DNA of 64,000 nucleotides, from the NCBI GenBank assembly GCA_022402445.1, contig JAKRSF010000008.1, positions 186,001 through 250,000 on the forward strand, read 5' to 3'. Origin of the DNA: Cyanobacteriota bacterium (GTDB lineage: Bacteria; Cyanobacteriota; Cyanobacteriia; CACIAM-69d). The translations under genes were made by a program, and so were the position numbers. Of this stretch, positions 1-64,000 are shown piece after piece. How positions within the stretch are numbered: position 1 is the stretch's first letter; each line of letters opens with the position of its first letter. The notes under the pieces were generated by a model. It was not told where the DNA came from. It ran no database searches and worked only from the letters and a program-made list of their open reading frames with translations.

Positions 1-975
1 AAACAAACTGTGGCGATAGCGGCAACCTTCCAGGGCCGCCCCCTTGAACTCCGCCTGAACGATCGCGCTGGTGCCCAGGGTTTCCGCCAGTTGACCCGCC
101 AAATCCTTCGCCACAATCACATATTTGAATTTCAAGTGATTGAGGTGATCCGGTTGCCCCAACTCCACCACCGCGTAGTCCAGCAGGCCATTGACCGCCA
201 CCGCCAAATTCCCCGGAATCGTCCAGGGGGTCGTGGTCCAGATCGCCACCCCCAGGTCCCCGAGATAGTCCCCCAGGGTGCCCTTGAGCCCGTCGCTGAG
301 GGCCGTAATTTCAAAGGCCGCGTAGATTGACTGGGAAATGTGACCTTCGGGATATTCCAGCTCCGCCTCCGCCAGGGCCGTCTGGGAACTGGGGCTCCAG
401 TGGACCGGCTTGAGACCGCGATAGATGTAGCCCTTGAGGAACATATCCCCGAACACATCCAGTTGCGCCGCCTCGTATTCCGGCGTCAGGGTGAGGTAGG
501 GCTCGTCCCAATCCCCCCAGATGCCGAAACGCTTGAAACTGGTGCGCTGCTGGTCCACCTGGTCGAGGGCGTAGACCTTGGCCTTTTGGCGCAGGGTGCT
601 GGGGGTGAGTTCAGCGCGCTCGTCCTTTTTGAGGGCCTGGAGGACTTTGAGTTCAATGGGCAGGCCGTGGCAGTCCCAGCCGGGGATGTAGCGGACCTTG
701 CGCCCCTGGAGGAGCTGGTGGCGGTTGATGATGTCCTTGAGGATTTTGTTGAGGGCGTGCCCCATGTGGAGCGTGCCGTTGGCGTAGGGGGGGCCGTCGT
801 GGAGCGTGAATGGTTCGCCCGGGTTGCTTTCCGCCAGGGTTTCGTAGATGCGCTGCTCCGCCCAATATTGCTGAATTTCGGGTTCCCGCGTGATGGCGTT
901 GGCCCGCATCTCGAAGGGGGTTTGGGGCAGGTTTACGGTGTCTTTGTAGGATTTGGCGGTTTGCTCGGTACTCAC
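1..975 (-). CDS. ileS: Isoleucyl-tRNA synthetase, N-terminal 325 residues (cut by window edge)
   Basis: Class I aminoacyl-tRNA synthetase that charges tRNA-Ile in the cytoplasm. Reading starts at a GTG at 973-975 (STEQTAKSYKDTVNLPQTPF) and stays open to base 1, so the C-terminal two thirds lie outside the window. The ATP-binding HIGH signature is present as HMGH within PYANGTLHMGH at about residue 60. It is followed by the conserved IPGWDCHGLPIE block, and editing-domain sequence (QLAETLGTSAIV, then CRYRHSLF) appears at the window edge. KMSKS lies beyond the window. No oddity is seen in the visible part. The gene is followed upstream (higher coordinates) by a thioredoxin-like gene on the same strand, about 75 bases away. 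Confidence 0.95.
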   Translation of the reverse strand, partial: MSTEQTAKSYKDTVNLPQTPFEMRANAITREPEIQQYWAEQRIYETLAESNPGEPFTLHDGPPYANGTLHMGHALNKILKDIINRHQLLQGRKVRYIPGWDCHGLPIELKVLQALKKDERAELTPSTLRQKAKVYALDQVDQQRTSFKRFGIWGDWDEPYLTLTPEYEAAQLDVFGDMFLKGYIYRGLKPVHWSPSSQTALAEAELEYPEGHISQSIYAAFEITALSDGLKGTLGDYLGDLGVAIWTTTPWTIPGNLAVAVNGLLDYAVVELGQPDHLNHLKFKYVIVAKDLAGQLAETLGTSAIVQAEFKGAALEGCRYRHSLF

Positions 976-1051
976 GGCGGTTGGTTTTACCAGTGCTTGG
1001 GGTGGTCTCGTCTCAACATTTTAGGGGGGTGGGGGCCGGGGGCGATCGCGG

Positions 1052-1369
1052 CTAGAGGTGGGGTTTGATCCAGGCGATGAGGCGATCGCGGGGCAAGACC
1101 CCTTCGAGGCGATCGACGGGCTGGCCGTTTTTGAAGAGGATCAGGGTGGGCAGGGCCTGGACGTGGTGGGTGCTGGCGAGGTTGGGGTAGCGATCGCTGT
1201 CGATTTTGAGGATTTGCAAACGCCCGCGCAGGTCTGCGCCCACCTGTTCGAGGATGCCCGCCATCATTTGGCGCGGGCCGCACCAGGTGGCATAAAAATC
1301 CACGAGGACGGGGGTGGGGGCGTTAGCGATCGCGTCGTCGAGGCTGGTGAATTGCTTTTTGGTGGCCAT
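1052..1369 (-). CDS. Thioredoxin-fold protein with WCGPR in place of WCGPC
   Basis: A 105-residue single-domain thioredoxin. Conserved features are VLVDFYATWCGP at about residues 20-31, the cis-proline segment ALPTLILF and the GxxPRDRL C-terminal helix. Thioredoxins reduce disulfides with a CxxC pair, but here the second (resolving) cysteine is arginine. The codons read TGG TGC GGC CCG CGC (plus strand near 1270-1290), one transition away from TGC. Only the nucleophilic cysteine remains, so ordinary dithiol cycling is not expected. A monothiol role (trapping, glutathione-linked chemistry or a scaffold) is inference. Length and opening residues resemble the small cyanobacterial y-type thioredoxins. 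ATG start at 1369. It may be a single gene unit between ileS and the kinase gene. Confidence 0.9.
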   Translation of the reverse strand: MATKKQFTSLDDAIANAPTPVLVDFYATWCGPRQMMAGILEQVGADLRGRLQILKIDSDRYPNLASTHHVQALPTLILFKNGQPVDRLEGVLPRDRLIAWIKPHL

Positions 1370-1482
1370 GGCTGAAGGGAGATTCGAGCTAGGAAGAGTT
1401 ACTAGAAACGGCTTCTACTATTTTTATTTTGGTTTTGCCGTGGGTGGATTTTGTTCGGTTTTATCTTGGTTTTGTTTAGGTT

Positions 1483-2895
1483 TTAGGGGGGCGGCGGCGG
1501 GGCGGAGTTGCGGAGGGTTTGCAAAAAGTCGGTGAGTTCGGCCCAGAGCCACTGCCGTTCGATTTCCGTGAGATTGTGGCCGAGGGCATGGCTGCGGCGG
1601 TAGTCCCCCAGGAGGAGGGGGGTGCGGACCATCAGTAGATCCATCAGCAGGAGGGGGGAGAGGTGTTCCGGCTGTTGGGTGATCTGAAGGTGACGGCGAT
1701 CGCCGCGATCGCGCCAGCGGATGCCGCCCACGGACCAGAGCAATTGGTACTGCTGGGCATCAATCTGGAGTTGGCATTGGCCCCACCAGCAGCTCGCGAT
1801 CGCCGCGCCCAGGGCCATGGCGGTGGAGGTTGCGATCGCCCACGCGAGGAAATAATGGCCCCCTATCCAGAACCCCAGGGCCAGCAGCAGCGCCAGGGTT
1901 CCCACGGGCCAGTTGAGCCATGGGAGGCGGTAGGGCACGGTCAGCCAGAGTTGGCGATCGGTCCGCACGAGACGCGCCTTGGAGCCCGCCGGTTGGGGAT
2001 AGGCCGTCCGGGGGGGGCGGGGGAGGCGGTTGTGATCGGACTGATTTTTTGGGGGAGATGGGGATGTGAGGTGCTTCAACTGCCGTAGGGCACCGCTGGC
2101 GGACTGGGTGCGATGTTCCAAGGCCGGTTCAATCAGGCCATCGAGCCACTGGGCAAAGGGTTCCGACGCGATCGCCGCCGAGCGGAACTGGAGTTTGAGG
2201 CGCTCCTCCGGCAACTCCTCCGGGGCGGTGGCCGTCAGCAAATGCACCAGGGTCACCCCCAGGGCATAGAGATCCGACGCCCCCACGGCGAGGCCCCGAA
2301 ATTGCTCCGGCGGCATATAGCCCAGGGTGCCCACGAACGTATTGCGCCCCAGGACCGTGCGGCGATAGACCTGCTGTACGGCCCCGAAGTCAATCAAAAA
2401 AATGTGCCCATCCGGTCGATAAATGAGGTTCTGCGGTTTGATATCCCGGTGGATCACGGGGGGATTGAACCGATGCAGATAGGACAGCACCTCAAGCACC
2501 TGCCGCGCGATCGCGGTGACCTCCGCCTCATTGGGTCGCCAGCCCTTGCGGAGTAGCTGCGCTAAGGACTGACCCACCGCCACCTCCTGCACCAGCGCTA
2601 GGAGGCGATCGCGGGGGCGATCGATCTGAAATGAACGCAGGTGGCGCGGAATGGCCGGATGGTTCAGGGTTGCCAGGACGCGCATCTCCCGCTCAAACAA
2701 TTCCAGGGCCGTCCAATCCGACATCCCCCGCAGGGACAGCACCTTAATGGCAACCGGTCGCCCTCCGTCCGCCAAATCCCGCGCCCCGTAGGTGATCCCC
2801 GTGCCGCCGCGCCCCAGTACCTTCACCAGACGATAGCGCCCATCGAGGAGAGGAGCGCGATCGCGCGGCGGCATCGTAGAAGCGTTCGAGGACAT
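1483..2895 (-). CDS. Serine/threonine protein kinase with membrane C-terminus
   Basis: Hanks-type (PknB/SPK-like) kinase. The catalytic domain fills roughly the first 290 residues: glycine loop VLGRGGTGITYGA, ATP-binding lysine in VAIKVL (Lys51), catalytic HRDIKPQNLI, DFG in FLIDFGAVQ, and the GTLGYMPPEQFRG activation/P+1 segment typical of cyanobacterial kinases. After a Pro-rich linker, two adjacent hydrophobic segments (NWPVGTLALLLALGFWIGGHYFLAWAIATSTAMALGAAIASCWW) form a membrane hairpin, followed by about 100 cytoplasmic residues of no known family and a polyproline end. An in-frame GTG exists upstream at 2919, but the ATG at 2895 (MSSNAS) fits better. Substrate unknown. Confidence 0.92.
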   Translation of the reverse strand: MSSNASTMPPRDRAPLLDGRYRLVKVLGRGGTGITYGARDLADGGRPVAIKVLSLRGMSDWTALELFEREMRVLATLNHPAIPRHLRSFQIDRPRDRLLALVQEVAVGQSLAQLLRKGWRPNEAEVTAIARQVLEVLSYLHRFNPPVIHRDIKPQNLIYRPDGHIFLIDFGAVQQVYRRTVLGRNTFVGTLGYMPPEQFRGLAVGASDLYALGVTLVHLLTATAPEELPEERLKLQFRSAAIASEPFAQWLDGLIEPALEHRTQSASGALRQLKHLTSPSPPKNQSDHNRLPRPPRTAYPQPAGSKARLVRTDRQLWLTVPYRLPWLNWPVGTLALLLALGFWIGGHYFLAWAIATSTAMALGAAIASCWWGQCQLQIDAQQYQLLWSVGGIRWRDRGDRRHLQITQQPEHLSPLLLMDLLMVRTPLLLGDYRRSHALGHNLTEIERQWLWAELTDFLQTLRNSAPPPPP

Positions 2896-2954
2896 GGGGA
2901 AAACCAGGGCTGGCAACACCCTAAATCAATGCCTCAGGGTCCGACAACCTCCAG

Positions 2955-3248
2955 CTACACCACCGTAGCCGATCGCGTCGCCAGCCACCGTTGCAACGAT
3001 TCTGGACTTTCGGATGACTTTTTGCCGAGCAATAGGCCCGCAACGCCAATGTCCTCATCGAGGTCTGGCCAGTGAATCCCAAAACCTGCGCCGCTGATTT
3101 GAAAATTTTGGCGCTCTGGTTCTGTGCCATGAACTAGGCGGGGATACCAGGCGAGCGGAACCGATAGAATTCGCCCATCCTCTAACTCTAGGACTAGGTA
3201 ATCTTCGTTCAAACTAATCTTGAGAATTTTAGGGTTTGCTGTTTCCAT
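2955..3248 (-). CDS. DUF2442 domain protein
   Basis: A 97-residue protein with the DUF2442 pattern: LVLELEDGRILSVPLAWYPRL near the N-terminus and the family-typical GIHWPDLDEDIGVAGLLLG at about residues 58-76. DUF2442 proteins often occur beside DUF4160 partners and are suspected small antitoxin-like or regulatory proteins, but the biochemical role is unknown. No DUF4160 partner is visible next to it. It lies 60 bases upstream of the kinase start on the same strand and downstream of the secF cluster. ATG start at 3248. Confidence 0.85.
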   Translation of the reverse strand: METANPKILKISLNEDYLVLELEDGRILSVPLAWYPRLVHGTEPERQNFQISGAGFGIHWPDLDEDIGVAGLLLGKKSSESPESLQRWLATRSATVV

Positions 3249-3290
3249 AGAGACCTAATTCCAACGCTTCGATCCCCAGGCCACCAAAAA

Positions 3291-3353
3291 CTAAGTCATC
3301 AAAAACAGAAGAGCGATAACCACAATCACCAGCACCGCCAAAATAATGGTCAT
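3291..3353 (-). CDS. Possible 20-residue single-span membrane peptide
   Basis: A short frame (MTIILAVLVIV... ending LFLMT) whose ATG overlaps the TGA of the upstream membrane-protein gene as ATGA, the arrangement used for translational coupling. Nearly every residue is hydrophobic, enough for one transmembrane helix. I recognise no family. Short hydrophobic frames can occur by chance, so this rests only on the overlap and composition. Confidence 0.3.
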   Translation of the reverse strand: MTIILAVLVIVVIALLFLMT

Positions 3354-3835
3354 GATTGATCGTTCTCTTGAAACGCCTCAGGATTATCATCTGCTTTAGG
3401 CCCTTTAGCCGTGTTTGCCGCAGCCGATCGCGGCTCATCTTCAACCATCACCCACCGCCAGAGGGGATGGCCAGGGCCGCGATCGCGAATGGCCGCCAGA
3501 TCCTGCCGCAGGTGCTCCAACTCCCGCGCCGAAAGCCCCTTCAACATATGCCAACTGTGGCGCAACAGGGTCGCCACCACCAGGGCAATGCAAAAAGATA
3601 GGGCGATCGCCTCAAGACGATGATGCACGATCGCATAGCGCAACGCCGCCCACCCGAAATAATCGCCCCACCGGCCCAACACCCCCCGCAGGGACCACAA
3701 ACTCGGCGGCACCAACAGCAGCCACACCAGGGCGATCGCCCCCCAGCGGATCCGCAATCGCAAATAGTACAGCCGCCGCATCTGCCGCAGCAGTTCCGGA
3801 TCCTCATGACGCAGGGGACGGCGCTCTTGAGCCAC
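3350..3835 (-). CDS. Small membrane protein downstream of secF, unknown family
   Basis: About 161 residues. An Arg-rich N-terminal stretch (RRPLRHEDPELLRQMRRLYYLRLRIRW) leads into a first membrane segment (GAIALVWLLLVPPSLWSL). A second segment (LEAIALSFCIALVVATLLRH) follows, then a soluble acidic tail. I do not recognise the family. The GTG at 3835 is preferred as start because GAGGGG lies eight bases upstream; a TTG at 3850 overlapping the secF stop (TTGA) is the alternative. The tight packing behind secF suggests one transcript secD-secF-this gene, but a role in secretion is only contextual. Confidence 0.7.
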   Translation of the reverse strand: MAQERRPLRHEDPELLRQMRRLYYLRLRIRWGAIALVWLLLVPPSLWSLRGVLGRWGDYFGWAALRYAIVHHRLEAIALSFCIALVVATLLRHSWHMLKGLSARELEHLRQDLAAIRDRGPGHPLWRWVMVEDEPRSAAANTAKGPKADDNPEAFQENDQS

Positions 3836-3846
3836 GGCGGCCCCCC

Positions 3847-4842
3847 TCAAACCTCCGATGATTCCCGCACCACCGGCGGCGCAGGGGGACGGTAACTAGG
3901 CCGCGATCGCCACCAGGCCAGCAGCGTACTCGCCACAAAAATGCTCGAATAGGACCCCGCCACAAACCCAATAATCAGCGCCAGGGAAAAATAGCGCAGC
4001 GTCGCCCCCCCAAACAGGAAAATCGCCACCACCGCCAGCAGCGTCGTCACCGTCGTATTGATCGATCGCGCCAACGTCTGATTCACCGCCGCATCCACCG
4101 TCTCAGCGATGCCCGCCTCCGGCGACTGCTTCAGGTTTTCGCGCACGCGATCGTAGATCACCACCGTGTCATTCACCGAAAAACCAATAATCGTCAGCAG
4201 CGCCACCACAAAGAGGGTATCCACCTCCACCCCCCCCAGCCAGCCCAACAGGGCAAACGCCCCCGTCGTCACCAGCACATCGTGCAGCAGCGCCACGATC
4301 GCGAAAATCGCATAGTCAAACTGGAAGCGCAGACTCAAATACACCACAATCCCCGCCAGGGCCAGCACCATCGCCAGCACCCCCGACGACAGGATCTGCT
4401 GCCCCAGCACCGGCCCCACCGTATCAATCTGGGTCGCCGTCGGGTTAAACGCCCCCACCCGCTGCGCCAAAGCCGTCACCAGCTCCGTTCGCTGATCCAC
4501 CTGCAAATCCTTCGAGCGGATCGAAATCACCTGCCGATCCTGCTTGAGGGGATCCCGGTCCAGCAACTGGGTGGCACTGTTCCCTAAACCCTGCTCCGCC
4601 AGCACCGCCTCCACATCCCCGAGATCAATGGGGCGATCGCAGCGATCGCCCTGGGTCGCCAGCGCCTCGGGCCGACAGTCCAACTCCAACTGCAACCGCG
4701 TCCCCCCGGTGAAATCCAGCCCCAGCCGCAGGGGCGCACCGGTCTGGGCAAAGCAAATCCCCGAGGCCAGCAGCCCCACCAAAATCACCCCCAGGGACAG
4801 GCCCCACCACAGGCGACTTTTTTCAACAATGTTCAACTTCAT
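3847..4842 (-). CDS. secF: Protein translocase subunit SecF
   Basis: A 331-residue inner-membrane subunit of the SecDF complex, which uses the proton gradient to help SecYEG finish protein export. The N-terminal segment (LWWGLSLGVILVGLLASGICF) is followed by the family signature LGLDFTGGTRLQLEL, a short periplasmic domain and five C-terminal membrane segments, with the conserved GFSVNDTVVIYDRVREN at about residues 220-236. The start is 7 bases after the end of secD, so the pair is co-transcribed and probably coupled. Length and motifs are normal for the family. Confidence 0.97.
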   Translation of the reverse strand: MKLNIVEKSRLWWGLSLGVILVGLLASGICFAQTGAPLRLGLDFTGGTRLQLELDCRPEALATQGDRCDRPIDLGDVEAVLAEQGLGNSATQLLDRDPLKQDRQVISIRSKDLQVDQRTELVTALAQRVGAFNPTATQIDTVGPVLGQQILSSGVLAMVLALAGIVVYLSLRFQFDYAIFAIVALLHDVLVTTGAFALLGWLGGVEVDTLFVVALLTIIGFSVNDTVVIYDRVRENLKQSPEAGIAETVDAAVNQTLARSINTTVTTLLAVVAIFLFGGATLRYFSLALIIGFVAGSYSSIFVASTLLAWWRSRPSYRPPAPPVVRESSEV

Positions 4843-4849
4843 CGGTGGC

Positions 4850-6250
4850 TTACCTCGTTGCAGGGCGGGTGGTGGGCAAATTCGGACAAAATAGCTCAGG
4901 GCGGCGCAGGCTCGGCACGCTCAGCGACAGCAGCAGCAGCGTCCGGCTCAGGGTCAAGGACGTGAACATACTCACCCCCACCCCGATCGCCAGGGTCAGG
5001 GCAAACCCCTTCACTAAACCCGTCCCCAGCCAGAACAGCACCACACAGGAAATCAGCGTCGTCAGGTTGCCATCGAGGATGCTGCTGAAGGCCCGGTAAA
5101 AGCCCGACTCGACGGACCGATACAGGGTCTTCCCGGCCCGCAACTCCTCCCGGGTGCGCTCAAAAATCAGCACATTGGCATCCACCGCCATGCCCACACT
5201 GAGGATAAATCCCGCAATCCCCGGCAAAGTCAGGGTCACGGGCACCAGGGCAAAAATCGCAAACACCAGCAGGGAATACACCACCAGGGCAATGTCCGCG
5301 ATCGCCCCCGGAAGCCGGTAATAGGCCACCATAAAAATCAGCACCAGCACCAGCCCCCCGATGCCCGCATAGAGGCTCGACTGGACACTCTCACGGCCCA
5401 ACGTCGCCCCCACCGTGCGGGTTTCCACCAGCTCCACCGGCAGAGGCAGCGCACCCCCCTTAAGCTGAATCGCCAAATCCTGGGCCGTCTCCAGCGTAAA
5501 GCCCCCTTCAATCTGAGTACTGCCGCCGGTGATGCCGAGCTGGGCGTACTGCACATCCACCCTCGGGGCCGTCAGCAAATCGCTATCGAGGAAAATCCCC
5601 AGGTTCCGCCCTGTCCCGGCGATGCTCTTCGTCAAATTGGCGAATTTGTCCGCCCCCTCGCTCTTAAAGCGGATCACCACCACCCAGGAGGTACCCCCCG
5701 CCGGTTCCGCGTAGGCGTCCTGGACATCCTGACCCGTCAGTTCCGGCGGCGCGAAAAGGGTATCAAACAGGCGGTTATTTTCGTCCAACTGCCCCTGATA
5801 TTTGGCGATGTCTTCAGTATTGTTGGCGGCCCGTGCCGTTTCCAGCGCCCCTCGGATGGCCCGCTGCTCCACGAAGGCCCGATCAAACGCCTCTTCCGAT
5901 TGGGGAGCCTGGGCGCGAAACTCCAGCCGCGCCGTGTTGCCTAAAACCCGCTCCGCCTGTTCCGGATCATTAACGCCCGGTAGCTGCACCGAGAGGCCAT
6001 CACTGCCGACGGTCTGCACCACCGCCTCGGAAACCCCCAAACCGTTGATGCGGTTTTCGATCACCCGCCGCACGGCCAGGAGATCGTCGGGGGTGATTTG
6101 CTGAATTTCGGCGGTGGGCTGCACCTGAAGGGTCAACTGCGAACCGCCCCGCAGGTCGAGGCCGAGTTTTAGATCCAGGTTGACCAGGACCGCGATCGCG
6201 GCGATCGCCAGGATCACAATCGCACCGAGGGTGAATCGCTGTTTTTGCAT
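4850..6250 (-). CDS. secD: Protein translocase subunit SecD
   Basis: About 466 residues; works with SecF and YajC in late export through the Sec pore. Visible motifs: first membrane segment (LGAIVILAIAAIAVLVNL), the signature LGLDLRGGSQLTLQV, the GLGVSEAVVQTVG / LPGVNDPEQAERVLG periplasmic P1 region, and the D5-type GMAVDANVLIFERTREELRAGKT membrane motif. The shorter periplasmic region compared with E. coli is usual in cyanobacteria. The ATG at 6250 (MQKQRFTLG) is preferred over an upstream in-frame start at 6277 because GGAG lies just before it. First gene of secD-secF; pdhB lies about 130 bases upstream on the same strand. Confidence 0.96.
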   Translation of the reverse strand: MQKQRFTLGAIVILAIAAIAVLVNLDLKLGLDLRGGSQLTLQVQPTAEIQQITPDDLLAVRRVIENRINGLGVSEAVVQTVGSDGLSVQLPGVNDPEQAERVLGNTARLEFRAQAPQSEEAFDRAFVEQRAIRGALETARAANNTEDIAKYQGQLDENNRLFDTLFAPPELTGQDVQDAYAEPAGGTSWVVVIRFKSEGADKFANLTKSIAGTGRNLGIFLDSDLLTAPRVDVQYAQLGITGGSTQIEGGFTLETAQDLAIQLKGGALPLPVELVETRTVGATLGRESVQSSLYAGIGGLVLVLIFMVAYYRLPGAIADIALVVYSLLVFAIFALVPVTLTLPGIAGFILSVGMAVDANVLIFERTREELRAGKTLYRSVESGFYRAFSSILDGNLTTLISCVVLFWLGTGLVKGFALTLAIGVGVSMFTSLTLSRTLLLLSLSVPSLRRPELFCPNLPTTRPATR

Positions 6251-6383
6251 AGCTCCAGGAAATCGCGCGGCGATCACGAACCAATCATGAACCAGTCATT
6301 AACCGAAAGGCGCTGGGCACTGGCCTATCCATCTCCCGTTTGGGCATTCGGACAAGGGCAGCGGCACGGGCATTGCGCGATCG

Positions 6384-7367
6384 CTAGAGTTGATGATTCA
6401 TCAACCGCTTCACCGCCTCCACAATCTGGGGCGGCTGCACAATCGTCAGATTCTCCAGCGTCCCGTTGTAGGGCGTCGGAATATCCTGGGACGACAAACG
6501 CACCGGCGGCGCATCGAGATCATCGAAACACTGCTCAATGATCTGCGCCGTCAACTCCGCCGCAATGCCCCCCGTCTTCATGCACTCTTCCACAATCAGC
6601 ACCCGATGGGTCTTGCGCACCGACGCGCCCACAGTCGCCATATCCAGCGGCTTAAGGGAAATCAGGTCAATCACCTCCGGGTCATAGCCTTCTTTTTCGA
6701 GGGTTTTGACCGCCTGCATGACGTGGTGGCGCATCCGGGAATAGGTGACGATCGTGATGTCGCTGCCCGATCGCACCATTTCCGCCTTATCCAACGGCAG
6801 CAGATATTCCTCGTCCGGCAGATCCTCCTTGAGGTTGTAGAGCAGCACATGCTCGAAGAAGAGGACCGGATTATCGTCGCGGATCGCCGATTTTAGGAGC
6901 CCCTTCGCGTTGTAGGGCGTCGAGCAGGTGACGATCTTGAGCCCCGGCACCGCCTGGAAATAGGCTTCGAGGCGCTGGGAATGCTCCGCCCCCAACTGCC
7001 GACCCACGCCCCCCGGCCCCCGGATCACCATGGGAATTTTGTAGTTGCCGCCGGAGGTGTAGCGCAGCATCCCGGCGTTATTGGAAATTTGGTTGAAGGC
7101 CAGGAGCAAAAAGCCCATGTTCATGCCCTCGACAATGGGCCGCAGGCCGGTCATCGCCGCCCCGACGGCCATCCCCGTGAAGCTGTTCTCCGCGATCGGC
7201 GTGTCCAGCAGCCGCAGATCGCCGTACTTCTTATAAAGATCCTTGGTGACTTTGTAGGAGCCGCCGTAATGACCCACATCTTCGCCCATCACGAGGACGC
7301 TAGGGTCGCGGGCCATTTCCTCATCGGTTGCCGCGCGCAGGGCGTTGAAGAAAAGCGTTTCTGCCAT
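6384..7367 (-). CDS. pdhB: Pyruvate dehydrogenase E1 component, beta subunit
   Basis: A 327-residue beta subunit of the thiamine-diphosphate E1 heterotetramer that decarboxylates pyruvate to feed acetyl-CoA synthesis. Family blocks are intact: [82 protein letters not shown], and the C-terminal [13 protein letters not shown]. Length is normal. The alpha subunit is not adjacent, as is usual in cyanobacteria where pdh genes are scattered. It is divergent from sppA across a 206-base promoter region. Confidence 0.97.
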
Positions 7368-7573
7368 CGGATTTCGGATGCCGTGTGGAACGGTGGTGCA
7401 TATGGGTCAAGTGGTCATTGTACCCCCTTGCGATCGCCCCCTTCCGTGCGGCCGGTGCCGGAGGTGGTGCGGCGTCTGGGCAAACGCCCCTGGGGCAAAC
7501 TCGCTATAATGGCAAGCCGCCAGCGGGCCATAACCCGGATCGTTCCAATTCCCCATCTCCCCAGAGCCTGACC

Positions 7574-8380
7574 ATGATTTGGCCGTTCAAGAAAAGTGCC
7601 CGAAAGCAAATCGCCCGCATCGAGGTGACCGGCGCGATCGCGGGGAGCACCCGCAAGGAGGTCCTCAAGGCCCTCAAAACTGTTAAGGAGCGCAAATTCC
7701 CCGCCCTGCTGCTGCGGATTGACAGTCCCGGCGGCACCGTTGGCGACTCCCAGGAAATCCACGATGCCCTCCAGGAACTGGGGCGCAACGGCGTCAAAAT
7801 CGTCGCCAGCTTCGGCAATATTTCCGCCTCCGGCGGCGTCTACATCGCTATGGGAGCCCAGCACATCGTCAGCAATCCGGGCACGGTCACCGGCAGCATC
7901 GGCGTGATCCTGCGGGGCAACAATCTCGAAAAGCTGCTCGATCGCGTGGGCGTTTCCTTCAAGGTCATTAAATCCGGCCCCTACAAGGACATTTTGGCCT
8001 TTGACCGGGAACTGTCCGACGAGGAGCGCCAGATTTTGCAGTCCCTCATCGACAGCAGCTACAGCCAGTTTGTGAACGCCGTCGCTGCCGCCCGCAACCT
8101 GGAACCGGAGGCCGTGCGCCGGTTTGCCGATGGGCGCGTGTTCACGGGGGCGCATGCGCTGGAGTTGGGCCTGGTCGATCGCCTGGGTAGCGAGGAGGAT
8201 GCCCGCCGTTGGGTGGCGGAGTTGGCGGGCCTGGATCCAGAGAAAACGACCTGTGAGACGTTAGGCGATCGCAAGTCTCCCCTGGCTAAGTTGGTGGGCA
8301 GTCAGGTGGAGGGGATTCTCAATACGGTGAGCTTCGAGCTAGAGAGCAATGGTGCGCCCCTGTGGCTCTATCGGCCCTAG
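7574..8380 (+). CDS. sppA: Signal peptide peptidase SppA (SohB-like, short form)
   Basis: A 268-residue serine/lysine protease (peptidase S49) that degrades cleaved signal peptides and membrane-bound peptides. The single conserved domain shows RIDSPGGTVGDSQEI, the nucleophile serine in GNISASGGVYIAMG (Ser86), and the general-base lysine in KSGPYKDI (Lys138). There is no long N-terminal membrane anchor; the protein starts MIWPFKKSARKQIARIEV. The ATG at 7574 is chosen because translation from further upstream gives low-complexity non-family sequence. Transcribed divergently from pdhB. Confidence 0.93.
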   Translation: MIWPFKKSARKQIARIEVTGAIAGSTRKEVLKALKTVKERKFPALLLRIDSPGGTVGDSQEIHDALQELGRNGVKIVASFGNISASGGVYIAMGAQHIVSNPGTVTGSIGVILRGNNLEKLLDRVGVSFKVIKSGPYKDILAFDRELSDEERQILQSLIDSSYSQFVNAVAAARNLEPEAVRRFADGRVFTGAHALELGLVDRLGSEEDARRWVAELAGLDPEKTTCETLGDRKSPLAKLVGSQVEGILNTVSFELESNGAPLWLYRP

Positions 8381-8416
8381 GGCGATCGCTCGTGGGTGGG
8401 TCTATGTCGCCCTGGC

Positions 8417-8968
8417 CTAGTCCACCCCTTGATAGAGATTTTCGAGGGGGAAAGTTAGATCAATGCTGTGGAGGGTGACGCGATCGCCCGCTCCATAAAC
8501 CACCGATGTCCAAGCACCATCGGGCTGACGGCGGCGACATTCCACCCAGAGCTGATCCTGATCGATGAGGACGTATTCCTCTAGGTCCGGGATCTGTTGA
8601 TAATCCTCAAATTTTTGCCCCAGATCAAACACCCGCGTACTTTTAGAAAGCACTTCAACGATTAGTTTGGGATAGCGTTTGACGAGGCGATCTTGCTTGT
8701 CGCGATCGTCGCAGGTCACGAAGGCATCAGGGTAATAGTAAAACTCGTCCTTGTAATTGACCTTGACATTGCCTGAGTGAAAGCGGCAACTCGTGTTACC
8801 AAGATGCAACTTCAGGTCAGTCAGTAGGTTGAGCGCAATTCGATCATGATTATCCGTACCGCCCGCCATGGCGTATACCAGGCCATAACGGTACTCGTGG
8901 CGGCGTTGACTGTCGCGCTCTAGCTCTAAATAGTCCGAAGGGCTGATGTAATGGGGAACGGCGATCAT
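8417..8968 (-). CDS. Uma2-family endonuclease-like protein, copy A
   Basis: A 183-residue Uma2 (DUF820) protein with the PD-(D/E)xK nuclease fold, very expanded in cyanobacteria. The visible core: YYYPDAFVTCDD (PD with aspartate at about residues 79-86), then KLIVEVLSKSTR (E-V-L version of ExK) and the DLGQKFEDYQQIPDLEEYVLID block. Cellular role unknown. It is nearly identical over most of its length to the gene at 21951-22499, and about 70 bases upstream of the start are also shared, so the two arose by a recent duplication that carried the promoter region. ATG at 8968. Confidence 0.92.
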   Translation of the reverse strand: MIAVPHYISPSDYLELERDSQRRHEYRYGLVYAMAGGTDNHDRIALNLLTDLKLHLGNTSCRFHSGNVKVNYKDEFYYYPDAFVTCDDRDKQDRLVKRYPKLIVEVLSKSTRVFDLGQKFEDYQQIPDLEEYVLIDQDQLWVECRRRQPDGAWTSVVYGAGDRVTLHSIDLTFPLENLYQGVD

Positions 8969-9050
8969 GGTGGCAATTATGGTCGCGGCAAATCTACCCT
9001 AACACCGCAATTGGGTGGGCGGCGGGGCGCGATCGCGCTTGGGCTGACTA

Positions 9051-9209
9051 TCAATGGGTGGCTTGGCTCCGTCGTGATCGCACCAGTAGTCCCGCGATCG
9101 CGAGGCTAACCAACAACAGCGACGGCTCAGGCGTGGAAACGGGGCGATCGGGCGGTTGCGATCCTGATCGCGGATTGGACGCGGTTCCGCCAATGCCGCC
9201 GGGGATCAT
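9051..9209 (-). pseudogene. Orphan PEP-CTERM sorting tail (remnant 3' end of a secreted-protein gene)
   Basis: Read on the minus strand, this 52-codon frame ends VSTPEPSLLLVSLAIAGLLVRSRRSQATH. That is a textbook PEP-CTERM signal: Pro-Glu-Pro, a hydrophobic helix, then an Arg cluster at the C-terminus, recognised by exosortase. There is no signal peptide or passenger domain. Upstream the frame closes after about 15 more codons at a TAA inside the end of the neighbouring gene, in a different frame from it. The piece is GC-rich and carries HIP1 (9094-9101), unlike the AT-richer DNA directly upstream. It is best read as the surviving 3' end of a native gene; a real 52-residue protein is less likely. 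Confidence 0.6.
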
Positions 9210-9232
9210 GTCGCCACTCAGATAGCGAGACT

Positions 9233-10039
9233 TTACAAGGAGCGGAGTTTCTTAAAACTAAACAAGGACAAGCCCACCAAGCTCAGTCCAATCAGCGGCG
9301 ATGAGTCGGGGGTAGATCGAGTTGTATAATTTTGATTTTGGACAAGTGCATGAAACTCTTTTTTTGTGACTTCATCCAAGTCATCAGCCAGGAAAATTCC
9401 ATCCCAGTTTTCCTTAACTAGATCTTCATCCACAGGTGAACCAATTGCTCGATATCCATAGCCCACTCGCCCGAAGCCTGTTGGCCACATCCTCACGATT
9501 GGTGTGTAATTCATGAAGCAACCAACTCCCCGCCAACCTAAGCAAGCAGAAAAACTGCCTTGTGTCCAAAAAGTGTTGTTGCTTTTCCATTGACCGATAT
9601 GACCATTGAAGTTGACCAGTGGGTATGAATATATTTCAGCCCATCGGTTTACCAGTCTTGCAGATGTGACAGTGCCTCCGCGCCAGCAGTGAGAAATTTC
9701 CTGAAAGTACCCGAAAGCTCGAATTCCGAAAATATTCCTGTAGGTATTGCCAACTCGAGTATTGGCGCATCCAGACCAGTTTTTACTGGCAGCAAATTGG
9801 GCAAATAGGCTATCCTTATCCTCCACTGTTTCAATCGTTTCCTCAATGTCGAACAGCCCACCATCGTCTTCCTCCTCGTCCCCGAAATCGATATCGTCGG
9901 CGTACCCAATGCCATTTGCAGGATCCGCGTATGCAGGCAAGTGAGTGGCGAGTGAAATGATCGATCCAATCAGAATACTCGTAGCGAGAGCACCAAGCTT
10001 TGAAGAAAGGGAATTGGTTTCGGAGTGGGTAGAGGACAT
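9233..10039 (-). CDS. Secreted protein with acidic N-terminus and PEP-CTERM-like tail
   Basis: About 268 residues from the ATG at 10039 (MSSTHSETNS). A signal peptide (LGALATSILIGSIISLATHLPAYADP) precedes a strongly acidic patch (DDIDFGDEEEDDGGLFDIEETIE), then a Cys- and aromatic-rich domain (WSGCANTRVGN, SHCWRGG, SACLGWRGVGCFMNY) of no family I know. The end STPDSSPLIGLSLVGLSLFSFKKLRSL has PEP-CTERM layout (short Pro motif, hydrophobic helix, basic end) but PDSSP instead of PEP. This start is supported by a sigma-70-type promoter at 10068-10096, which would lie inside the gene if a start further upstream were used. AT-richer than the flanks, with no HIP1. Confidence 0.8.
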   Translation of the reverse strand: MSSTHSETNSLSSKLGALATSILIGSIISLATHLPAYADPANGIGYADDIDFGDEEEDDGGLFDIEETIETVEDKDSLFAQFAASKNWSGCANTRVGNTYRNIFGIRAFGYFQEISHCWRGGTVTSARLVNRWAEIYSYPLVNFNGHIGQWKSNNTFWTQGSFSACLGWRGVGCFMNYTPIVRMWPTGFGRVGYGYRAIGSPVDEDLVKENWDGIFLADDLDEVTKKEFHALVQNQNYTTRSTPDSSPLIGLSLVGLSLFSFKKLRSL

Positions 10040-10067
10040 GATGTAAAACCTTGCTGTATGTTCCAGC

Positions 10068-10096
10068 ATTCTAAGGTAAATAAACTTGTTAGTCAA
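10068..10096 (-). promoter_or_regulatory. Sigma-70-type promoter of the secreted-protein gene
   Basis: On the minus strand TTGACT, exactly 17 bases, then TAGAAT. Five of six bases match consensus in each box. It lies 29 bases before the ATG at 10039. Confidence 0.65.
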
Positions 10097-10273
10097 CGAA
10101 CCTGAGGATGGTGAATTCATTGAATTTATTAAGTTCGATGCTGACAGTCAAGCAGCAGTCTTCAGAACGGCAAGATGTATGAATCGTCACTCGCCTGCGT
10201 AAAGAGGCTGAGATCGACACTTTAACCACATTGCCTTTCAATACAATTAGGGAGTTGAGCAGGATTTAAATTG

Positions 10274-11555
10274 CTAAGCCATCCTAATTAACCAAGCATC
10301 ATCTCCTCCTTGATTCATTCCAGACAGACTACCAGAGGTGTGACCTGTAATGTAAAGACCGGTTCCGCTGACTACAATTCCATTTGCCAAATCATTGTTA
10401 GAGGTTCCAAGTTGCTGAACCCACTGTATGGCTCCATTGACATTGTACTTGGCAACCCAAACATCATCGCCCCCAGAACGGGACGCTCCTACCTTACCCT
10501 GCGTTTGACCGGTAATGTAAACGTTGCCAAACCTGTCAGATGCCACAGCAGATGCGGCGTCATACTGCGAAGTACCGATCTGTCGTTTCCACTTCAAGTT
10601 GCCATTACTGTCATATTGAGCAACCCAAGCATCTGCATTACCATGATATACACCGCCCAATTCAGATTGGTCCCTGTGAGCAGCAGCCCAACGGAGCCTG
10701 GAATCGCCCAACTCATGCGGATTGCCTATAAAGGGATCGCCTATTAGGCTACGGGTGTAGCCTGCGATATAAACATTGCCATTAACGTCAATGGAAATTC
10801 CATTGGAAACATCTTCAGCCTGGGTTCCCAACTGTCGCTTCCAGATCAGTAGACCCTGAGGATCATATTTGGCGATCCAAGCGTCTGAATCACCTTGGGA
10901 TAGCCCGTCAAGATTTCCTCGGGTATATCCAGTGATATAGACAAATCCGCTGGAGTCAACGGCGACACCCCTGGCCTCATCCCGTTGTGGTGTACCGATC
11001 TGGCGAACCCACTGTTGATTGCCATTGTCATCATATCTCGCAATCCAGGCGTCCCCGTCACCCTTATGGGTACTCTCCAGACTTCCGTGGGTGACTCCCG
11101 TCAGATAAAGACTGCCGTTGCTGTCAATAGCTAAAGAACCATTAGAGATGCCATAGTCTGACAAATTGCCTACAGTATCTGGGCGACCACGCACTGTCTT
11201 ATGCCAAATGAGAGCACCATCGCTGCCGTATTTGGCTAGCCAAGAAGAGCGAACCGCACCACCCCCGTCAATAGATCCATCAGTCCAACCAGCAACGTAA
11301 AGATTGCCGTCCTTATCAGTCACAACGCCGTTAGCAGCATCATATCCTGATGTCCCTAGCTGACGTCTCCAAAGCTCAGAACCACTAGAGTTATACTTCG
11401 CCACCCATGCGTCATAGGAACCCAGGTTAATTTCGGATAAGTTACCCGATGTACGACCGGCAATATAGATATTGCCAGAACTATCGAGTGTGACAGCCTC
11501 CGAATAATCGTAGCCCGATGTGCCCAACTGACGCTGCCAGTCAACCTTAGGTGTG
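10274..11555 (-). repeat. Seven protein-coding SBBP repeats (beta-propeller blades)
   Basis: Seven diverged in-frame repeats of roughly 50-70 codons, each built on a W-x-x-Q-x-G-T-x-x-x-D core (for example WQRQLGTSGYD, WRRQLGTSGYD, WVRQIGTPQRD, WKRQIGTSQYD, WVQQLGTSNND) followed by GNxYIxGxT. Seven copies fit a seven-bladed propeller. These are coding repeats, not a CRISPR or satellite. Confidence 0.8.
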
Positions 11556-14500
11556 TCGTTGTCGAGAATATTCATAATCCCCACACCGTCACCCACAATT
11601 GCATAGTCAGGGCTAGACCGAAGCAAGAGACGAACTAGCTCTGTGGGCTCTACCTCATTGTCATCAATCGGAATAATGTCAATGTCTACTGAGGAGTCAC
11701 CAGCAGGAATAACTACACTCCCATCGATATGGTTAGCCGTTCCTGTGGTGACCGTCCCCGGAATGTGTTCATAGTCTTTGCCAGGAATAGCCCGTAGCCA
11801 CCATTCCCGTTCCCAAAAATGAACGGTTAGGGGCTGGCTAGTATCGCCAGTGCGAGTGAACCTAAACTTACCAATTTCTCCATACTCAGAGATTGTGGGG
11901 GTGATTGCGGCAATGCTCACAGATGGTTTATCGTCATTATCCCAAATCACAGTTGGATGGCTACCCCAACCTGGCAAGACGTTATAAGTTAGGCTTGGAT
12001 CAATAGTTAAGATTGCTGTCTCTTCGCCTTCTATCTCGTCATCATCGATAGCCTTGATTATGATCGAACGATCAAAATCGCCAGCCCTAATTGTGATAGA
12101 TCCAGGCAGATATTCGTAGTCTACGCCGCTAGTTGCCGTACCACTCATTGTGTAGTTGACGACCATGTTGCTTCTTACATCTCCAAGACGCCGAAACATA
12201 TATCGTCCCGTATTACCTGCCTCAGAGATGTAGTTAGCTGTATGCCAGGGACGTTCAACTGTTGCAGGACCACCAGCCTCCCATTCTGTTAGTAGTTGGA
12301 TCCTAGGTAACTCATTATCAAAGATGCTGACTGTTGCCATACTGGCTGAGCCAACCTCATATCCATTGGCACTCGTCAATCTGAGGTTAACTGTCTCCGT
12401 CCACTCAGGCTCATCATCATCAATCGGAACGATAGGAACTTTAATCGATGAGCTTCCAGCAGGAATTGTGATCTGGCCAGGAAGACCCACAAAATCTTTG
12501 CCGCTGGTTGCCGCTGGTGCTGACCAGTGGATTCCATCGCGAAATTCATAGTTGATACTCAAGGGGTGGCTAGTGCTTCCAGTTCGGGTAACAGTAAATT
12601 CTCCATTACCCTCTCCTTCGGCAGTCTTTGGTATGGTTGCCGAAATATTGACCGTTGGCTTGCTTCCGTAGAGGTTAAGCTGCCAGGAATCCCAAAAGCC
12701 AACCTCTCCTGTTCTGCGATCAGTGACCTGCAGTCTCCATTGCCCTTTAGAAGACTCGCCCCAATGCCGAGTCGAACTAAATACCCAGTTGTCATAGTGG
12801 TCTCCCATGTCACCATGACGTTCTGCTAGGACTGATACCGTACCCTCAGGAGAAACTAATCGAATATCCAAATCTCCTCGGCGGAAATGTTGTATGTTCA
12901 CCACCACTTCAACAGTTTCAACCGTAATATCCTCCGTAAATCCTACAGATGAGAACCTATTTCTCCCATCGTTGTCAGGGATTTCTGCATTAATCGCAGT
13001 AAGGCCCGAGGTCAGAGCCACTTCAGTCCCAAGAGGTTGCCAGGACTTAGCCAGTGCAACGGCTGCACTAGCATCGACAGCTCCAAATCCATACTTATGA
13101 TTAACCCAGTAACCACCACCATTTAGCCTCCAACCACTGTCTTCTGGATCATTCTTTCTGGCAGTATCAATTAAAATTTTCTGAACATCACGCCAAGTCA
13201 GACTAGGGTTAGCTTCTAACATTAAGGCGATTATTCCAGAAACTAATGGTGCCGATGAAGAAGTACCACCGAAACTGTCTGTGTAATCGCTTCCGCTGTA
13301 ACCACTGCTTCCCAATATATCGGTTGTTAAGATCCCAGAATTGGATCCACTCGAATGTGCAGAAATCAGCAGGGCTGCACCGGGCTCGCTGTAGTGTGAC
13401 TGTTTCCCATTCTCATCAATAGCAGCAACAGCAATGGTATAACGCGAATTAGCGTAGCCATCATAGTTAACGTTATCGCCTGCCTCTTTACCGTTACCTC
13501 CTGCCCAAACGTAGATATTACCTAGTCCGTTTCGTCCTGTAGTTGCTCCAAGATGTAAGGCCATTGCTGTCAAAGGATTAGGGGCTTTCTTTGTTCTGCC
13601 GTCATCCAATGGCCCCCAGCTATTGTTATAGATATGGATGCTATTGTTCAGGTAGGAAAGCGCATCAGCTTCCATCATGTCTGTACTTGCACTTGCTGTT
13701 AGACGTAAGCCGGCTAGCTGAGCATTTGGTGCTGCACCAGTTCCACCGATATTATTGTTGCCTCTCGCAGCAGCTACCCCTGCCACGGCAGTACCGTGAC
13801 CATCCATCCCACTGTTTGGTTGTGGATCGTGGTCATAGGTTCCCCATCCCCCTGGCAATGCCTCATTAAAGTCACGGCTTAGGTCGGAGCGATAATTTTG
13901 TGCTAGATCGGGGTGAGTATGCTGTAGACCATCATCAACGATACCGATTACCACTCGTTGACCAGTCACACCTTGAGACCAAGCTCCAGTCAGGTTGCTA
14001 TCTTCTCCTATCCTTCCCCCGTTTTGCCCCTGATTCCTGAGGTGCCACTGCTGTAGGAAGAGGGGGTCGTTAGGAATGAATCGACTTTGTTGCTGTTGAG
14101 GAATGAGCGGGTAGACAAAGCCAAATTTTCCTGAAGCCTGCAGAGTCTCTTGCACTTCCTGAGGTGTTAGGCTATCGGGGAATTCAAAGACATAAGTTCC
14201 TTCAATATATCTTGTTCTCCCCATCAGTCTCGCATTGAATAGTCGGGCGATCTCTTCAGCTTTTTCACCTGTCTTGATATTGACGACCCACTGTCGGGCT
14301 GACGCAAGATCTACCGGGTCATAGAGATCGAGGTTTTCAGCGCGACGCAGGGAAATCTCAACGCTAGGGGGAAGCTTTAGTGGTCCCTGAATACCGTTAT
14401 ATGATTCTGAAGGTAAAGGTAACCCAGACTTAGGTTGAGTTGCCTTTGCAAGATTGACTGCCGCAACCAAGTTTACAAGCCCTGCCCCAGTCTGCAAGTC

Positions 14501-17017
14501 CCAGCCTGACGTACCTAGATCCGTTGCTGTTTCCTGGAGGATATCCATTACTTGGCGGTAGCTTAGCGCGGGATTTGCTGCCCAAATCTGAGATACGACT
14601 CCTGTTACACGGGCCGCAGCTACTGATGACCCTGACATCACACCTAAACCGTCACCCATAGTGGACAAAACTGGATTTTGAGATGTTCCACCACTGGCTA
14701 CAACCATTGGTCCATCACCGGGGTTGTTATATCCAGAAAGGAATGCGTCAAGATCAAAGGATACTGTTAGCCGATCAACACTTTCTAATGCGGCAACTGT
14801 TATGATGTTGTCGAACTCCTGTAGTGCCTGACCGAGCGCAGATGTGACAGCACCGTCGCTGCTGACTCCCGTCACCAAGATCACACCGTTCTCTTGGGCA
14901 TACCTGACGGATGCTCGCTCTCTGGTAGTCAATTCACGCCGAACTGTAGTCGTACCATCGGGATTTTCCTGGCTTAGGTCAAAGTTTAGACTAATAATCC
15001 CGTTAGTCTGACCCGAAACTTTAATGTGATCAACTGCATCAATTAACGCCTCTGTCCATGCTTCACTTCCCATTGCCCGTGTGACGTAAATTGGGGCAGC
15101 AGGATTAATTCCGTTGATACCAATTCCATTATCTGGCTGTGCTGCAATTATGCCCAGTGTATGAGTACCTTGCTGTCGGGTTTCTCCGAACATTGATGTT
15201 GGATCGGAATCATCATCAATATAGTCTTTACCCCAAATAATATTCTCAAAATTAATGTCAGGATTTTGACCTGAAAATCCCGTGCTGATAATCCCAATGA
15301 CGGGCTGACTTTCTGATGTAAACTCAAATTGAATTTCTGTGTAAGTTGGGATATGGTCAGGGAAACTCCATTCAGACTTAGGTGTAATCTCACCAACTAA
15401 ATCGGACAGTGACTCATCGTTAGAAGAAGTCTCAGGAATAGGAGGAATCAGGGACGCTTCAGGCTCAGGTAAAGAGACTGCATCAGACATATCTGGTTGA
15501 TGCTGCTCCCCAGGAGAAGGTGTTCCGGATGTAGGAGATTCTAGGGACTGCTGAGCATAGGACAGCAACAGTTGACCTGCCGCCGTGCCGCGCCAATCTT
15601 TCCCGCGTGCAATCACCTCATCCATCAGCACCGCTTCACCGGTTGCGCCGCGCACCTGGAAGATGAAGTCGTTGTAGTCGCGATCGCTCCCCCGGTCCAG
15701 CCGCTTATCTTCAAACGCAAAGACACTGCCATCACCGGTCACATCCGCGATTTGCCCCATCTGGAAGCTCTCGTTCGGATTCGCCGTCACCATCGAAAAC
15801 AGGGGACGCGCCGCACCCTCTGCCCCAGGATTGTCAAAGACATAGGCAAAGGTGGAATTCGGGATCATGACAACCCCAAACGTATCCCCCGCCTCCATTT
15901 CAAAGACTTTCAAGCCGCCATAAACGCCACCGTTATGGTCACGGCCACCGCCCATCACCCCGTCAAACCGCGCCGCCTCGGTGGTGTCATCCCAGAAGAT
16001 GTGTCCCAGGGCCGAATCACTCAGAACGCGCCGCACCGCCTCTTCAATGAATTCCGCTGAACCGGGCTCATAGACTTCCAGGTCGCGAAGGCTAAAGATG
16101 CCCGCTTCCCCCTCGTAGGCACCCCCATCCCAGAGCACGTCAAGGACCACTAGGCCGGACTCGCCCACCGTGAAGATCCCCGAACTGAACGGCGTTTCGG
16201 GGTCCAGCAAGTCGAGCGGCGGAATGATTGAATCCTCCTCTTCCCCGTCATCGGTTAGGGATTCATCGACCAAAGCCCCTTCCGTCTCCTCCGAATCCCC
16301 CTCACCCACGGGCGGTTCGTCGGTCAAATCCGTTGCGATCGCGTCCAGTTCATCAGCATCTGGGTCTGTGCCGTCGCCCTCCGCGTCAGTTTCGGGCACT
16401 GGGCCAGACTCCGTATCCAGGGATAGATCTTCCCCGTCTAGGCTGCTCCCGTCGGCCAAGTCAGTGGAGGTATCGGCGATCACATCAACCCCATCCGCAT
16501 CCGTCGCCCCATCCACGGGGGATTCCACCTCCGCCGTCTCATCCGCCGCATAAACGAACTCGATGACCTCGTCCTCCAAGTCGTCTTCGCCAAGGACAAG
16601 GGGTTCATCAAGGTCAGCGTCTAACTCAGCTTCCAGGTCCGTTGCCGGGGGCTCCCCTACGGGATCGGTCCCTTCCGTCGGGTCAACGCCATCCCCGCTT
16701 TCCAGGTCCGGCGGCGCGCCCTCCTCCAGCTCCGCCTCCGCCAAGTTAGGGGTATCTGCCCCATCCAAGCCATCGGGCTCCGCCTCAAACTCTGGCAGGA
16801 GAGGGCTTTCAGCCTCCAAGGGCAACTCCACCGGAGCCAAGGGCTCACCGGCCACATCCTCCAAATCATCCGCCAAGGGCAGGATCGGGCTTGGGGTATT
16901 GAGGCGCTCCAAGCGCTGCCAGTGCCAAGGGTTTTGATGTTTGCCAGACCGGGAGGTGGGTTGAGATGCCATGGCCCTGATGGGGGTAGAGGATGCGCCC
17001 GAATGCCTATAATGCAA
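10274..17017 (-). CDS. Giant chimeric protein: DUF4114, pseudo-subtilase, kexin-like protease, P-domain, Calx-beta x3, SBBP propeller
   Basis: 2,247 residues from the first ATG; a second ATG at 16972 (MASQPTSRSG) is equally likely. No Sec signal is seen. Approximate domains: 50-270 Asp/Glu-rich disordered region; 275-460 DUF4114 (ends DRDYNDFIFQVRG); 570-850 subtilase fold with lost catalysis (Asp motif reads IISTGFS, His motif QQGTHTLG, Ser motif GSSVAAA); 900-1000 a prodomain-like segment; 1020-1310 S8 kexin/furin-like protease with intact IVDDG, DGHGTAVAG and GTSSSAP; 1335-1450 proprotein-convertase P domain; 1456-1820 three Calx-beta domains; 1821-2247 seven SBBP-type repeats. Base composition shifts near 15,560: the N-terminal part is GC-rich with HIP1, the rest AT-richer without it. 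Probably a secreted or surface calcium-dependent protease; the divergent M50/HlyD genes are candidate export partners. Confidence 0.9.
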   Translation of the reverse strand: MHYRHSGASSTPIRAMASQPTSRSGKHQNPWHWQRLERLNTPSPILPLADDLEDVAGEPLAPVELPLEAESPLLPEFEAEPDGLDGADTPNLAEAELEEGAPPDLESGDGVDPTEGTDPVGEPPATDLEAELDADLDEPLVLGEDDLEDEVIEFVYAADETAEVESPVDGATDADGVDVIADTSTDLADGSSLDGEDLSLDTESGPVPETDAEGDGTDPDADELDAIATDLTDEPPVGEGDSEETEGALVDESLTDDGEEEDSIIPPLDLLDPETPFSSGIFTVGESGLVVLDVLWDGGAYEGEAGIFSLRDLEVYEPGSAEFIEEAVRRVLSDSALGHIFWDDTTEAARFDGVMGGGRDHNGGVYGGLKVFEMEAGDTFGVVMIPNSTFAYVFDNPGAEGAARPLFSMVTANPNESFQMGQIADVTGDGSVFAFEDKRLDRGSDRDYNDFIFQVRGATGEAVLMDEVIARGKDWRGTAAGQLLLSYAQQSLESPTSGTPSPGEQHQPDMSDAVSLPEPEASLIPPIPETSSNDESLSDLVGEITPKSEWSFPDHIPTYTEIQFEFTSESQPVIGIISTGFSGQNPDINFENIIWGKDYIDDDSDPTSMFGETRQQGTHTLGIIAAQPDNGIGINGINPAAPIYVTRAMGSEAWTEALIDAVDHIKVSGQTNGIISLNFDLSQENPDGTTTVRRELTTRERASVRYAQENGVILVTGVSSDGAVTSALGQALQEFDNIITVAALESVDRLTVSFDLDAFLSGYNNPGDGPMVVASGGTSQNPVLSTMGDGLGVMSGSSVAAARVTGVVSQIWAANPALSYRQVMDILQETATDLGTSGWDLQTGAGLVNLVAAVNLAKATQPKSGLPLPSESYNGIQGPLKLPPSVEISLRRAENLDLYDPVDLASARQWVVNIKTGEKAEEIARLFNARLMGRTRYIEGTYVFEFPDSLTPQEVQETLQASGKFGFVYPLIPQQQQSRFIPNDPLFLQQWHLRNQGQNGGRIGEDSNLTGAWSQGVTGQRVVIGIVDDGLQHTHPDLAQNYRSDLSRDFNEALPGGWGTYDHDPQPNSGMDGHGTAVAGVAAARGNNNIGGTGAAPNAQLAGLRLTASASTDMMEADALSYLNNSIHIYNNSWGPLDDGRTKKAPNPLTAMALHLGATTGRNGLGNIYVWAGGNGKEAGDNVNYDGYANSRYTIAVAAIDENGKQSHYSEPGAALLISAHSSGSNSGILTTDILGSSGYSGSDYTDSFGGTSSSAPLVSGIIALMLEANPSLTWRDVQKILIDTARKNDPEDSGWRLNGGGYWVNHKYGFGAVDASAAVALAKSWQPLGTEVALTSGLTAINAEIPDNDGRNRFSSVGFTEDITVETVEVVVNIQHFRRGDLDIRLVSPEGTVSVLAERHGDMGDHYDNWVFSSTRHWGESSKGQWRLQVTDRRTGEVGFWDSWQLNLYGSKPTVNISATIPKTAEGEGNGEFTVTRTGSTSHPLSINYEFRDGIHWSAPAATSGKDFVGLPGQITIPAGSSSIKVPIVPIDDDEPEWTETVNLRLTSANGYEVGSASMATVSIFDNELPRIQLLTEWEAGGPATVERPWHTANYISEAGNTGRYMFRRLGDVRSNMVVNYTMSGTATSGVDYEYLPGSITIRAGDFDRSIIIKAIDDDEIEGEETAILTIDPSLTYNVLPGWGSHPTVIWDNDDKPSVSIAAITPTISEYGEIGKFRFTRTGDTSQPLTVHFWEREWWLRAIPGKDYEHIPGTVTTGTANHIDGSVVIPAGDSSVDIDIIPIDDNEVEPTELVRLLLRSSPDYAIVGDGVGIMNILDNDTPKVDWQRQLGTSGYDYSEAVTLDSSGNIYIAGRTSGNLSEINLGSYDAWVAKYNSSGSELWRRQLGTSGYDAANGVVTDKDGNLYVAGWTDGSIDGGGAVRSSWLAKYGSDGALIWHKTVRGRPDTVGNLSDYGISNGSLAIDSNGSLYLTGVTHGSLESTHKGDGDAWIARYDDNGNQQWVRQIGTPQRDEARGVAVDSSGFVYITGYTRGNLDGLSQGDSDAWIAKYDPQGLLIWKRQLGTQAEDVSNGISIDVNGNVYIAGYTRSLIGDPFIGNPHELGDSRLRWAAAHRDQSELGGVYHGNADAWVAQYDSNGNLKWKRQIGTSQYDAASAVASDRFGNVYITGQTQGKVGASRSGGDDVWVAKYNVNGAIQWVQQLGTSNNDLANGIVVSGTGLYITGHTSGSLSGMNQGGDDAWLIRMA

Positions 17018-17382
17018 CCGAACAGTTGCTCACCTAGGATGAGTGATCAGTTAGTCATCTGGTTAGAGATCCTAGGCGACCCAAGTTAATTTCGCAACCT
17101 TTTCAAAGACTTCATTACGGAGCCGTTGCTTTATGAAGTTTGCGTGAAGTGTTTGATTTTAAGGGGAGTATAGATCTATCGTTTATGTTGTCTTCTTCTG
17201 CCGGTGTGTCGAAATTGAGCGCAGAGACCGTTGAGCAGTCTCTTTGGGCCTGTGCTGGTCACAATTTTTTGGGATTTTGCAATTAAGTGATCCCATGAGC
17301 AGACCAATTCAGTTAGCCTTCTGGGTCTCGGAAGGATAACCGTTTAGGCTCCAGCCTAGGTCGCGTATCCCAGGGTGATGGC
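17018..17382. promoter_or_regulatory. Divergent control region between giant protease and M50/HlyD genes
   Basis: 365 bases between the giant gene (leftward) and the M50 gene (rightward). It contains a perfect 8-base inverted repeat CCTAGGAT (17033-17040) / ATCCTAGG (17069-17076) close to the giant gene start, a second palindrome TAGGCTCCAGCCTA (17345-17358) near the M50 gene start, and a 33-codon frame (17185-17286). The paired CCTAGG-centred sites suggest shared control of both transcripts; this is inference. Confidence 0.45.
17185..17286 (+). CDS. Possible 33-residue peptide upstream of the PqqD-M50 gene
   Basis: ATG at 17185, stop TAA at 17284-17286, 33 residues beginning MLSSSAGVSKLSAETVEQS and ending WACAGHNFLGFCN, with two Cys and two Gly in the last twelve residues. 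Same strand and directly upstream of a PqqD-like/M50 protease gene. PqqD-like domains bind leader peptides in RiPP pathways, which makes a small precursor worth considering. The nearest purine-rich stretch (AAGGGGAG) is about 16 bases before the ATG, too far for a strong ribosome site, so it may be chance. Confidence 0.25.
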   Translation: MLSSSAGVSKLSAETVEQSLWACAGHNFLGFCN

Positions 17383-18912
17383 ATGCAACATCTACAACAT
17401 TCTCGATCACTAGAGACCCACACTGAATGTGTGAGCCTTAGGGGACCAGCTCCCAGTGCTGATTGGCTTTGTCCTGACCTTGGGGCCTATTGGAAGATCC
17501 GCCCGCGTCGTCAGCCTTGTCCATCGGGGAAAACCCATGTCCTGTGGGCGATCGCGGGTCCTCAGCAGTTTGTGCTGTTGTCCGCAAGGGAGGCCGAGAC
17601 CCTGAAACGTTTCTCGGGGACCTTCACCCTGGGGCAGATCCAGCGCCACTGTGAACGAACACTTGGGGATGTGCCGAAGGATTGGGTGCTGCGGCTGGTG
17701 GAGCGGCTGATTCAGGAGGGGGTACTGCAAATGGATGATGATGGGACTGGCGATGGGTCGCCCCCTGAGGAATTGCAGGGACGTTCACCCCAAGGGGAGA
17801 GGCCCCCTGGAGCCCTCAAGCCCTCCTTGCTGTGGACGCCTGATCCCGATTGCGATGAGAAGTGGCTGCTCACAAATCCTGAAAATCAGGAGTGGCTAGA
17901 AATTGCCAAGATTTGGCGGCAGCCCCTTGAGCGGGTGGGCTATCGATCACCAGCGGATTTGGCGGCGGCATATGGGTTTGATTTGCGGGATTTTCAAGAT
18001 CTCTATGCCAACCTTGCGGATGCAGAAATGTTGGTGGATGTGGCTCGGCCCCAGCGGACTCGGGGCAAATGGACGCCGATGCGTTTGATGTCCTTTCGCC
18101 GACCGCTATTTAATCCGGATCCGCTGCTGAATCGCTACTGCCGCTGGTTTTTGTGGATGCGATCGCCCTGGTTTGGCCCGACCTTGACCGCTGCCCTGGT
18201 GGGGTCGTTAGTGGTGATGTTGGATCAGTCCCCCGTGATTTTTAATGAAGTGCAAGTTTTGTGGCAGGTGTGGGGCGGTTCCCTCCTGTTACCCTTTGCG
18301 TTGCTGGTGGCTTTGGTGGTCAGTGTCCACGAGTTTGGCCATGCCCTAGCCCTCAAAACCTACGGGGGCACGGTGCCAACAATTGGGCTGCTGTTCATGC
18401 TGCTGATCCCGATCGCCTACACGGATGTGAGCGATGCGAACCCCTTGCCTCGCCATCAAAGGGCCGTAGTGTTTGGGGCGGGTATTGTGGTGCAGGCTGC
18501 GATCGCGGTTTTGGCCTTTTGGCTATGGTGCGGAACAGCGGGGGGGAGTTGGCTCCATGTGACGAGTTGTCTATTGATGGGGGCGGCCACCTTCACCCTT
18601 TTGATTAACTTTAATCCCCTGATGAGTTATGACGGCTACTACCTTCTGAGCGCCCTAACGGGCATTAGAAATTTACGCGCCCAATCTTTCAAACTCTATG
18701 GGGCTTGGTTGACCGGTAAGCCTGAGCCCTGTCTGCCCAACCAGCGCCTCACCCTAGCGGTCTATGCCCCGTTTTCCTTGGCCTATTCCCTGCTTGTTAT
18801 GGGCACCATTGCGTTACTAATTCTCCACTGGAGTTTGGCCCATATTCCAGTGGTTTTTGCAATGGCGCTACTGGTATGGCTCATTTACTATCTCTACCCC
18901 GATTCCCAATAG
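17383..18912 (+). CDS. PqqD-like/M50 membrane zinc protease (YydH-type), export-associated
   Basis: 509 residues. Residues 30-120 form a PqqD-like winged-helix region (HVLWAIAGPQQFVLLSAREAETLKRFSG ... VPKDWVLRLVERLIQEGVLQ), the type of domain that binds peptide substrates. A linker follows, then an M50 site-2-protease core with six or more membrane segments. The zinc motif is VHEFGHALALK at about residue 315 and the third ligand lies in NFNPLMSYDGYYLLS at about residue 410. All metal ligands are present. Proteins of this build occur in peptide-export clusters, where they act with an HlyD-type adaptor; here an HlyD-family gene follows 104 bases downstream on the same strand. ATG at 17383 is preceded by CAGGGTGATGG. 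Substrate unknown; the divergent giant protein or the small upstream peptide are candidates. Confidence 0.88.
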   Translation: MQHLQHSRSLETHTECVSLRGPAPSADWLCPDLGAYWKIRPRRQPCPSGKTHVLWAIAGPQQFVLLSAREAETLKRFSGTFTLGQIQRHCERTLGDVPKDWVLRLVERLIQEGVLQMDDDGTGDGSPPEELQGRSPQGERPPGALKPSLLWTPDPDCDEKWLLTNPENQEWLEIAKIWRQPLERVGYRSPADLAAAYGFDLRDFQDLYANLADAEMLVDVARPQRTRGKWTPMRLMSFRRPLFNPDPLLNRYCRWFLWMRSPWFGPTLTAALVGSLVVMLDQSPVIFNEVQVLWQVWGGSLLLPFALLVALVVSVHEFGHALALKTYGGTVPTIGLLFMLLIPIAYTDVSDANPLPRHQRAVVFGAGIVVQAAIAVLAFWLWCGTAGGSWLHVTSCLLMGAATFTLLINFNPLMSYDGYYLLSALTGIRNLRAQSFKLYGAWLTGKPEPCLPNQRLTLAVYAPFSLAYSLLVMGTIALLILHWSLAHIPVVFAMALLVWLIYYLYPDSQ

Positions 18913-19016
18913 TTTTTCCAGTCATTCCTGCCGTGGAATTGATTGCGATCTTGCCGGTGGATTCGCGTTTGATCACCCATGGCCCCTGATTTTCCGGTGC
19001 GCTACTACTACGGATA

Positions 19017-20579
19017 ATGACCATGACTGCTCCCCAATCTCACCCCCCAGAGCGCCCTGCAACGGGTTCTGCATCTCCCCTGAAGGCTGTTCCTCCGAGC
19101 CAGAGGGCTGCCCTGCGGCAGGGGCCAGCCCTGCGCAAAAATGCGACCGCCCCTGCCGATAGTTCTCCTCCGCAGACGGGGGCTCCCTTGGCTCCACCGG
19201 CTCCGGCGGCGGATGATGGTGGTACTCCGGCGACTGCGGCTCCGGTGGTAAAACCACCGAAGGGGGGGGCGATCGCGGGGCAAAGCCATTGGCGACGGTG
19301 GGGTGTAGGGGTGTTTGCGGTGTGTGGAGTCGTGGCGATCGCCCATATCCCGGTATCACCTCCCGTGAATCCTCCTGGCGAACTCCGATTGCCCGAAACG
19401 CAGACATCCCGTGAGTCGATCTATGCGCCGGAGGTGGGCATTATTAAAGAAATTGTCTCCTCGAATAAGAGGGTTGAGATGGGTGATCGCTTGGTTGAAT
19501 TTAAGTTCCCGGAATTAGAGAAGGAGGCGAACAACCTTGCCCTAGAAATCGAAAGGCAGAAAGTGGCGCTTCAGGAGGCGCGATCGCGGTCCCAAGCAAT
19601 CCAAGGGCGGGTGAGCGAACTCCAGGCGCAGTTGCTGTTGGTGGGGCAACAGGCCATGCGATCGCAGGACCGGGCCAACCGTAACCAATCCCCAGACATG
19701 GCGGTCTATGAAGCAGAACGCCAGGAATTACGAGCGAAGCAGGCTACTTTCCAGGGGCAAGCACAAGCTACCCAGAAAATGGCAACAGATATACGCTCAG
19801 AAATCGAGGACTATAAACCTCTTGCAGAAGAAGGGGGAATTTCTAACCACTTTTTGAATGCTAAAAATGCAGAGCTTGCACGCCACGAGCGAGACTTAGA
19901 GCTCTATCAAAATCAGATTAAAGAGTTGGAAAGCAGGATTGCTGGAGTTAGGGCAAAGGAAGATCTCGCACGTCGATCTCTGGGGGATCAAAGCGTGGAT
20001 CGAAAGGGGGAATTTCAACAGGTGCGGGCAGCCCTAGACGCCGCGATCGTGGAGAAGTCCGCCAGCGAAGAATCGGTTGCCCTTGCCCAGTCATTAATTG
20101 GTCGCTATCGCCAGGAGATGAACCAAGTACTCCAGAAAATTGAAGACAACCGCGTGATCTATGCAAAAATCGCTGGGCGGGTACATTCATCTACCGATTT
20201 AGTCACCAAGCTAAATGCCAAGGTTGATCCGAAGGATTTATTATTTGAAATCATCGACGGCGGACAGTTGAAGGTACTCATCAGAATCGATCAAGCGGAT
20301 CGGGACGTGGTGAGAAAAGGCATGGCGGCACAGATTAGACCTGTCCAGTCCGATCAACTCAAGCAAACTGTTATTCTCCAGGAAGATGCGTCGGTCATGC
20401 AGCAGGATGAAACCCAGCAAAAAAGCCAGCTCCTGTATTTCGCAACGATTGATAATCCCGATAACAGCTTACGGCCCGGTGAACAGGTCTATGTGACCAT
20501 CCTGACGGAACCCATGCCGCTCTACCGCGTAGTGGGCCGTGAATTAAGTTATCTCTTCAAGATCAATGCATTTTTTTAA
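19017..20579 (+). CDS. HlyD-family membrane-fusion (periplasmic adaptor) protein
   Basis: 520 residues. A Pro/Ala-rich cytoplasmic N-terminus of about 95 residues is followed by one membrane anchor (WGVGVFAVCGVVAIAHIPV). Next come a lipoyl half-motif (IYAPEVGIIKEIVSSNKRVEMGDRLVEF), a long coiled-coil hairpin rich in Glu/Gln/Arg (about residues 165-375), the second lipoyl half (VIYAKIAGRVHSSTDLVTKLNAKVDPKDLLFEI) and a beta-barrel (LKVLIRIDQADRDVVRKGMAAQI ... LRPGEQVYVTIL). Such adaptors link an inner-membrane exporter to an outer-membrane channel. No ABC transporter or TolC gene is adjacent; the M50 protein is the only inner-membrane partner visible here. Followed by a hairpin terminator. Confidence 0.92.
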   Translation: MTMTAPQSHPPERPATGSASPLKAVPPSQRAALRQGPALRKNATAPADSSPPQTGAPLAPPAPAADDGGTPATAAPVVKPPKGGAIAGQSHWRRWGVGVFAVCGVVAIAHIPVSPPVNPPGELRLPETQTSRESIYAPEVGIIKEIVSSNKRVEMGDRLVEFKFPELEKEANNLALEIERQKVALQEARSRSQAIQGRVSELQAQLLLVGQQAMRSQDRANRNQSPDMAVYEAERQELRAKQATFQGQAQATQKMATDIRSEIEDYKPLAEEGGISNHFLNAKNAELARHERDLELYQNQIKELESRIAGVRAKEDLARRSLGDQSVDRKGEFQQVRAALDAAIVEKSASEESVALAQSLIGRYRQEMNQVLQKIEDNRVIYAKIAGRVHSSTDLVTKLNAKVDPKDLLFEIIDGGQLKVLIRIDQADRDVVRKGMAAQIRPVQSDQLKQTVILQEDASVMQQDETQQKSQLLYFATIDNPDNSLRPGEQVYVTILTEPMPLYRVVGRELSYLFKINAFF

Positions 20580-20703
20580 GGACTGATAAGAATGAGAATC
20601 AAGACGTTCACCTCTGACGTTTAGAAAGGTTATTGAGGCCCCCTTCACACCATTCTATGTCGGCCATAGATTTAAAGACCCAATGTAAAGGGGATCACTA
20701 ACT

Positions 20704-20724
20704 CCTCTGTCCCTAGGACAGAGG
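20704..20724. terminator. Hairpin between convergent genes
   Basis: CCTCTGTCC, loop CTA, GGACAGAGG: a perfect 9-base stem with a 3-base loop in the gap between the HlyD gene and the convergent glycosyltransferase remnant. There is no long T run on the plus strand, so efficiency is uncertain. Confidence 0.6.
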
Positions 20725-20746
20725 GCATGATGACATAAAATAACCT

Positions 20747-21786
20747 TTATCTTTTCTGCAGTCTTTTGGGAAAAGTAGGCACGGATTCAATCAGGGCGAA
20801 TGGAATAAGACACAGAGGCCAGAGAAAATATTGTAAGAAAAGCACTGAATTAAAATATAAAAATATCATCATCGTCATTGCAGAAGCCGTAAATATTTTG
20901 GTTTCTTCTTTCATGAAACTCAGATAGGTCATTGTCATGAGAAGTACCATGGGCAACTTTGCTATTACACCTGTTAACCAAGTCAGTCTTGTCGAAAGAA
21001 TCATGTCAATGGAGGGTGCGCCCTGTATATGCAAGCTCGGCAGCCGCGTCGCCGAAAATACAATGGACTTAAAAAAGCCTTCAGCATTCCAAATTAAAAA
21101 TGGCAACGATGTCAGCATGGGAATGCTAAAAATAATTAGAAATCCCCAAAGCGCGCTTTTTGCTTGCTTCGTTTTTTCTGCATTCTTCCAAAGATCTATG
21201 AGATAAATTGGCAACAAAAAATTGCAATATGCTTAATTCCCAAGGAGAAGCTAAACATCAGCAAAGAAGTTATTCTTTTCTCTCGCCAAGAAATTAGAGA
21301 TAATAACAAGAAAAATATTGCCGCAAATTCCAGATGATGAACGCGTATTACATAGATGCTCCATCGACTCAATAAAACGATCATGGAACATACAAATCCA
21401 AGTATCCATAGTTTTCGCTTGCTAAAATATCTCAAAATCAGGGAAATTATTCCGACATGGAAAACAAAGGATGTGGGTCTCCATATATTTAGCCAAGTGT
21501 TAAAGTCTGAAAACCCAAGTATTTGAACAAATGAAGACAAAAGATATGACAAGGGAAAATAAGTTGCATATTTATCATTGATTCTCATGTCACCTGCCAG
21601 AATTCTGGCATAGGGATTTTCTCCAGTGATAATTCTTCTTCCTTCAACCCAAACATAGTAGATGTCCTGTCCTCTCAATGAATCAGAAGAGTTCATCCAG
21701 AATCCAACATGGATCAATAACCCGACTAAAGTTATGGGCAACAGCAGCATCAAGTATTTTTTGTTTGATTGACGTGAAGCGCGCAT
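20747..21786 (-). pseudogene. Multi-span membrane glycosyltransferase (GT87/GT39-like), frameshifted
   Basis: Two overlapping minus-strand frames together read as one polytopic protein of about 350 residues. The first (start 21786) has an N-terminal membrane segment, then DIYYVWVEGRRIITGENPYARILAG, the loop typical of DUF2029/GT87 lipid-linked sugar transferases, and many membrane spans up to SLGIKHIAI. It then runs into a premature stop at 21196-21198. The second frame continues FLLPIYLIDLWKN to the end at 20747. The break is at a run of six T (minus strand, near 21217-21222); a seventh T would fuse the frames. The gene is AT-rich and lacks HIP1, unlike its surroundings, which suggests acquisition. 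Assembly error or transcriptional slippage could also explain the break. Confidence 0.7.
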
Positions 21787-21950
21787 GAAAAATGATAATG
21801 ATTGAGAAATTAAGCTTATTTATTAACTGTATACTCAATCGGCCAGGATAGTAAAAAATTGAAAAAATCTTGTGAGAATTAAGAAGTGTAAATTTATGGA
21901 CCTGTGCCTAGAGGGTATGGTGTGTGGCGATCGCGCCTGAATCTAATCGC

Positions 21951-22499
21951 CTAATCCACCCCTTGATAGAGATTTTCGAGGGGGAAGGTTAGATCAAGGC
22001 TTTGGAGGGTGACGCGATCGCCCGCTCCATAGACCACCGATGTCCAAGTGCCATCGGGTTGGCGGCGGCGACATTCCACCCAGAGCTGATCCTGATCGAT
22101 GAGGACGTATTCCTCTAGGTCCGGGATCTGCTGATAATCCTCGAACTTTTGGCCCAGATCAAAGGCCCGCGCGCTTTGGGATAAGACTTCGGCGATTAAT
22201 TTTGGGTGGCGTTTGATGTAGCGATCGGCGCGATCGCGATCGTCGCAGGTCACGAAGGCGTCAGGATAGTAGTAAAACTCATGTTTGTAGTTAACCTTGA
22301 CTTCGTTATAAACACGGCACGGCGTATTTTCTAAATGACGATCAATCAGGCCCAGTAGCTTGATTGCAATCTGTGAGTGGGCATCGCTGCCGCCTGCCAT
22401 CGCGTAGACGAGGCCGCGACGGTACTCGTGGCGGGTGGGGCTATCGCGCTCAATGATCAGGTATTCGTCAGGATTGATGTAGTTTGGAATGGCGATCAT
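21951..22499 (-). CDS. Uma2-family endonuclease-like protein, copy B
   Basis: 182 residues, paralogue of the gene at 8417-8968. The Uma2 PD-(D/E)xK core is present (YYYPDAFVTCDDRD, KLIAEVLSQSAR, FEDYQQIPDLEEYVLID). The C-terminal 90 residues are almost identical to copy A; differences cluster near residues 40-70. The sequence before the start, through an ACAATTATGGTCGCGGCAAA stretch and on to the next HIP1 site, is also shared. It sits just beyond an AT-rich island. ATG at 22499. Confidence 0.92.
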   Translation of the reverse strand: MIAIPNYINPDEYLIIERDSPTRHEYRRGLVYAMAGGSDAHSQIAIKLLGLIDRHLENTPCRVYNEVKVNYKHEFYYYPDAFVTCDDRDRADRYIKRHPKLIAEVLSQSARAFDLGQKFEDYQQIPDLEEYVLIDQDQLWVECRRRQPDGTWTSVVYGAGDRVTLQSLDLTFPLENLYQGVD

Positions 22500-22624
22500 G
22501 GTGACAATTATGGTCGCGGCAAATCTACCCTAACACTGCAATTGGGTGGGCGGCGGGGCGCGATCGCGCAGCGGCCCCAGCTACTCCCCGAAGCATCCCC
22601 ATGGCCGGAGAGCCCCATCTTTCC

Positions 22625-23125
22625 CTAGATCGATTCCTCCAGGGACAGCAAAAAACGCCGCAGGAGCGGTGCGATCGCCGTAAGCTCCTCCCCCTGGGCA
22701 AACCGCGCCAACAGATCCCGCTCCCGTTCAAACAAAACCGGCATCACCGTTTCCGCTAGCCCAATCCCCTTCGGCGTCAGCTCCACAATCACACTGCGGC
22801 GATCGCCCGCATCCCTCCGCCGCACCACCAACCCCTCCTGTTCGAGGCGATCAATCCGATTCGTCATCGCCCCCGACGACAGCATCAGCAACCCATACAA
22901 ATCCGTCGGCTTGAGCCGATAGGGCGGCCCCTGGCGGCGCAAGGTCGCGAGCACATCAAAGGACCACACGCTCAGGCCATAGCCCGCCAGCAACGCTTCC
23001 CGGTGCTTTTCCAACAGGCGGGCAATGCGCAGCACCCGGCCAACCACCGCAAGGGGCGAAACATCCACAGAGGGCAACTCCCGCTGCCATTGCTCAAGAA
23101 TATGGTCGATTCGATCAGGCATCAT
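22625..23125 (-). CDS. MarR-family transcriptional regulator
   Basis: 166 residues, dimeric winged-helix regulator of the MarR family. Seen are the recognition region (LKPTDLYGLLMLSSGAMTNRIDRLEQEGLVVRRRDAGDRRSVIVELTPKG, about residues 70-120) with the Arg-Asp wing signature DAGDRR, flanked by dimerisation helices. Such regulators usually repress an adjacent divergent efflux gene and are released by small molecules such as phenols or quinones. The divergent neighbours are a two-gene transporter operon, and two matching palindromes lie in the gap, so repression of both directions is likely. ATG at 23125. Confidence 0.93.
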   Translation of the reverse strand: MMPDRIDHILEQWQRELPSVDVSPLAVVGRVLRIARLLEKHREALLAGYGLSVWSFDVLATLRRQGPPYRLKPTDLYGLLMLSSGAMTNRIDRLEQEGLVVRRRDAGDRRSVIVELTPKGIGLAETVMPVLFERERDLLARFAQGEELTAIAPLLRRFLLSLEESI

Positions 23126-23135
23126 GGCGTTATTT

Positions 23136-23153
23136 TATCTCAATATCGAGATT
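23136..23153. promoter_or_regulatory. MarR-type operator 1
   Basis: TATCTCAATATCGAGATT, an imperfect palindrome (ATCTC...GAGAT) ten bases upstream of the marR-family ATG and ending next to the -35 box of the divergent promoter. It resembles the TATCT-N8-AGATA operators known for MhqR-like MarR proteins. Confidence 0.65.
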
Positions 23154-23154
23154 C

Positions 23155-23183
23155 TTGACGTATAGCTTTAGGTCAAGTATCTT
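23155..23183 (+). promoter_or_regulatory. Promoter of the transporter operon
   Basis: TTGACG (23155-23160), 17-base spacer, TATCTT (23178-23183) reading toward the transporter genes. The -10 box lies inside operator 2, so regulator binding would block RNA polymerase. Confidence 0.6.
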
Positions 23184-23195
23184 GATGTAGAGATA
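23178..23195. promoter_or_regulatory. MarR-type operator 2
   Basis: TATCTTGATGTAGAGATA: outer arms TATCT/AGATA match operator 1. It covers the -10 box of the rightward promoter. Confidence 0.65.
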
Positions 23196-23318
23196 ATTTT
23201 GAAGAGATGGAATAGACAGCGTTGAGGGCGCGGGGCTTTAGGGGGTTAGGTTCCTGGGGCCGCCGTTCCGTCTGACTATTTTCGAGGGTTTTTGCAGTGT
23301 TTTTGAGGCAATGGCTCG

Positions 23319-23813
23319 ATGGTTTCCCTTTCTTGGTCCCGGTTGCGGGGGATGGCTGCGCGCTGTCCTGTGGAACTGTTGCTGGCGCTGGCCCTGGGTA
23401 GCGGGGCTCTGTTGCCGATTCAGGCCAATATGAATGCCCAGTTGGGGCGATCGCTCGGTTCGGTGCCCCTTGCGGCGGCTTTGTCCTATTTAACGGGGGC
23501 GGCTGTGCTGTGGCTGCTGCTGCTGAGCGGCAGGTTTGGGCGGCCGGACTGGTCTGGGCTGGGGCGGGCTCCCCGCTGGAGTTGGTTGGGGGGGGTCTTG
23601 GGGTCTTGGTACATCATTTCGAGTGCCTATTTTGTGCCGGTGCTGGGGACAACGATGACCCTGGGGCTGGTGGTGGGTGGGCAGGCGATCGTGGGGGTGG
23701 TGACGGATCACTATGGCTGGCTGGATGTGCCCCGGCATCGGCTGACGCCCTATCGTCGGGTGGCCCTGGGGCTGTTGGTGGTTTCGCTGTTTTTGTTGAT
23801 GCAGGGGAGGTAA
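23319..23813 (+). CDS. DUF606 (YdcZ-type) small multidrug/drug-metabolite transporter half
   Basis: 164 residues, five hydrophobic segments. The DUF606 signature is clear: ALGSGALLPIQANMNAQLGRSLGSVPLAAALSYLTGAAVLWLL, then GVLGSWYIISSAYFVPVLGTTMTLGLVVGGQAIVGVVTDHYGWL. DUF606 proteins are five-helix members of the drug/metabolite transporter superfamily and often occur as two adjacent genes that form a heterodimer. Here the second half is the N-terminal part of the next protein, three bases downstream. ATG at 23319; an ATG at 23311 is out of frame. Controlled by the operator/promoter at 23136-23195. Confidence 0.85.
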   Translation: MVSLSWSRLRGMAARCPVELLLALALGSGALLPIQANMNAQLGRSLGSVPLAAALSYLTGAAVLWLLLLSGRFGRPDWSGLGRAPRWSWLGGVLGSWYIISSAYFVPVLGTTMTLGLVVGGQAIVGVVTDHYGWLDVPRHRLTPYRRVALGLLVVSLFLLMQGR

Positions 23814-23816
23814 GGG

Positions 23817-25586
23817 GTGATGGATTTATTGATGGCGATGCTGGGGTCGGGGTCGGGGGGTGGTTTTTTGTCGGTGGGGGCGGCGGCGAATGCGGGGCTG
23901 CGGCGGGTGTTGCGATCGCCGGTGGCGGCGGCGGCGGTCAATTTTTCTGTGGGTTTTCTGATGCTGACGCTGCTGCTGCTGTTGGGGATTTTTGGGCCGC
24001 AGTCTTTTGAGGGGCTGGGCCAGGTGCCGTGGTGGGCCTTTGGGGGTGGGGCATTGGGGGCGATGTATGTGACGGTGAATACGCTGGCGGTGGCGCGGCT
24101 GGGGCTGACGACGACGACGCTGGCGGTGGTCTGTAGCCAAATGGTGCTGTCGCTGGTGATTGATCGGGGGGGCTGGTTTGGTCTGGAGCCGCAGCCGCTT
24201 CGGCCGGTGCGGGTGGTGGCGATTGGGCTGCTGCTGTTGGCGATCGCGTTGACGCAACTGGATCGCGATCGCGGTTCCCCTGCTGCGCCTTTAGCCTCGG
24301 GGAGTGATGCGGGGGACGGAGGGCGTGTCCGGCGATCGTCAGCGGCGCGGGGGCTGAGAATTGGGGCGAGGATCTGGGGGGCCAAGGGCCGTCGGGGGTT
24401 GGGGTTTGGAGCTGAGCCATCCCCGCCGCCCCTGTGGATTGGTGTGGCGATTTCCTTCTATGCCTTCATTGCGATCGGGATTGCTGAGGCGGGTTTGGGG
24501 ATTTTGCTGCCGTCGATTCTGACGGCCTATGGCCTGACGCCGGGGACGGTGACCCTGTTGTTTCTGAGCCAAGTGGGTGGCTATATCACCGCCGCCCTCA
24601 CCAGTAGTCTTGTGACGGCGCGGTTGGGCCTGGGGCGATCGCTGCTGGTGGCGGCGAGTTTGTTGACCGGAGCCCTGTTGATCTATGGCCTGTCGCCGGT
24701 TTGGCCACTGATGGTGCTGGCGGGGCCGCTGATGGGGCTGGGCATTGGGTTGATTGATGCGGGGATTAATACGGCCCTGGTGCAGGAGGAGCGCACGGCC
24801 CATTTATTGGGGGCGCTGCACGGGTTTTATGGCCTTGGGGCGGTTGCGGGTCCGGCGATCGCCACGACGCTCCTGGCCCTGGGGCTGAACTGGCGGCAGG
24901 TCTATGGGGTGCTGGCGGGGCTGACGGGGCTGTTGGTGGTGGCGGTGCTGGCGGCGGTGGTGGGCCGCTATGGGCCGCTGCTGAAGCGCCCTGCGGATCC
25001 GGGGGCTCCGGCGGCGACGGTGCTGGGGCAGGCGTTGCGGCGACCGGTGGTGCTGCTTTTTGGGGCGTTTTTGTTGATTTATGTGGGCCTTGAGGCGTCC
25101 TTTAGCCATTGGGCCTATGGCGTGCAGGTGATGGCCCGGTCTACGCCGCCAACCCTGGCGGGCTATGGGGTGAGTGCCTATTGGCTGGGGCTGACGGCGG
25201 GGCGCTTTTTGCTGGGCTATGGGCTGCGATCGCTCGGAGCTTTGCGGGTGCTCAGTTTTTCCCTGGGGCTGTTGCTGGCGGGGCTGCTGGCCTGGTGGCA
25301 ATGGCCCGATGCGCGGATCGGGGCGCTGGTGAGTTTGCCACTGATTGGCTTTGCCCTGGCGGCGATTTTCCCGACGATTATTTGGCTGATTCCCCAGCGT
25401 GTACCGGCGGCGCTGGTGCCTGCGGCGGTGGGGTTTGCCACCAGTGCGGCGAGTGTCGGGGCGGCTCTGATTCCGACGGCGGTGGGCTGGGCTGCCAACG
25501 GCCTCGGTCTGGGGATGGTGCCGGTGCTGATGCTGCCCCTGGCGATCGCGATGGTGGGGCTCCACTGGCGATTAAGGGGCGGCTAG
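23817..25586 (+). CDS. DUF606-MFS fusion transporter
   Basis: 589 residues from GTG 23817 (ATG at 23820 is equivalent). Residues 1-150 are a second DUF606 half (GGFLSVGAAANAGLRRVLRSPVAAAAVNFSVGFLML ... WWAFGGGALGAMYVTVNTLAVARLGLTTTTLAVVCSQMVLSLVIDRGGWFG). A Ser/Arg/Gly-rich linker (150-205) joins it to a 12-span major facilitator domain with the intracellular-loop GPLMGLGIGLIDAGINTALVQ and a FucP/Bsc-like second half. Fusion of a complete MFS carrier to a DUF606 half is unusual. The short gap to the preceding DUF606 gene and a GGGGAGGTAAGGGG ribosome site indicate co-translation. Probably efflux of a hydrophobic or aromatic compound sensed by the MarR protein; substrate not predictable. Confidence 0.87.
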   Translation: MMDLLMAMLGSGSGGGFLSVGAAANAGLRRVLRSPVAAAAVNFSVGFLMLTLLLLLGIFGPQSFEGLGQVPWWAFGGGALGAMYVTVNTLAVARLGLTTTTLAVVCSQMVLSLVIDRGGWFGLEPQPLRPVRVVAIGLLLLAIALTQLDRDRGSPAAPLASGSDAGDGGRVRRSSAARGLRIGARIWGAKGRRGLGFGAEPSPPPLWIGVAISFYAFIAIGIAEAGLGILLPSILTAYGLTPGTVTLLFLSQVGGYITAALTSSLVTARLGLGRSLLVAASLLTGALLIYGLSPVWPLMVLAGPLMGLGIGLIDAGINTALVQEERTAHLLGALHGFYGLGAVAGPAIATTLLALGLNWRQVYGVLAGLTGLLVVAVLAAVVGRYGPLLKRPADPGAPAATVLGQALRRPVVLLFGAFLLIYVGLEASFSHWAYGVQVMARSTPPTLAGYGVSAYWLGLTAGRFLLGYGLRSLGALRVLSFSLGLLLAGLLAWWQWPDARIGALVSLPLIGFALAAIFPTIIWLIPQRVPAALVPAAVGFATSAASVGAALIPTAVGWAANGLGLGMVPVLMLPLAIAMVGLHWRLRGG

Positions 25587-25604
25587 GGCCATCTAGAAAA
25601 CCAA

Positions 25605-25644
25605 AAGGCGCTGGATCTGATCAATGTCTCAGACCCAGCGCCTT
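25605..25644. terminator. Bidirectional terminator between transporter operon and tRNA-Asn
   Basis: AAGGCGCTGG ... CCAGCGCCTT, a perfect 10-base stem with an inner TCTGA/TCAGA stem, followed by TTCCTATT on the plus strand. It lies between the convergent transporter gene and tRNA gene and can serve both. Confidence 0.8.
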
Positions 25645-25686
25645 TCCTATTGATTAAGTGGAGCCGGTTAAGTTGAACCGATTAAA

Positions 25687-25758
<72 letters not shown>

Positions 25759-25779
25759 TTAGCGACTTGCGCGAAATTT

Positions 25780-25809
25780 AAGATACATAGGCCCACCCCC
25801 CATTGTCAA
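25780..25809 (-). promoter_or_regulatory. Promoter of tRNA-Asn
   Basis: On the minus strand a perfect -35 TTGACA, 18 bases, then TATCTT, about 20 bases before the tRNA 5' end. Confidence 0.6.
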
Positions 25810-26416
25810 GGGCTCCCGCCAAAAAAGTTTGCCGCCGCCGCGATCAGGGCACAGCCCCCACTCATCGGGGCACAGTCCTCACTCATCGCGCCCCATCCAG
25901 CGACCTTGCATCCATCCCCGCCGCGATCGCCCCACCGATCTGGCCCAAGATCCGGATTCCCAGCCCCCACCCCCTGAAGAGCTTAGCAACGTCATCCTAG
26001 TTCCCTACCCCCCCCGGCAGGGGCGACCCGGATCGCCACTGGGCCGGTCCGCGATCGCCATGGCCTGAAACCGCCTCGGGAACCTAGGAGTGTTCGCATG
26101 GCGGACTGTCCCCCGCCCCCCGCGATCGCGCGGCTTGATTTTGGACCACCGTCCGGATCCCCTAGCCCTTATGCCGTAACGCGATCGGCCCCCTAGGCCA
26201 TGGCAGCCACGCCTCTGGCCCCCCGCGCCGAATCCCCCCAAAATCAACCTTTTGAAGGAGTGCCACAAACCCGGAGGCCCACCCCAAGGGCAATCCCTAC
26301 AGTGAAACCAAAGCAAGAGCAAGCGCAAGGACCGCAAGGCAAAACGCCCAGCGCCGCCCAGTCAGACCCGTAGGCCCCACCCAATCCCTACGGTGCATCC
26401 CCGGAGGAACTAACCC
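25810..26416. other. Intergenic stretch without a recognisable gene
   Basis: About 600 bases between the tRNA promoter and hetZ, with scattered HIP1 sites and C-rich sequence. Frames here encode only Pro/Arg/Ser low-complexity sequence. An extended 5' leader or small RNA for hetZ is possible but not shown. Confidence 0.5.
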
Positions 26417-27643
26417 GTGAACATCCAACTTGCCCCCGCCCCGCCCACCGCGATCGCCCGCCCCGCCGCCCCCACCCCGACCCCTAGCAATAGCCTGCCC
26501 CCCTCCCCCTGCCCGCGCACCGCCCGCCTCGAACAACTGCTTGGGGAACTCGAAGCCACCCTTGGCAGCCGTCCCGCCGCCGCCCGCCGCGTCCTCGGCC
26601 GCACCGTTGATGAGGTCGAGCGCGTGTGCAGCAAGAGCGATCGCATCCAAACCTCCGGCTGCATCGAATCCTGGCAACTGTCCCTCGCGCGGCACCGGCT
26701 CCAGAAGTATATTCACTACTTCCAGCGGGGCTCCCAGCGGGGCCGGACGGAACTCCACGGAACCCTCAGCGCCATGATCTATCGCCACATCACCCCGGCG
26801 AATCAGGCCCTGACGTTCCAGGGGCGCTACACGCTGATCGAAGATTTCATGCAGGCGTTCTATATCGAAGCCCTGCGGGCCTTCCGCCGCGAAAATAACC
26901 TGCAAGGGGACTACCAACCCCGCACCCGCTTTGAATTGGCGGAATATCTGGCCTTCGTGGAGCAGTACGCCAAGCGCCGCATTTCCCTGCCCGGTTGCCG
27001 CAATCAGCAGTTGATCGTGCTGCGGGCCAAGAGCTTCTCGCGCCGGATGCCGCCGGAGTTGGCGGTGGATATTGAAATGGCGGTTCAGGCTCCCAAAACC
27101 GAGGAGGGGGAAAGCCAAGCGCGCTCTAGCGCCATGCAGCAGGTGCGGGAACAGATGGTGGCGGATGCGGTGGATCCGGCGGATGCGGTCCTGCGCGATC
27201 GCATCGTCACGGAACTGATTGCCTATCTAGAGGGGCAGAGCCAGCAGGATTGCATTGATTACTTTGTGCTGCGGCTTCAGGATCTCTCTGCGCCGGAAAT
27301 TGACGCGATGCTGGGGCTGACGGCCCGCCAGCGGGATTATCTCCAGCAGCGATTCAAGTACCATGTGGAGCGTTTTGCACGGATCCATAATTGGGAACTG
27401 GTCCACCTGTGGCTGGGGGCGGATCTGGATACGCACCTGGGCCTGTCTCGGGAGGGCTGGGGGGCGTTTGTGGCGAGCTTGACGCCCCAACAGCAGGAAA
27501 TCTTGACCCTGAAGCAAAATCGTATGGCCGATGGGGCGATCGCGAAGCACCTGGGCTGCACGCCGAAGCAATTACAAAAGCGCTGGTTCCAGATTCTGAC
27601 CCTGGCGTCCCAGGCCCGCAATGGCGATGCCCAAACGGCCTAG
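26417..27643 (+). CDS. hetZ: HetZ-type heterocyst-differentiation regulator
   Basis: 408 residues. After a Pro/Ala-rich N-terminal 35 residues, the protein follows the HetZ pattern. It has SWQLSLARHRLQKYIHYFQRGSQRGRTELHGTLSAMIYRHITP, IEDFMQAFYIEALRAFRRENNL, FELAEYLAFVEQYAKRRISLPG and QQLIVLRAKSFSRRMPPELAVDIE. The C-terminal part contains two helix-turn-helix-like stretches (LSAPEIDAMLGLTARQRDYLQQRFKYH; LTPQQQEILTLKQNRMADGAIAKHLGC) like sigma factor region 4. In Anabaena HetZ is a DNA-binding regulator of heterocyst differentiation; homologues occur widely in filamentous cyanobacteria that make no heterocysts, so differentiation should not be assumed here. I identify it from remembered family sequence. 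GTG at 26417; GGAGG lies about ten bases upstream. Confidence 0.78.
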   Translation: MNIQLAPAPPTAIARPAAPTPTPSNSLPPSPCPRTARLEQLLGELEATLGSRPAAARRVLGRTVDEVERVCSKSDRIQTSGCIESWQLSLARHRLQKYIHYFQRGSQRGRTELHGTLSAMIYRHITPANQALTFQGRYTLIEDFMQAFYIEALRAFRRENNLQGDYQPRTRFELAEYLAFVEQYAKRRISLPGCRNQQLIVLRAKSFSRRMPPELAVDIEMAVQAPKTEEGESQARSSAMQQVREQMVADAVDPADAVLRDRIVTELIAYLEGQSQQDCIDYFVLRLQDLSAPEIDAMLGLTARQRDYLQQRFKYHVERFARIHNWELVHLWLGADLDTHLGLSREGWGAFVASLTPQQQEILTLKQNRMADGAIAKHLGCTPKQLQKRWFQILTLASQARNGDAQTA

Positions 27644-27921
27644 GCCGGTGCGATCGCGCCCCTGGCATGGCCCCCGGCGTGCTCCCTTGAACCGCTAGTG
27701 CCCCCGCGATCGCCGCGATCGCCCACACCCGTCCCCCCGAGGACACCCCCGACCGCCCCGAACCATCGCAAGACTCCACAGCCTTGATTTGCTAAAGTAC
27801 TGACAAGCTCCGCACCATCACCACTTTCTCTGGGGTCACCGCCTAGCGGTTATAAACCGGAGAGAACCCACACCAACACCAGTCCGTTGTTGAGTCGTAA
27901 CTATCTAGGTTGAGAGTCTCT

Positions 27922-28563
27922 ATGAAGTCGAAAGTGTTTTGGGGCGCGATGTCCGCCATTGCTGCCAGCCTGCCCTTGGCGGCTACCGCCGAGCCGTCCC
28001 TAGATCCCTACCTCATGGTGGATTACCACGAGCAAAGCCTCGCGGAAGAGGTGATCTATGGGACCGTCTACGATGGCGATCGCCTGCGGGTGGTGACCGA
28101 TCCGACCGGGGCCGCCCTGCGCCGTAGCTTTGAGTTTCCGATTGATCTGTCGGTGAAGCGCGACAGCAGCATCACGACGAAGACCGTGATCACGGATCGC
28201 TACAGCATTCACCAGTTTGGCGATTGCAATGGCGATAATCGCATTACCCTCGATGATGTGGAAATCAACCGGGGCATTTGCAATTCTCGCTTTAGTGCTT
28301 GGGCCGATGAGGTGCGTGAGTGCATGGCGTCGAAGCCGGTGCTGATCCGCGACCTGACGGGCAATGAAGCCTACATCAACGGTGAGCCCGGTGTGCTGGC
28401 GCTGAATGCGTCTGGGACGGCGGTGTGCGCTCAGTTTGTGGGTCGGGCGACGCCGGTGAGCATGGGCCGCCAATGCACGGATGTGACCGTTGAGTCGCGC
28501 CCGTTCATGGCTCCGACGCCGATGCAGCAGGAGTTTGTGGCTCCGGTGCGTGGCCTCTGGTAA
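27922..28563 (+). CDS. Secreted protein with EF-hand/dockerin-like calcium loop
   Basis: 213 residues. Signal peptide MKSKVFWGAMSAIAASLPLAATAEP predicts export to the periplasm. The body has no family I recognise. Residues near 98-112 read DCNGDNRITLDDVEI, close to an EF-hand or dockerin loop (D-x-N-x-D-x-R-x-x-x-x-D-D), so calcium binding is plausible. Several cysteines (GDCNGD, GICNSR, RECMAS, AVCAQF, RQCTD) could form disulfides. A TTG at 27910 is in frame, but the ATG at 27922 gives the canonical signal peptide. It stands alone and is followed by a hairpin built from two HIP1 sites. Confidence 0.75.
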   Translation: MKSKVFWGAMSAIAASLPLAATAEPSLDPYLMVDYHEQSLAEEVIYGTVYDGDRLRVVTDPTGAALRRSFEFPIDLSVKRDSSITTKTVITDRYSIHQFGDCNGDNRITLDDVEINRGICNSRFSAWADEVRECMASKPVLIRDLTGNEAYINGEPGVLALNASGTAVCAQFVGRATPVSMGRQCTDVTVESRPFMAPTPMQQEFVAPVRGLW

Positions 28564-28596
28564 AACACGGCTAAGGGGGTTGCCCCATGGGCTGAG

Positions 28597-28626
28597 TGCA
28601 GCGATCGCGGGATAGCGATCGCTGCA
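28597..28626. terminator. Hairpin made of two inverted HIP1 sites
   Basis: TGCAGCGATCGC, loop GGGATA, GCGATCGCTGCA: perfect 12-base arms, 33 bases after the stop of the secreted protein gene, followed by TTGCTTTGTG. Likely terminator; both arms contain a complete HIP1 octamer. Confidence 0.65.
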
Positions 28627-28730
28627 TTGCTTTGTGTAAAGCTTGGTTCGGGTGCGATGGATGGCCTAGGGGGCTGTGGGGCCGCGATCGCCGATTGTGC
28701 CGACCTTAAGGTTTAAGTGAAGGATGGTTG

Positions 28731-29204
28731 ATGGCTGCCATGCAAGATCTGAATCCTCATCAACCCTTTGGCATCAGAACGGCCACCCTGGAGGACGCGG
28801 GCGCGATCGCGGCCTTGATGGTCCAGCTCGGCTATCCCACCTCAACGGAAGACATGCAGGCCCGATTAACGCCAATCCTCCAAGAGCCCAAGCAAATAAC
28901 CCTCCTCGCTGAAATTCAGGGGGCCGTCATTGGCATGATCGGGGCTGGGCTGGGCCATTACTACGAGCGCAATGGCTCCTACGGACGAATTTTTACGATC
29001 GTGGTGGATGAAGCCCATCGCGGCCAAGGCATTGGTTCCGCCCTGGTGGCGGCGGCTGAGGGCTGGCTGATGGAGCGCGGCGTCATTTCAATCATCATCA
29101 ACAGCGGTACCCATCGCCGGGAAGCCCACCATTTCTATCAGCGTCGGGGCTATCAGGAAACGGGCATTCGCTTGGTTAAATTTTTGCCCCAAAACCCTGA
29201 CTAG
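28731..29204 (+). CDS. GNAT-family N-acetyltransferase
   Basis: 157 residues with a full GNAT fold. It opens FGIRTATLEDAGAIAALMVQLGYPTS. The acetyl-CoA pyrophosphate loop is VDEAHRGQGIGSALVAAAEGWLMERGV (R/Q-G-x-G-S/A motif) and the end is SGTHRREAHHFYQRRGYQETG, where the tyrosine is the usual general acid. The substrate is not predictable. ATG at 28731 sits after AAGGATGG; another ATG at 28740 is possible. Stands alone between the secreted protein gene and putA. Confidence 0.92.
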   Translation: MAAMQDLNPHQPFGIRTATLEDAGAIAALMVQLGYPTSTEDMQARLTPILQEPKQITLLAEIQGAVIGMIGAGLGHYYERNGSYGRIFTIVVDEAHRGQGIGSALVAAAEGWLMERGVISIIINSGTHRREAHHFYQRRGYQETGIRLVKFLPQNPD

Positions 29205-29354
29205 GGCAATGTTTTTTTCGCGAATTTCTAACCCATAAAACCCTAAAACCCACCACGGAACGCAACAGGGCCTGAATCTTGGCCCAGGACGCGGGCGCGA
29301 TCGCGCTTCCCATTCCTGCTGTCATCTGAAGCACCGTCCTCGAAGCTCCCTAGA

Positions 29355-32300
29355 ATGGAAGATAAGCACCGGAACGCTTTGAGAGGCTCGCCCACCGTGG
29401 TTGCAACTGTCCCCAATCCCTACGAAGACCGCACCCAGTCGATCGCCCGGGAATTAATCCAGGCGACCCAAACCAAAAAAGGCTTCCTGGCCCAAATGCG
29501 CGACCAGATGAAGCTCGATGACAAGCTGATGGATTGGACTATGAGCAATCCCGGCTTGAAGGTGCAATTGTTTCGGTTCATCGACTGCCTGCCTGCGTTG
29601 CAATCGAACCCTGAAATTGCGGCCCACCTGCGGGAATACCTGACCACGGAAGAGGTAGAACTGCCCGATCTGCTGAAGAACTTGCTGAATTTTTCTGACC
29701 CGCGATCGATGCCCGGTCAGGTGGCGGCCACGACCGTGAGTACGGCAGTGAAGACGCTGGCGCAGAAGTACATTTCCGGCGAGACGATCGAGCAGGCGAT
29801 TCGGACAATCGAGCGGCTGCGCAAGGACAAAATGGCCTTCACCGTCGATCTGCTCGGCGAGGCGGTGATCACGGAGGTGGAGGCGCAACAGTATCTCGAT
29901 CGCTACCTGGATTTGATGGAGCAGTTGGCGACGGCGGCTCAGCGCTGGCCCGCGATCGCCCAAATTGATGAGGCGGACGGTCAGCCCCTGCCCAAGGTGC
30001 AAGTGTCCGTGAAGCTGACGGCGTTCTATTCCCAGTTTGACCCGCTGGATGTGGCGGGATCCCAGGCGAAAACGGCCGATCGGGCGCGGGTGTTGCTGCG
30101 GCGGGCCAAGGAATTGGGCGCGGCGGTGCACTTCGACATGGAGCAATACAAATATAAGGATGCGACGTTGGCGGCGTTGAAAGCGGTGTTGATGGAGCCG
30201 GAGTTTCGCGATCGCACGGACATTGGCCTGACGCTGCAAGCCTATTTGCGCGATTCCTACGCCGATTTGCAGGGCGTGGTGGCCTGGGCGAAGGAGCGCG
30301 GCACGCCCGTGACTGTGCGGCTGGTGAAGGGAGCCTATTGGGATCAGGAAACGATCCAATCGGTGCAGAAGGATTGGCCCCAGCCGGTGTTTAACGACAA
30401 GGCGGCGACGGATGCGAACTACGAGGCGATGACCCAACTGCTGTTGGAGAGCCATGCTCACTTGTATGCGGCGCTGGGAACCCACAATGCCCGATCGGCC
30501 GCGAAGGCGATCGCGGTGGCGGAAAAGGTGGGCGCACCCCGGCGGGCCTTTGAGCTGCAAGTGCTCTACGGCATGGCGGACAAACTGGGCAAAACCCTGG
30601 CGGACAAGGGCTATCGGGTGCGGGTCTATTGCCCCTACGGCGACTTGATCCCCGGCATGGCGTATCTGATTCGGCGGCTGCTGGAGAACACGGCCAATTC
30701 GTCGTTTTTGCGCCAAAGCAGTCTCGGCGAACGGGAGCTGAACGAACTGGCCGCCGCGCCGCAACCGAATGATGCGGCCTATGAAACGGCGGTTCCCTTT
30801 GACAATGCGCCCGATACGGACTATTCGCGGCAAGCGTTGCGGGATCCGGCCCTGGCGGCGATCGCCCAGGTGCGATCGCAGTTGGGGCAGCTTTACCGGC
30901 CGCTGATTGCCGGTCGGCGGGTGGAAACCAGCGAAACGATCGCCTCGGAAAATCCCTCGAAGCCCCAGGAGCTGATCGGCAAGGTGGGTCTCGCCAGCAT
31001 TGACCAGGCCGACGAGGCGATCGCGGCGGCCAAGGCGGCCTTCCCGGCCTGGAAAGCCACACCGGCCAAGGAACGGGCGGCGATCCTGCGCAAGGCGGCC
31101 GACCTGATGGAAGCGCGGCGGGCGGAGTTGTCCGCTTGGGTGTGCTTGGAAGTGGGCAAAGCCTTGCGCCAAGCCGATCCCGAAGTGTCCGAGGCGATCG
31201 ACTTTTGCCGCTACTATGCCGACGAAATGGAGCGGCTGGAGGCGGGCGTGGCCTACGACTATCCGGGCGAAACCAACCGCTATCACTACCAGCCGAAGGG
31301 GATCACGTTGGTGATTTCGCCCTGGAATTTCCCCTTGGCGATTCCCGTGGGCATGACCGTGGCTTCGCTGGTGACGGGCAATTGCACGATCCTGAAGCCC
31401 GCTGAAACCTCGTCGGTGATTGCCGCCAAATTCATCGAAATTCTGGTGGAAGCGGGCATTCCCGATGGCGTGCTGCAATACGTCCCGGCGCGCGGCTCGA
31501 CGGCGGGGGCGCACATGGTCAAGCACCCGGACATCCACACGATCGTCTTCACCGGCTCCCAGGAAGTGGGCTGCTGGATCTATGCGAACGCGGCGATTTT
31601 GCAACCGGGTCAGAAGCACCTGAAGCGGGTGATCGCAGAGATGGGCGGCAAAAATGCGATCGTTGTGGATGAGAGCGCCGACTTGGATCAGGCGGTGCAG
31701 GGCGTGGTGGATTCGGCCTTTGGCTACAGTGGCCAAAAGTGTTCGGCTTGCTCCCGGGTGATCGTGCTGGCACCGATTTACGAGGCGTTTGTGGAGCGGC
31801 TGGTGGAGGCGGTCAAGTCCCTAAACATCGGCCCGGCGGATGATCCGAGCGTCAAGGTGGGGCCGGTGATTGATGGCACGTCCCAGGCTCGGATCCGCGA
31901 CTACATCGCCAAGGGCAAGGCGGAATCGACCCTGGCGATCGAGCTGCCGGCCCCCGAGGGTGGCTATTTTGTGGGGCCGACAGTGTTTCGCGATGTGCCC
32001 CCGACGGCGGCGATCGCCCAGGAGGAGATCTTTGGGCCGGTGCTGGCGGTAATCAAGGCGGCGGATTTCGATCAGGCTTTGGCGATCGCGAACGGGACGC
32101 AATTTGCGCTGACGGGGGGGCTTTATTCCCGCACGCCGTCGCACATCGATCGGGCGGCCCGGGAGTTCGAGGTGGGTAACTTATATATCAACCGGAACAT
32201 TACGGGGGCGATCGTGGCGCGGCAACCGTTCGGCGGGTTCAAGCTCTCGGGGGTTGGCTCGAAGGCGGGCGGCCCGGACTATCTGTTGCAATTCCTGGAT

Positions 32301-32363
32301 CCGCGTGTGGTGACGGAAAACGTTCAGCGCCAAGGCTTTGCGCCGGTCGAGGGGTTTGAATAA
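29355..32363 (+). CDS. putA: Bifunctional proline dehydrogenase / P5C dehydrogenase PutA
   Basis: 1,002 residues; oxidises proline to glutamate in two steps. N-terminal half: FAD-dependent proline dehydrogenase barrel with VSVKLTAFYSQFDPLD, VHFDMEQYKYKD, RLVKGAYWDQE, and YCPYGDLIPGMAYLIRRLLENTANSSFLRQ. C-terminal half: aldehyde dehydrogenase with SPWNFPLAIPVGM, FTGSQEVGCWI, the glutamate in IAEMGGKNAIVVDESAD, and catalytic cysteine in GYSGQKCSACSRVIV. No N-terminal ribbon-helix-helix DNA-binding domain is present, so it is a non-repressor PutA. Start could be the ATG at 29355 or the GTG at 29397 (MVATVPNPY). No adjacent proline transporter or regulator. Confidence 0.96.
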   Translation: MEDKHRNALRGSPTVVATVPNPYEDRTQSIARELIQATQTKKGFLAQMRDQMKLDDKLMDWTMSNPGLKVQLFRFIDCLPALQSNPEIAAHLREYLTTEEVELPDLLKNLLNFSDPRSMPGQVAATTVSTAVKTLAQKYISGETIEQAIRTIERLRKDKMAFTVDLLGEAVITEVEAQQYLDRYLDLMEQLATAAQRWPAIAQIDEADGQPLPKVQVSVKLTAFYSQFDPLDVAGSQAKTADRARVLLRRAKELGAAVHFDMEQYKYKDATLAALKAVLMEPEFRDRTDIGLTLQAYLRDSYADLQGVVAWAKERGTPVTVRLVKGAYWDQETIQSVQKDWPQPVFNDKAATDANYEAMTQLLLESHAHLYAALGTHNARSAAKAIAVAEKVGAPRRAFELQVLYGMADKLGKTLADKGYRVRVYCPYGDLIPGMAYLIRRLLENTANSSFLRQSSLGERELNELAAAPQPNDAAYETAVPFDNAPDTDYSRQALRDPALAAIAQVRSQLGQLYRPLIAGRRVETSETIASENPSKPQELIGKVGLASIDQADEAIAAAKAAFPAWKATPAKERAAILRKAADLMEARRAELSAWVCLEVGKALRQADPEVSEAIDFCRYYADEMERLEAGVAYDYPGETNRYHYQPKGITLVISPWNFPLAIPVGMTVASLVTGNCTILKPAETSSVIAAKFIEILVEAGIPDGVLQYVPARGSTAGAHMVKHPDIHTIVFTGSQEVGCWIYANAAILQPGQKHLKRVIAEMGGKNAIVVDESADLDQAVQGVVDSAFGYSGQKCSACSRVIVLAPIYEAFVERLVEAVKSLNIGPADDPSVKVGPVIDGTSQARIRDYIAKGKAESTLAIELPAPEGGYFVGPTVFRDVPPTAAIAQEEIFGPVLAVIKAADFDQALAIANGTQFALTGGLYSRTPSHIDRAAREFEVGNLYINRNITGAIVARQPFGGFKLSGVGSKAGGPDYLLQFLDPRVVTENVQRQGFAPVEGFE

Positions 32364-32476
32364 GGGCGATCGGTCATAGTCACAGGGGGGTGTGCGGCCG
32401 AGGTGCGATCGGCCGTTCATTCTCCTGAGTTATATTTTATGAAATTCAATTTATTACCTAACAGAGGCAGAGGCTT

Positions 32477-32821
32477 ATGGATCAAATTGTGGATAAAATC
32501 GCGGCCCTGGGTGTTCCTGGCCTAGTGCTTCTAGTTGCGATGGCGGTCACAGGTTGGGCAGGCGCAGCCGCGCTAACCACAGCCTTGGCAATGCTGGGAG
32601 GGCCGTTTGGGATGCTCGGTGGCATTGCATTATTAGGAGTGCTTGGATTGATTTCGCAAGGCTTATCAAACTATGGTTTTGAAGCGATCTTCAAAGCAAC
32701 TGTAGAAGAGCTGCGGGAAAAAGGCAAATCCAAAGCCGATATTGAGCGGGAAATTGAGTCATATCCAATTTCACAAGATCTAAAGTTGAAGATCAAGGAT
32801 TACTTGCAGAAAATGAAGTAA
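32477..32821 (+). CDS. Unknown small membrane protein, Gly/Ala/Leu-rich
   Basis: 114 residues: two long hydrophobic stretches (VPGLVLLVAMAVTGWAGAAALTTALAML, then FGMLGGIALLGVLGLISQGLS) followed by a charged helical tail (VEELREKGKSKADIEREIESYPISQDLKLKIKDYLQKMK). The glycine-rich hairpin resembles pore-forming or bacteriocin-like peptides, but no family is recognised. ATG at 32477 with AGAGGCAGAGGC upstream. It sits at the start of an AT-richer accessory region and could be the effector of a toxin-type pair, though no partner is evident. Confidence 0.65.
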   Translation: MDQIVDKIAALGVPGLVLLVAMAVTGWAGAAALTTALAMLGGPFGMLGGIALLGVLGLISQGLSNYGFEAIFKATVEELREKGKSKADIEREIESYPISQDLKLKIKDYLQKMK

Positions 32822-32961
32822 CTCAAATATGGCCACCTAAACTCTTTACTAAAGAATTAGTAAGGTGTTCAATGTTCACTACTTCCTTATGAATAGAAAT
32901 CGACCTTATAGCCTTTACCTAAAATGATAAGCACATCGTGGTTCTGGACGAAGTGAACATC

Positions 32962-33273
32962 ATGAGCCAAATCGAAATTCCAATCAAGCGAATTGCTGAA
33001 TTGTGCGATCGCTGGCAGATCACCGAATTTGCCCTATTTGACTCAGTGTTGCGCGACGACTTTCGCCCCGACAGCGACATCGATGTTTTAGTCAGCTTTG
33101 TCCCCACCGCCCAGCGGGGACTCACGGAAACCCTACAAATCCGCGATGAACTCGAAGCCCTATTCGGCCGTCCCGTTGACTTGTTGGTAAAAGCTGCAAT
33201 TGAGCGCAGCGACAACTGGTTACGCCGCCAAAACATCCTCAATACTGCCCGAGTGATTTACCCTTCGCCCTGA
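32962..33273 (+). CDS. Minimal nucleotidyltransferase (MNT/MntA-like)
   Basis: About 103 residues. The polymerase-beta-type motif appears as FDSVLRDDFRPDSDIDVLVSF at residues 26-46. The paired catalytic aspartates (SDIDVLV) are present, but the first motif begins D-S instead of the usual G-S. MNT proteins commonly neutralise HEPN (HepT) RNase toxins by AMPylation. No HepT gene follows here. ATG at 32962 (MSQIEIP) is chosen over an in-frame upstream GTG. A decayed second copy of the same motif lies directly downstream. Confidence 0.85.
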   Translation: MSQIEIPIKRIAELCDRWQITEFALFDSVLRDDFRPDSDIDVLVSFVPTAQRGLTETLQIRDELEALFGRPVDLLVKAAIERSDNWLRRQNILNTARVIYPSP

Positions 33274-33287
33274 TTTTGGAGGTTAAC

Positions 33288-33440
33288 CATGTCAGCCTCC
33301 CCGATCGCCCAAAACCCAACTAATCAAGATGTGAGGCGGATGCGATCGCTGGCCAATCACCAAAATTTCCCCGTTTGACCCAGTGCTGCACGACCGCAGC
33401 CGCAGCCCAAGATCCAAGCCGATCGCGCCATCCCTTCGCC
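33288..33440 (+). pseudogene. Decayed duplicate of the adjacent MNT nucleotidyltransferase
   Basis: Read in the frame beginning TGC GAT CGC TGG near 33339, this encodes CDRWPITKISPFDPVLHDRSR, aligning with CDRWQITEFALFDSVLRDDFR of the intact gene just upstream. The catalytic SDID is lost, stops and frame shifts interrupt the rest, and it ends before the convergent caspase gene. Confidence 0.55.
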
Positions 33441-33454
33441 ATTGAAATGAACCC

Positions 33455-35698
33455 CTAGACCAGGCGATAGCTCACCTCAAAGGCCGCCCACTCTTCCACC
33501 TGGAAACCGTAGGTATCATTGGGTAGGGTGAAGGGCTTAGTTTTAGCTTGGCTGAGGCGATGCAAATCCTGCCAGAGGGCGCGGCTGACGGCCAAGGGAT
33601 CCGCGATCCCGGCCACCGCAACCCCAAGATTCTGCTCCCGGCGGCTAGCGTCCAACTGCTCCTGGAGGCGATCGCAAGGGGCCGCCGTGCAAATGACATA
33701 GGTCTGAATCAAATCCGGTCCATTGGCAGGAATCCAGCCCCCCCCACCGGCCAGCAGCTCGCTCCCCCCAGGGGCCACCTGGAACGGCTCAGGGGTATAG
33801 AACGCAAAGCCATTGCCCCGGCCATTGAACCCGATCAGCGCCGCCCAGATTGGCCGATCGCCCCCATTGTCAATGCGATATTGCACGGGCTTTCCGGCGG
33901 CGAGGCGGATCGTTGTGAGGGAACTTTGGCCCTTGCTGCTGCTGACGGCAACGGTGGGGGGCGCATCGGCGCGCAGATTGGGCCGGGGGGCGGTGCGGCT
34001 CCCTAGGGCAATGGCGGGGCGGCTGGCGAGGCGATCGCCCCCTTCGAGGGTGACGCGCACGGGCAATTGCGAAGATCCTTGGTTTTCAATTAACCGCAGA
34101 TGCTTCTGGGCTAGGTGAGATTCCAGGGCGGGGATCAGGCGCTGCACGGCCGGTTTGACCGCTTCACCGGGATCGCCCAGGGTGTGGGTCAGCACCTCGC
34201 CCCCGAGGCTCAGGAGGCCGTAGCGATCGCCCAGGGCCGGATCGTCAGATTTTGTGAGGCGGGTGAACCAAACATCCGGGAGGCGATCGCCGGGATTGAT
34301 GGGCGTGATGCGGGCGTGGGCAGACAGGGCGCTGATGGCGTCAATGCGTTCAATGCGCTCCAGGGCCGGATCGAGGGCCACGGCCAGATCCGTTTGTTTG
34401 GGCAAAATGCGCACCCATTCCTGCACGGCGGTGCCGGGGGCGATCGCGGCGGTGGCGCTGGTGGGGCGGGCGAGGATCTGCCAACCCTGACGATCGCGGC
34501 CCTGTAGGAAAAGCGGAGCGGCGGCGATCGCGGCATCCGTGGGCGGGGCGGCGGGGAGCGCTTGATAGACACTTTGGGCCGCCGCCGCTTCAAAAACCGC
34601 CGCCGGCAGTCCCCCAAGCCGCAGCAGGGCTCCGTCGCCGTCCAGTTGACCGATGAAGCCGTCCGCCGGGGCGATCGCGAGGTCGGGGCGATCGCGCAAT
34701 GTGGCATCCCCCAACAGAAATGCACCGCCATTTTTCGAGGGCCGGAGGGACTTGGCGCTGAGGGCCTGGGGCGTTTGGGGGCCACCGATCCAGGTTTCCA
34801 CCGTGCGGTGGCTCTGGGCGAGATCAATCCATTGGGCCGTCGCCGGGGTCGATTGCCACAGGTGCTGGACGAGCGATCGCGTGAACGCCCCCGCCCATCC
34901 GGCGGCCCAGTGCAGCTCCAGGGCCGGGGTCATCGGAGCGCTCGCCCGCATCAGCAGGCCACCAAATCCCGCCAGGGCCAGATCCATATCCCCCTCGACG
35001 CCATTGGCTCCGCTGCGATCGAGGGCCTGCCACTGCTCCAACGTACTGGCACTGAGGCGACCGGCGGTTTGGCCGGGGCGCGATCGCACCCGCAGCACCC
35101 CATTATTCATCGCCCCCTGGAGCGGCCCCCCCAGATCCCCATCGCTGGCATCAATCGTGATCGCCACCTGCTGGGTCGGCAAGCCCTGGCAGCGCTTGAG
35201 CAGCAGCACCTCCGGCAGATCGCCGCCACTGGCCCCATCGGCGGGCACCAGCACCCGCACCCGCTGGCCGGGGGCATCCCCCATCGGCGGCACCAGGGCC
35301 TGACCGCCATAGCCGCTGAAATGGAGAATAAACAGATCCTCCGGGCCAAAGCCCGCCGTCACCGCCGCGATCGCCCCATCAATGGCGCGACCGGTGGCCT
35401 GGTCATCCAGCAGCACCGCGATCGCCCCCGGATCAAAGCCAAACCGGCTGATCAATAGATCCCGTTGCAGGGCCACATCCGCCGCGCAGCCCCCCAGGGC
35501 CGGCCAGGGTAAATCACGGCCCCCCACCGCAGGCCCGTAGCGATTGATGCCCACCAGCACCGCCGCCCGCCGCCGCACCGGAGCCGCCAGCAGCGCCCCA
35601 TAGCGATCGCCCCACCGCTGACCCGCCCCAAACCCGAGGGCAAGGCCCGCCGCCGTCATCGTCGTCCGTCGTAGAAAATCGCGCCGCGTGAATGCCAT
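33455..35698 (-). CDS. Tat-exported pseudo-orthocaspase with DUF4384-like C-terminus
   Basis: 747 residues from the ATG at 35698. A twin-arginine signal (FTRRDFLRRTTMTAAGLALGFGAG) predicts folded export. Residues 42-200 have the C14/p20 caspase fold (RRAAVLVGINRYGP, LFILHFSGYGGQ, VAITIDASDGD). In active orthocaspases these read HYSGHGxQ and DACHSG. Here the catalytic His is Tyr130 and the catalytic Cys is Ser185, so the dyad is Tyr-Ser and proteolysis is not expected. Tyr/Ser pseudo-orthocaspases are known from cyanobacteria. The C-terminal 300 residues contain a DUF4384-like beta domain (GKPVQYRIDNGGDRPIWAALIGFNGRGNGFAFYTPE). Convergent with the MNT remnant. Likely a binding or scaffold protein in the periplasm. 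Confidence 0.88.
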   Translation of the reverse strand: MAFTRRDFLRRTTMTAAGLALGFGAGQRWGDRYGALLAAPVRRRAAVLVGINRYGPAVGGRDLPWPALGGCAADVALQRDLLISRFGFDPGAIAVLLDDQATGRAIDGAIAAVTAGFGPEDLFILHFSGYGGQALVPPMGDAPGQRVRVLVPADGASGGDLPEVLLLKRCQGLPTQQVAITIDASDGDLGGPLQGAMNNGVLRVRSRPGQTAGRLSASTLEQWQALDRSGANGVEGDMDLALAGFGGLLMRASAPMTPALELHWAAGWAGAFTRSLVQHLWQSTPATAQWIDLAQSHRTVETWIGGPQTPQALSAKSLRPSKNGGAFLLGDATLRDRPDLAIAPADGFIGQLDGDGALLRLGGLPAAVFEAAAAQSVYQALPAAPPTDAAIAAAPLFLQGRDRQGWQILARPTSATAAIAPGTAVQEWVRILPKQTDLAVALDPALERIERIDAISALSAHARITPINPGDRLPDVWFTRLTKSDDPALGDRYGLLSLGGEVLTHTLGDPGEAVKPAVQRLIPALESHLAQKHLRLIENQGSSQLPVRVTLEGGDRLASRPAIALGSRTAPRPNLRADAPPTVAVSSSKGQSSLTTIRLAAGKPVQYRIDNGGDRPIWAALIGFNGRGNGFAFYTPEPFQVAPGGSELLAGGGGWIPANGPDLIQTYVICTAAPCDRLQEQLDASRREQNLGVAVAGIADPLAVSRALWQDLHRLSQAKTKPFTLPNDTYGFQVEEWAAFEVSYRLV

Positions 35699-35825
35699 GC
35701 TCAAATGCCCTACTCCAGGGGTGCGCTGAACGGTCGCGCCCGTTGGGCCATCGGTGCCGTTGCCAATCTCTATCCTATCGGTCCATCGGGGCGTTCCTGC
35801 GGCGGATTCATTCCCCCGCCCCAGA

Positions 35826-36869
35826 TCAATCCCGGAACAGCACCCCCGGCGATCGCAGGGCGGCCCAGTCGGCGCAGTCGGTGCAAAATAAAACCGTCCG
35901 CAGTTCCGCCATCAGCGCTTCAATCTCGAAGGCGAGGGCGTCCTCCGAGTCGTGGGCCGCCTGCAAAAACGGCAGCGCTAACCCAACTAAATCCGCCCCC
36001 AGGGCGATCGCCTTCGCCGCCTCTAGGCCATTGCGGATGCCACCGGAGGCGATCAGGGGCACCTTCGGCAGATTTTTGCGGATGTCCACCAGGGCCGCCG
36101 CCGTCGGGATGCCCCATTCTCCAAAGGTTTGGCCGAGCCGCCGCTGCATGGGATCCGTAGCCCGCACGCTTTCCACCTTGGCCCAGGAGGTGCCCCCGGC
36201 CCCGGCCACGTCGATCGCCGTGACGCCCACATCCCAGAGGCGCTGGGCGATCGCGGCGGAGATGCCGTTGCCCACTTCCTTGGCGATGACGGGCACGGGT
36301 AGGCGATCGCACAGGGCTTCGATTTTGGGCAGCAGGCCGCTAAAGTCGCGATCGCCGCGCGTTTGGACCGCTTCCTGGAGGGGGTTGAGGTGGAGGATCA
36401 GGCCATCCGCCTCCAGTTGATCCACCGCCCGCTGGGCCTGGTCGAGGCCGTAGCCATAGTTCAACTGCACGGCCCCCAGATTCGCCAGCAGAAGGGCATC
36501 GGGGGCGACTCGCCGCAGGGTGAAAGAGTCGGCGACGGTGGGCTGTTCGATGGCGACCCGCTGGGATCCGACCCCCATGGCGAGGCCGTAGTGTTGGGCG
36601 GCGGCGGCGAGGCGTTCGTTGAGCTGTCGCGCCAGGTCGGTGCCGCCGGTCATCGATGAGATCAGCAGCGGGGCTCGCAAGGGTTTATCTAGAAACGTGG
36701 TGCCGAGTTCGAGGTGATCGAGGGCGCGATCGGGGAGGGCGCAGTGGCGGAAGTGGTAGTGCTCTAGGCCGGTGGTCTGCCGCCGAAAGGTGACGTCGTC
36801 TTCGAGGCAGGCGCGCAGGTGGTCGGCTTTGCGGCTTTGGGTGGGGTGGCTGTCGCGATCGCGGGTCAT
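35826..36869 (-). CDS. fni: Type 2 isopentenyl-diphosphate isomerase
   Basis: 347 residues, FMN/NADPH-dependent isomerase interconverting IPP and DMAPP in isoprenoid synthesis; the form used by cyanobacteria. Motifs: [14 protein letters not shown] at the N-terminus, [100 protein letters not shown] and [27 protein letters not shown]. All are normal. ATG at 36869 ([11 protein letters not shown]). The upstream region and first five codons are copied at 37993-38100. Confidence 0.96.
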
Positions 36870-36960
36870 GGGTGAGGCTGCTGCGGGGAATTTTGCTAGA
36901 TTACCGCGATCGTTGTCTTGGACGGGGTTCTTGGGGGGAGGCGCGATCGATGCGATCAGG
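36855..36960. repeat. Direct repeat copy 1 (fni 5' end and upstream region)
   Basis: Starts inside fni codon 5, includes its ATG and about 90 bases upstream. The first 63 bases are identical to 37993-38055, and the rest is nearly identical with a few substitutions and small indels. Confidence 0.9.
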
Positions 36961-37223
36961 AGTAGAGCTTCATGAACTTGGCCGCCGCCCTATCCTGATT
37001 CGGCTGCGGGATCAGCATCTATCGCAGCCCCTGTCCTAGGCTGTTCCCGGTTGCGGTCTGCTGCCAACCTTGCGATAACTGGAAAGGGATACTGTTCCGC
37101 AGGTACAGGTTGGCTGACTAAAATCGCCAAATGGGAAAAACCATGCGTTAGAACATCTCACCCAGGAAAATTATCCCGCAAGGGTGTGCGCCCTCCTCAA
37201 ACCACAGCCAAAAAATAAACGCC

Positions 37224-37922
37224 ATGCAATGTAACCTCTGCGGCAGTGAAGAATTTACGGATATGAATTCACGGAAGAACGTCAAATGCACGGGCTGTGG
37301 ATCGCTAGAAAGAACGCGACTTCTATGGATGTACCTTCAAAATCTGCCTTTAAAAAAAGATGCCAAGGTGTTGCATATAGCACCAGAAAAGGGAATTTAT
37401 ATTGCATTTTCAAAGCGCATAGAAAACGGAAATTATATTGCCGCAGATCTAGATCCAAAACGATATCTATTTGCAGATTCGTGTGTCCATATTGATCTAT
37501 GTAATCTGGATGATTGGCCGTCCTGTGAATATGATCTGATCCTGCACTCCCACGTGTTAGAGCACACTCCTTGCAATATTGCCTATACCCTCTTTCATCT
37601 ACATCGAATGCTGAAGGAGGACGGTCGTCATATTTGTATCATTCCATTCATGGCTGGAAAATATGATGAATGCTTTCAAGATTTAAGTGGTGAGGAGCGT
37701 CAAAAACGATTTGGACAATACGACCATGTTCGTAAATTTGGCAAGAAAGATATCCCTTCTCACTTGGGTTCTATTATTAATATGCCATCTGTCTTTGACG
37801 CAACTCAGGATTTTGATGCGCATGTTCTGCAAGAGGCTAATATTCCCGAAAATCACTGGACAGGATTTCATATGGGAACAGTTTTAAATTTTTCAAAAAA
37901 TGATCTAAGACTCAAGAACTAA
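37224..37922 (+). CDS. Class I SAM-dependent methyltransferase with N-terminal zinc ribbon
   Basis: 232 residues. It opens with a four-cysteine knuckle (MQCNLCGSEEF ... VKCTGCGSLERTRLLWMYL), then a Rossmann methyltransferase. Motif I is degenerate (VLHIAPEKGI in place of the usual glycine-rich loop), the acidic ribose-binding stretch is IAADLDPKRYLFADSCVHIDLCNL, and motif IV reads YDLILHSHVLEHTP. Such proteins occur in surface-polysaccharide and glycolipid loci. AT-rich with no HIP1, and bracketed by the 106-bp direct repeats, so it appears to be an inserted cargo gene. Substrate unknown. ATG at 37224. Confidence 0.88.
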   Translation: MQCNLCGSEEFTDMNSRKNVKCTGCGSLERTRLLWMYLQNLPLKKDAKVLHIAPEKGIYIAFSKRIENGNYIAADLDPKRYLFADSCVHIDLCNLDDWPSCEYDLILHSHVLEHTPCNIAYTLFHLHRMLKEDGRHICIIPFMAGKYDECFQDLSGEERQKRFGQYDHVRKFGKKDIPSHLGSIINMPSVFDATQDFDAHVLQEANIPENHWTGFHMGTVLNFSKNDLRLKN

Positions 37923-37992
37923 AATTGCTTCCAAATTTCCGCGATCGCGTCCCCTAGCAAATATAGATCGGCAATGGTCATACGGGAACGGT

Positions 37993-38100
37993 GCGATCGC
38001 GGGTCATGGGTGAGGCTGCTGCGGGGAATTTTGCTAGATTACCGCGATCGTTGTCCTGGACGGGTTTTCTTGGGGGGCCGCCGCGATCGTAGCGAGCAGG
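37993..38100. repeat. Direct repeat copy 2 (orphan copy of fni 5' end)
   Basis: Same orientation as copy 1. On the minus strand it still reads ATG ACC CGC GAT CGC (MTRDR, the first five fni codons), then diverges and stops after four more codons. It marks the far side of the methyltransferase island. Confidence 0.9.
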
Positions 38101-38173
38101 CAATATTGGGGCCAACCTGTAGCCTGATAAGATGACTAGGATAGGTAGGTAAGGATACGTCAACCCACCTAGC

Positions 38174-39532
38174 ATGACCTTCAGTAAGGAAGAGTCGTTG
38201 AAGAAAAGAATCATGACGAATAACTTATTCCAGGGCTCAGCATCATACAAGGTTATCTGCCCTGCTTATGAGCCAAGTATTAATGGAGAAGAGTTGACAA
38301 TTGATCAAGAAGATCTAAAACATGATCCTGACCGAAAAGTCAAAGAGTCCCTACTGAAAGTCAAACTTCTTGAAGGACAGGATCGTGAGTTTATTCTGGA
38401 ACTTGAGACTCGTTTCCTTGACTCTGACATTACATCAGCAAAAAAATGGTTTATGGATTATAAAGAATGGATATTCTCTTGCATTGTTTTGCAAACATTT
38501 TCGACATTAAAAGCTGATCGACCTGCAACTGTCTCGCCATTAGATCATGACTTGACTGGTTTTTCTAATCATGTAAGTGGAACGACAGATGGTTCAGTTC
38601 TCCAAACTTGGAGCAGAGGACCATTGTCACAAAAACTTGGTGATCTTTCGTTCCTACAGGCAAGCCAGTTTACGACAATCGATACAGGAATGAAAGCTCT
38701 TTGCAAAGAATATAATTTTTGTCTTCAGTGCGAAGACCCGATTGCTCGCTATATGCTGCTTTACAATCTCCTGCTTCAAATAAATTCGTATGGAAAGAAA
38801 GAAGAAGAAACAAAAGATGAACAGCCTGAGGTTGATGAATTAATCGAGAAAATCGTTCAAGACATCCCTGACAAAAAATTATCAACAGTAAAGAAAACTC
38901 ATCGACCAAAACTAAACAAGCGTAAGAGAGTCTGTGCCGGAAAAATTGAAACAATCTACACTTGTTTAAGAAATGAAATCGGACACAAAAGATCATATCG
39001 CATCTTAAAGGAGTGCAGTCATAAACCTATAGAGTTAAATTCCGAACAGACGAAGCAAGATATCGAAAAGTATGTTGATTCACTATCAAGAATAGTACGA
39101 CTCGCTATCCTATTCCCAGAAAAATATATCGACCGTAGTTATGCTGTTTGCCAAGCCCTCCTCAAGGAGGGCTGGACGATCACCGATGATCCGCTATATA
39201 TTTTGGTCGATGATGTTCGCCTCAGCATTGACTCGGGATCTGAGCGTATTCTAGGAGCAAGCAAGTCAGGTCAAACCATCGCGGTTGAAATAAAATCTTT
39301 CCCGAGTAACTCCGATCTATCTGCTTATCATCTGGCCCTAGGACAGTTCCTGAACTATCGCTTGGCTCTGAAACGTACCAACCCTGAACGTATCCTATAT
39401 CTCGCGATTTCCCAGGATATTTATCAAGAATTTTTTATTAAGACATTCATCCAAGATTCTCTGGCGGAATACAGCATCAAGCTAATCATCATTGATTTAG
39501 ATAACCAGGAGATTGTGCTGTGGAAAGAATGA
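38174..39532 (+). CDS. HEPN-like/XisH fusion protein
   Basis: 452 residues. Residues 1-310 are an unusual extension, largely helical and charged after about residue 180. It contains IYTCLRNEIGHKRSYRIL with R266 and H271 in the RX4H arrangement (RN...H) of HEPN ribonucleases, preceded by a helix ARYMLLYNLLLQI and followed by IVRLAILF, as in large HEPN domains. Residues 316-452 are a complete XisH domain: YAVCQALLKEGWTITDDPLYI, SIDSGSERILGASKSGQTIAVEIKSFPS with E372 and K374 as the ExK of a PD-(D/E)xK nuclease fold, and QFLNYRLALKRTNPERILYLAIS. A XisI gene overlaps the stop codon. The ATG at 38213 (MTNNLF) is an alternative start. AT-rich N-terminal part, no HIP1. The HEPN call is from one motif and context. 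Confidence 0.75.
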   Translation: MTFSKEESLKKRIMTNNLFQGSASYKVICPAYEPSINGEELTIDQEDLKHDPDRKVKESLLKVKLLEGQDREFILELETRFLDSDITSAKKWFMDYKEWIFSCIVLQTFSTLKADRPATVSPLDHDLTGFSNHVSGTTDGSVLQTWSRGPLSQKLGDLSFLQASQFTTIDTGMKALCKEYNFCLQCEDPIARYMLLYNLLLQINSYGKKEEETKDEQPEVDELIEKIVQDIPDKKLSTVKKTHRPKLNKRKRVCAGKIETIYTCLRNEIGHKRSYRILKECSHKPIELNSEQTKQDIEKYVDSLSRIVRLAILFPEKYIDRSYAVCQALLKEGWTITDDPLYILVDDVRLSIDSGSERILGASKSGQTIAVEIKSFPSNSDLSAYHLALGQFLNYRLALKRTNPERILYLAISQDIYQEFFIKTFIQDSLAEYSIKLIIIDLDNQEIVLWKE

Positions 39533-39852
39533 ACTATCGCGAAATCATCCAGGATGTGATGAAACGGCATGACATCAAAGGACTCAGCCGAGGTGAAACT
39601 GACCTGCAACTGATTTTTGATACGGAGCGCGATCGCTACCAACTGTTACATATTGGCTGGGATGGTTCCAAGCGCGTTTTTGGTTGCATTATTTACATCA
39701 CGATCCAGAGCGGCAAAATTTGGATTGAACGGGACGGCACCGAACTCGGCATCGCCACAGAATTACTTGCCCTCGGTGTACCCAAAAGCGATATTGTTCT
39801 GGGTTTTCAGTCACCCTATCGTCGCCGCATGACCGACTTCGCTGCTGGATAA
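39529..39852 (+). CDS. xisI: XisI-family protein (first pair)
   Basis: 107 residues, XisI fold: YREIIQDVMKRHD, DLQLIFDTERDRYQLLHIGWDGSKRVFGCIIYITIQSGKIWIERDGTELGIATELLALGVPKSDIVLGFQSPYRRRMTDFAAG. XisI was named for control of fdxN-element excision in Anabaena together with XisH, but XisH/XisI pairs occur in many cyanobacteria with no excision element, so that role should not be assumed. The ATG at 39529 overlaps the stop of the HEPN-XisH gene (ATGA), indicating coupled translation and a stoichiometric complex. A GTG at 39520 is also in frame. Confidence 0.9.
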   Translation: MNYREIIQDVMKRHDIKGLSRGETDLQLIFDTERDRYQLLHIGWDGSKRVFGCIIYITIQSGKIWIERDGTELGIATELLALGVPKSDIVLGFQSPYRRRMTDFAAG

Positions 39853-39940
39853 TCCCAACGACATGGATCACCCCCGATCTGCCCTGAGCCCCTCACCCAC
39901 CCGGCAAGACCCCCAGGGGCGATCGCCTAAAATAGGAACC

Positions 39941-40363
39941 ATGCCCGCCAAAGACCTCTACCACCCAACCGTCTGCAACGCCCTGCTCAAGGACGGCTGG
40001 ACAATCACCGACGATCCACTGATCCTCAAGCTTGGCATCAGATCCGTCTTCGTAGACCTAGGGGCCGAACGTGTCATTGCCGCAGAGCGGGGCTCTGAGA
40101 AAATCGCCATTGAAATCAAGAGTTTTCTCAGCCCTTCACCCATTCGCGATCTAGAAAACGCCTGGGGGCAATTTTTCATCTATTCCCGCGCCCTCGCCAA
40201 ACGAGACCCAGATCGAACCCTTTATCTCGCCATTACTCAAGAAACCTTTAGCAATATTTTTCAAGAGCCAATCGGTCAACTTTTGCTAGAAGAACCAGGA
40301 TTCCGATTAATGATTTTTGATCCTCAATTGGAGGCTATTGTTACATGGAAATCCTCAATCTAA
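39941..40363 (+). CDS. xisH: XisH-family protein (second, stand-alone)
   Basis: 140 residues of ordinary XisH length, starting MPAKDLYHPTVCNALLKDGWTITDDPL at the ATG at 39941. Putative nuclease residues are Asp39, Glu58 and Lys60 in VFVDLGAERVIAAERGSEKIAIEIKSF. The C-terminal half (GQFFIYSRALAKRDPDRTLYLAITQ) matches the XisH domain of the fusion protein at 38174-39532, but the two are well diverged. Next gene is its XisI partner, overlapping by 19 bases. Confidence 0.92.
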   Translation: MPAKDLYHPTVCNALLKDGWTITDDPLILKLGIRSVFVDLGAERVIAAERGSEKIAIEIKSFLSPSPIRDLENAWGQFFIYSRALAKRDPDRTLYLAITQETFSNIFQEPIGQLLLEEPGFRLMIFDPQLEAIVTWKSSI

Positions 40364-40704
40364 AGTCCCCAGCAATCCTCGATCAGTGGCGAACTTTTCT
40401 GGAACAGATTCTCAGGGCCTATGCGGAATTGCCCTATCGTTATGGGGAAATTTCAACCTATCTGGTCATCAGCCAAGATCGCAATCATTTTCTACTGATG
40501 CATGAGGGATGGGAAAGCCAGCACCGTATCCATGGATGCCTTGTCCATGCCGAAATCCGCAACCAAAAAGTCTGGATCCATTATGATGGTATCGAGGGCG
40601 GTATTACCGAAGAACTAGTGGAGCTTGGAATTCCAAAGGATCACATTGTGCTGGCATTTCATGCACCGGAAATTCGCCAGTACACGGGTTATGCCGTCTC
40701 CTAG
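40345..40704 (+). CDS. xisI: XisI-family protein (second pair)
   Basis: 119 residues: YAELPYRYGEISTYLVISQDRNHFLLMHEGWESQHRIHGCLVHAEIRNQKVWIHYDGIEGGITEELVELGIPKDHIVLAFHAPEIRQYTGYAV. Same fold and end motif as the first XisI, with low-to-moderate similarity, so the two pairs are not a recent tandem copy. ATG at 40345 lies inside the xisH 3' end. Confidence 0.92.
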   Translation: MEILNLKSPAILDQWRTFLEQILRAYAELPYRYGEISTYLVISQDRNHFLLMHEGWESQHRIHGCLVHAEIRNQKVWIHYDGIEGGITEELVELGIPKDHIVLAFHAPEIRQYTGYAVS

Positions 40705-40829
40705 GTTTGTCACGGCGTGATCGGCAGTAAATCCGCCAAAGACCAGACACACAATCGGGAAACGCGATCGCGGCCATCCCCAATCAGCCGTGGCAAGATG
40801 GTAGGCGCTCCCCTCGCGATCGCGCCGCC

Positions 40830-41948
40830 GTGAAGTTTCCCCCCTACGCCCCCCCGTTCTACCTCGCCAATGGCCTGGTGATGACCGCCTATGCTGCCTT
40901 CCGAGGGCTGCACATCTGGGAAGACTTGATGCACCTGCCCGCACCGCCCTACCGCGATCGCGTGTGGCGGGGGGAAAATGACGTGCCCATCCATAGCTGG
41001 TGCGCCCTGCCGCCGAACCCACGGGGCACGATCATCGCCACCTACGGCATTGTGGGCGAACTGGACAACCAATGGTTCCTCAAAATCCTGGGGCGCAAGG
41101 GCTACGGCGCGGGCTATGGGGTGATTTTGTTTGACTGGCGCGCCCATGGCAAAACGGCGGACCTGTCGCCCACGCTCACGTCGGATGGGCTGTTTGAGGG
41201 GCGCGATTTTGTGAGAATTGCCGCCGCCGCTAAGGAGTTAGGATATCCGGCCCCATTCTGGTTTGCGGGCTATTCCCTCGGGGGGCAGTTGGCCCTGTGG
41301 GGGATCGAGGCGGCGGATACGATCGCGGCTTGGGCACCGGAGTTGGGCGATCGCTTGGCCCCGGACGATATTGCGGGCGGTGCGGTGGTGTGCCCAAGTT
41401 TGGATTCGGAGCGATCGCTGCGGGAACTGGTGCAAACGCCCATGGGCCGGTACATCGAGCAGAAAATCACCCGCCAACTTCAGCACCTGGCGGAACGGCT
41501 CCATCGCAATTTCCCCAACGAGATCGATCCGGGCGCGATCGCGCGGGCCGACAGCATTTGGGGCTTTGATCGGGAATTGGTGATCGGGCGGCTCGGTTTC
41601 GAGAGCGTCGAAGCCTACTACAGCGCCAGCAGCGCCCTGCCCCTGATCCCACGGCTGCAACGGCCCACGCTGATTTTCTATGCCGCCGATGACCCCCTCT
41701 TCGCCCGCGCCCTGGTGGCCGAATTGCGCGACGCCAGTGCCCAAAACCCCAATATTGACCTGGTGCTGACCGATCGCGGCGGCCATGTGGGCTACATCAG
41801 CAGTGAGAAATGCCAGCGGCAGTCGGGCGATCGCGACCCCTGGTGGGCCTGGAACCGCACCTTGGAATGGTTCGATGCGATCGCCCCCGTCCAAGGCCAG
41901 CCACAGAAAAAATTCCAGGAAGATTCCACCGAAGCCGCGATCGCCTAG
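40830..41948 (+). CDS. Alpha/beta-hydrolase (YheT/COG0429-like)
   Basis: 372 residues. Conserved hydrolase order: strand and oxyanion region GTIIATYGIVGELDNQWFLK, VILFDWRAHGKT, nucleophile elbow FAGYSLGGQLALWG (Ser in GYSLGG), acid near LIFYAADDPLFARALV, and the histidine in LTDRGGHVGYIS. This resembles the COG0429 group of membrane-associated esterases of unknown substrate. GTG start at 40830. It follows the XisH/I genes with a 125-base gap and converges on ilvB. A HIP1 site ends the gene. Confidence 0.88.
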   Translation: MKFPPYAPPFYLANGLVMTAYAAFRGLHIWEDLMHLPAPPYRDRVWRGENDVPIHSWCALPPNPRGTIIATYGIVGELDNQWFLKILGRKGYGAGYGVILFDWRAHGKTADLSPTLTSDGLFEGRDFVRIAAAAKELGYPAPFWFAGYSLGGQLALWGIEAADTIAAWAPELGDRLAPDDIAGGAVVCPSLDSERSLRELVQTPMGRYIEQKITRQLQHLAERLHRNFPNEIDPGAIARADSIWGFDRELVIGRLGFESVEAYYSASSALPLIPRLQRPTLIFYAADDPLFARALVAELRDASAQNPNIDLVLTDRGGHVGYISSEKCQRQSGDRDPWWAWNRTLEWFDAIAPVQGQPQKKFQEDSTEAAIA

Positions 41949-41980
41949 ATCCACCCCTTGAAATCAGCCAAAAATTAAGA

Positions 41981-42000
41981 CAAGGGGCTTCAGCCCCTTG
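41981..42000. terminator. Palindromic hairpin between convergent genes
   Basis: CAAGGGGC-TTCA-GCCCCTTG, an 8-base stem with a 4-base loop, between the hydrolase gene and ilvB. It may be a terminator or a dispersed palindromic repeat; no T run. Confidence 0.6.
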
Positions 42001-42062
42001 CCTCCAGAATCGAGAACCGTCTTCTATCTAACGGTTCCAGCCGTCAAATCAGCCAGACAGCC

Positions 42063-43922
42063 CTAGAGCTTAGCGCCGCAGGCCGGACAGAAGCGATGAT
42101 CCGCCGCCGTCTCATGGCCGCAGGATCCGCAGGTCAGGGAAGTCGGCCCCTCTTCCGCCGCGCGCTTCACCTCCGGCAGGCCCATCATCTGGGCATTGCT
42201 CTTGCCCGGAGCCACCATCGGGTAGCAGTTTTCGTCCCGCTTCACATGCACATCCAGCAGCACCGGCCCATCGAAGGCCAGCATCTCCGCGATCGCCCCG
42301 GCCAACTCCGCGCGATCGCGCACCAGCAGCCCCTTCACGCCGAACGCCTCCGCCAGCTTCAGGAAATCCGGCATCCCCAATTCCATATTGGACGACGAAT
42401 AGCGCTCCCCGTAGAACGCCTCCTGCCACTGGCGCACCATCCCCTGCCAGCCATTATTGACAATGACCGTCTTCACCTTGATGCCGTACTGGTTCAGGGT
42501 CGCCAGTTCCTGCAAATTCATCTGGAAACTCGCATCCCCGGCAATGCAGATCACCTGCTGATCCGGCAGGGCCACCTGGGCACCCAGGGCCGCCGGCATC
42601 CCGAAGCCCATCGTCCCCAGACCGGCGCTCGAAATCCACTGGCGCGGGCCATTTTTCAGGAACTGGGCCGCCCACATTTGATGCTGCCCCACATCGGTGG
42701 TGAAGTAGGCATCCGGAGCCGCCTCGCCCAACGCCGCGATCACCTCCTGTGGTGAGATCTGGTCGGGATAGATCGGCACCGTCAGGGGATAATCCCCCTT
42801 CCAGCGGTTGATCTGCGCCAGCCAATCCGCCGTCTGACCGCGATCGGCCACCAGGTGCATTTCGCTGATGCGGGCCATCATGTCCTGCAATACGCGCCTC
42901 ACATCGCCGACGATCGGCACCTCGGGCACGCGGTTTTTGCCCACCTCCGCCGGGTCGATGTCGATGTGGATCACCTTGGCGCGGGCGGCGAATTCGTCCA
43001 GTTTGCCGGTGACGCGATCGTCAAACCGCGCCCCCACGGCAATGAGCAAATCACACTCGGTCACGGCGAAGTTGGCGTAGGCGGTGCCGTGCATCCCCAG
43101 CATCCCGAGCGCTAACGGGTGCCGCTCATCGTAGATGCCCTTGCCCATCAAGGTGGTGGTGACGGGAATTTGGAACAGGTCCGCCAACTGGGCGATTTCC
43201 GCGTGGGCTCCCGCCGCGATCGCGCCGCCGCCCACATAGAGCAACGGCTTACGGCTTTCACGGATCAGGGCGATCGCCTGGGCCAACTGGCGCGGATTGC
43301 CCTTCACCGTCGGCTTATAGCCCGTCAGCTTCACCGACATGGGCTCCACGGGCACATAGTCAAATTCCTCAAGGCCCACATCCTTAGGCACATCGATCAA
43401 CACCGGCCCCGGTCGGCCCGTCGAGGCGATATAAAACGCCTCCGCCACAATCCGCGCCATGTCCGCCGGGTCGCGCACCACGTAGGAATGCTTCACCACC
43501 GGCAACGTGATGCCCCAAATGTCCGTTTCCTGGAACGCATCGGTGCCGATCGCGGCGCGGGGCACCTGACCCGTGATCACCACCAGGGGAATCGAATCCA
43601 TATGGGCCGTGGCGATGCCCGTCACCAGGTTCGTTGCCCCCGGCCCCGAGGTGCCAAAGCACACCCCCACGCGGCCCGTCGCCCGGGCGTAGCCATCGGC
43701 GGCGTGGGCGGCCCCCTGCTCGTGGCGCACCAGGAAGTGGCGAATGCCCCCCTCGGCCTCGGCCCGGTAGAGCTCGTCGTAGATCGGCAGGATGGCCCCC
43801 CCCGGATAGCCAAAAATGTCCGTCACCCCATGGCGACGCAGGCTATCAATGAGGGCGTAGGAACCCGTGCGACGGGTCACGGGCACGATGGACGGATCGG
43901 TTTTGGCATTGCGCGATCGCAC
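42063..43922 (-). CDS. ilvB: Acetolactate synthase, large (catalytic) subunit
   Basis: 619 residues; ThDP-dependent first common step of branched-chain amino-acid synthesis. Motifs: [15 protein letters not shown], the catalytic glutamate in [49 protein letters not shown], and the ThDP/Mg motif [50 protein letters not shown]. An unusual extra is the C-terminal four-cysteine ribbon [23 protein letters not shown], beyond the normal end. GTG start at 43922 is preceded by GAGGTAAGACCC. The small subunit gene (ilvH/ilvN) is not adjacent. Confidence 0.97.
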
Positions 43923-44219
43923 GGGTCTTACCTCAACAGGAACGAAATGGGCTCAGGCGAAATCGGGTCAGCGGGGGAACGGGGCGGGTCTGGCGTCGCC
44001 GAAGGGCAACCGGCGGTGGGGCCAGAGGTCAGAGGTGAAAAATTCAGAACTGAGGATATAAAAGAATACGCTGGGATGGCCTCAAGGGGGACAAGGCCGT
44101 TAAAAACTGTATCAGACGGTACTCTAGTCTAGCGGCCTCAACCCCCTCTGGGCTAGCCGCGATCGCGCCCGTGTCAGGGTTCTCTGGCAGGAATGGGGCG
44201 TCAATGGCTGGGGGGCGAC

Positions 44220-46445
44220 TTAGGGGCCGCATTGGGGATGGATGCCCCCCTGGGCGCAGACATAGCTCAGGTTGCGGGGGCTGAGGTTTTTGACCTGGCT
44301 AAAATCAACGCCCCGGACGATCGCGGACTCCCCATCACTGGCGGGGGCATCGACAAAACTGCTGTCCCCCTGGGAACTGGCGGGCACCAGGAGCGCATCC
44401 TTAAAATCGGCCCCATCGAGTCTGGCCCCCCGCAAATCCGCCTGGGTGAGGTTGGCCCCCGCCAGGTTGGCGCGGCTGAGGATGGCCCCTTGCAAATTGC
44501 TTTCCGAGAGGTTGGAGGCCGCCAGATCCGCCTGGGTTAGATCCGCGCGATTAAAGTCCGTCGCCGAGAGGTCACTGCCGCGCCAGACGGCCTGGGTGAG
44601 GTCCGCGTCATTGAACCGGGCGGCGATCGCGGTGGTTTTGCTGCCCTTGAGGCCGTGGAGGATGGCGCGATCGAAGGTGCCGTTACTCAAATCGCCGCCG
44701 GTGACGCTGGCTCCGCTGAGGTCCGCGCCGTCCCAGGTGGCCGCGATCGCCTGGATGCCGCTGAGGTTGGCCCCGACGACCTTCGCGCCGCTGAAGTTGG
44801 TGCGGTTGGCGATCGCCCGCACGAGGCTGGTGCGCACCAGGGCCGTCGCCGAGAGTTTGGCATTGCTGAGGTTGGCCCCCTTCAGTTCCGCGCCGCTCAG
44901 GTCCGCCACGCGATCGTCAAAGGTGCCCAGCCGCCCGTCCGGCCCCGCCGTGTGGAATTGGGTGCCCTTGAAGCTGGCCCCCATCAGGATGGCGCTGCGC
45001 AGGTTGAAGCCGGACAGGTCCGCCAGATCGAGGACGAGGCTAAATTGCGCCGGCCCTTCGCGGGTTTCCCCCAGGTGGATGCGGCTGAGATCCAGGGTGC
45101 CCGTGGCGGCGGCCCCATCCAGGCGCAGGATTTTGGCGATCGCCCGCTGGCTGGCCCGGAGTCTGAGGGCGACGCGGTTACGGGCCTGGCGATCGCTCCC
45201 TTGGCTAAAGGCATCCAGGTCCGCCCGCAGGGCACGGTTGAGCTGTTGCAGATAGGGCAATGCCTCAAGGCCAGCGCTCGATAGGGCCTGTTGGATCGAT
45301 TCTAAGAGGGCCGGATCATCCTCTTGGCCGAGGAAATTCGCCAGGAGGGACAGTTCCGGGTTGCGATCGCGGACGGACCCCAGGGCCAAGATTGCGCCGC
45401 GCCGTTCATCGGGGGCCGTGCGGCCATAGCGGTTCACCAGTTCCAAGAGCTGCTGCTTGGACTGGGCCTCAAAGGCTCGCAAATTGTTCTGCTTTTGGAT
45501 ATAGATCTGCGTCGCCACAAACGTACCCAACACCAGGGTGGTGCCCAGGGCCGCCGCCGTGACGATCGCCGCCCCCGGATTGCGCCGCATCCAATACCAC
45601 AGCCAATCGGTCTGGTAGGACACCGTGAGGCCCTTGGCACTGGGGTTCGCGGGGGGCATCTCACCACTGGCCGCCGGAGCGGGAGCCGCCCCCACCATGG
45701 CCCGCCGCATCAGCCGCCCCCAGGCCATCGCCGCCTCCAGCCAGTCGCGCCCATCGCCGCGATCGCGGCCAACCATGATCGTGGTGTGGGCGTCAATCAC
45801 ATAGGTGCCCGCGAGGCGATCGTGGAACGTGCGGCCCTGGCTACTAAACCGGCCCGACGCGCTATCGACCGCCACCAGCAGCCCCACTAAACCAAACAAA
45901 ATCTGGGCATCGGGGAACGCCCCCGCCCCCAGCCAAATGCCATAGGCCAGGATCGACGGCAACCCCCAGCGGCCCACCCCTTCGCGCAGCACCAAACGCA
46001 CCAGCCCCGGCGATCGCCCCGTGCGGCTGGTCACCTGCACCCCAAACCACCGTTTCGGCGTCGTTTGCCCCGTCACCGCCAACAGATAAAGCTGCGCCCC
46101 TCCCACCGCGATCGGAGCCACCAGGGCCACGGACCAAAATAAATTCGTCAGGGGAGCCACCGCCAAGGGCCGCTGGTAGGACGGAATCGCCAACGTCCGC
46201 GCGATCGCCTCCTCCACCTTTTGCAGCACCGGATTGAGGGGCACCAGCCGCTGGTCATAGCGCCCCGTGGCATAGTGGCCCAGGGCCAGGGGCACCCCCA
46301 CACTCGCCGCCACGATCGCCACCTCCACCGTCCAGGCCCCCAACCGCCTCAGGGCCAGCCACCGCCTGCGACTGCGGCGCTCCACCGTAGCCTGGGGCAA
46401 CGGCGCACTGGGGGAAGACTCGAAGGAAGAGTTGGAGCTAGCCAT
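44220..46445 (-). CDS. RDD-domain / pentapeptide-repeat membrane protein
   Basis: About 741 residues from the ATG at 46445 (MASSNSSFES); an earlier in-frame start at 46616 would add non-conserved sequence overlapping the divergent gene. The N-terminal 250 residues form an RDD-type membrane domain (RRLGAWTVEVAIVAASVGVPLALG; QTTPKRWFGVQVTSRTG; FHDRLAGTYVIDA). A short linker and another membrane span (PGAAIVTAAALGTTLVLGTFVATQIYI) follow, then a helical segment. The C-terminal 250 residues are pentapeptide repeats of the A(D/N)Lxx type (LTQADLAASNLSESNLQGAILSRANLAGANLTQADL). The protein resembles cyanobacterial RDD/pentapeptide proteins of unknown function. Ends CAQGGIHPQCGP. Confidence 0.88.
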   Translation of the reverse strand: MASSNSSFESSPSAPLPQATVERRSRRRWLALRRLGAWTVEVAIVAASVGVPLALGHYATGRYDQRLVPLNPVLQKVEEAIARTLAIPSYQRPLAVAPLTNLFWSVALVAPIAVGGAQLYLLAVTGQTTPKRWFGVQVTSRTGRSPGLVRLVLREGVGRWGLPSILAYGIWLGAGAFPDAQILFGLVGLLVAVDSASGRFSSQGRTFHDRLAGTYVIDAHTTIMVGRDRGDGRDWLEAAMAWGRLMRRAMVGAAPAPAASGEMPPANPSAKGLTVSYQTDWLWYWMRRNPGAAIVTAAALGTTLVLGTFVATQIYIQKQNNLRAFEAQSKQQLLELVNRYGRTAPDERRGAILALGSVRDRNPELSLLANFLGQEDDPALLESIQQALSSAGLEALPYLQQLNRALRADLDAFSQGSDRQARNRVALRLRASQRAIAKILRLDGAAATGTLDLSRIHLGETREGPAQFSLVLDLADLSGFNLRSAILMGASFKGTQFHTAGPDGRLGTFDDRVADLSGAELKGANLSNAKLSATALVRTSLVRAIANRTNFSGAKVVGANLSGIQAIAATWDGADLSGASVTGGDLSNGTFDRAILHGLKGSKTTAIAARFNDADLTQAVWRGSDLSATDFNRADLTQADLAASNLSESNLQGAILSRANLAGANLTQADLRGARLDGADFKDALLVPASSQGDSSFVDAPASDGESAIVRGVDFSQVKNLSPRNLSYVCAQGGIHPQCGP

Positions 46446-46616
46446 CCGAGGGGGGGTGAAGGGGGACGTGAAGGGAGACGCGAAAGAACAGGGGCAAGGG
46501 GGGCACAGAACTAGGCAATAGGTATAGCACGATCCCCCCGGCGGACCGATCGCCCCGGCCCCCGTCAGGATCCTGCGACCCCGCGATCGCCCAGCACCGC
46601 CGTCCGGGTTGCCCAA

Positions 46617-47114
46617 ATGTTACAACTAGGATCAGGGGAAGGCCCCGCGACTTTGTTCATCCCCATGGATCACGGCATGTATGGAAACCAGCTTGCGTCC
46701 CATCCAGCGCCAGCGCCAGCGCCGCCCCCTGACCCCGACGCCCCGGCGACTATCCTGGCGGTGGATGACTGCCCCGTTACCCTGAGTGTCCTGCGGCACA
46801 TTCTGGGCGATCGCTACCAACTGCTGACGGCGGATAACGCGATCGATGCCCTGAGCCTCGCGGCCCGCAACCGCATTGATTTATTTTTGGTGGACCTGTC
46901 CATGCCGGATGTGGATGGCTCAGAGCTCTGCCGCACCCTGCGCCAACTGCCCCGTCTGGACCATGTGCCCGTGGTGGTTCTGACCGCCTGCACCCGCCCC
47001 TACGATCGCGTGCGCTGTCTGGTGGCCGGGGCCAGTGCCTACCTCAATAAGCCCGTGGACCCGGACACCATCATTAACCTCCTGGACAAGCTGCTGGGGC
47101 GATCGCCCCGGTAG
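46617..47114 (+). CDS. Single-domain response regulator
   Basis: 165 residues, CheY-like receiver with no output domain. After a disordered Pro/Ala-rich N-terminus the receiver runs from ATILAVDDCPVTLSVLRHIL through the phosphoacceptor aspartate in IDLFLVDLSMPDVDG to VVLTAC and the conserved lysine in AYLNKPVD. An in-frame ATG at 46665 (MDHGMYG) is an alternative start. Divergent from the RDD-pentapeptide gene; no cognate kinase is adjacent. Confidence 0.9.
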   Translation: MLQLGSGEGPATLFIPMDHGMYGNQLASHPAPAPAPPPDPDAPATILAVDDCPVTLSVLRHILGDRYQLLTADNAIDALSLAARNRIDLFLVDLSMPDVDGSELCRTLRQLPRLDHVPVVVLTACTRPYDRVRCLVAGASAYLNKPVDPDTIINLLDKLLGRSPR

Positions 47115-47174
47115 GATTTTCTAGCCTCCCGGCCCCCTGGAATTGCTTCAGCTTGAGAGCCGCCGGAGAGCATC

Positions 47175-48300
47175 CTAGACCGCCGCCCCCTGGAGCGCCT
47201 GACTGGTTTGGCGCAGGTGGGTTTGGATGAACAGGTCTAGATCCCCATTCATCACCGATTCGATCGCCGTGGTCTCCACCTCTGTCCGCAGATCCTTCAC
47301 CAACTGGTAGGGATGAAAGACATAGTTGCGGATTTGGTTGCCCCAGGCCGCCTCGACCATATCCCCTCGGATTTCCGCGATCGCTTGCGCCTTTTGCTCC
47401 TGGGCAATCACCAGCAGCCGCGCCTTCAGCAGCGCCAGGGCCTTTTCCTTGTTCTGGAGCTGCGATCGCTCCTGGGTACAGCGCACCGCCAGCCCCGTCG
47501 GCAGGTGGACCACCCGCACCGCCGTTTCCACCTTGTTCACGTTCTGGCCGCCCTTGCCGCCCGATCGCGACGTGGTAATTTCCAGATCCTTATCGGGAAT
47601 ATCCAGCTCCACCGAATGGTCCAGCACCGGCATCACCTCCACCCCCGCAAAGCTGGTTTGGCGCTTGCCATTGGCATTGAACGGCGAAATCCGCACCAGG
47701 CGATGGGTGCCCTTTTCCGACTTGAGGTAGCCATAGGCATAGCGGCCCAGAATCTCCAGGGTGGCGGACTTGATGCCCGCCTCATCCCCCTCGGACAGTT
47801 CCGCCAACTGCACCCGATAGCCCTGAGCTTCGGCCCAGCGGCTGTACATCCGCAGGAGCATATCCGCCCAGTCCTGGGCATCGGTGCCCCCGGCTCCGGC
47901 GTTGATGGTCACCACGGCCCCGTTGGCGTCGTACGGCCCCGAGAGCAACTGCTGCAACTCCCAGGTGTCCAGTTCCTTCCCGAGGGTTTCTAGGGTGATT
48001 TTTGCTTCTTCTAGGAGGGCATCGTCCGGTTCCACCGCCAGCAGTTCCAGGGCGGCGGCGGCTTCGTCGATCGCGCCCTGCCAGGTGGCGAGTTGGTCGA
48101 GGGCACCCTTGGCGTCGTTGAGTTCCTGGAGGGTTTTCTGGGCGATCGCCTGATCGTCCCAAAAGTCCGGCTGGGCGGCGAGGTTTTCTAAATCGTGGAT
48201 TTTGGCCCGCAGTGCAGGCAGGTCAAAGGCAGTCCTGAGCTTTGCCCAGGCGATCAGTGGCTAATTCCAGATGACGTTTCAGATCGGCGCTATCGAGCAT
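47175..48300 (-). CDS. prfB: Peptide chain release factor 2, with programmed +1 frameshift
   Basis: RF2 recognises UGA and UAA stop codons. The gene starts at the ATG at 48300 ([25 protein letters not shown]), reads 25 codons to CTT and then meets TGA at 48223-48225. Skipping one base restores the long frame ([22 protein letters not shown] ... to the end at 47175), about 374 residues in all. The CTT TGA C site is the same as in E. coli prfB, with an AGGA Shine-Dalgarno-like element four bases before it, so this is autoregulation, not damage. The peptidyl-hydrolysis GGQ motif is in [16 protein letters not shown], and a stop-recognition loop SPF is seen in [15 protein letters not shown]. The GTG at 48035 is not the real start. 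Confidence 0.97.
48222..48228 (-). promoter_or_regulatory. Programmed +1 frameshift site of prfB
   Basis: CTT TGA C on the minus strand, with upstream AGGA. Low RF2 slows termination at UGA and lets the ribosome slip +1, making more RF2. Confidence 0.95.
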
Positions 48301-48372
48301 GGGACGTTAGGTCGCAAAGAATTGGAAAAGAAAAAGAAAATGGGAATCGAGATTCGGGGCGATCGCGGGGGC

Positions 48373-50220
48373 CTAGGCCAATCCCGCCGCATCCACCAAT
48401 TGACAGAGCCGCTGCCGGAAGGTGTCGAACCCCAGGCGATCGCGGGCCGAGATAAACGCCGCGTGGGGAAACGTTTGGCGGGCCTGTTCCAGAATATCGC
48501 TGGGGGCCGCATCAATCTTGTTAAACACCAGCAGCGACGGACCGGGCACCGTGGGCATTTCCCCCAAAATTCCCTCCACCGTGGCGATGTGTCGCCCCCA
48601 GGATGGGTGGGACAGGTCCACCAAATGAATGAGCACATCCGCTTCGGTGACCTCCTCCAACGTGGCCCGGAAGGCATCGACGAGGGGCGGCGGCAGCTCC
48701 TGAATAAATCCCACCGTGTCCGTCAGCAGGAGCTGTTGGGGGGTGCCGCCGTCGGGGGGATAGATGGTGAGGCGGCGGGTGGTGGGGTCGAGGGTGGCGA
48801 AGAGCTGATCCGCCGCATAGACCTCGGCGCTGGTGAGGTGGTTGAGCAGGGTGGATTTGCCCGCGTTGGTGTAGCCGACGATCGCGGCGACGGGCACATC
48901 ACGGTTCTGGCGCTTTTGGCGCAGGCGGCTGCGGTGGGCCTGCAACTCGGTCACCTCCCGCTGGAGTCGGGCGATGCGCTTTTGGATCAAGCGGCGCTCC
49001 GTTTCCAGTTTGGTTTCACCGGGGCCACGGGTACCGATGCCGCCCCCGAGGCGGGACATGGCCTGACCGCGCCCCACGAGCCGGGGCATTTGGTACTCAA
49101 GCTGGGCCAATTCCACCTGCACTTTCCCTTCGCCGGACTGGGCGCGCTGGGCAAAGATGTCGAGGATGACTTCCGTGCGATCGACCACCCGCACGCCGAT
49201 GCGCTGCTCTAGGTTTCGCACCTGGGCGGGGGAGAGGTCGCGGTCAAAGGCAATCAAATTCGCGCCGATGGTCTGGGCTTGCAGGGCGATTTCGTCCACC
49301 TTGCCTTCGCCGATCGCGGTTTGGGGATGGAGGCGCGATCGCTTCTGCACCATGGTGTCGATCGCCTCGCCGCCCGCCGTTTCCACCAGCCGCCGCAGTT
49401 CCGTCAGGCGCTCTTCAAAGGCGCGATCGTCCACCGGGCCGGTCTGGATGCCCACCAGCAACACGCGATCGCCATCCCCTTCCCCCGGTTGCGCCGCGAT
49501 CGCCCGTTCGAGATCCGCCTCCAGATCCCCAACGAATTCAATAAAATCCAGTTCCTCGATCTCCGCCAACGACAGGGACGCCCCCACCGCCGTTCCCGGC
49601 ACCGGCGACACCTCCGGATCCGCCGCCACGGGAGCCGCGATCGCCGGAGACTCCACCGGCACCAACGCCCCCGCCGCCGCATTGACCGCGATCGCCACCG
49701 TCGAATCACTGGAATCACCAGACGCCGCGATCGGCCCCAGGGGCACCACCTGGGCAATGCGCGCCGACGCCACATAGCCCGTCGCCCCGCCCCCGCGCTT
49801 GGTCTTGCCCGTCCCCGTCAGGTGCAGCATCACCAGCGCATCGAGCCGTTGCAGGGCCAACGCCGTCAAAGACGCCATCGTCGGCTGCTCATCCGCCTCC
49901 CGCAGATCCGTCGCAATGCAGCGAATCCCGCACAGGCGCTCCGCCCCATAGCGCGGCAACTCCACCAGCGGAATCTGGGTCTGGCGCGGCGACCCCACCC
50001 CCACCCGAATCACCTGGCCGCGCCGGTTCACATAGGCACACAGGGGTTGATTGAGATCCGTACTCGCCGCCGCCAACCGCTGGGCAAATTCCGGCGTCAC
50101 GATGCAGTCCGCCGGTAACCGCTCATGGTAGATGCGGCGCAACTGCTTCACCTGACTGGGTTTGAGACCTTTGGTGTCTCCGTAGATCGTTTCGATAGGG
50201 ATAGCCTCCGTCAATGGCAA
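48373..50220 (-). CDS. hflX: Ribosome-associated GTPase HflX
   Basis: 615 residues from an in-frame TTG at 50220. The N-terminal third is the cyanobacterial HflX extension (GLKPSQVKQLRRIYHERLPADCIVTPEFAQRLAA), followed by an acidic linker, the HflX domain (GDRVLLVGIQTGPVDD ... ARRVVDR-type ND2 helices; GGGIGTRGPGETKLETERRLI) and the GTPase domain: GYTNAGKSTLLNHL (G1), LFATLDPTTRRL (G2), DTVGFIQELP (G3), VFNKIDA (G4), SARDRLG (G5). The linker is longer than usual. Start choice is uncertain: TTG 50220 and 50214 lack a good ribosome site, whereas GGAGG lies eight bases before an ATC codon (IETIYGDTKG) where I would expect the family methionine. Confidence 0.93.
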   Translation of the reverse strand: MPLTEAIPIETIYGDTKGLKPSQVKQLRRIYHERLPADCIVTPEFAQRLAAASTDLNQPLCAYVNRRGQVIRVGVGSPRQTQIPLVELPRYGAERLCGIRCIATDLREADEQPTMASLTALALQRLDALVMLHLTGTGKTKRGGGATGYVASARIAQVVPLGPIAASGDSSDSTVAIAVNAAAGALVPVESPAIAAPVAADPEVSPVPGTAVGASLSLAEIEELDFIEFVGDLEADLERAIAAQPGEGDGDRVLLVGIQTGPVDDRAFEERLTELRRLVETAGGEAIDTMVQKRSRLHPQTAIGEGKVDEIALQAQTIGANLIAFDRDLSPAQVRNLEQRIGVRVVDRTEVILDIFAQRAQSGEGKVQVELAQLEYQMPRLVGRGQAMSRLGGGIGTRGPGETKLETERRLIQKRIARLQREVTELQAHRSRLRQKRQNRDVPVAAIVGYTNAGKSTLLNHLTSAEVYAADQLFATLDPTTRRLTIYPPDGGTPQQLLLTDTVGFIQELPPPLVDAFRATLEEVTEADVLIHLVDLSHPSWGRHIATVEGILGEMPTVPGPSLLVFNKIDAAPSDILEQARQTFPHAAFISARDRLGFDTFRQRLCQLVDAAGLA

Positions 50221-50413
50221 GGGCTGGCAAGGGCTCCACCGGCCCTAGGGGCTTATTTTAATGCGTTTGCTTGCCCGCCCCGGCCCCGCTGACCGGCGCT
50301 ACGCGATCGCGTCCCCCGGCTAAAATGCGACAATCGAAAAGAAACCCACTCACCCCCAATCCCGCCCCAGCCGCGAGACTTGATTGACCCCCGGACGTTT
50401 CAACTCCCAGACC

Positions 50414-50779
50414 ATGGCCTTTAATCCCGACAGCGCAGACTTTTGGAATGCTGAGTGCGAGGAAGACCGCATCAATCAGTTGCTGCAATATCTCCAGCGC
50501 CAGTCCCCCGACGTGCTTTCGCAGGTCGCCAAATCCGTGCCCCCCGACGTGAAGCAAATCGTCTCCCAAAATGTCCAGGGTCTCGTGGGAGCCCTGCCGA
50601 CGGAAAGTTTTAATGTGCAAATCGTGACCGATCGCGAGAACCTCGCCGGCCTGCTGGCCTCCGCCATGATGACGGGCTATTTCCTAAGACAAATGGAGCA
50701 GCGGATGCACCTCGAAGAAGCGCTCCTCGGCTCCATTTCCCTCGGGGGTGAAGGGGGCGGCGATCGCGGCGATCGCTAA
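50414..50779 (+). CDS. DUF760 protein
   Basis: 121 residues from the ATG at 50414 (MAFNPDSADFWNAECEEDRINQLLQYLQRQSPDVLSQVAKSV). DUF760 is conserved in cyanobacteria and plastids; molecular role unknown. The C-terminal NLAGLLASAMMTGYFLRQMEQRMHLEEALLGS is typical of the family. No membrane segments of real length. Divergent from hflX. Confidence 0.87.
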   Translation: MAFNPDSADFWNAECEEDRINQLLQYLQRQSPDVLSQVAKSVPPDVKQIVSQNVQGLVGALPTESFNVQIVTDRENLAGLLASAMMTGYFLRQMEQRMHLEEALLGSISLGGEGGGDRGDR

Positions 50780-50829
50780 ACTCCCCTCCCCCTTCCCATG
50801 CTGAGGCTTGCCCTGCTTAGGTTGACCCC

Positions 50830-51081
50830 TCAGGCCGCCTCATCCTCCAGCGGCCCCAGGGGCGATCGCCGATCCTCCTCGAGCTCCACCAAAGTCATGC
50901 CCGATCGCCGGACGCGATCGCGCCCCTGCAACACCCCCAACAGCAAATACACCATCCCCAAATACAGCCCCGCCGACGCCACAATCGTCAGGGCCACATC
51001 CCACCGCAACGCCAATCCCATCGTCGCCTCCCACGGCAAATAAACCACCACCGACACCGCCTTCCAATACAGTTCGCCCAT
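50830..51081 (-). CDS. Small two-span membrane protein, unknown
   Basis: 83 residues from the ATG at 51081 (MGELYWKAVSVVVYLPWEATMG). Two hydrophobic segments (VALTIVASAGLYLGMVYLLLGVL) are followed by a charged tail. No family known. The short well-formed N-terminus and lack of low complexity argue that it is real. Convergent with the DUF760 gene. Confidence 0.6.
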   Translation of the reverse strand: MGELYWKAVSVVVYLPWEATMGLALRWDVALTIVASAGLYLGMVYLLLGVLQGRDRVRRSGMTLVELEEDRRSPLGPLEDEAA

Positions 51082-51926
51082 CGCCATCACCACCGCACTG
51101 CGCCTTCATCTCGCCCCTATACCCGACGCGAGAGACCTAGGGTTACCTCACCTCCGCACCCCACCACCGGGACAGGCTCCAAACCCACCCCCCAAACCGC
51201 GATCGCCCCGGATGCCACCGCGACACCGGACCCACCGCAGGCCGAAACAGAACCGAGCGATCGCGCGATCGCGACCCCCAGCCCCATCGGAGCCCCCGAC
51301 CACCCCCCAGCCAAACCAGCCCAGCCCACCGCCCTCACGGCAGCCAGCCCAACCCCTCAGCCCAGGGCATCGGAAACCAACCGAATTTTGAAGACACAAA
51401 CCCACAACACCGTAATCTCGCGCTCCGGGCCCAGACCCGAAAACACCGGCATTGGAGCACCAGCAACAGGCTTTTCCTTAACAAACCCAAGTCCTGAAAC
51501 TTCAGAACCTAGGCAGCGCTACAGCCAAAGAAACTTTAGCCTCAGCCTACCTGTCGCCCCCAGGACATGCTTGCGACCACAACTCAACCGCCAAAGGCCA
51601 TTGATATTGATGGGGCACAGCTATTCAGTTGAGGTGTCCGATTCTAATGAATCCAACACGCATGAAGTTTTAAAAACCCCGTACCCTTAGAATAGCATCG
51701 CCCTTTCCCCCTGTGGGGGACAAATTTGATCGGAATTTACAAAACTCAATCTTGGGGCCAACCCCTTATCCTTCGACTCTCTGCGCACCATTCACCGCGA
51801 TCGCAACCCGCCCTCCCCTTGACAAACTCAAATTCAGTCCATCTAGCGACCGAAGCCCAGGCTTAGCTTAAAATAGGGATAGAAACTGTAAAATTTCGTA
51901 ACCTGCGTGCCCCGAAAGGCAGATCC
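51082..51926. other. Long intergenic region upstream of sds
   Basis: 845 bases without a convincing gene. Frames are Pro/Thr/Ala-rich (for example 51388-51690, plus) with no family resemblance. A hairpin TCCCCC-TGT-GGGGGA lies at 51706-51720. The region becomes AT-richer near 51700-51900 and probably contains the sds promoter; an unannotated RNA is possible. Confidence 0.45.
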
Positions 51927-52898
51927 ATGACCTCAACGACTTCCCTGTTCCACCCGGTTGAAGCTGATCTCCATGCCATGGCCGAAGGCTTGAAAAAGCT
52001 GGTCGGGGCACGCCATCCGATTTTGTACGCGGCGGCGGAACACCTCTTTGGGGCGGGCGGTAAGCGGGTGCGCCCCGCGATCGTCCTGCTGCTGTCGCGG
52101 GCGACGATGGCCAATGGCGAAATCACCCCCCGCCACCACCGGCTCGCGGAAATCACGGAAATGATCCACACCGCCAGCCTGGTCCACGATGATGTGATTG
52201 ATGAGTCGGACGTGCGGCGCGGCGTGCCCACGGTCCACAGCCGCTTCAATAATCGCATTGCCGTGCTGGCGGGGGATTTTCTGTTTGCCCAGTCCTCTTG
52301 GTATTTGGCGAATCTGGACAATCTGGCGGTGGTGAAGCTGCTGTCGGAGGTGATCATGAACCTGGCGGAGGGGGAGATCTACCAGGGGCTTAATCGGTTT
52401 GATTCGTCCATGTCCATGGAAGCCTATCTGCAAAAGAGCTATTACAAAACCGCGTCGCTGATTGCCAACAGCGCCAAGGCGACGGGGGTGCTCAGTGGCC
52501 TGAGTGATGAGCAGACGGCTTTTCTGTATAACTACGGGCGGGAGCTGGGGCTGGCGTTCCAGATTGCCGATGACATTTTGGATTTCACGGGGTCCACGGA
52601 GGTGCTGGGGAAACCGGCGGGATCGGATTTGCAGGGGGGCCACCTGACGGCTCCGGTGTTGTATGCGCTGGAGTCGTCGCCGCAGTTGGAGCCGCTGATT
52701 GAGCGGGAGTTTGCGGAGGAGGGGGATCTGGAGATGGCCCTGGCTTTGGTGCGCGAGAGTGATGGGATTGATCGCTCCCGGATCCTGGCGCAGGATCATG
52801 CGGCGCGGGCGGTGAAGAATCTGGACTTTTTGCCGGAGTCGGAGTCGAAGCAGGCGCTGGCGGATTTGGCGGATTATGCGGTGAGTCGGATTCGCTAG
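51927..52898 (+). CDS. sds: Solanesyl (long-chain polyprenyl) diphosphate synthase
   Basis: 323 residues, trans-prenyltransferase that makes the C45 side chain of plastoquinone. First Asp-rich motif [11 protein letters not shown] at about residue 85 and second [11 protein letters not shown] at about residue 215; [16 protein letters not shown] precedes the first. Length and motifs match the cyanobacterial enzyme. The UbiD-type decarboxylase at 56207-57721 probably acts in the same quinone pathway. ATG at 51927; hisB follows. Confidence 0.95.
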
Positions 52899-52975
52899 GG
52901 GCGCGATCGCGGCTTGGGTTGGATTTGCGAGTTGGATTTATTGTTGATGGGGAGAAGATAGTCCCCGAGAGTGCC

Positions 52976-53623
52976 ATGCAAACGACTGAGCGTCCCGTTG
53001 AGCGTCCCGTTGTGGTTGGATCTGGTGCCGCGATCGCGCGGACGGCGGAGGTGAGCCGCAAGACCGGTGAGACGGATGTTTATGTGAAGCTAAATCTAGA
53101 TGGCACGGGCCAGTGCATGGCGGATACGGGGATTCCGTTTTTGAACCATATGCTGCACCAGATTTCGTCCCACGGGCTGATTGATCTGGAGGTGCGGGCG
53201 AAGGGGGACTGGGAGATTGATGACCACCACACCAATGAGGATGTGGGGATTGTGCTGGGGCAGGCGCTGTTGCAGGCCCTGGGCGATCGCAAGGGCATCC
53301 ATCGGTTTGGGCAGTTCATGGCTCCGCTGGATGAGGCGCTGGTGCAGGTGGCTCTGGATTTTTCGGGGCGGCCCCACCTGAGCTATGGCTTACAGATTCC
53401 GACGGAGCGGGTGGGTACCTATGATACCCAGTTGGTGCGGGAATTTTTTGTGGCGATCGTGAACCATGCCCAGTTGACGCTGCACATTCGCCAACTCGAT
53501 GGCATCAATTCCCACCACATCATTGAGGCAACCTTTAAGGCGTTTGCCCGGGCGGTGCGGGGGGCGATCGAGATTGATCCGCGTCGGGCCAGCACGATTC
53601 CCAGTTCTAAGGGGGTTCTTTAG
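52976..53623 (+). CDS. hisB: Imidazoleglycerol-phosphate dehydratase
   Basis: 215 residues; Mn-dependent dehydration in histidine synthesis, monofunctional type. Motifs: [47 protein letters not shown] and [41 protein letters not shown] with the two HHxxE metal motifs. ATG at 52976 ([11 protein letters not shown]) is chosen over an in-frame upstream TTG because the conserved core begins soon after it. Stands 77 bases after sds on the same strand. Confidence 0.96.
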
Positions 53624-53773
53624 GGTCGCGCTGGGGAAATTTGGGGGATTTTGCGGGGGATCCGGGGGAATTTTGCCCTGGGCGATGGCTTGATTTTGGG
53701 GTGAGGGGTCTGACCCCCCAACAAAACGCGATCGCGGGGCTAAGGTAGGGAGAGGGGGTCGGCGCGATGGGTA

Positions 53774-53786
53774 GGGGCAAAGCCCC
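53774..53786. repeat. GTAGGGGC-type short palindrome
   Basis: GGGGC-AAA-GCCCC, preceded by GTA, between hisB and the methyltransferase gene. Similar to the palindromes at 56160-56178 and 41981-42000. Confidence 0.45.
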
Positions 53787-53849
53787 GATCGCGCGTTGTG
53801 CCGCCTAAACCCCTGCCATCCATCTCTCTGCGCCCTGGGCGCTACCGCC

Positions 53850-54509
53850 GTGACCGATCGCCATGTGACTACCGCCGTCCCTGTTGCCCCTGTCGCCCCC
53901 TGCGGGCCGGATCCGAACCACCCTGGTTTTTGGGAGGGGCGCTACCAAACCGGGGAAGCCCGCTGGGATTTGGGGGAACCGTCGCCGGTGCTGACGGGCC
54001 ACCTGAGCCGACCGGATGCGCCGCCGCCGGGTCGGGCGATCGTGCTGGGCTGCGGGCGGGGCCACGATGCCCTGTGGTTGGCGGCCAGTGGATTTGACGT
54101 GGTGGGGATTGATTTTGCCCCGTCGGCAGTGGCGGCGGCGCGGCAGCGGGCGGCCATGGTGCGCCTGGAGGCGGAGTTTTTTCAGCAGGATTTATTTGCC
54201 CTCGATGCGGGTCTGCTGGGGCAGTTTGATTATGTGGTGGAGCATACGTGCTTTTGTGCGATCGCGCCGGAGCGGCGGCTGGATTATGTGAAAATTGCGC
54301 GATCGCTCCTGCGGGAGGACGGGGAATTTCTGGGGGTCTTTTTCACCCATGATCGCCCCGGCGGGCCGCCCTTTGGCAGTTGTCCGGAGGGGTTGCGATC
54401 GCTCTTTGAGCCCCACTTCGACATTCTGGAACTGACGGCCACGGAGGAATCGGTACCGGCGCGGGCGGGGTCGGAACATTGGGGGCGGTTTCGGGCCAAG
54501 GCGTCCTAG
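53850..54509 (+). CDS. TPMT-family (thiopurine S-methyltransferase-like) methyltransferase
   Basis: About 219 residues from GTG 53850 (a TTG at 53796 is also in frame). TPMT pattern: FWEGRYQTGEARWDLGEPSPVL, SAM loop AIVLGCGRGHDALWLAASGFDVVGIDFAPSAV, DYVVEHTCFCAIAPERRLDYVKIARSLLREDGEFLGVFF and a C-terminal GSEHWGRFRAKAS. TPMT-like enzymes methylate S, Se or halide substrates; substrate unknown. Not clearly in an operon. Confidence 0.9.
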   Translation: MTDRHVTTAVPVAPVAPCGPDPNHPGFWEGRYQTGEARWDLGEPSPVLTGHLSRPDAPPPGRAIVLGCGRGHDALWLAASGFDVVGIDFAPSAVAAARQRAAMVRLEAEFFQQDLFALDAGLLGQFDYVVEHTCFCAIAPERRLDYVKIARSLLREDGEFLGVFFTHDRPGGPPFGSCPEGLRSLFEPHFDILELTATEESVPARAGSEHWGRFRAKAS

Positions 54510-54578
54510 CGCTGGGGCCGGGAACTAGGGCCGGGGGCCATCGGCAATCCGCACCTGAGAGGGATGTAACGAAATTGT

Positions 54579-54584
54579 TATAAT
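54579..54584 (+). promoter_or_regulatory. -10 box TATAAT upstream of the HEAT-repeat gene
   Basis: A perfect TATAAT in GAAATTGTTATAATTCG, 36 bases before the ATG at 54621. No clear -35 is visible at 17 bases (nearest TGAGAG). Confidence 0.5.
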
Positions 54585-54620
54585 TCGCCCTGTACCCCAT
54601 GGCCCGATGCCCTTTTTCGC

Positions 54621-55334
54621 ATGTCCCACCCCAGCCTTGAGTCCATTGCCACCCAGCTTGAGAGTGACCAGTCGCGCGATCGCCTGCTGGCCCTGACGGC
54701 CCTGCGGGATGTGGAGCCGGAGGATGCGGTGCCGCTGATCAAGAAAGTGTTGGCGGATGAGAATTTGCAGGTGCGGACCATGGCGGTGTTTGCCCTGGGG
54801 TTGAAGCAAACGTCGGAGTGCTTTGGCCTGCTGATGGAGCTGTTGGCGGACGATGACTATGGCATTCGGGCCAATGCGGCGGGGGCGATGGGCTATCTGC
54901 GCGATCCTCGGGCGATCGAGCCGTTGACCCAGCTTTTCTATGAGGATGGGGAGTGGCTGGTGCGCTTCAGTGCGGCGGTGTCCCTGGGCAATATTGGCGA
55001 TCCGCGCGCGAAGGAGGTGCTGCAAGAGGCCCTGAAGAGTGATGAGGCGATTTTGCAGCAGGGGGCGATCGCGGCCCTGGGGGAAGTGGGGGCCACGGAG
55101 GCGGTGGAGGCCATGCTGAAGTTTGTGCAGTCGGAGGATTGGCTGGTGCGCCAGCGGCTGGCGGAGGCGCTGGGGAATTTGCCGACGGAGAAGACCCTGC
55201 CGGCCCTGCGCTATCTGCAAAAGGATGCCCATCCCCAGGTGTCGTTGGCGGCGTCGTTGGCGATCGCGCGGCTAGAGGAGGCGGACGCGGCCCTGGAAGC
55301 GACGCTGGATGGGGCCTCTGGGGCTACGGCCTAG
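54621..55334 (+). CDS. HEAT-repeat protein (PBS-lyase-like)
   Basis: 237 residues made of about six HEAT/PBS-lyase repeats, for example VRTMAVFALGLKQTSECFGLLMELLADDDYGIRANAAGAMGYLRDPRAIEPLTQLFYEDGEWLVRFSAAVSLGNIGDPRA. Related proteins include the CpcE/F and NblB families that act on phycobilins, but many HEAT proteins in cyanobacteria are unassigned. The nearby cpcS makes a phycobilisome-related role thinkable; it is not shown. Confidence 0.88.
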   Translation: MSHPSLESIATQLESDQSRDRLLALTALRDVEPEDAVPLIKKVLADENLQVRTMAVFALGLKQTSECFGLLMELLADDDYGIRANAAGAMGYLRDPRAIEPLTQLFYEDGEWLVRFSAAVSLGNIGDPRAKEVLQEALKSDEAILQQGAIAALGEVGATEAVEAMLKFVQSEDWLVRQRLAEALGNLPTEKTLPALRYLQKDAHPQVSLAASLAIARLEEADAALEATLDGASGATA

Positions 55335-55433
55335 GGAATTTCGGCGGGGGAGGGTCCAGATGGCGGGATAATCAGGGACGGTCGGGGCGCGATCGCGTTC
55401 TGCAACTATCAGCCGAAGCCCCTCATCCCCCAA

Positions 55434-55460
55434 CCCCTTCTCCCAAGACTGGCGAAGGGG
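55434..55460. repeat. C/G-rich palindromic repeat between HEAT and cpcS genes
   Basis: CCCCTTC-TCCCAAGACTGGC-GAAGGGG, nested within a longer CCCTCATCCCCCAA ... TGGGGGAGGCATTGAGGG inverted arrangement extending to about 55510. Looks like a dispersed cyanobacterial palindromic repeat. Confidence 0.5.
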
Positions 55461-55603
55461 CGCTATGAAGTGAAGTCCCTCTCCTGGCCTGGGGGAGGCA
55501 TTGAGGGTGGGGGCCGCGAGTCCTGCCAGACGGCTGATTCCCCCAGTCGATGATCCCGATGTCCCGTTGAAAAATCCCTGAAAAAATCTTTTTTGCCGCA
55601 GCC

Positions 55604-56134
55604 ATGGAGAGCATTACCGAATTTTTTGAAACCAGTGTTGGGAAATGGTTTTCCCAGCGCACGGGCCACGATCTGCAAGCGCTGAAGTCCAGTGTGGGCA
55701 AGGCGGAGCTGTTTGTGGATGCCATTGATGCCGCCGCGCCGGAAACCAAGGCCCTGTGCGATCGCTTCCGGGTGGATGCGACGGAGGTGCTGGGGGGCAT
55801 TAAATTGCGCTGGGAGGCGACGATCGCGGCCTCGACGAAGAAGGAATTTGGCAGTGCGGCGATCGTGGCCCTGCGCTCGGAGGATGGCAAATCCGGGACG
55901 GTGCTGGCGAGTACGGGCGCGGCCAATCGACCGGGGGCCTACGCGATCGGCGATGACGGTGCCCTCACCCTGACCATTCCCACGGAAACCGGCGCGATCG
56001 AGGAGCGGGTTTGGTACGCCATGCCCAATCTGCGCTTCCGCACCAGTACCGTGGCGGTGGATGGACAGCCCGCGATCGCGTCCTTCTGTTCCGAAATCCG
56101 CAGTGTGGCCGCCCCGCCGAAGGAAGAAGCCTAG
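55604..56134 (+). CDS. cpcS: Phycobiliprotein lyase, CpcS/CpeS family
   Basis: 176 residues, lipocalin-like lyase that attaches phycocyanobilin to Cys-84-type sites. Characteristic stretches: ITEFFETSVGKWFSQRTGHDL, GGIKLRWEATIA, and EERVWYAMPNLRFRTSTVAVDGQPAIASFCSEIRSV, where the P/E-NLR(F/L)RTS motif is diagnostic. Could be the CpcS or CpcU member of the family. ATG at 55604. This shows that the organism builds phycobilisomes. Confidence 0.92.
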   Translation: MESITEFFETSVGKWFSQRTGHDLQALKSSVGKAELFVDAIDAAAPETKALCDRFRVDATEVLGGIKLRWEATIAASTKKEFGSAAIVALRSEDGKSGTVLASTGAANRPGAYAIGDDGALTLTIPTETGAIEERVWYAMPNLRFRTSTVAVDGQPAIASFCSEIRSVAAPPKEEA

Positions 56135-56159
56135 CGCCCAATCCGCCCAAACCCCGTAG

Positions 56160-56178
56160 GGGCGGGGTTTCCCCGCCC
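56160..56178. terminator. GC hairpin between convergent cpcS and ubiD
   Basis: GGGCGGGG-TTT-CCCCGCCC, 8-base stem and 3-base loop, preceded by GTA. Terminator or dispersed palindrome; no T tract beyond the loop. Confidence 0.55.
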
Positions 56179-56206
56179 AGCCCCCCGCGATCCCTCGCGA
56201 TTCCTC

Positions 56207-57721
56207 CTAGACGGGGGGCATTTCGTAGCCAAATTTGTTCGGATCCACCTCATCGAGCTGGATATCCGCCAACCCAAATTCCGCCCACCGCTGCGATACC
56301 TGGGCCGCGATCGCCGGATCCGACTCCAAAGGCCGCCCCCACTCGCGATCGGTCTCGGGATAGGTTTTGGTGGTGGCGTCAATGCCCATGCGCCCCCCCA
56401 TGCCCAGCTTCACACTGGCGAAATCGAGGCTATCAAAGGGCGTATCCGGCAGGATGAACACATCCCGCGTCGGGTCCACCTTCGAGGAAATGGCCCACAC
56501 CACCTGACGCGGATCGCGAATATTAATGGTCTTGTCCACCACAATCACAAATTTCGTATAGGTGAACTGGGGCAGGGCGCTCCAAAAGGCGAGGGCGGCG
56601 CGGCGGGCTTGGCCGGGATAGGCTTTGTCGATGGAAATGATCGCTGCCTTATAGCTCAGGGCCTCCATGGGCAGGAAGAAATCGACGATTTCCGGCACCT
56701 GGGTCCGCAAAATCGGCGTATAGATCCGGTTCAGGGCGATCGCCATCATGGCCTCCTCCTTGGGGGGGCGACCGCTGAAGGTGGTCAGATAAATCGGATC
56801 GCGGCGGTGGGTCATGCAGTGGAAGCGGATCAGCGGGGAATCTTCCACATCGCCGTAGTAGCCCATGTGATCGCCGCAGGGGCCGTCGGGGAGCATTTCG
56901 CCGGGGGTGATCGTGCCCTCCAGGACGATTTCCGAGTCGGCGGGCACTTCTAAATCCAGGGTTTTGCACTTGGCCAAATGGACGCCGGATTTGCCATAGA
57001 GCCCCGCAAACAGCCATTCCGACAGGTCCACGGGGATCGGTGTGGCGGCGGCCATCAGGATCAAAGGATCCACGCCCAGGGCGATCGCGACCTCTAGTTT
57101 TTGGCCCCGTTCCGCCGCCTTCCGCAGGTGCCGCGCCCCCCCCCGCACCGACAGCCAATGGACTGTGGCCGTGCGATCGCTCTGGATCTGGAGGCGATAG
57201 ACCCCCACATTGGGAATGCCCGTCTCACAATCCTTGGTAATCACCAGTCCCAGGGTGATGATGCGCCCCGCGTCGCCGGGATAGGGGCGGATGGTGGGGA
57301 TGGTGTTGAGATTCACGTCGTCCCCCTTGAGGATCACCTGGTGGCAGGGGGGGAACAGGTCGCGATCGGGCTTGGCGCGCAGGACATCGAAGAGGATTTT
57401 GCCGAACTCGATCGCCTGGGAAATTTTCTTCGGCGGCTTGGGCTGCTGCAACAGGGCCAGCTTTTTGCCCAGGTCTTCCAACTCCTCGGGCCGCTCCATG
57501 TTCATGGACCAGCAGGTGCGCTCGACGGTGCCCAGGAGGTTGACGGCGAGGGGCATCATCGCCCCCTTGACATTTTCAAAGAGCAGGGCGGGGCCGCCAC
57601 ATTGCAGGAGGCGATTGGCGATTTCAGCCACCTCCAGATCCGGGTCCACGGGGGCACTGATCCGGCGCAGTTGACCCCGCGCTTCGAGTTGGCTGATGAA
57701 TCCGCGTAGGTCTCTGGGCAT
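56207..57721 (-). CDS. ubiD: UbiD-family (prenyl-FMN) decarboxylase
   Basis: 504 residues. Decarboxylates an aromatic acid using prenylated FMN; in cyanobacteria the likely job is removing the carboxyl group in plastoquinone synthesis. Family blocks: MPRDLRGFISQLEARGQLRRI, GGPALLFENVKG, GLVITKDCETGIPNVGVYR, AERGQKLEVAIALGVDP, the acidic catalytic segment EIVLEGTITPGEMLPDGPCGDHMGYYG, and AMMAIALNRIYTPILRTQVPEIVDFFLP. ATG at 57721. The UbiX partner is not adjacent. It converges on cpcS. Confidence 0.93.
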   Translation of the reverse strand: MPRDLRGFISQLEARGQLRRISAPVDPDLEVAEIANRLLQCGGPALLFENVKGAMMPLAVNLLGTVERTCWSMNMERPEELEDLGKKLALLQQPKPPKKISQAIEFGKILFDVLRAKPDRDLFPPCHQVILKGDDVNLNTIPTIRPYPGDAGRIITLGLVITKDCETGIPNVGVYRLQIQSDRTATVHWLSVRGGARHLRKAAERGQKLEVAIALGVDPLILMAAATPIPVDLSEWLFAGLYGKSGVHLAKCKTLDLEVPADSEIVLEGTITPGEMLPDGPCGDHMGYYGDVEDSPLIRFHCMTHRRDPIYLTTFSGRPPKEEAMMAIALNRIYTPILRTQVPEIVDFFLPMEALSYKAAIISIDKAYPGQARRAALAFWSALPQFTYTKFVIVVDKTINIRDPRQVVWAISSKVDPTRDVFILPDTPFDSLDFASVKLGMGGRMGIDATTKTYPETDREWGRPLESDPAIAAQVSQRWAEFGLADIQLDEVDPNKFGYEMPPV

Positions 57722-57934
57722 GGCGATCGCGATCGATTAGGGCTAGGAGTAACGAAATATTAAGGCGTCTTTCATTATTGCTTGCGATCGCCCGGTTCGA
57801 CTATGGCGGTGGCCCTGGGGGCTGGGGAATCGGGGCGAGGGGGCGCGAATCTTTGCCGATGCAGGCCCGAGGCGAGGGGGATCGATGGCCGCCTGATCAA
57901 ATGCTTTCCGCGATCGCGATCCGTGAGTTCCCTT

Positions 57935-58654
57935 TCAGTTGCCTTGGAATTGATGGATTAGCCAGCGGGTGATTTGCCCATCATCTTCGCGATCGAGTCG
58001 CTGTAGCGCTTCGGTGATAATTGATAGCTCTAGGCCGGGTAGGACCTGGGATGTTTGAATCGCTCGACTGCCGCCATCCGCGATCGCGAAACCAATTACT
58101 GAGCGCGCTTCGACATTCACAACCCAATATTCCCCCACGCCGATTCGCTCATAGAGTAGCCGTTTCATCCCAATATCATCGGCAAAGCTGCTGGCCCCCA
58201 CTTCTACCACCAAAGACGGCGGATCAAAGGCATCCAGGTCAATCGGTGCATTGCCGGTGGGTAAATCCTTGAGATCTCGACCAATGTAGAAAGCCAAGTC
58301 CGGCTGTGATTCCTTCTCACCACGTTTCCGCATGGATGGATTGATATAGCAGCGCAGCGATAGATTCCGAAAGCTAGCGTAAAGATTGGCGGTATTCAGT
58401 GGAACAAAGTTTTGTCGAGCGTGTTCAGGACCGAGGGGCGTCATTTCAAATCGCATCCAGCCATCTTGATAATAAGCGTGCAAGTTATTGCGGCCATCGT
58501 TCTCAGCCTCTTCCGCGATCGCGGTGAAATCTTCCCAGGTTCCGGGCTGCCAACGATCAAACGTAATCTCTAGCGGCTGATCGATCTGGCCTGTGCTGAC
58601 AAGTGATTGGGTCATGGCCCTATTGGGGTTGGTTGACGTTTGGGCAACTGTCAC
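57935..58654 (-). CDS. Uma2-family endonuclease-like protein, distant member
   Basis: 239 residues, unrelated in detail to the pair at 8417 and 21951. Uma2 core: QPDLAFYIGRDLKD (PD), PPSLVVEVGASSFADDIGMKRLLYERIGVGEYWVVNVEARSVIGF. Role unknown. ATG at 58654, with an in-frame internal ATG at residue 14. It lies upstream of, and on the same strand as, the sensor-kinase run, separated by a gap of about 150 bases. Confidence 0.88.
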   Translation of the reverse strand: MTVAQTSTNPNRAMTQSLVSTGQIDQPLEITFDRWQPGTWEDFTAIAEEAENDGRNNLHAYYQDGWMRFEMTPLGPEHARQNFVPLNTANLYASFRNLSLRCYINPSMRKRGEKESQPDLAFYIGRDLKDLPTGNAPIDLDAFDPPSLVVEVGASSFADDIGMKRLLYERIGVGEYWVVNVEARSVIGFAIADGGSRAIQTSQVLPGLELSIITEALQRLDREDDGQITRWLIHQFQGN

Positions 58655-58806
58655 AACGGTAATGGATTTTTTCGGTTCCGTGGCGAGGTGCGGGCTGCTG
58701 TTATTCCGTTGATCGGGCCTTCCTACGGAGCAAGAAATCTCGTGAGTAGAGCACCGCCCCCAGCCCCCCCGCGATCGCGCGATCCACCAACTCAGGCACC
58801 GGAACC

Positions 58807-60087
58807 TCAGGACTGACGGCGCAGCTTGAGGGCACGCTTAATTTTGCTATCCAACAGATTTTGCCGCAGGGGAATATGGATCACGAACTCAGTCCCCTGG
58901 GCTGGGCTGGAGATGCACTCTAGGCAGCCACCATGCTTTTCCGTGACAATTTGATAGCTAATGGGCATTCCCATGCCCGTCCCCTTGCCAACGGATTTGG
59001 TGGTGAAAAAGGGATCAAAAATGCGCTGACGCACCGCCTCATCCATGCCGACGCCATTATCCGAAATGGCAATTTTGACCCAATCGCTCCCTAGTAAACC
59101 GGTTTTAATGGTGATGCAATTTGCCTCCGGCGACGGAGACTGTTTATGGCGCTCTTCAATCGCATCAATCGCATTCGCCAGGATATTCATAAACACCTGA
59201 TTGAGTTGACCGGCATAGCACTCAACCGGCGGCAGATCCCCATACACCTTAATCACTTGGATCGCCTTTCCAGTTTCTATGCTCTTGAGGCGGTGCTGTA
59301 GGATCAACAGGGTGCTGTCAATGCCCCCATGGATATCCACAACCTTACATTCCGCTTCATCCATCCGTGAGAAATTGCGGAGGGAGAGGACGATCTGGCG
59401 GATGCGATCGGTGCCCACCTTCATGGAACCGAGAACTTTCAGCAGATCATCCTGCATAAAGTCCAGATCAATCTCATCAATAATTTCGGCGATCGGAGCG
59501 GGCGGATCGGGGATGTGGGTTTGGTAGGCTTGGACGAGGTGGAGCAGGCTTTTGCTATATTCCTCGACGTAGGTGACGTTGGAATGGATGAAGGTGACGG
59601 GGTTATTAATTTCGTGGGCGACCCCGGCAACTAATTCCCCAAGGCTAGACATTTTTTCCGCTTGAATGAGTTGCGCTTGGGTGCGTTTGAGGGTGGCGAT
59701 CGCCTCTTCGAGGGAAAGTTTATCGGACTCAAGCTGGCTTTTTTCCGCCAGAATTTGGCTGATGCGGGCGAGCACATCAAAGCTTTCGTAGTAGGTGAGG
59801 AAGCGGACGGCAACGAACACGGTAATCAGGTCCGCGAGCACCTGCCACAGGAGGGCATTCGGTAGGCCCATCATGCCGATGCCGTGCATCCCGTGGCCGA
59901 GGGAGCAGCTATAGAAAATGAGGGCGACGGTGACGATGACGGGGTTGATGCCGTTGGCTCGGTTGCGCCAAATGCCGGTGGCGATGCCGCTGCCGATCGC
60001 GGCGTAGCAACTGGCGATGATGAGGTTCTCGCCCGTCATCATCAGGGACAGATCAGGGATAACGGCGATGATCAGCGGGGTCAGCAT
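58807..60087 (-). CDS. Sensor histidine kinase with three-span ethylene-receptor-like N-terminus
   Basis: 426 residues. Three N-terminal membrane segments: NLIIASCYAAIGSGIATGIW; IVTVALIFYSCSLGHGMHGIGMM; WQVLADLITVFVAVRFLTYY. The second contains C-S-L-G-H, the CxxxH spacing used for copper in ethylene-receptor membrane domains. A coiled linker (ILAEKSQLESDKLSLEEAIATLKRTQAQLIQAEKMS) leads to a dimerisation box GVAHEINNPVTFIHSN (phospho-His) and an ATPase with NQVFMNILANAIDAIEE, ISDNGVGMDE and GKGTGMGMPISYQI. No response-regulator domain. First or last of three consecutive kinase genes on this strand; gap to the next is about 50 bases. Confidence 0.9.
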   Translation of the reverse strand: MLTPLIIAVIPDLSLMMTGENLIIASCYAAIGSGIATGIWRNRANGINPVIVTVALIFYSCSLGHGMHGIGMMGLPNALLWQVLADLITVFVAVRFLTYYESFDVLARISQILAEKSQLESDKLSLEEAIATLKRTQAQLIQAEKMSSLGELVAGVAHEINNPVTFIHSNVTYVEEYSKSLLHLVQAYQTHIPDPPAPIAEIIDEIDLDFMQDDLLKVLGSMKVGTDRIRQIVLSLRNFSRMDEAECKVVDIHGGIDSTLLILQHRLKSIETGKAIQVIKVYGDLPPVECYAGQLNQVFMNILANAIDAIEERHKQSPSPEANCITIKTGLLGSDWVKIAISDNGVGMDEAVRQRIFDPFFTTKSVGKGTGMGMPISYQIVTEKHGGCLECISSPAQGTEFVIHIPLRQNLLDSKIKRALKLRRQS

Positions 60088-60137
60088 GGGGGCGAGGGGG
60101 CGGATTAGCGGCGTGGAGAGGAGGGGATGGCGGGTGC

Positions 60138-61730
60138 CTAGGGCAGGGGGGGCGCGCCCTGGGGCGGGGGGCGATGCTCGGTGAGGGGACAGGCGATCGC
60201 GGCGAGGGTGAAGTGGAAGGTGCTGCCCTGGCCGGGGGTGCTTTCGGCCCAGAGGTGGCCCCCGTGGCGCTGCACGAGCTGTTGGCAGATGGCGAGCCCC
60301 AGGCCGGTGCCGCCCTTCTGGCGCGAGTCGGAGACATCCACCTGCCAGAAGCGATCGAAGATGCTGGTGAGGTATTGGGGGGGGATGCCGCGCCCGCGAT
60401 CGCGCACGGACAGCACCAGCCAGCCGTCGCCCTGGGCACTCACCTGGAGGTCGATGGCCGTGGCGGGGGGCGAAAATTTGATGGCGTTGCCCAGCAGGTT
60501 CGTGAGGATTTGCACCACCGCGTCGTGGTCGGCGAAGGCGATCGCGGCGGTCGGGGCCGTGTCGATGGTGATGCGGACGGCCTCCGCCAGGGGGGAAACG
60601 GTGCGCACCGCCTGGGCGATCGCCTCCGCCAGGGGACAGGGGCGCAGGTCCAGGGGATAGGCCCCCGATTCCAGACGCTCCAGGTGCAAGATGTCTTCGA
60701 TCAGGCGCATGAGGCGATCGCTGTCCGCCTGGGCAATTTCTAGCAGTTCCCGCACGCGATCGGGCTGCCGGTCAAAGGCTCCGGAGGCCAAGAGTTTGAG
60801 GGCTCCCTGGATGCCCGTCAGGGGGGTGCGCAGCTCGTGGCTCACCAGGGACACAAATTCCGCCTTCATGTCCTCGATTTCCTTGCGTTCACTGATGTCC
60901 TGGAAGGAGCCCACCATCCGCAGGGGCCACGGGTCGCCATTCCACAGGGCGCGCCCCCGGGCCAGCATCCAACGGTAGCTCCCGTCCGCGCAGCGCAGCC
61001 GCAGTTCCAAGCGGTAGTCGGTGATGCGCTGGCCGAAATAGTCCCGCAGGGTGTCGGCGGTGCGATCGCGATCGTCCGGATGCAGCAGATCGCCCCAGTG
61101 GGTGGCCAGGGGGGGCCAGGTGTCGGGGCCGTAGCCCAACATGCGCTTGAGGTGATCCGACACGAAGACCGTGCCCGCCGCCCGGTTCCAGTCCACAATG
61201 CCGTCGCCGGTCCCCGCGATCGCCAACTGCCACCGTTCCTGCTGCTGGCGCAATTCCTGGTTTTGGGCCTCAAGCTGGCGACGAAGCTGATGCTCGGTCA
61301 GATGCAGCCGCACCCGCGCCAGCACCTCCGCCGGATGGAAGGGTTTGACGATGTAGTCCACACCGCCCACGTCGAAGGCGCGGACCTTATCAAAGGTGTC
61401 GCTCAGGGCGCTGGTGAAAATGACGGGGACGGGGTGCGATCGCGGATTGGCCTTGAGCCGTTCACAGAGGTCATAGCCATTGCTGTCCGGCAGGCGCACA
61501 TCGAGCAAAATCGCCGTGGGCAACTGGGTTTCAATGGATCGCAGGGCCAGCGCCCCCGTCTGGGACAGGCGCATCTGGCAGCCGAGGGGTTCTAGGGCCG
61601 TCATCAGCAGCCGCGCATCGGCGGGGGTGTCATCCACAATCAAAACCGTGCTTTCCGGGAAGGTGAGGATGGGAACCATGGGCAGGGGCGACGGCGGCGC
61701 GAGGGCGGCGGGGGAAAAGGGTTGCAGCAT
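60138..61730 (-). CDS. Hybrid sensor: receiver-PAS-histidine kinase
   Basis: 530 residues. Order: receiver domain (TVLIVDDTPADARLLMTAL, phospho-Asp in AILLDVRLPDSNGYD, lysine in DYIVKPFHPAEV), PAS/PAC domain (RWQLAIAGTGDGIVDWNRAAGTVFVSDHLKRMLGYGPDTW ... MVGSFQDISERKEIE), then kinase core with FVSLVSHELRTPLTGIQGALKLL (phospho-His) and the N, G1 and G2 boxes (ILTNLLGNAIKFS, RDRGRGIPPQYL, GGTGLGLAICQQLVQRHGG). No membrane segment, so soluble. The N-terminal receiver suggests it acts below another kinase, possibly its neighbours. In-frame ATG at about 61679 is another start. Confidence 0.93.
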   Translation of the reverse strand: MLQPFSPAALAPPSPLPMVPILTFPESTVLIVDDTPADARLLMTALEPLGCQMRLSQTGALALRSIETQLPTAILLDVRLPDSNGYDLCERLKANPRSHPVPVIFTSALSDTFDKVRAFDVGGVDYIVKPFHPAEVLARVRLHLTEHQLRRQLEAQNQELRQQQERWQLAIAGTGDGIVDWNRAAGTVFVSDHLKRMLGYGPDTWPPLATHWGDLLHPDDRDRTADTLRDYFGQRITDYRLELRLRCADGSYRWMLARGRALWNGDPWPLRMVGSFQDISERKEIEDMKAEFVSLVSHELRTPLTGIQGALKLLASGAFDRQPDRVRELLEIAQADSDRLMRLIEDILHLERLESGAYPLDLRPCPLAEAIAQAVRTVSPLAEAVRITIDTAPTAAIAFADHDAVVQILTNLLGNAIKFSPPATAIDLQVSAQGDGWLVLSVRDRGRGIPPQYLTSIFDRFWQVDVSDSRQKGGTGLGLAICQQLVQRHGGHLWAESTPGQGSTFHFTLAAIACPLTEHRPPPQGAPPLP

Positions 61731-61764
61731 TGGAAGGGGGTGCGGCGGGGGCGGGGGAGAAGGC

Positions 61765-64000
61765 TTAGGGCTTGGGGGTGGGGCGATCGGTGGGCTCGGG
61801 GGGGTGGGCCTGGTCCACCTGTTCCATCAGTTGGGCATATTCGAGGCCGTCGGCCTGGTGGGCTAGTTGCTGGCTGAGGGGGCGATCAAGGGGGGCGATC
61901 GCGGCGATCGCGGCGGCGATGGTGGTGGGATTGCCCTTCAGTAGGGCGGTGGCGAGGGCCGTGCGCACCGGCTCCGGCAGCAGCGCCAGCCGCTGGATCA
62001 CCTCGGGGGGGGTCAGGTCGGTCTGGGGGGACGGTTCGTCGGTCCCTGGCCCCATCTCGAATTCCACCCCCAGAAGGCGTTGGATGGCCTGGAGGATGAC
62101 TGCCTCGCGCCCCGGTTTGCGGATGAAGTCGTCGCACCCGGCGGCCAAAATCCGCGATCGCTCCTGGTCGAAGGCGCTGGCGGTGAAGGCGATGATCTTG
62201 GGGGCGCGATCGCCCAGCCGTTGCTTGATGGTGATCGTGGCGGTCAGGCCATCGAGGCGCGGCATCCGCATGTCCATAAAGATCAGATCCAAGGGCAGGT
62301 CTGGCCCCTGGCGATCGCACTGCTCCACCGCCTCAACCCCGTCCGCCGCCTCAAGGACTTCAAAGCCCAGGGGCCGCAGGAGGCGCACCAGCAGGCGGCG
62401 ATTGTCCGCATCGTCGTCCGCCACCAAAATGCGGTAGGTGCGCTGGCCGGACCGCAGGCCCACCGGTCGTGTCTGTGATTCGGAGCGGTTGCTGGGGGGG
62501 GCGGCCACCTCTAGGGACACCGCAAAACTAAAGCTGCTGCCCTGGCCGGGGGTGCTCTGGACCGTCAGATCGCCCCCCATCAACTGCACAAAACTCCGGG
62601 CGATCGATAGGCCCAAGCCCGTGCCCTGCCGCGATCGCTCCCCGCTGCGGGTCTGTAGGAAAGGTTCAAAGAGGCGATCGCGCTCCACCGGTTCGATGCC
62701 AATGCCCGTGTCGCGGACGGTGAACTGGAGAAGGGTGAGGGGGGCTGGGCTGGGCTGGGGCTCGGGCTGGGCGGTTTGGGGGGGGGCGATCGCGCGGACG
62801 ATCAGGGCCACTTCCCCGCGATCGGTGAACTTCACCCCATTGCTGAGCAAATTGGTGAGCACCTGTTGCAGGCGCAGATCATCGCCCATCACCCAGACGG
62901 GCACCGGTTCATCGCACTCCAGGGCCAACGTTAAGCCCTTTTCGCGGGCCTGGAGCGAGAACAAATCCACCGTTTCCCGCAGCAGTTGCCGCAGATCAAA
63001 GGGGCGACGGCTGAGGGTGAGGCGGCCCGCTTCGATTTTGGACAGATCCAAAACCCGATTAATCGACGCCAACAGCCGTTCACCGCTGCGGTCCACAATG
63101 CGCAGATCCTCCCGGTGGGTTTCGGCCATGGCGGGGCTCGCCTCCAGCAGCCGCACGAAGCCCAAGATGGCATTGAGGGGCGATCGCAGTTCGTGGCTCA
63201 TGTTGGCCAAAAATTCGCTCTTGGCCCGGTTGGCGGCCTCCGCGCGATCGCGCGCCTCCCGCAGGGACTCCTGGGTTTGCTCAAGGACTTGGGTGCGCTC
63301 GGCCACCTTGGCTTCAAGCACGCGGTTCTGTTCGATGATGAGCTGCTCATTGGCGCGGGTCATGGCCAGGGCTTGGCGTTCCGCCTCCAGGCGATCGAGA
63401 TCCATCTGACGAATGCGCTCCGCCAGGGCAAAGGACAGCAGCCAGGTCATCACCACCACCGTCACAAACGGCCCCTGGGTCACCAGCCAGCCAAAGGGGG
63501 TAATGCCAAAGATGCCCGCCACGGCAACGAAGGAAATGGCATTGGGCAGCAGAGACGCCACCAACAGCACCCGCGCCGGTCGATAGCCCCGCCATGCGGC
63601 CAGGGCGCTGCCCACCACAATCCAGGTGTTCATGGGGCTCACCAGGAGGGTCACCATTTGATGGGCACCCTGGAGATTGAAGGGAATCAGGGCCACATTC
63701 AGCAGGAACGATGCCTTCAGCCCCCACCCGATCCAGTGCAGCCAGCGATCGCGCCGGTCAAAGAAGTCTTCGGCAAAGAGCATGTAGCCGCCCGACGAGA
63801 CGATGATGCCCAGGACAATGCCGTAGGTGTCTGTCCCGGCGAACCACAGGAATTGGTGGCCGAGGCCGTCGAAGGAGGAGCGATTGATCAGGTAGCCCAG
63901 GGACGAGAGGGCATAGAACAGGTAGCCGCGATCGCGCAGGGCAATGAACAAAAACAGGTTATAGACCGCGATCGAGAGCAAAATCCCCAGCAGGAGAGCC
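61765..64000 (-). CDS. Hybrid histidine kinase, 7TMR-DISM type (5' end outside window)
   Basis: At least 744 residues; the frame is still open at base 64000, and the beginning, including any signal peptide and DISMED extracellular domain, lies beyond. The visible N-terminus is a 7TMR-DISM membrane region (LLLGILLSIAVYNLFLFIALRDRGYLFYALSSLGYL ... seven spans), then a coiled coil, the kinase box SEFLANMSHELRSPLNAILGFVRLL, ATPase motifs (VLTNLLSNGVKFTD, VRDTGIGIEPVERDRLF, GTGLGLSIARSFVQLMGGDL), a receiver domain with phospho-Asp in DLIFMDMRMPRLDG, and a C-terminal tail resembling an Hpt remnant without an obvious H. Upstream of, and 34 bases from, the receiver-PAS kinase gene. Confidence 0.92.
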   Translation of the reverse strand, partial: ALLLGILLSIAVYNLFLFIALRDRGYLFYALSSLGYLINRSSFDGLGHQFLWFAGTDTYGIVLGIIVSSGGYMLFAEDFFDRRDRWLHWIGWGLKASFLLNVALIPFNLQGAHQMVTLLVSPMNTWIVVGSALAAWRGYRPARVLLVASLLPNAISFVAVAGIFGITPFGWLVTQGPFVTVVVMTWLLSFALAERIRQMDLDRLEAERQALAMTRANEQLIIEQNRVLEAKVAERTQVLEQTQESLREARDRAEAANRAKSEFLANMSHELRSPLNAILGFVRLLEASPAMAETHREDLRIVDRSGERLLASINRVLDLSKIEAGRLTLSRRPFDLRQLLRETVDLFSLQAREKGLTLALECDEPVPVWVMGDDLRLQQVLTNLLSNGVKFTDRGEVALIVRAIAPPQTAQPEPQPSPAPLTLLQFTVRDTGIGIEPVERDRLFEPFLQTRSGERSRQGTGLGLSIARSFVQLMGGDLTVQSTPGQGSSFSFAVSLEVAAPPSNRSESQTRPVGLRSGQRTYRILVADDDADNRRLLVRLLRPLGFEVLEAADGVEAVEQCDRQGPDLPLDLIFMDMRMPRLDGLTATITIKQRLGDRAPKIIAFTASAFDQERSRILAAGCDDFIRKPGREAVILQAIQRLLGVEFEMGPGTDEPSPQTDLTPPEVIQRLALLPEPVRTALATALLKGNPTTIAAAIAAIAPLDRPLSQQLAHQADGLEYAQLMEQVDQAHPPEPTDRPTPKP

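Follow-up and report, generated by a model that had tools for sequence, protein, structure and literature searches.

How did a gene of this cyanobacterium come to carry a GC-rich DUF4114 front joined to an AT-richer protease chain, with the GC-rich end of a PEP-CTERM gene lying beyond it on the same strand? The first-pass annotation of the window (the whole 64-kb stretch of DNA analyzed here) proposed that foreign DNA had entered a DUF4114-PEP-CTERM gene, fused its front to a protease and stranded its tail. Our analysis points instead to the replacement of a segment that straddles two neighboring genes, rather than to an insertion within a single gene, and places the DUF4114 gene in a cyanobacterial family whose front trunk is conserved and whose C-terminal tip is exchangeable.

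Domain organization of the DUF4114 gene

The gene occupies a single reading frame on the reverse strand (ORF 10,274–17,017), whose first ATG at 16,972 yields a protein of 2,232 residues. Behind an acidic segment, Pfam resolves DUF4114, then two stretches of S8, followed by a P-domain, Calx-beta domains and SBBP repeats. The N-terminal acidic segment (16,208–16,969; GC3 0.67) is probably disordered and contains a leader-like motif (16,847–16,936, RLERLNTPSP.., E = 4.7e-12 against the motif profile); this sequence, WQRLERLNTPSPILPLADDLED, is the window gene's form of the N-terminal motif FILEPILTPSGLID. The DUF4114 region that follows (15,584–16,210, Pfam core 15,647–15,898; PF13448, E = 7e-22; GC3 0.70) is part of the conserved trunk and 70% identical to its Limnothrix counterpart. 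A search of the N-terminal segments against NCBIfam was negative. The leader-like motif, DUF4114 and S8, all present in one frame, make up what we call the DUF4114-S8 trunk. DUF4114 also occurs at the N-terminus of Myxococcus PilY1.1, a different protein that shares only this Pfam domain and where it was proposed to bind calcium and sugar (PMC9109919); in the window gene it precedes a subtilase.

The chain holds two S8 domains, the first lacking an active site, a feature absent from the earlier description of the locus. In this first domain (S8a, 14,420–15,340), which is orthologous to an intact Limnothrix S8, the Asp, His and oxyanion Asn are gone and the Ser is retained. A spacer resembling a prodomain (13,994–14,419) precedes the second protease; it is 31–35% conserved in relatives with the same second S8 in their tips, and in homologs it shows a weak Fervidolysin_NPro-like match. 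The second S8 (S8b, 12,983–13,993; PF00082, E = 9e-71, and motif positions) is kexin-like, with intact Asp, His, Asn and Ser motifs and an adjoining proprotein convertase P-domain (12,671–12,922; PF01483, E = 1.7e-24). Its closest relatives are stand-alone cyanobacterial kexin/furin-like S8-P proteases, the nearest of which are 51–57% identical over S8b and the P-domain; unlike these, S8b of the window gene sits behind DUF4114 and a degenerate S8 and in front of Calx-beta domains (11,573–12,640; PF03160, E = 4e-21) and C-terminal SBBP beta-propeller repeats (10,277–11,572; PF06739, E = 4e-50). The protein ends in these repeats, and its C-terminus has no PEP-CTERM signal. It is large and probably secreted, and it may act as a calcium-dependent protease in which S8b stands in for the dead S8a.

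Composition and homology breakpoints

Third-position GC content falls once along the gene, from ~0.68 up to codon 491 to ~0.41 beyond it; in 60-codon bins it is 0.65–0.72 to codon 480 and 0.28–0.52 in all later bins. The maximum-likelihood step lies at 15,544 (interval 15,535–15,622) and gains 57.8 log units over a model with no step; none of 500 permutations gained more than 10.2. The octamer HIP1, found 191 times in the window versus 2.8 expected, is absent from 9,094 to 15,680. This HIP1-free stretch of 6.6 kb, longer than any other in the window (P about 3e-9, assuming an even rate), ends at the remnant PEP-CTERM tail. DNA homology to Limnothrix breaks at the same edges of composition: it ends at 15,534, defining a left breakpoint (15,534–15,622) together with the GC3 step, and restarts at 9,220, defining a right breakpoint (9,220–9,232). 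The linker before S8a, S8a itself, the S8b-P-Calx-SBBP tip and the gene downstream of it share a similarly low GC3.

This downstream gene (9,233–10,039, reverse strand) is an orphan. Its ORF spans 9,233–10,120 with a likely start at 10,039 and a GC3 of 0.46, and a Sec signal and a PEP-CTERM-like end were predicted by eye. We found no homolog of it in 390 genomes of the class, in plasmids or in Pfam, and a single-sequence AlphaFold model (pLDDT 32) was uninformative. Open reading frames, Pfam and GC3 thus agree with the initial description of an acidic/DUF4114 segment followed by an AT-richer protease/Calx-beta/propeller chain and a second protein, and the GC3 step, the HIP1 gap and the ends of Limnothrix homology bear out that the AT-richer block has sharp edges and an origin other than that of its flanks.

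Two sources of the block were considered and rejected. A mobile element was discarded since the genes identified from 9.2 to 15.6 kb include neither an integrase nor a transposase and the edges of the block match each other over only 8 bp, which is chance level. A plasmid origin was dismissed because megablast returned no match.

The Limnothrix locus and the remnant gene

Limnothrix sp. CACIAM 69d, of the same family as the window genome, carries the genes in the order Uma2, PEP-CTERM gene, DUF4114 gene, M50 and HlyD. The flanks are syntenic in the window: a Uma2 gene (8,417–8,968, reverse strand), 73% identical and in the same place in Limnothrix, lies on one side, and an M50 peptidase (17,383–18,912, forward strand), a possible export or processing partner, lies on the other, followed by a HlyD-like adaptor (19,017–20,579, forward strand) that adjoins the M50 gene in Limnothrix and elsewhere. 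Between Uma2 and the orphan gene, the window retains the 3′ end of a separate PEP-CTERM gene (9,051–9,219, reverse strand), about three-quarters of which is missing from its own genome. The PEP-CTERM match of ORF 9,051–9,209 falls below threshold (18.4 bits against a cut-off of 20.7), but the tail is 79% identical to the last 58 residues of the Limnothrix PEP-CTERM protein. Its status as a stranded remnant holds.

What does not hold is its assignment to the DUF4114 gene. In Limnothrix the PEP-CTERM sequence ends a separate 271-residue propeller-like protein that has its own signal peptide and weak similarity to DUF4394, tachylectin and ScyD/ScyE. The Limnothrix DUF4114 gene runs from DUF4114 into S8 and then amidase, B-lectin, LGFP and CHAP modules, with no PEP-CTERM at its end. 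The uninterrupted DUF4114-PEP-CTERM gene expected in relatives is therefore represented in Limnothrix by two separate genes. Because the tail is the end of a separate gene there and the window genome lacks the remainder of it, nothing indicates that it ever belonged to the DUF4114 gene. The remnant is the end of a PEP-CTERM/exosortase surface protein; the DUF4114-S8 genes of the window and of Limnothrix differ from such proteins in lacking this end, which is their neighbor's.

A subtilase behind DUF4114 is likewise native. Dozens of cyanobacteria carry the DUF4114-S8 trunk as a normal architecture, and two Spirulina proteins are co-linear with the window protein. One (L198, Spirulina sp. CS-785/01, the same gene as L149) is a single reading frame of 2,405 residues with DUF4114, a fully degenerate S8, a second DUF4114, a prodomain-like spacer, S8b, P-domain, Calx-beta and SBBP; it ends at the same place as the window protein, which is 48% identical to it over 353 residues of Calx-beta and 43% over 449 residues of SBBP. 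Its GC3 is 0.64 in the short spacer and 0.41–0.51 in every other segment. The other (L193) shows the window domain order in 3,216 residues, and its first S8 is degenerate too. The co-linearity of both indicates that the window gene has an established architecture.

These comparisons leave the insertion of foreign DNA into a DUF4114-PEP-CTERM gene very improbable. It would account for the sharp composition edges and for a front and a stranded tail that lie in the right order on the same strand, but in syntenic Limnothrix the tail is part of another gene, S8 natively follows DUF4114, and the S8a immediately after the break is orthologous to that of Limnothrix. The first-pass annotation had named two observations as evidence against its model, relatives with a contiguous DUF4114-S8-Calx-beta protein of uniform composition or a tail from an unrelated family; the contiguous Spirulina DUF4114-S8-P-Calx-SBBP protein and the Limnothrix gene that owns the tail supply both. 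Its proposal to trace composition across the locus proved sound as regards the GC3 step and the HIP1 gap, but the event so delimited is a two-gene replacement rather than a one-gene insertion.

Origin of the mosaic gene

Trees of DUF4114 and S8 both place the window sequence as sister to Limnothrix (support 100/96 and 100/94, respectively), with the window's genus represented by one genome. A distant lineage as the source of S8a was rejected on this placement. The DUF4114 branches are alike (0.27 for the window, 0.21 for Limnothrix); the S8 branch is 0.84 for window S8a versus 0.14 for Limnothrix. The active site reads S/Q/S/S in place of D/H/N/S, with losses D>S, H>Q and N>S. Catalytic residues of the trunk S8 are intact in 47 of the 61 rows compared, and window S8a is not among them.

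We therefore consider two ways in which the mosaic could have arisen. In the reading we prefer, to which we assign a probability of roughly three in four, the window gene is a member of the trunk/exchangeable-tip family in which the block from just after DUF4114 (about 15,540) to 9,220 was replaced en bloc by AT-richer DNA. The incoming block would have comprised a degenerate trunk S8, the kexin-like S8 with its P-domain, Calx-beta and SBBP tip, and the orphan secreted protein; its arrival would have removed about three-quarters of the next gene and left the PEP-CTERM end behind. An AT-richer relative may have supplied its own allele of this gene by recombination. Alternatively, change could have been stepwise and in place, the S8b tip being added behind a native S8, S8a decaying and drifting toward AT, and the orphan gene arriving separately. 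The sister relation of S8a to the intact Limnothrix S8, a long branch on window S8a only and the degenerate S8a of Spirulina proteins that also hold S8b are all compatible with such a course. We judge it unlikely, since GC3 falls once, at the linker before S8a, and S8a, the tip and the orphan gene are alike in composition; lost constraint on the protein should not move third positions across half a gene, which favors en-bloc replacement.

We found no donor allele for the block. As S8a is closest to Limnothrix, the donor under en-bloc replacement must be close kin, or the composition of S8a changed in place. The junction between S8a and S8b lacks the hinge TWSGEGKVTPTERAA, the usual site of tip change in the family, and the breakpoint lies upstream of S8; the event in the window is therefore not a typical tip exchange.

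A family with a conserved trunk and exchangeable tips

In this family of large, probably secreted proteins, the front trunk is conserved and comprises the leader-like motif, an acidic stretch, DUF4114 and S8; the C-terminal tip is exchangeable. Motif FILEPILTPSGLID followed by acidic sequence forms the family N-terminus; when its profile was run on 10 genomes, all matches below 1e-8 fell in reading frames of which those examined are members of the DUF4114-S8 family. Of 51 family loci, 12 (a raw count) have an M50 gene, usually with HlyD, in the flanks retrieved, and these partners may help export the DUF4114-S8 protein.

We compared the tips of 37 DUF4114-S8 genes. Of the 64 pairs with S8 identity of 75% or more, 49 have under 25% of the tip in common and 24 have none of it in common, and across 213 pairs with S8 identity of at least 70% the extent of tip sharing is uncorrelated with S8 identity (Spearman 0.04). 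The clearest exchange is seen between two syntenic Oscillatoria genes (L154 and L179), whose DNA is 92.7% identical along the trunk and for 82 nt beyond S8. Their tips (400 and 672 residues) are unrelated, with no identity across them, and the downstream flank resumes at 96.8% identity about 145–160 bp after the stop codons. Tandem genes of a Spirulina (L125) repeat this trunk/tip pattern, with trunks 90% identical at the DNA level. In the pairs examined, DNA homology mostly breaks at −11 to +82 nt around the end of S8, near the conserved hinge TWSGEGKVTPTERAA, a border motif that follows S8 in most rows and is missing from the window gene. Offsets of the tip border measured by local protein alignment spread broadly (median 95 residues), which we think arises because the aligner extends into chance matches; the breaks measured on DNA are more reliable.

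Peptidoglycan hydrolases (M23, Amidase_3, CHAP, GH25 or Hydrolase_2) are present in 21 of 30 tips scanned, and such tips commonly also carry LysM, SH3_3, LGFP or lectin modules. The window gene is an unusual, protease-tipped and partly decayed member of a tip-swapping family. In 30 of the 37 genes the tip has a lower GC3 than the trunk (Wilcoxon p = 9e-7, with kinship and the GC3 gradients of unrelated genes ignored). At one locus (L127), a separate trunkless ORF (6,670–8,763) with LGFP and C39 modules lies 90 bp downstream of the family gene, the one clear case of its kind; it may be a displaced tip.

Relation to known systems

In Rhs systems the tips are AT-richer, as they are in the DUF4114-S8 family. 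Polymorphic toxin systems (Rhs, CDI; Zhang et al. 2012, PMC3482391) likewise combine a conserved N-terminal trunk, an exchangeable C-terminal tip and a conserved border motif, and the trunkless downstream ORF of L127 may correspond to one of their cassettes. The tips of the DUF4114-S8 family differ in being mostly multi-module peptidoglycan hydrolases, with a protease and propeller in the window, and no cassette-linked immunity gene was seen in L154/L179, the syntenic pair tested closely. A DUF4114-calpain protein of Oscillatoria acuminata (PMC4631099) also joins a cyanobacterial DUF4114 to a following peptidase, of another type; no S8 trunk was reported for it. In the papers searched, those mentioning DUF4114 included, we found neither a description of the DUF4114-S8 family nor its trunk (subscription journals lay mostly outside this search).

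For the family as a whole, a real if minority possibility is that exoprotein modules were shuffled in the way domains ordinarily are, without a special system of exchange or any part in conflict. Cyanobacterial exoproteins are modular in general, AT-rich tips could follow from a general gradient along long genes, which the tip/trunk GC3 test ignores along with phylogeny, and the syntenic L154/L179 pair has no linked immunity gene. It sits less well with tip similarity that does not track trunk similarity, with a clean swap between DNA that is 93% and 97% identical in that same pair, and with a motif that recurs before the tip. Tentatively, and with some doubt, we suggest that DUF4114-S8 proteins could be undescribed cyanobacterial weapons, in which a dedicated leader and an M50/HlyD-type exporter would deliver a protease trunk with interchangeable wall-cutting tips, recombined at one fixed boundary behind S8 and diversified through their producers' conflicts with other microbes; the protease-tipped form in the window would be one variant. 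Both the secretion of these proteins and their part in competition are inferred.

The window gene documents a domain without an active site in a protein that holds a second protease, and its composition break is one case of a family-wide pattern. Exchange of tips at the level of the family is the interesting part of the finding: the trunk is built around DUF4114, a domain of poorly known function, and the border motif, the leader motif and the neighboring genes are now open to experiment. If the pattern holds experimentally, filamentous cyanobacteria would own exported cell-wall hydrolases with toxin-like, swapped C-terminal ends.

The window contains a further AT-rich stretch at 20,500–21,900, with a GC content of 37–40%, which overlaps the second-longest gap (19,658–21,927) in the distribution of HIP1, an octamer frequent in the window. 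A second Uma2 gene is located at 21,951–22,499 on the minus strand and shares 78% identity with the Uma2 gene at 8,417–8,968; Uma2 matches in this genome number 14.

A composition step of the same kind as that of the window's DUF4114-S8 gene is seen in strain ESFC-1 (locus L155, 9,689–15,937), where GC3 along the gene is 0.64 in DUF4114, 0.30 in S8, and 0.36 in the C-terminal tip. In Limnothrix sp. CACIAM 69d, the PEP-CTERM propeller protein adjoining the first DUF4114-S8 protein shares 36% similarity with a domain (L048 6,608–7,324; G004:C41:20607-21323) in the tip of that genome's second DUF4114-S8 protein.

In the genome carrying locus L053 (G014), the DUF4114-S8 gene (1,363–3,870, minus strand) appears broken, with an M23/SH3 tip in a separate frame past the stop codon of the trunk. 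At locus L127, a trunkless 697-aa ORF (6,670–8,763) containing LGFP and C39 modules lies immediately downstream of a DUF4114-S8 gene and resembles an orphan tip cassette.
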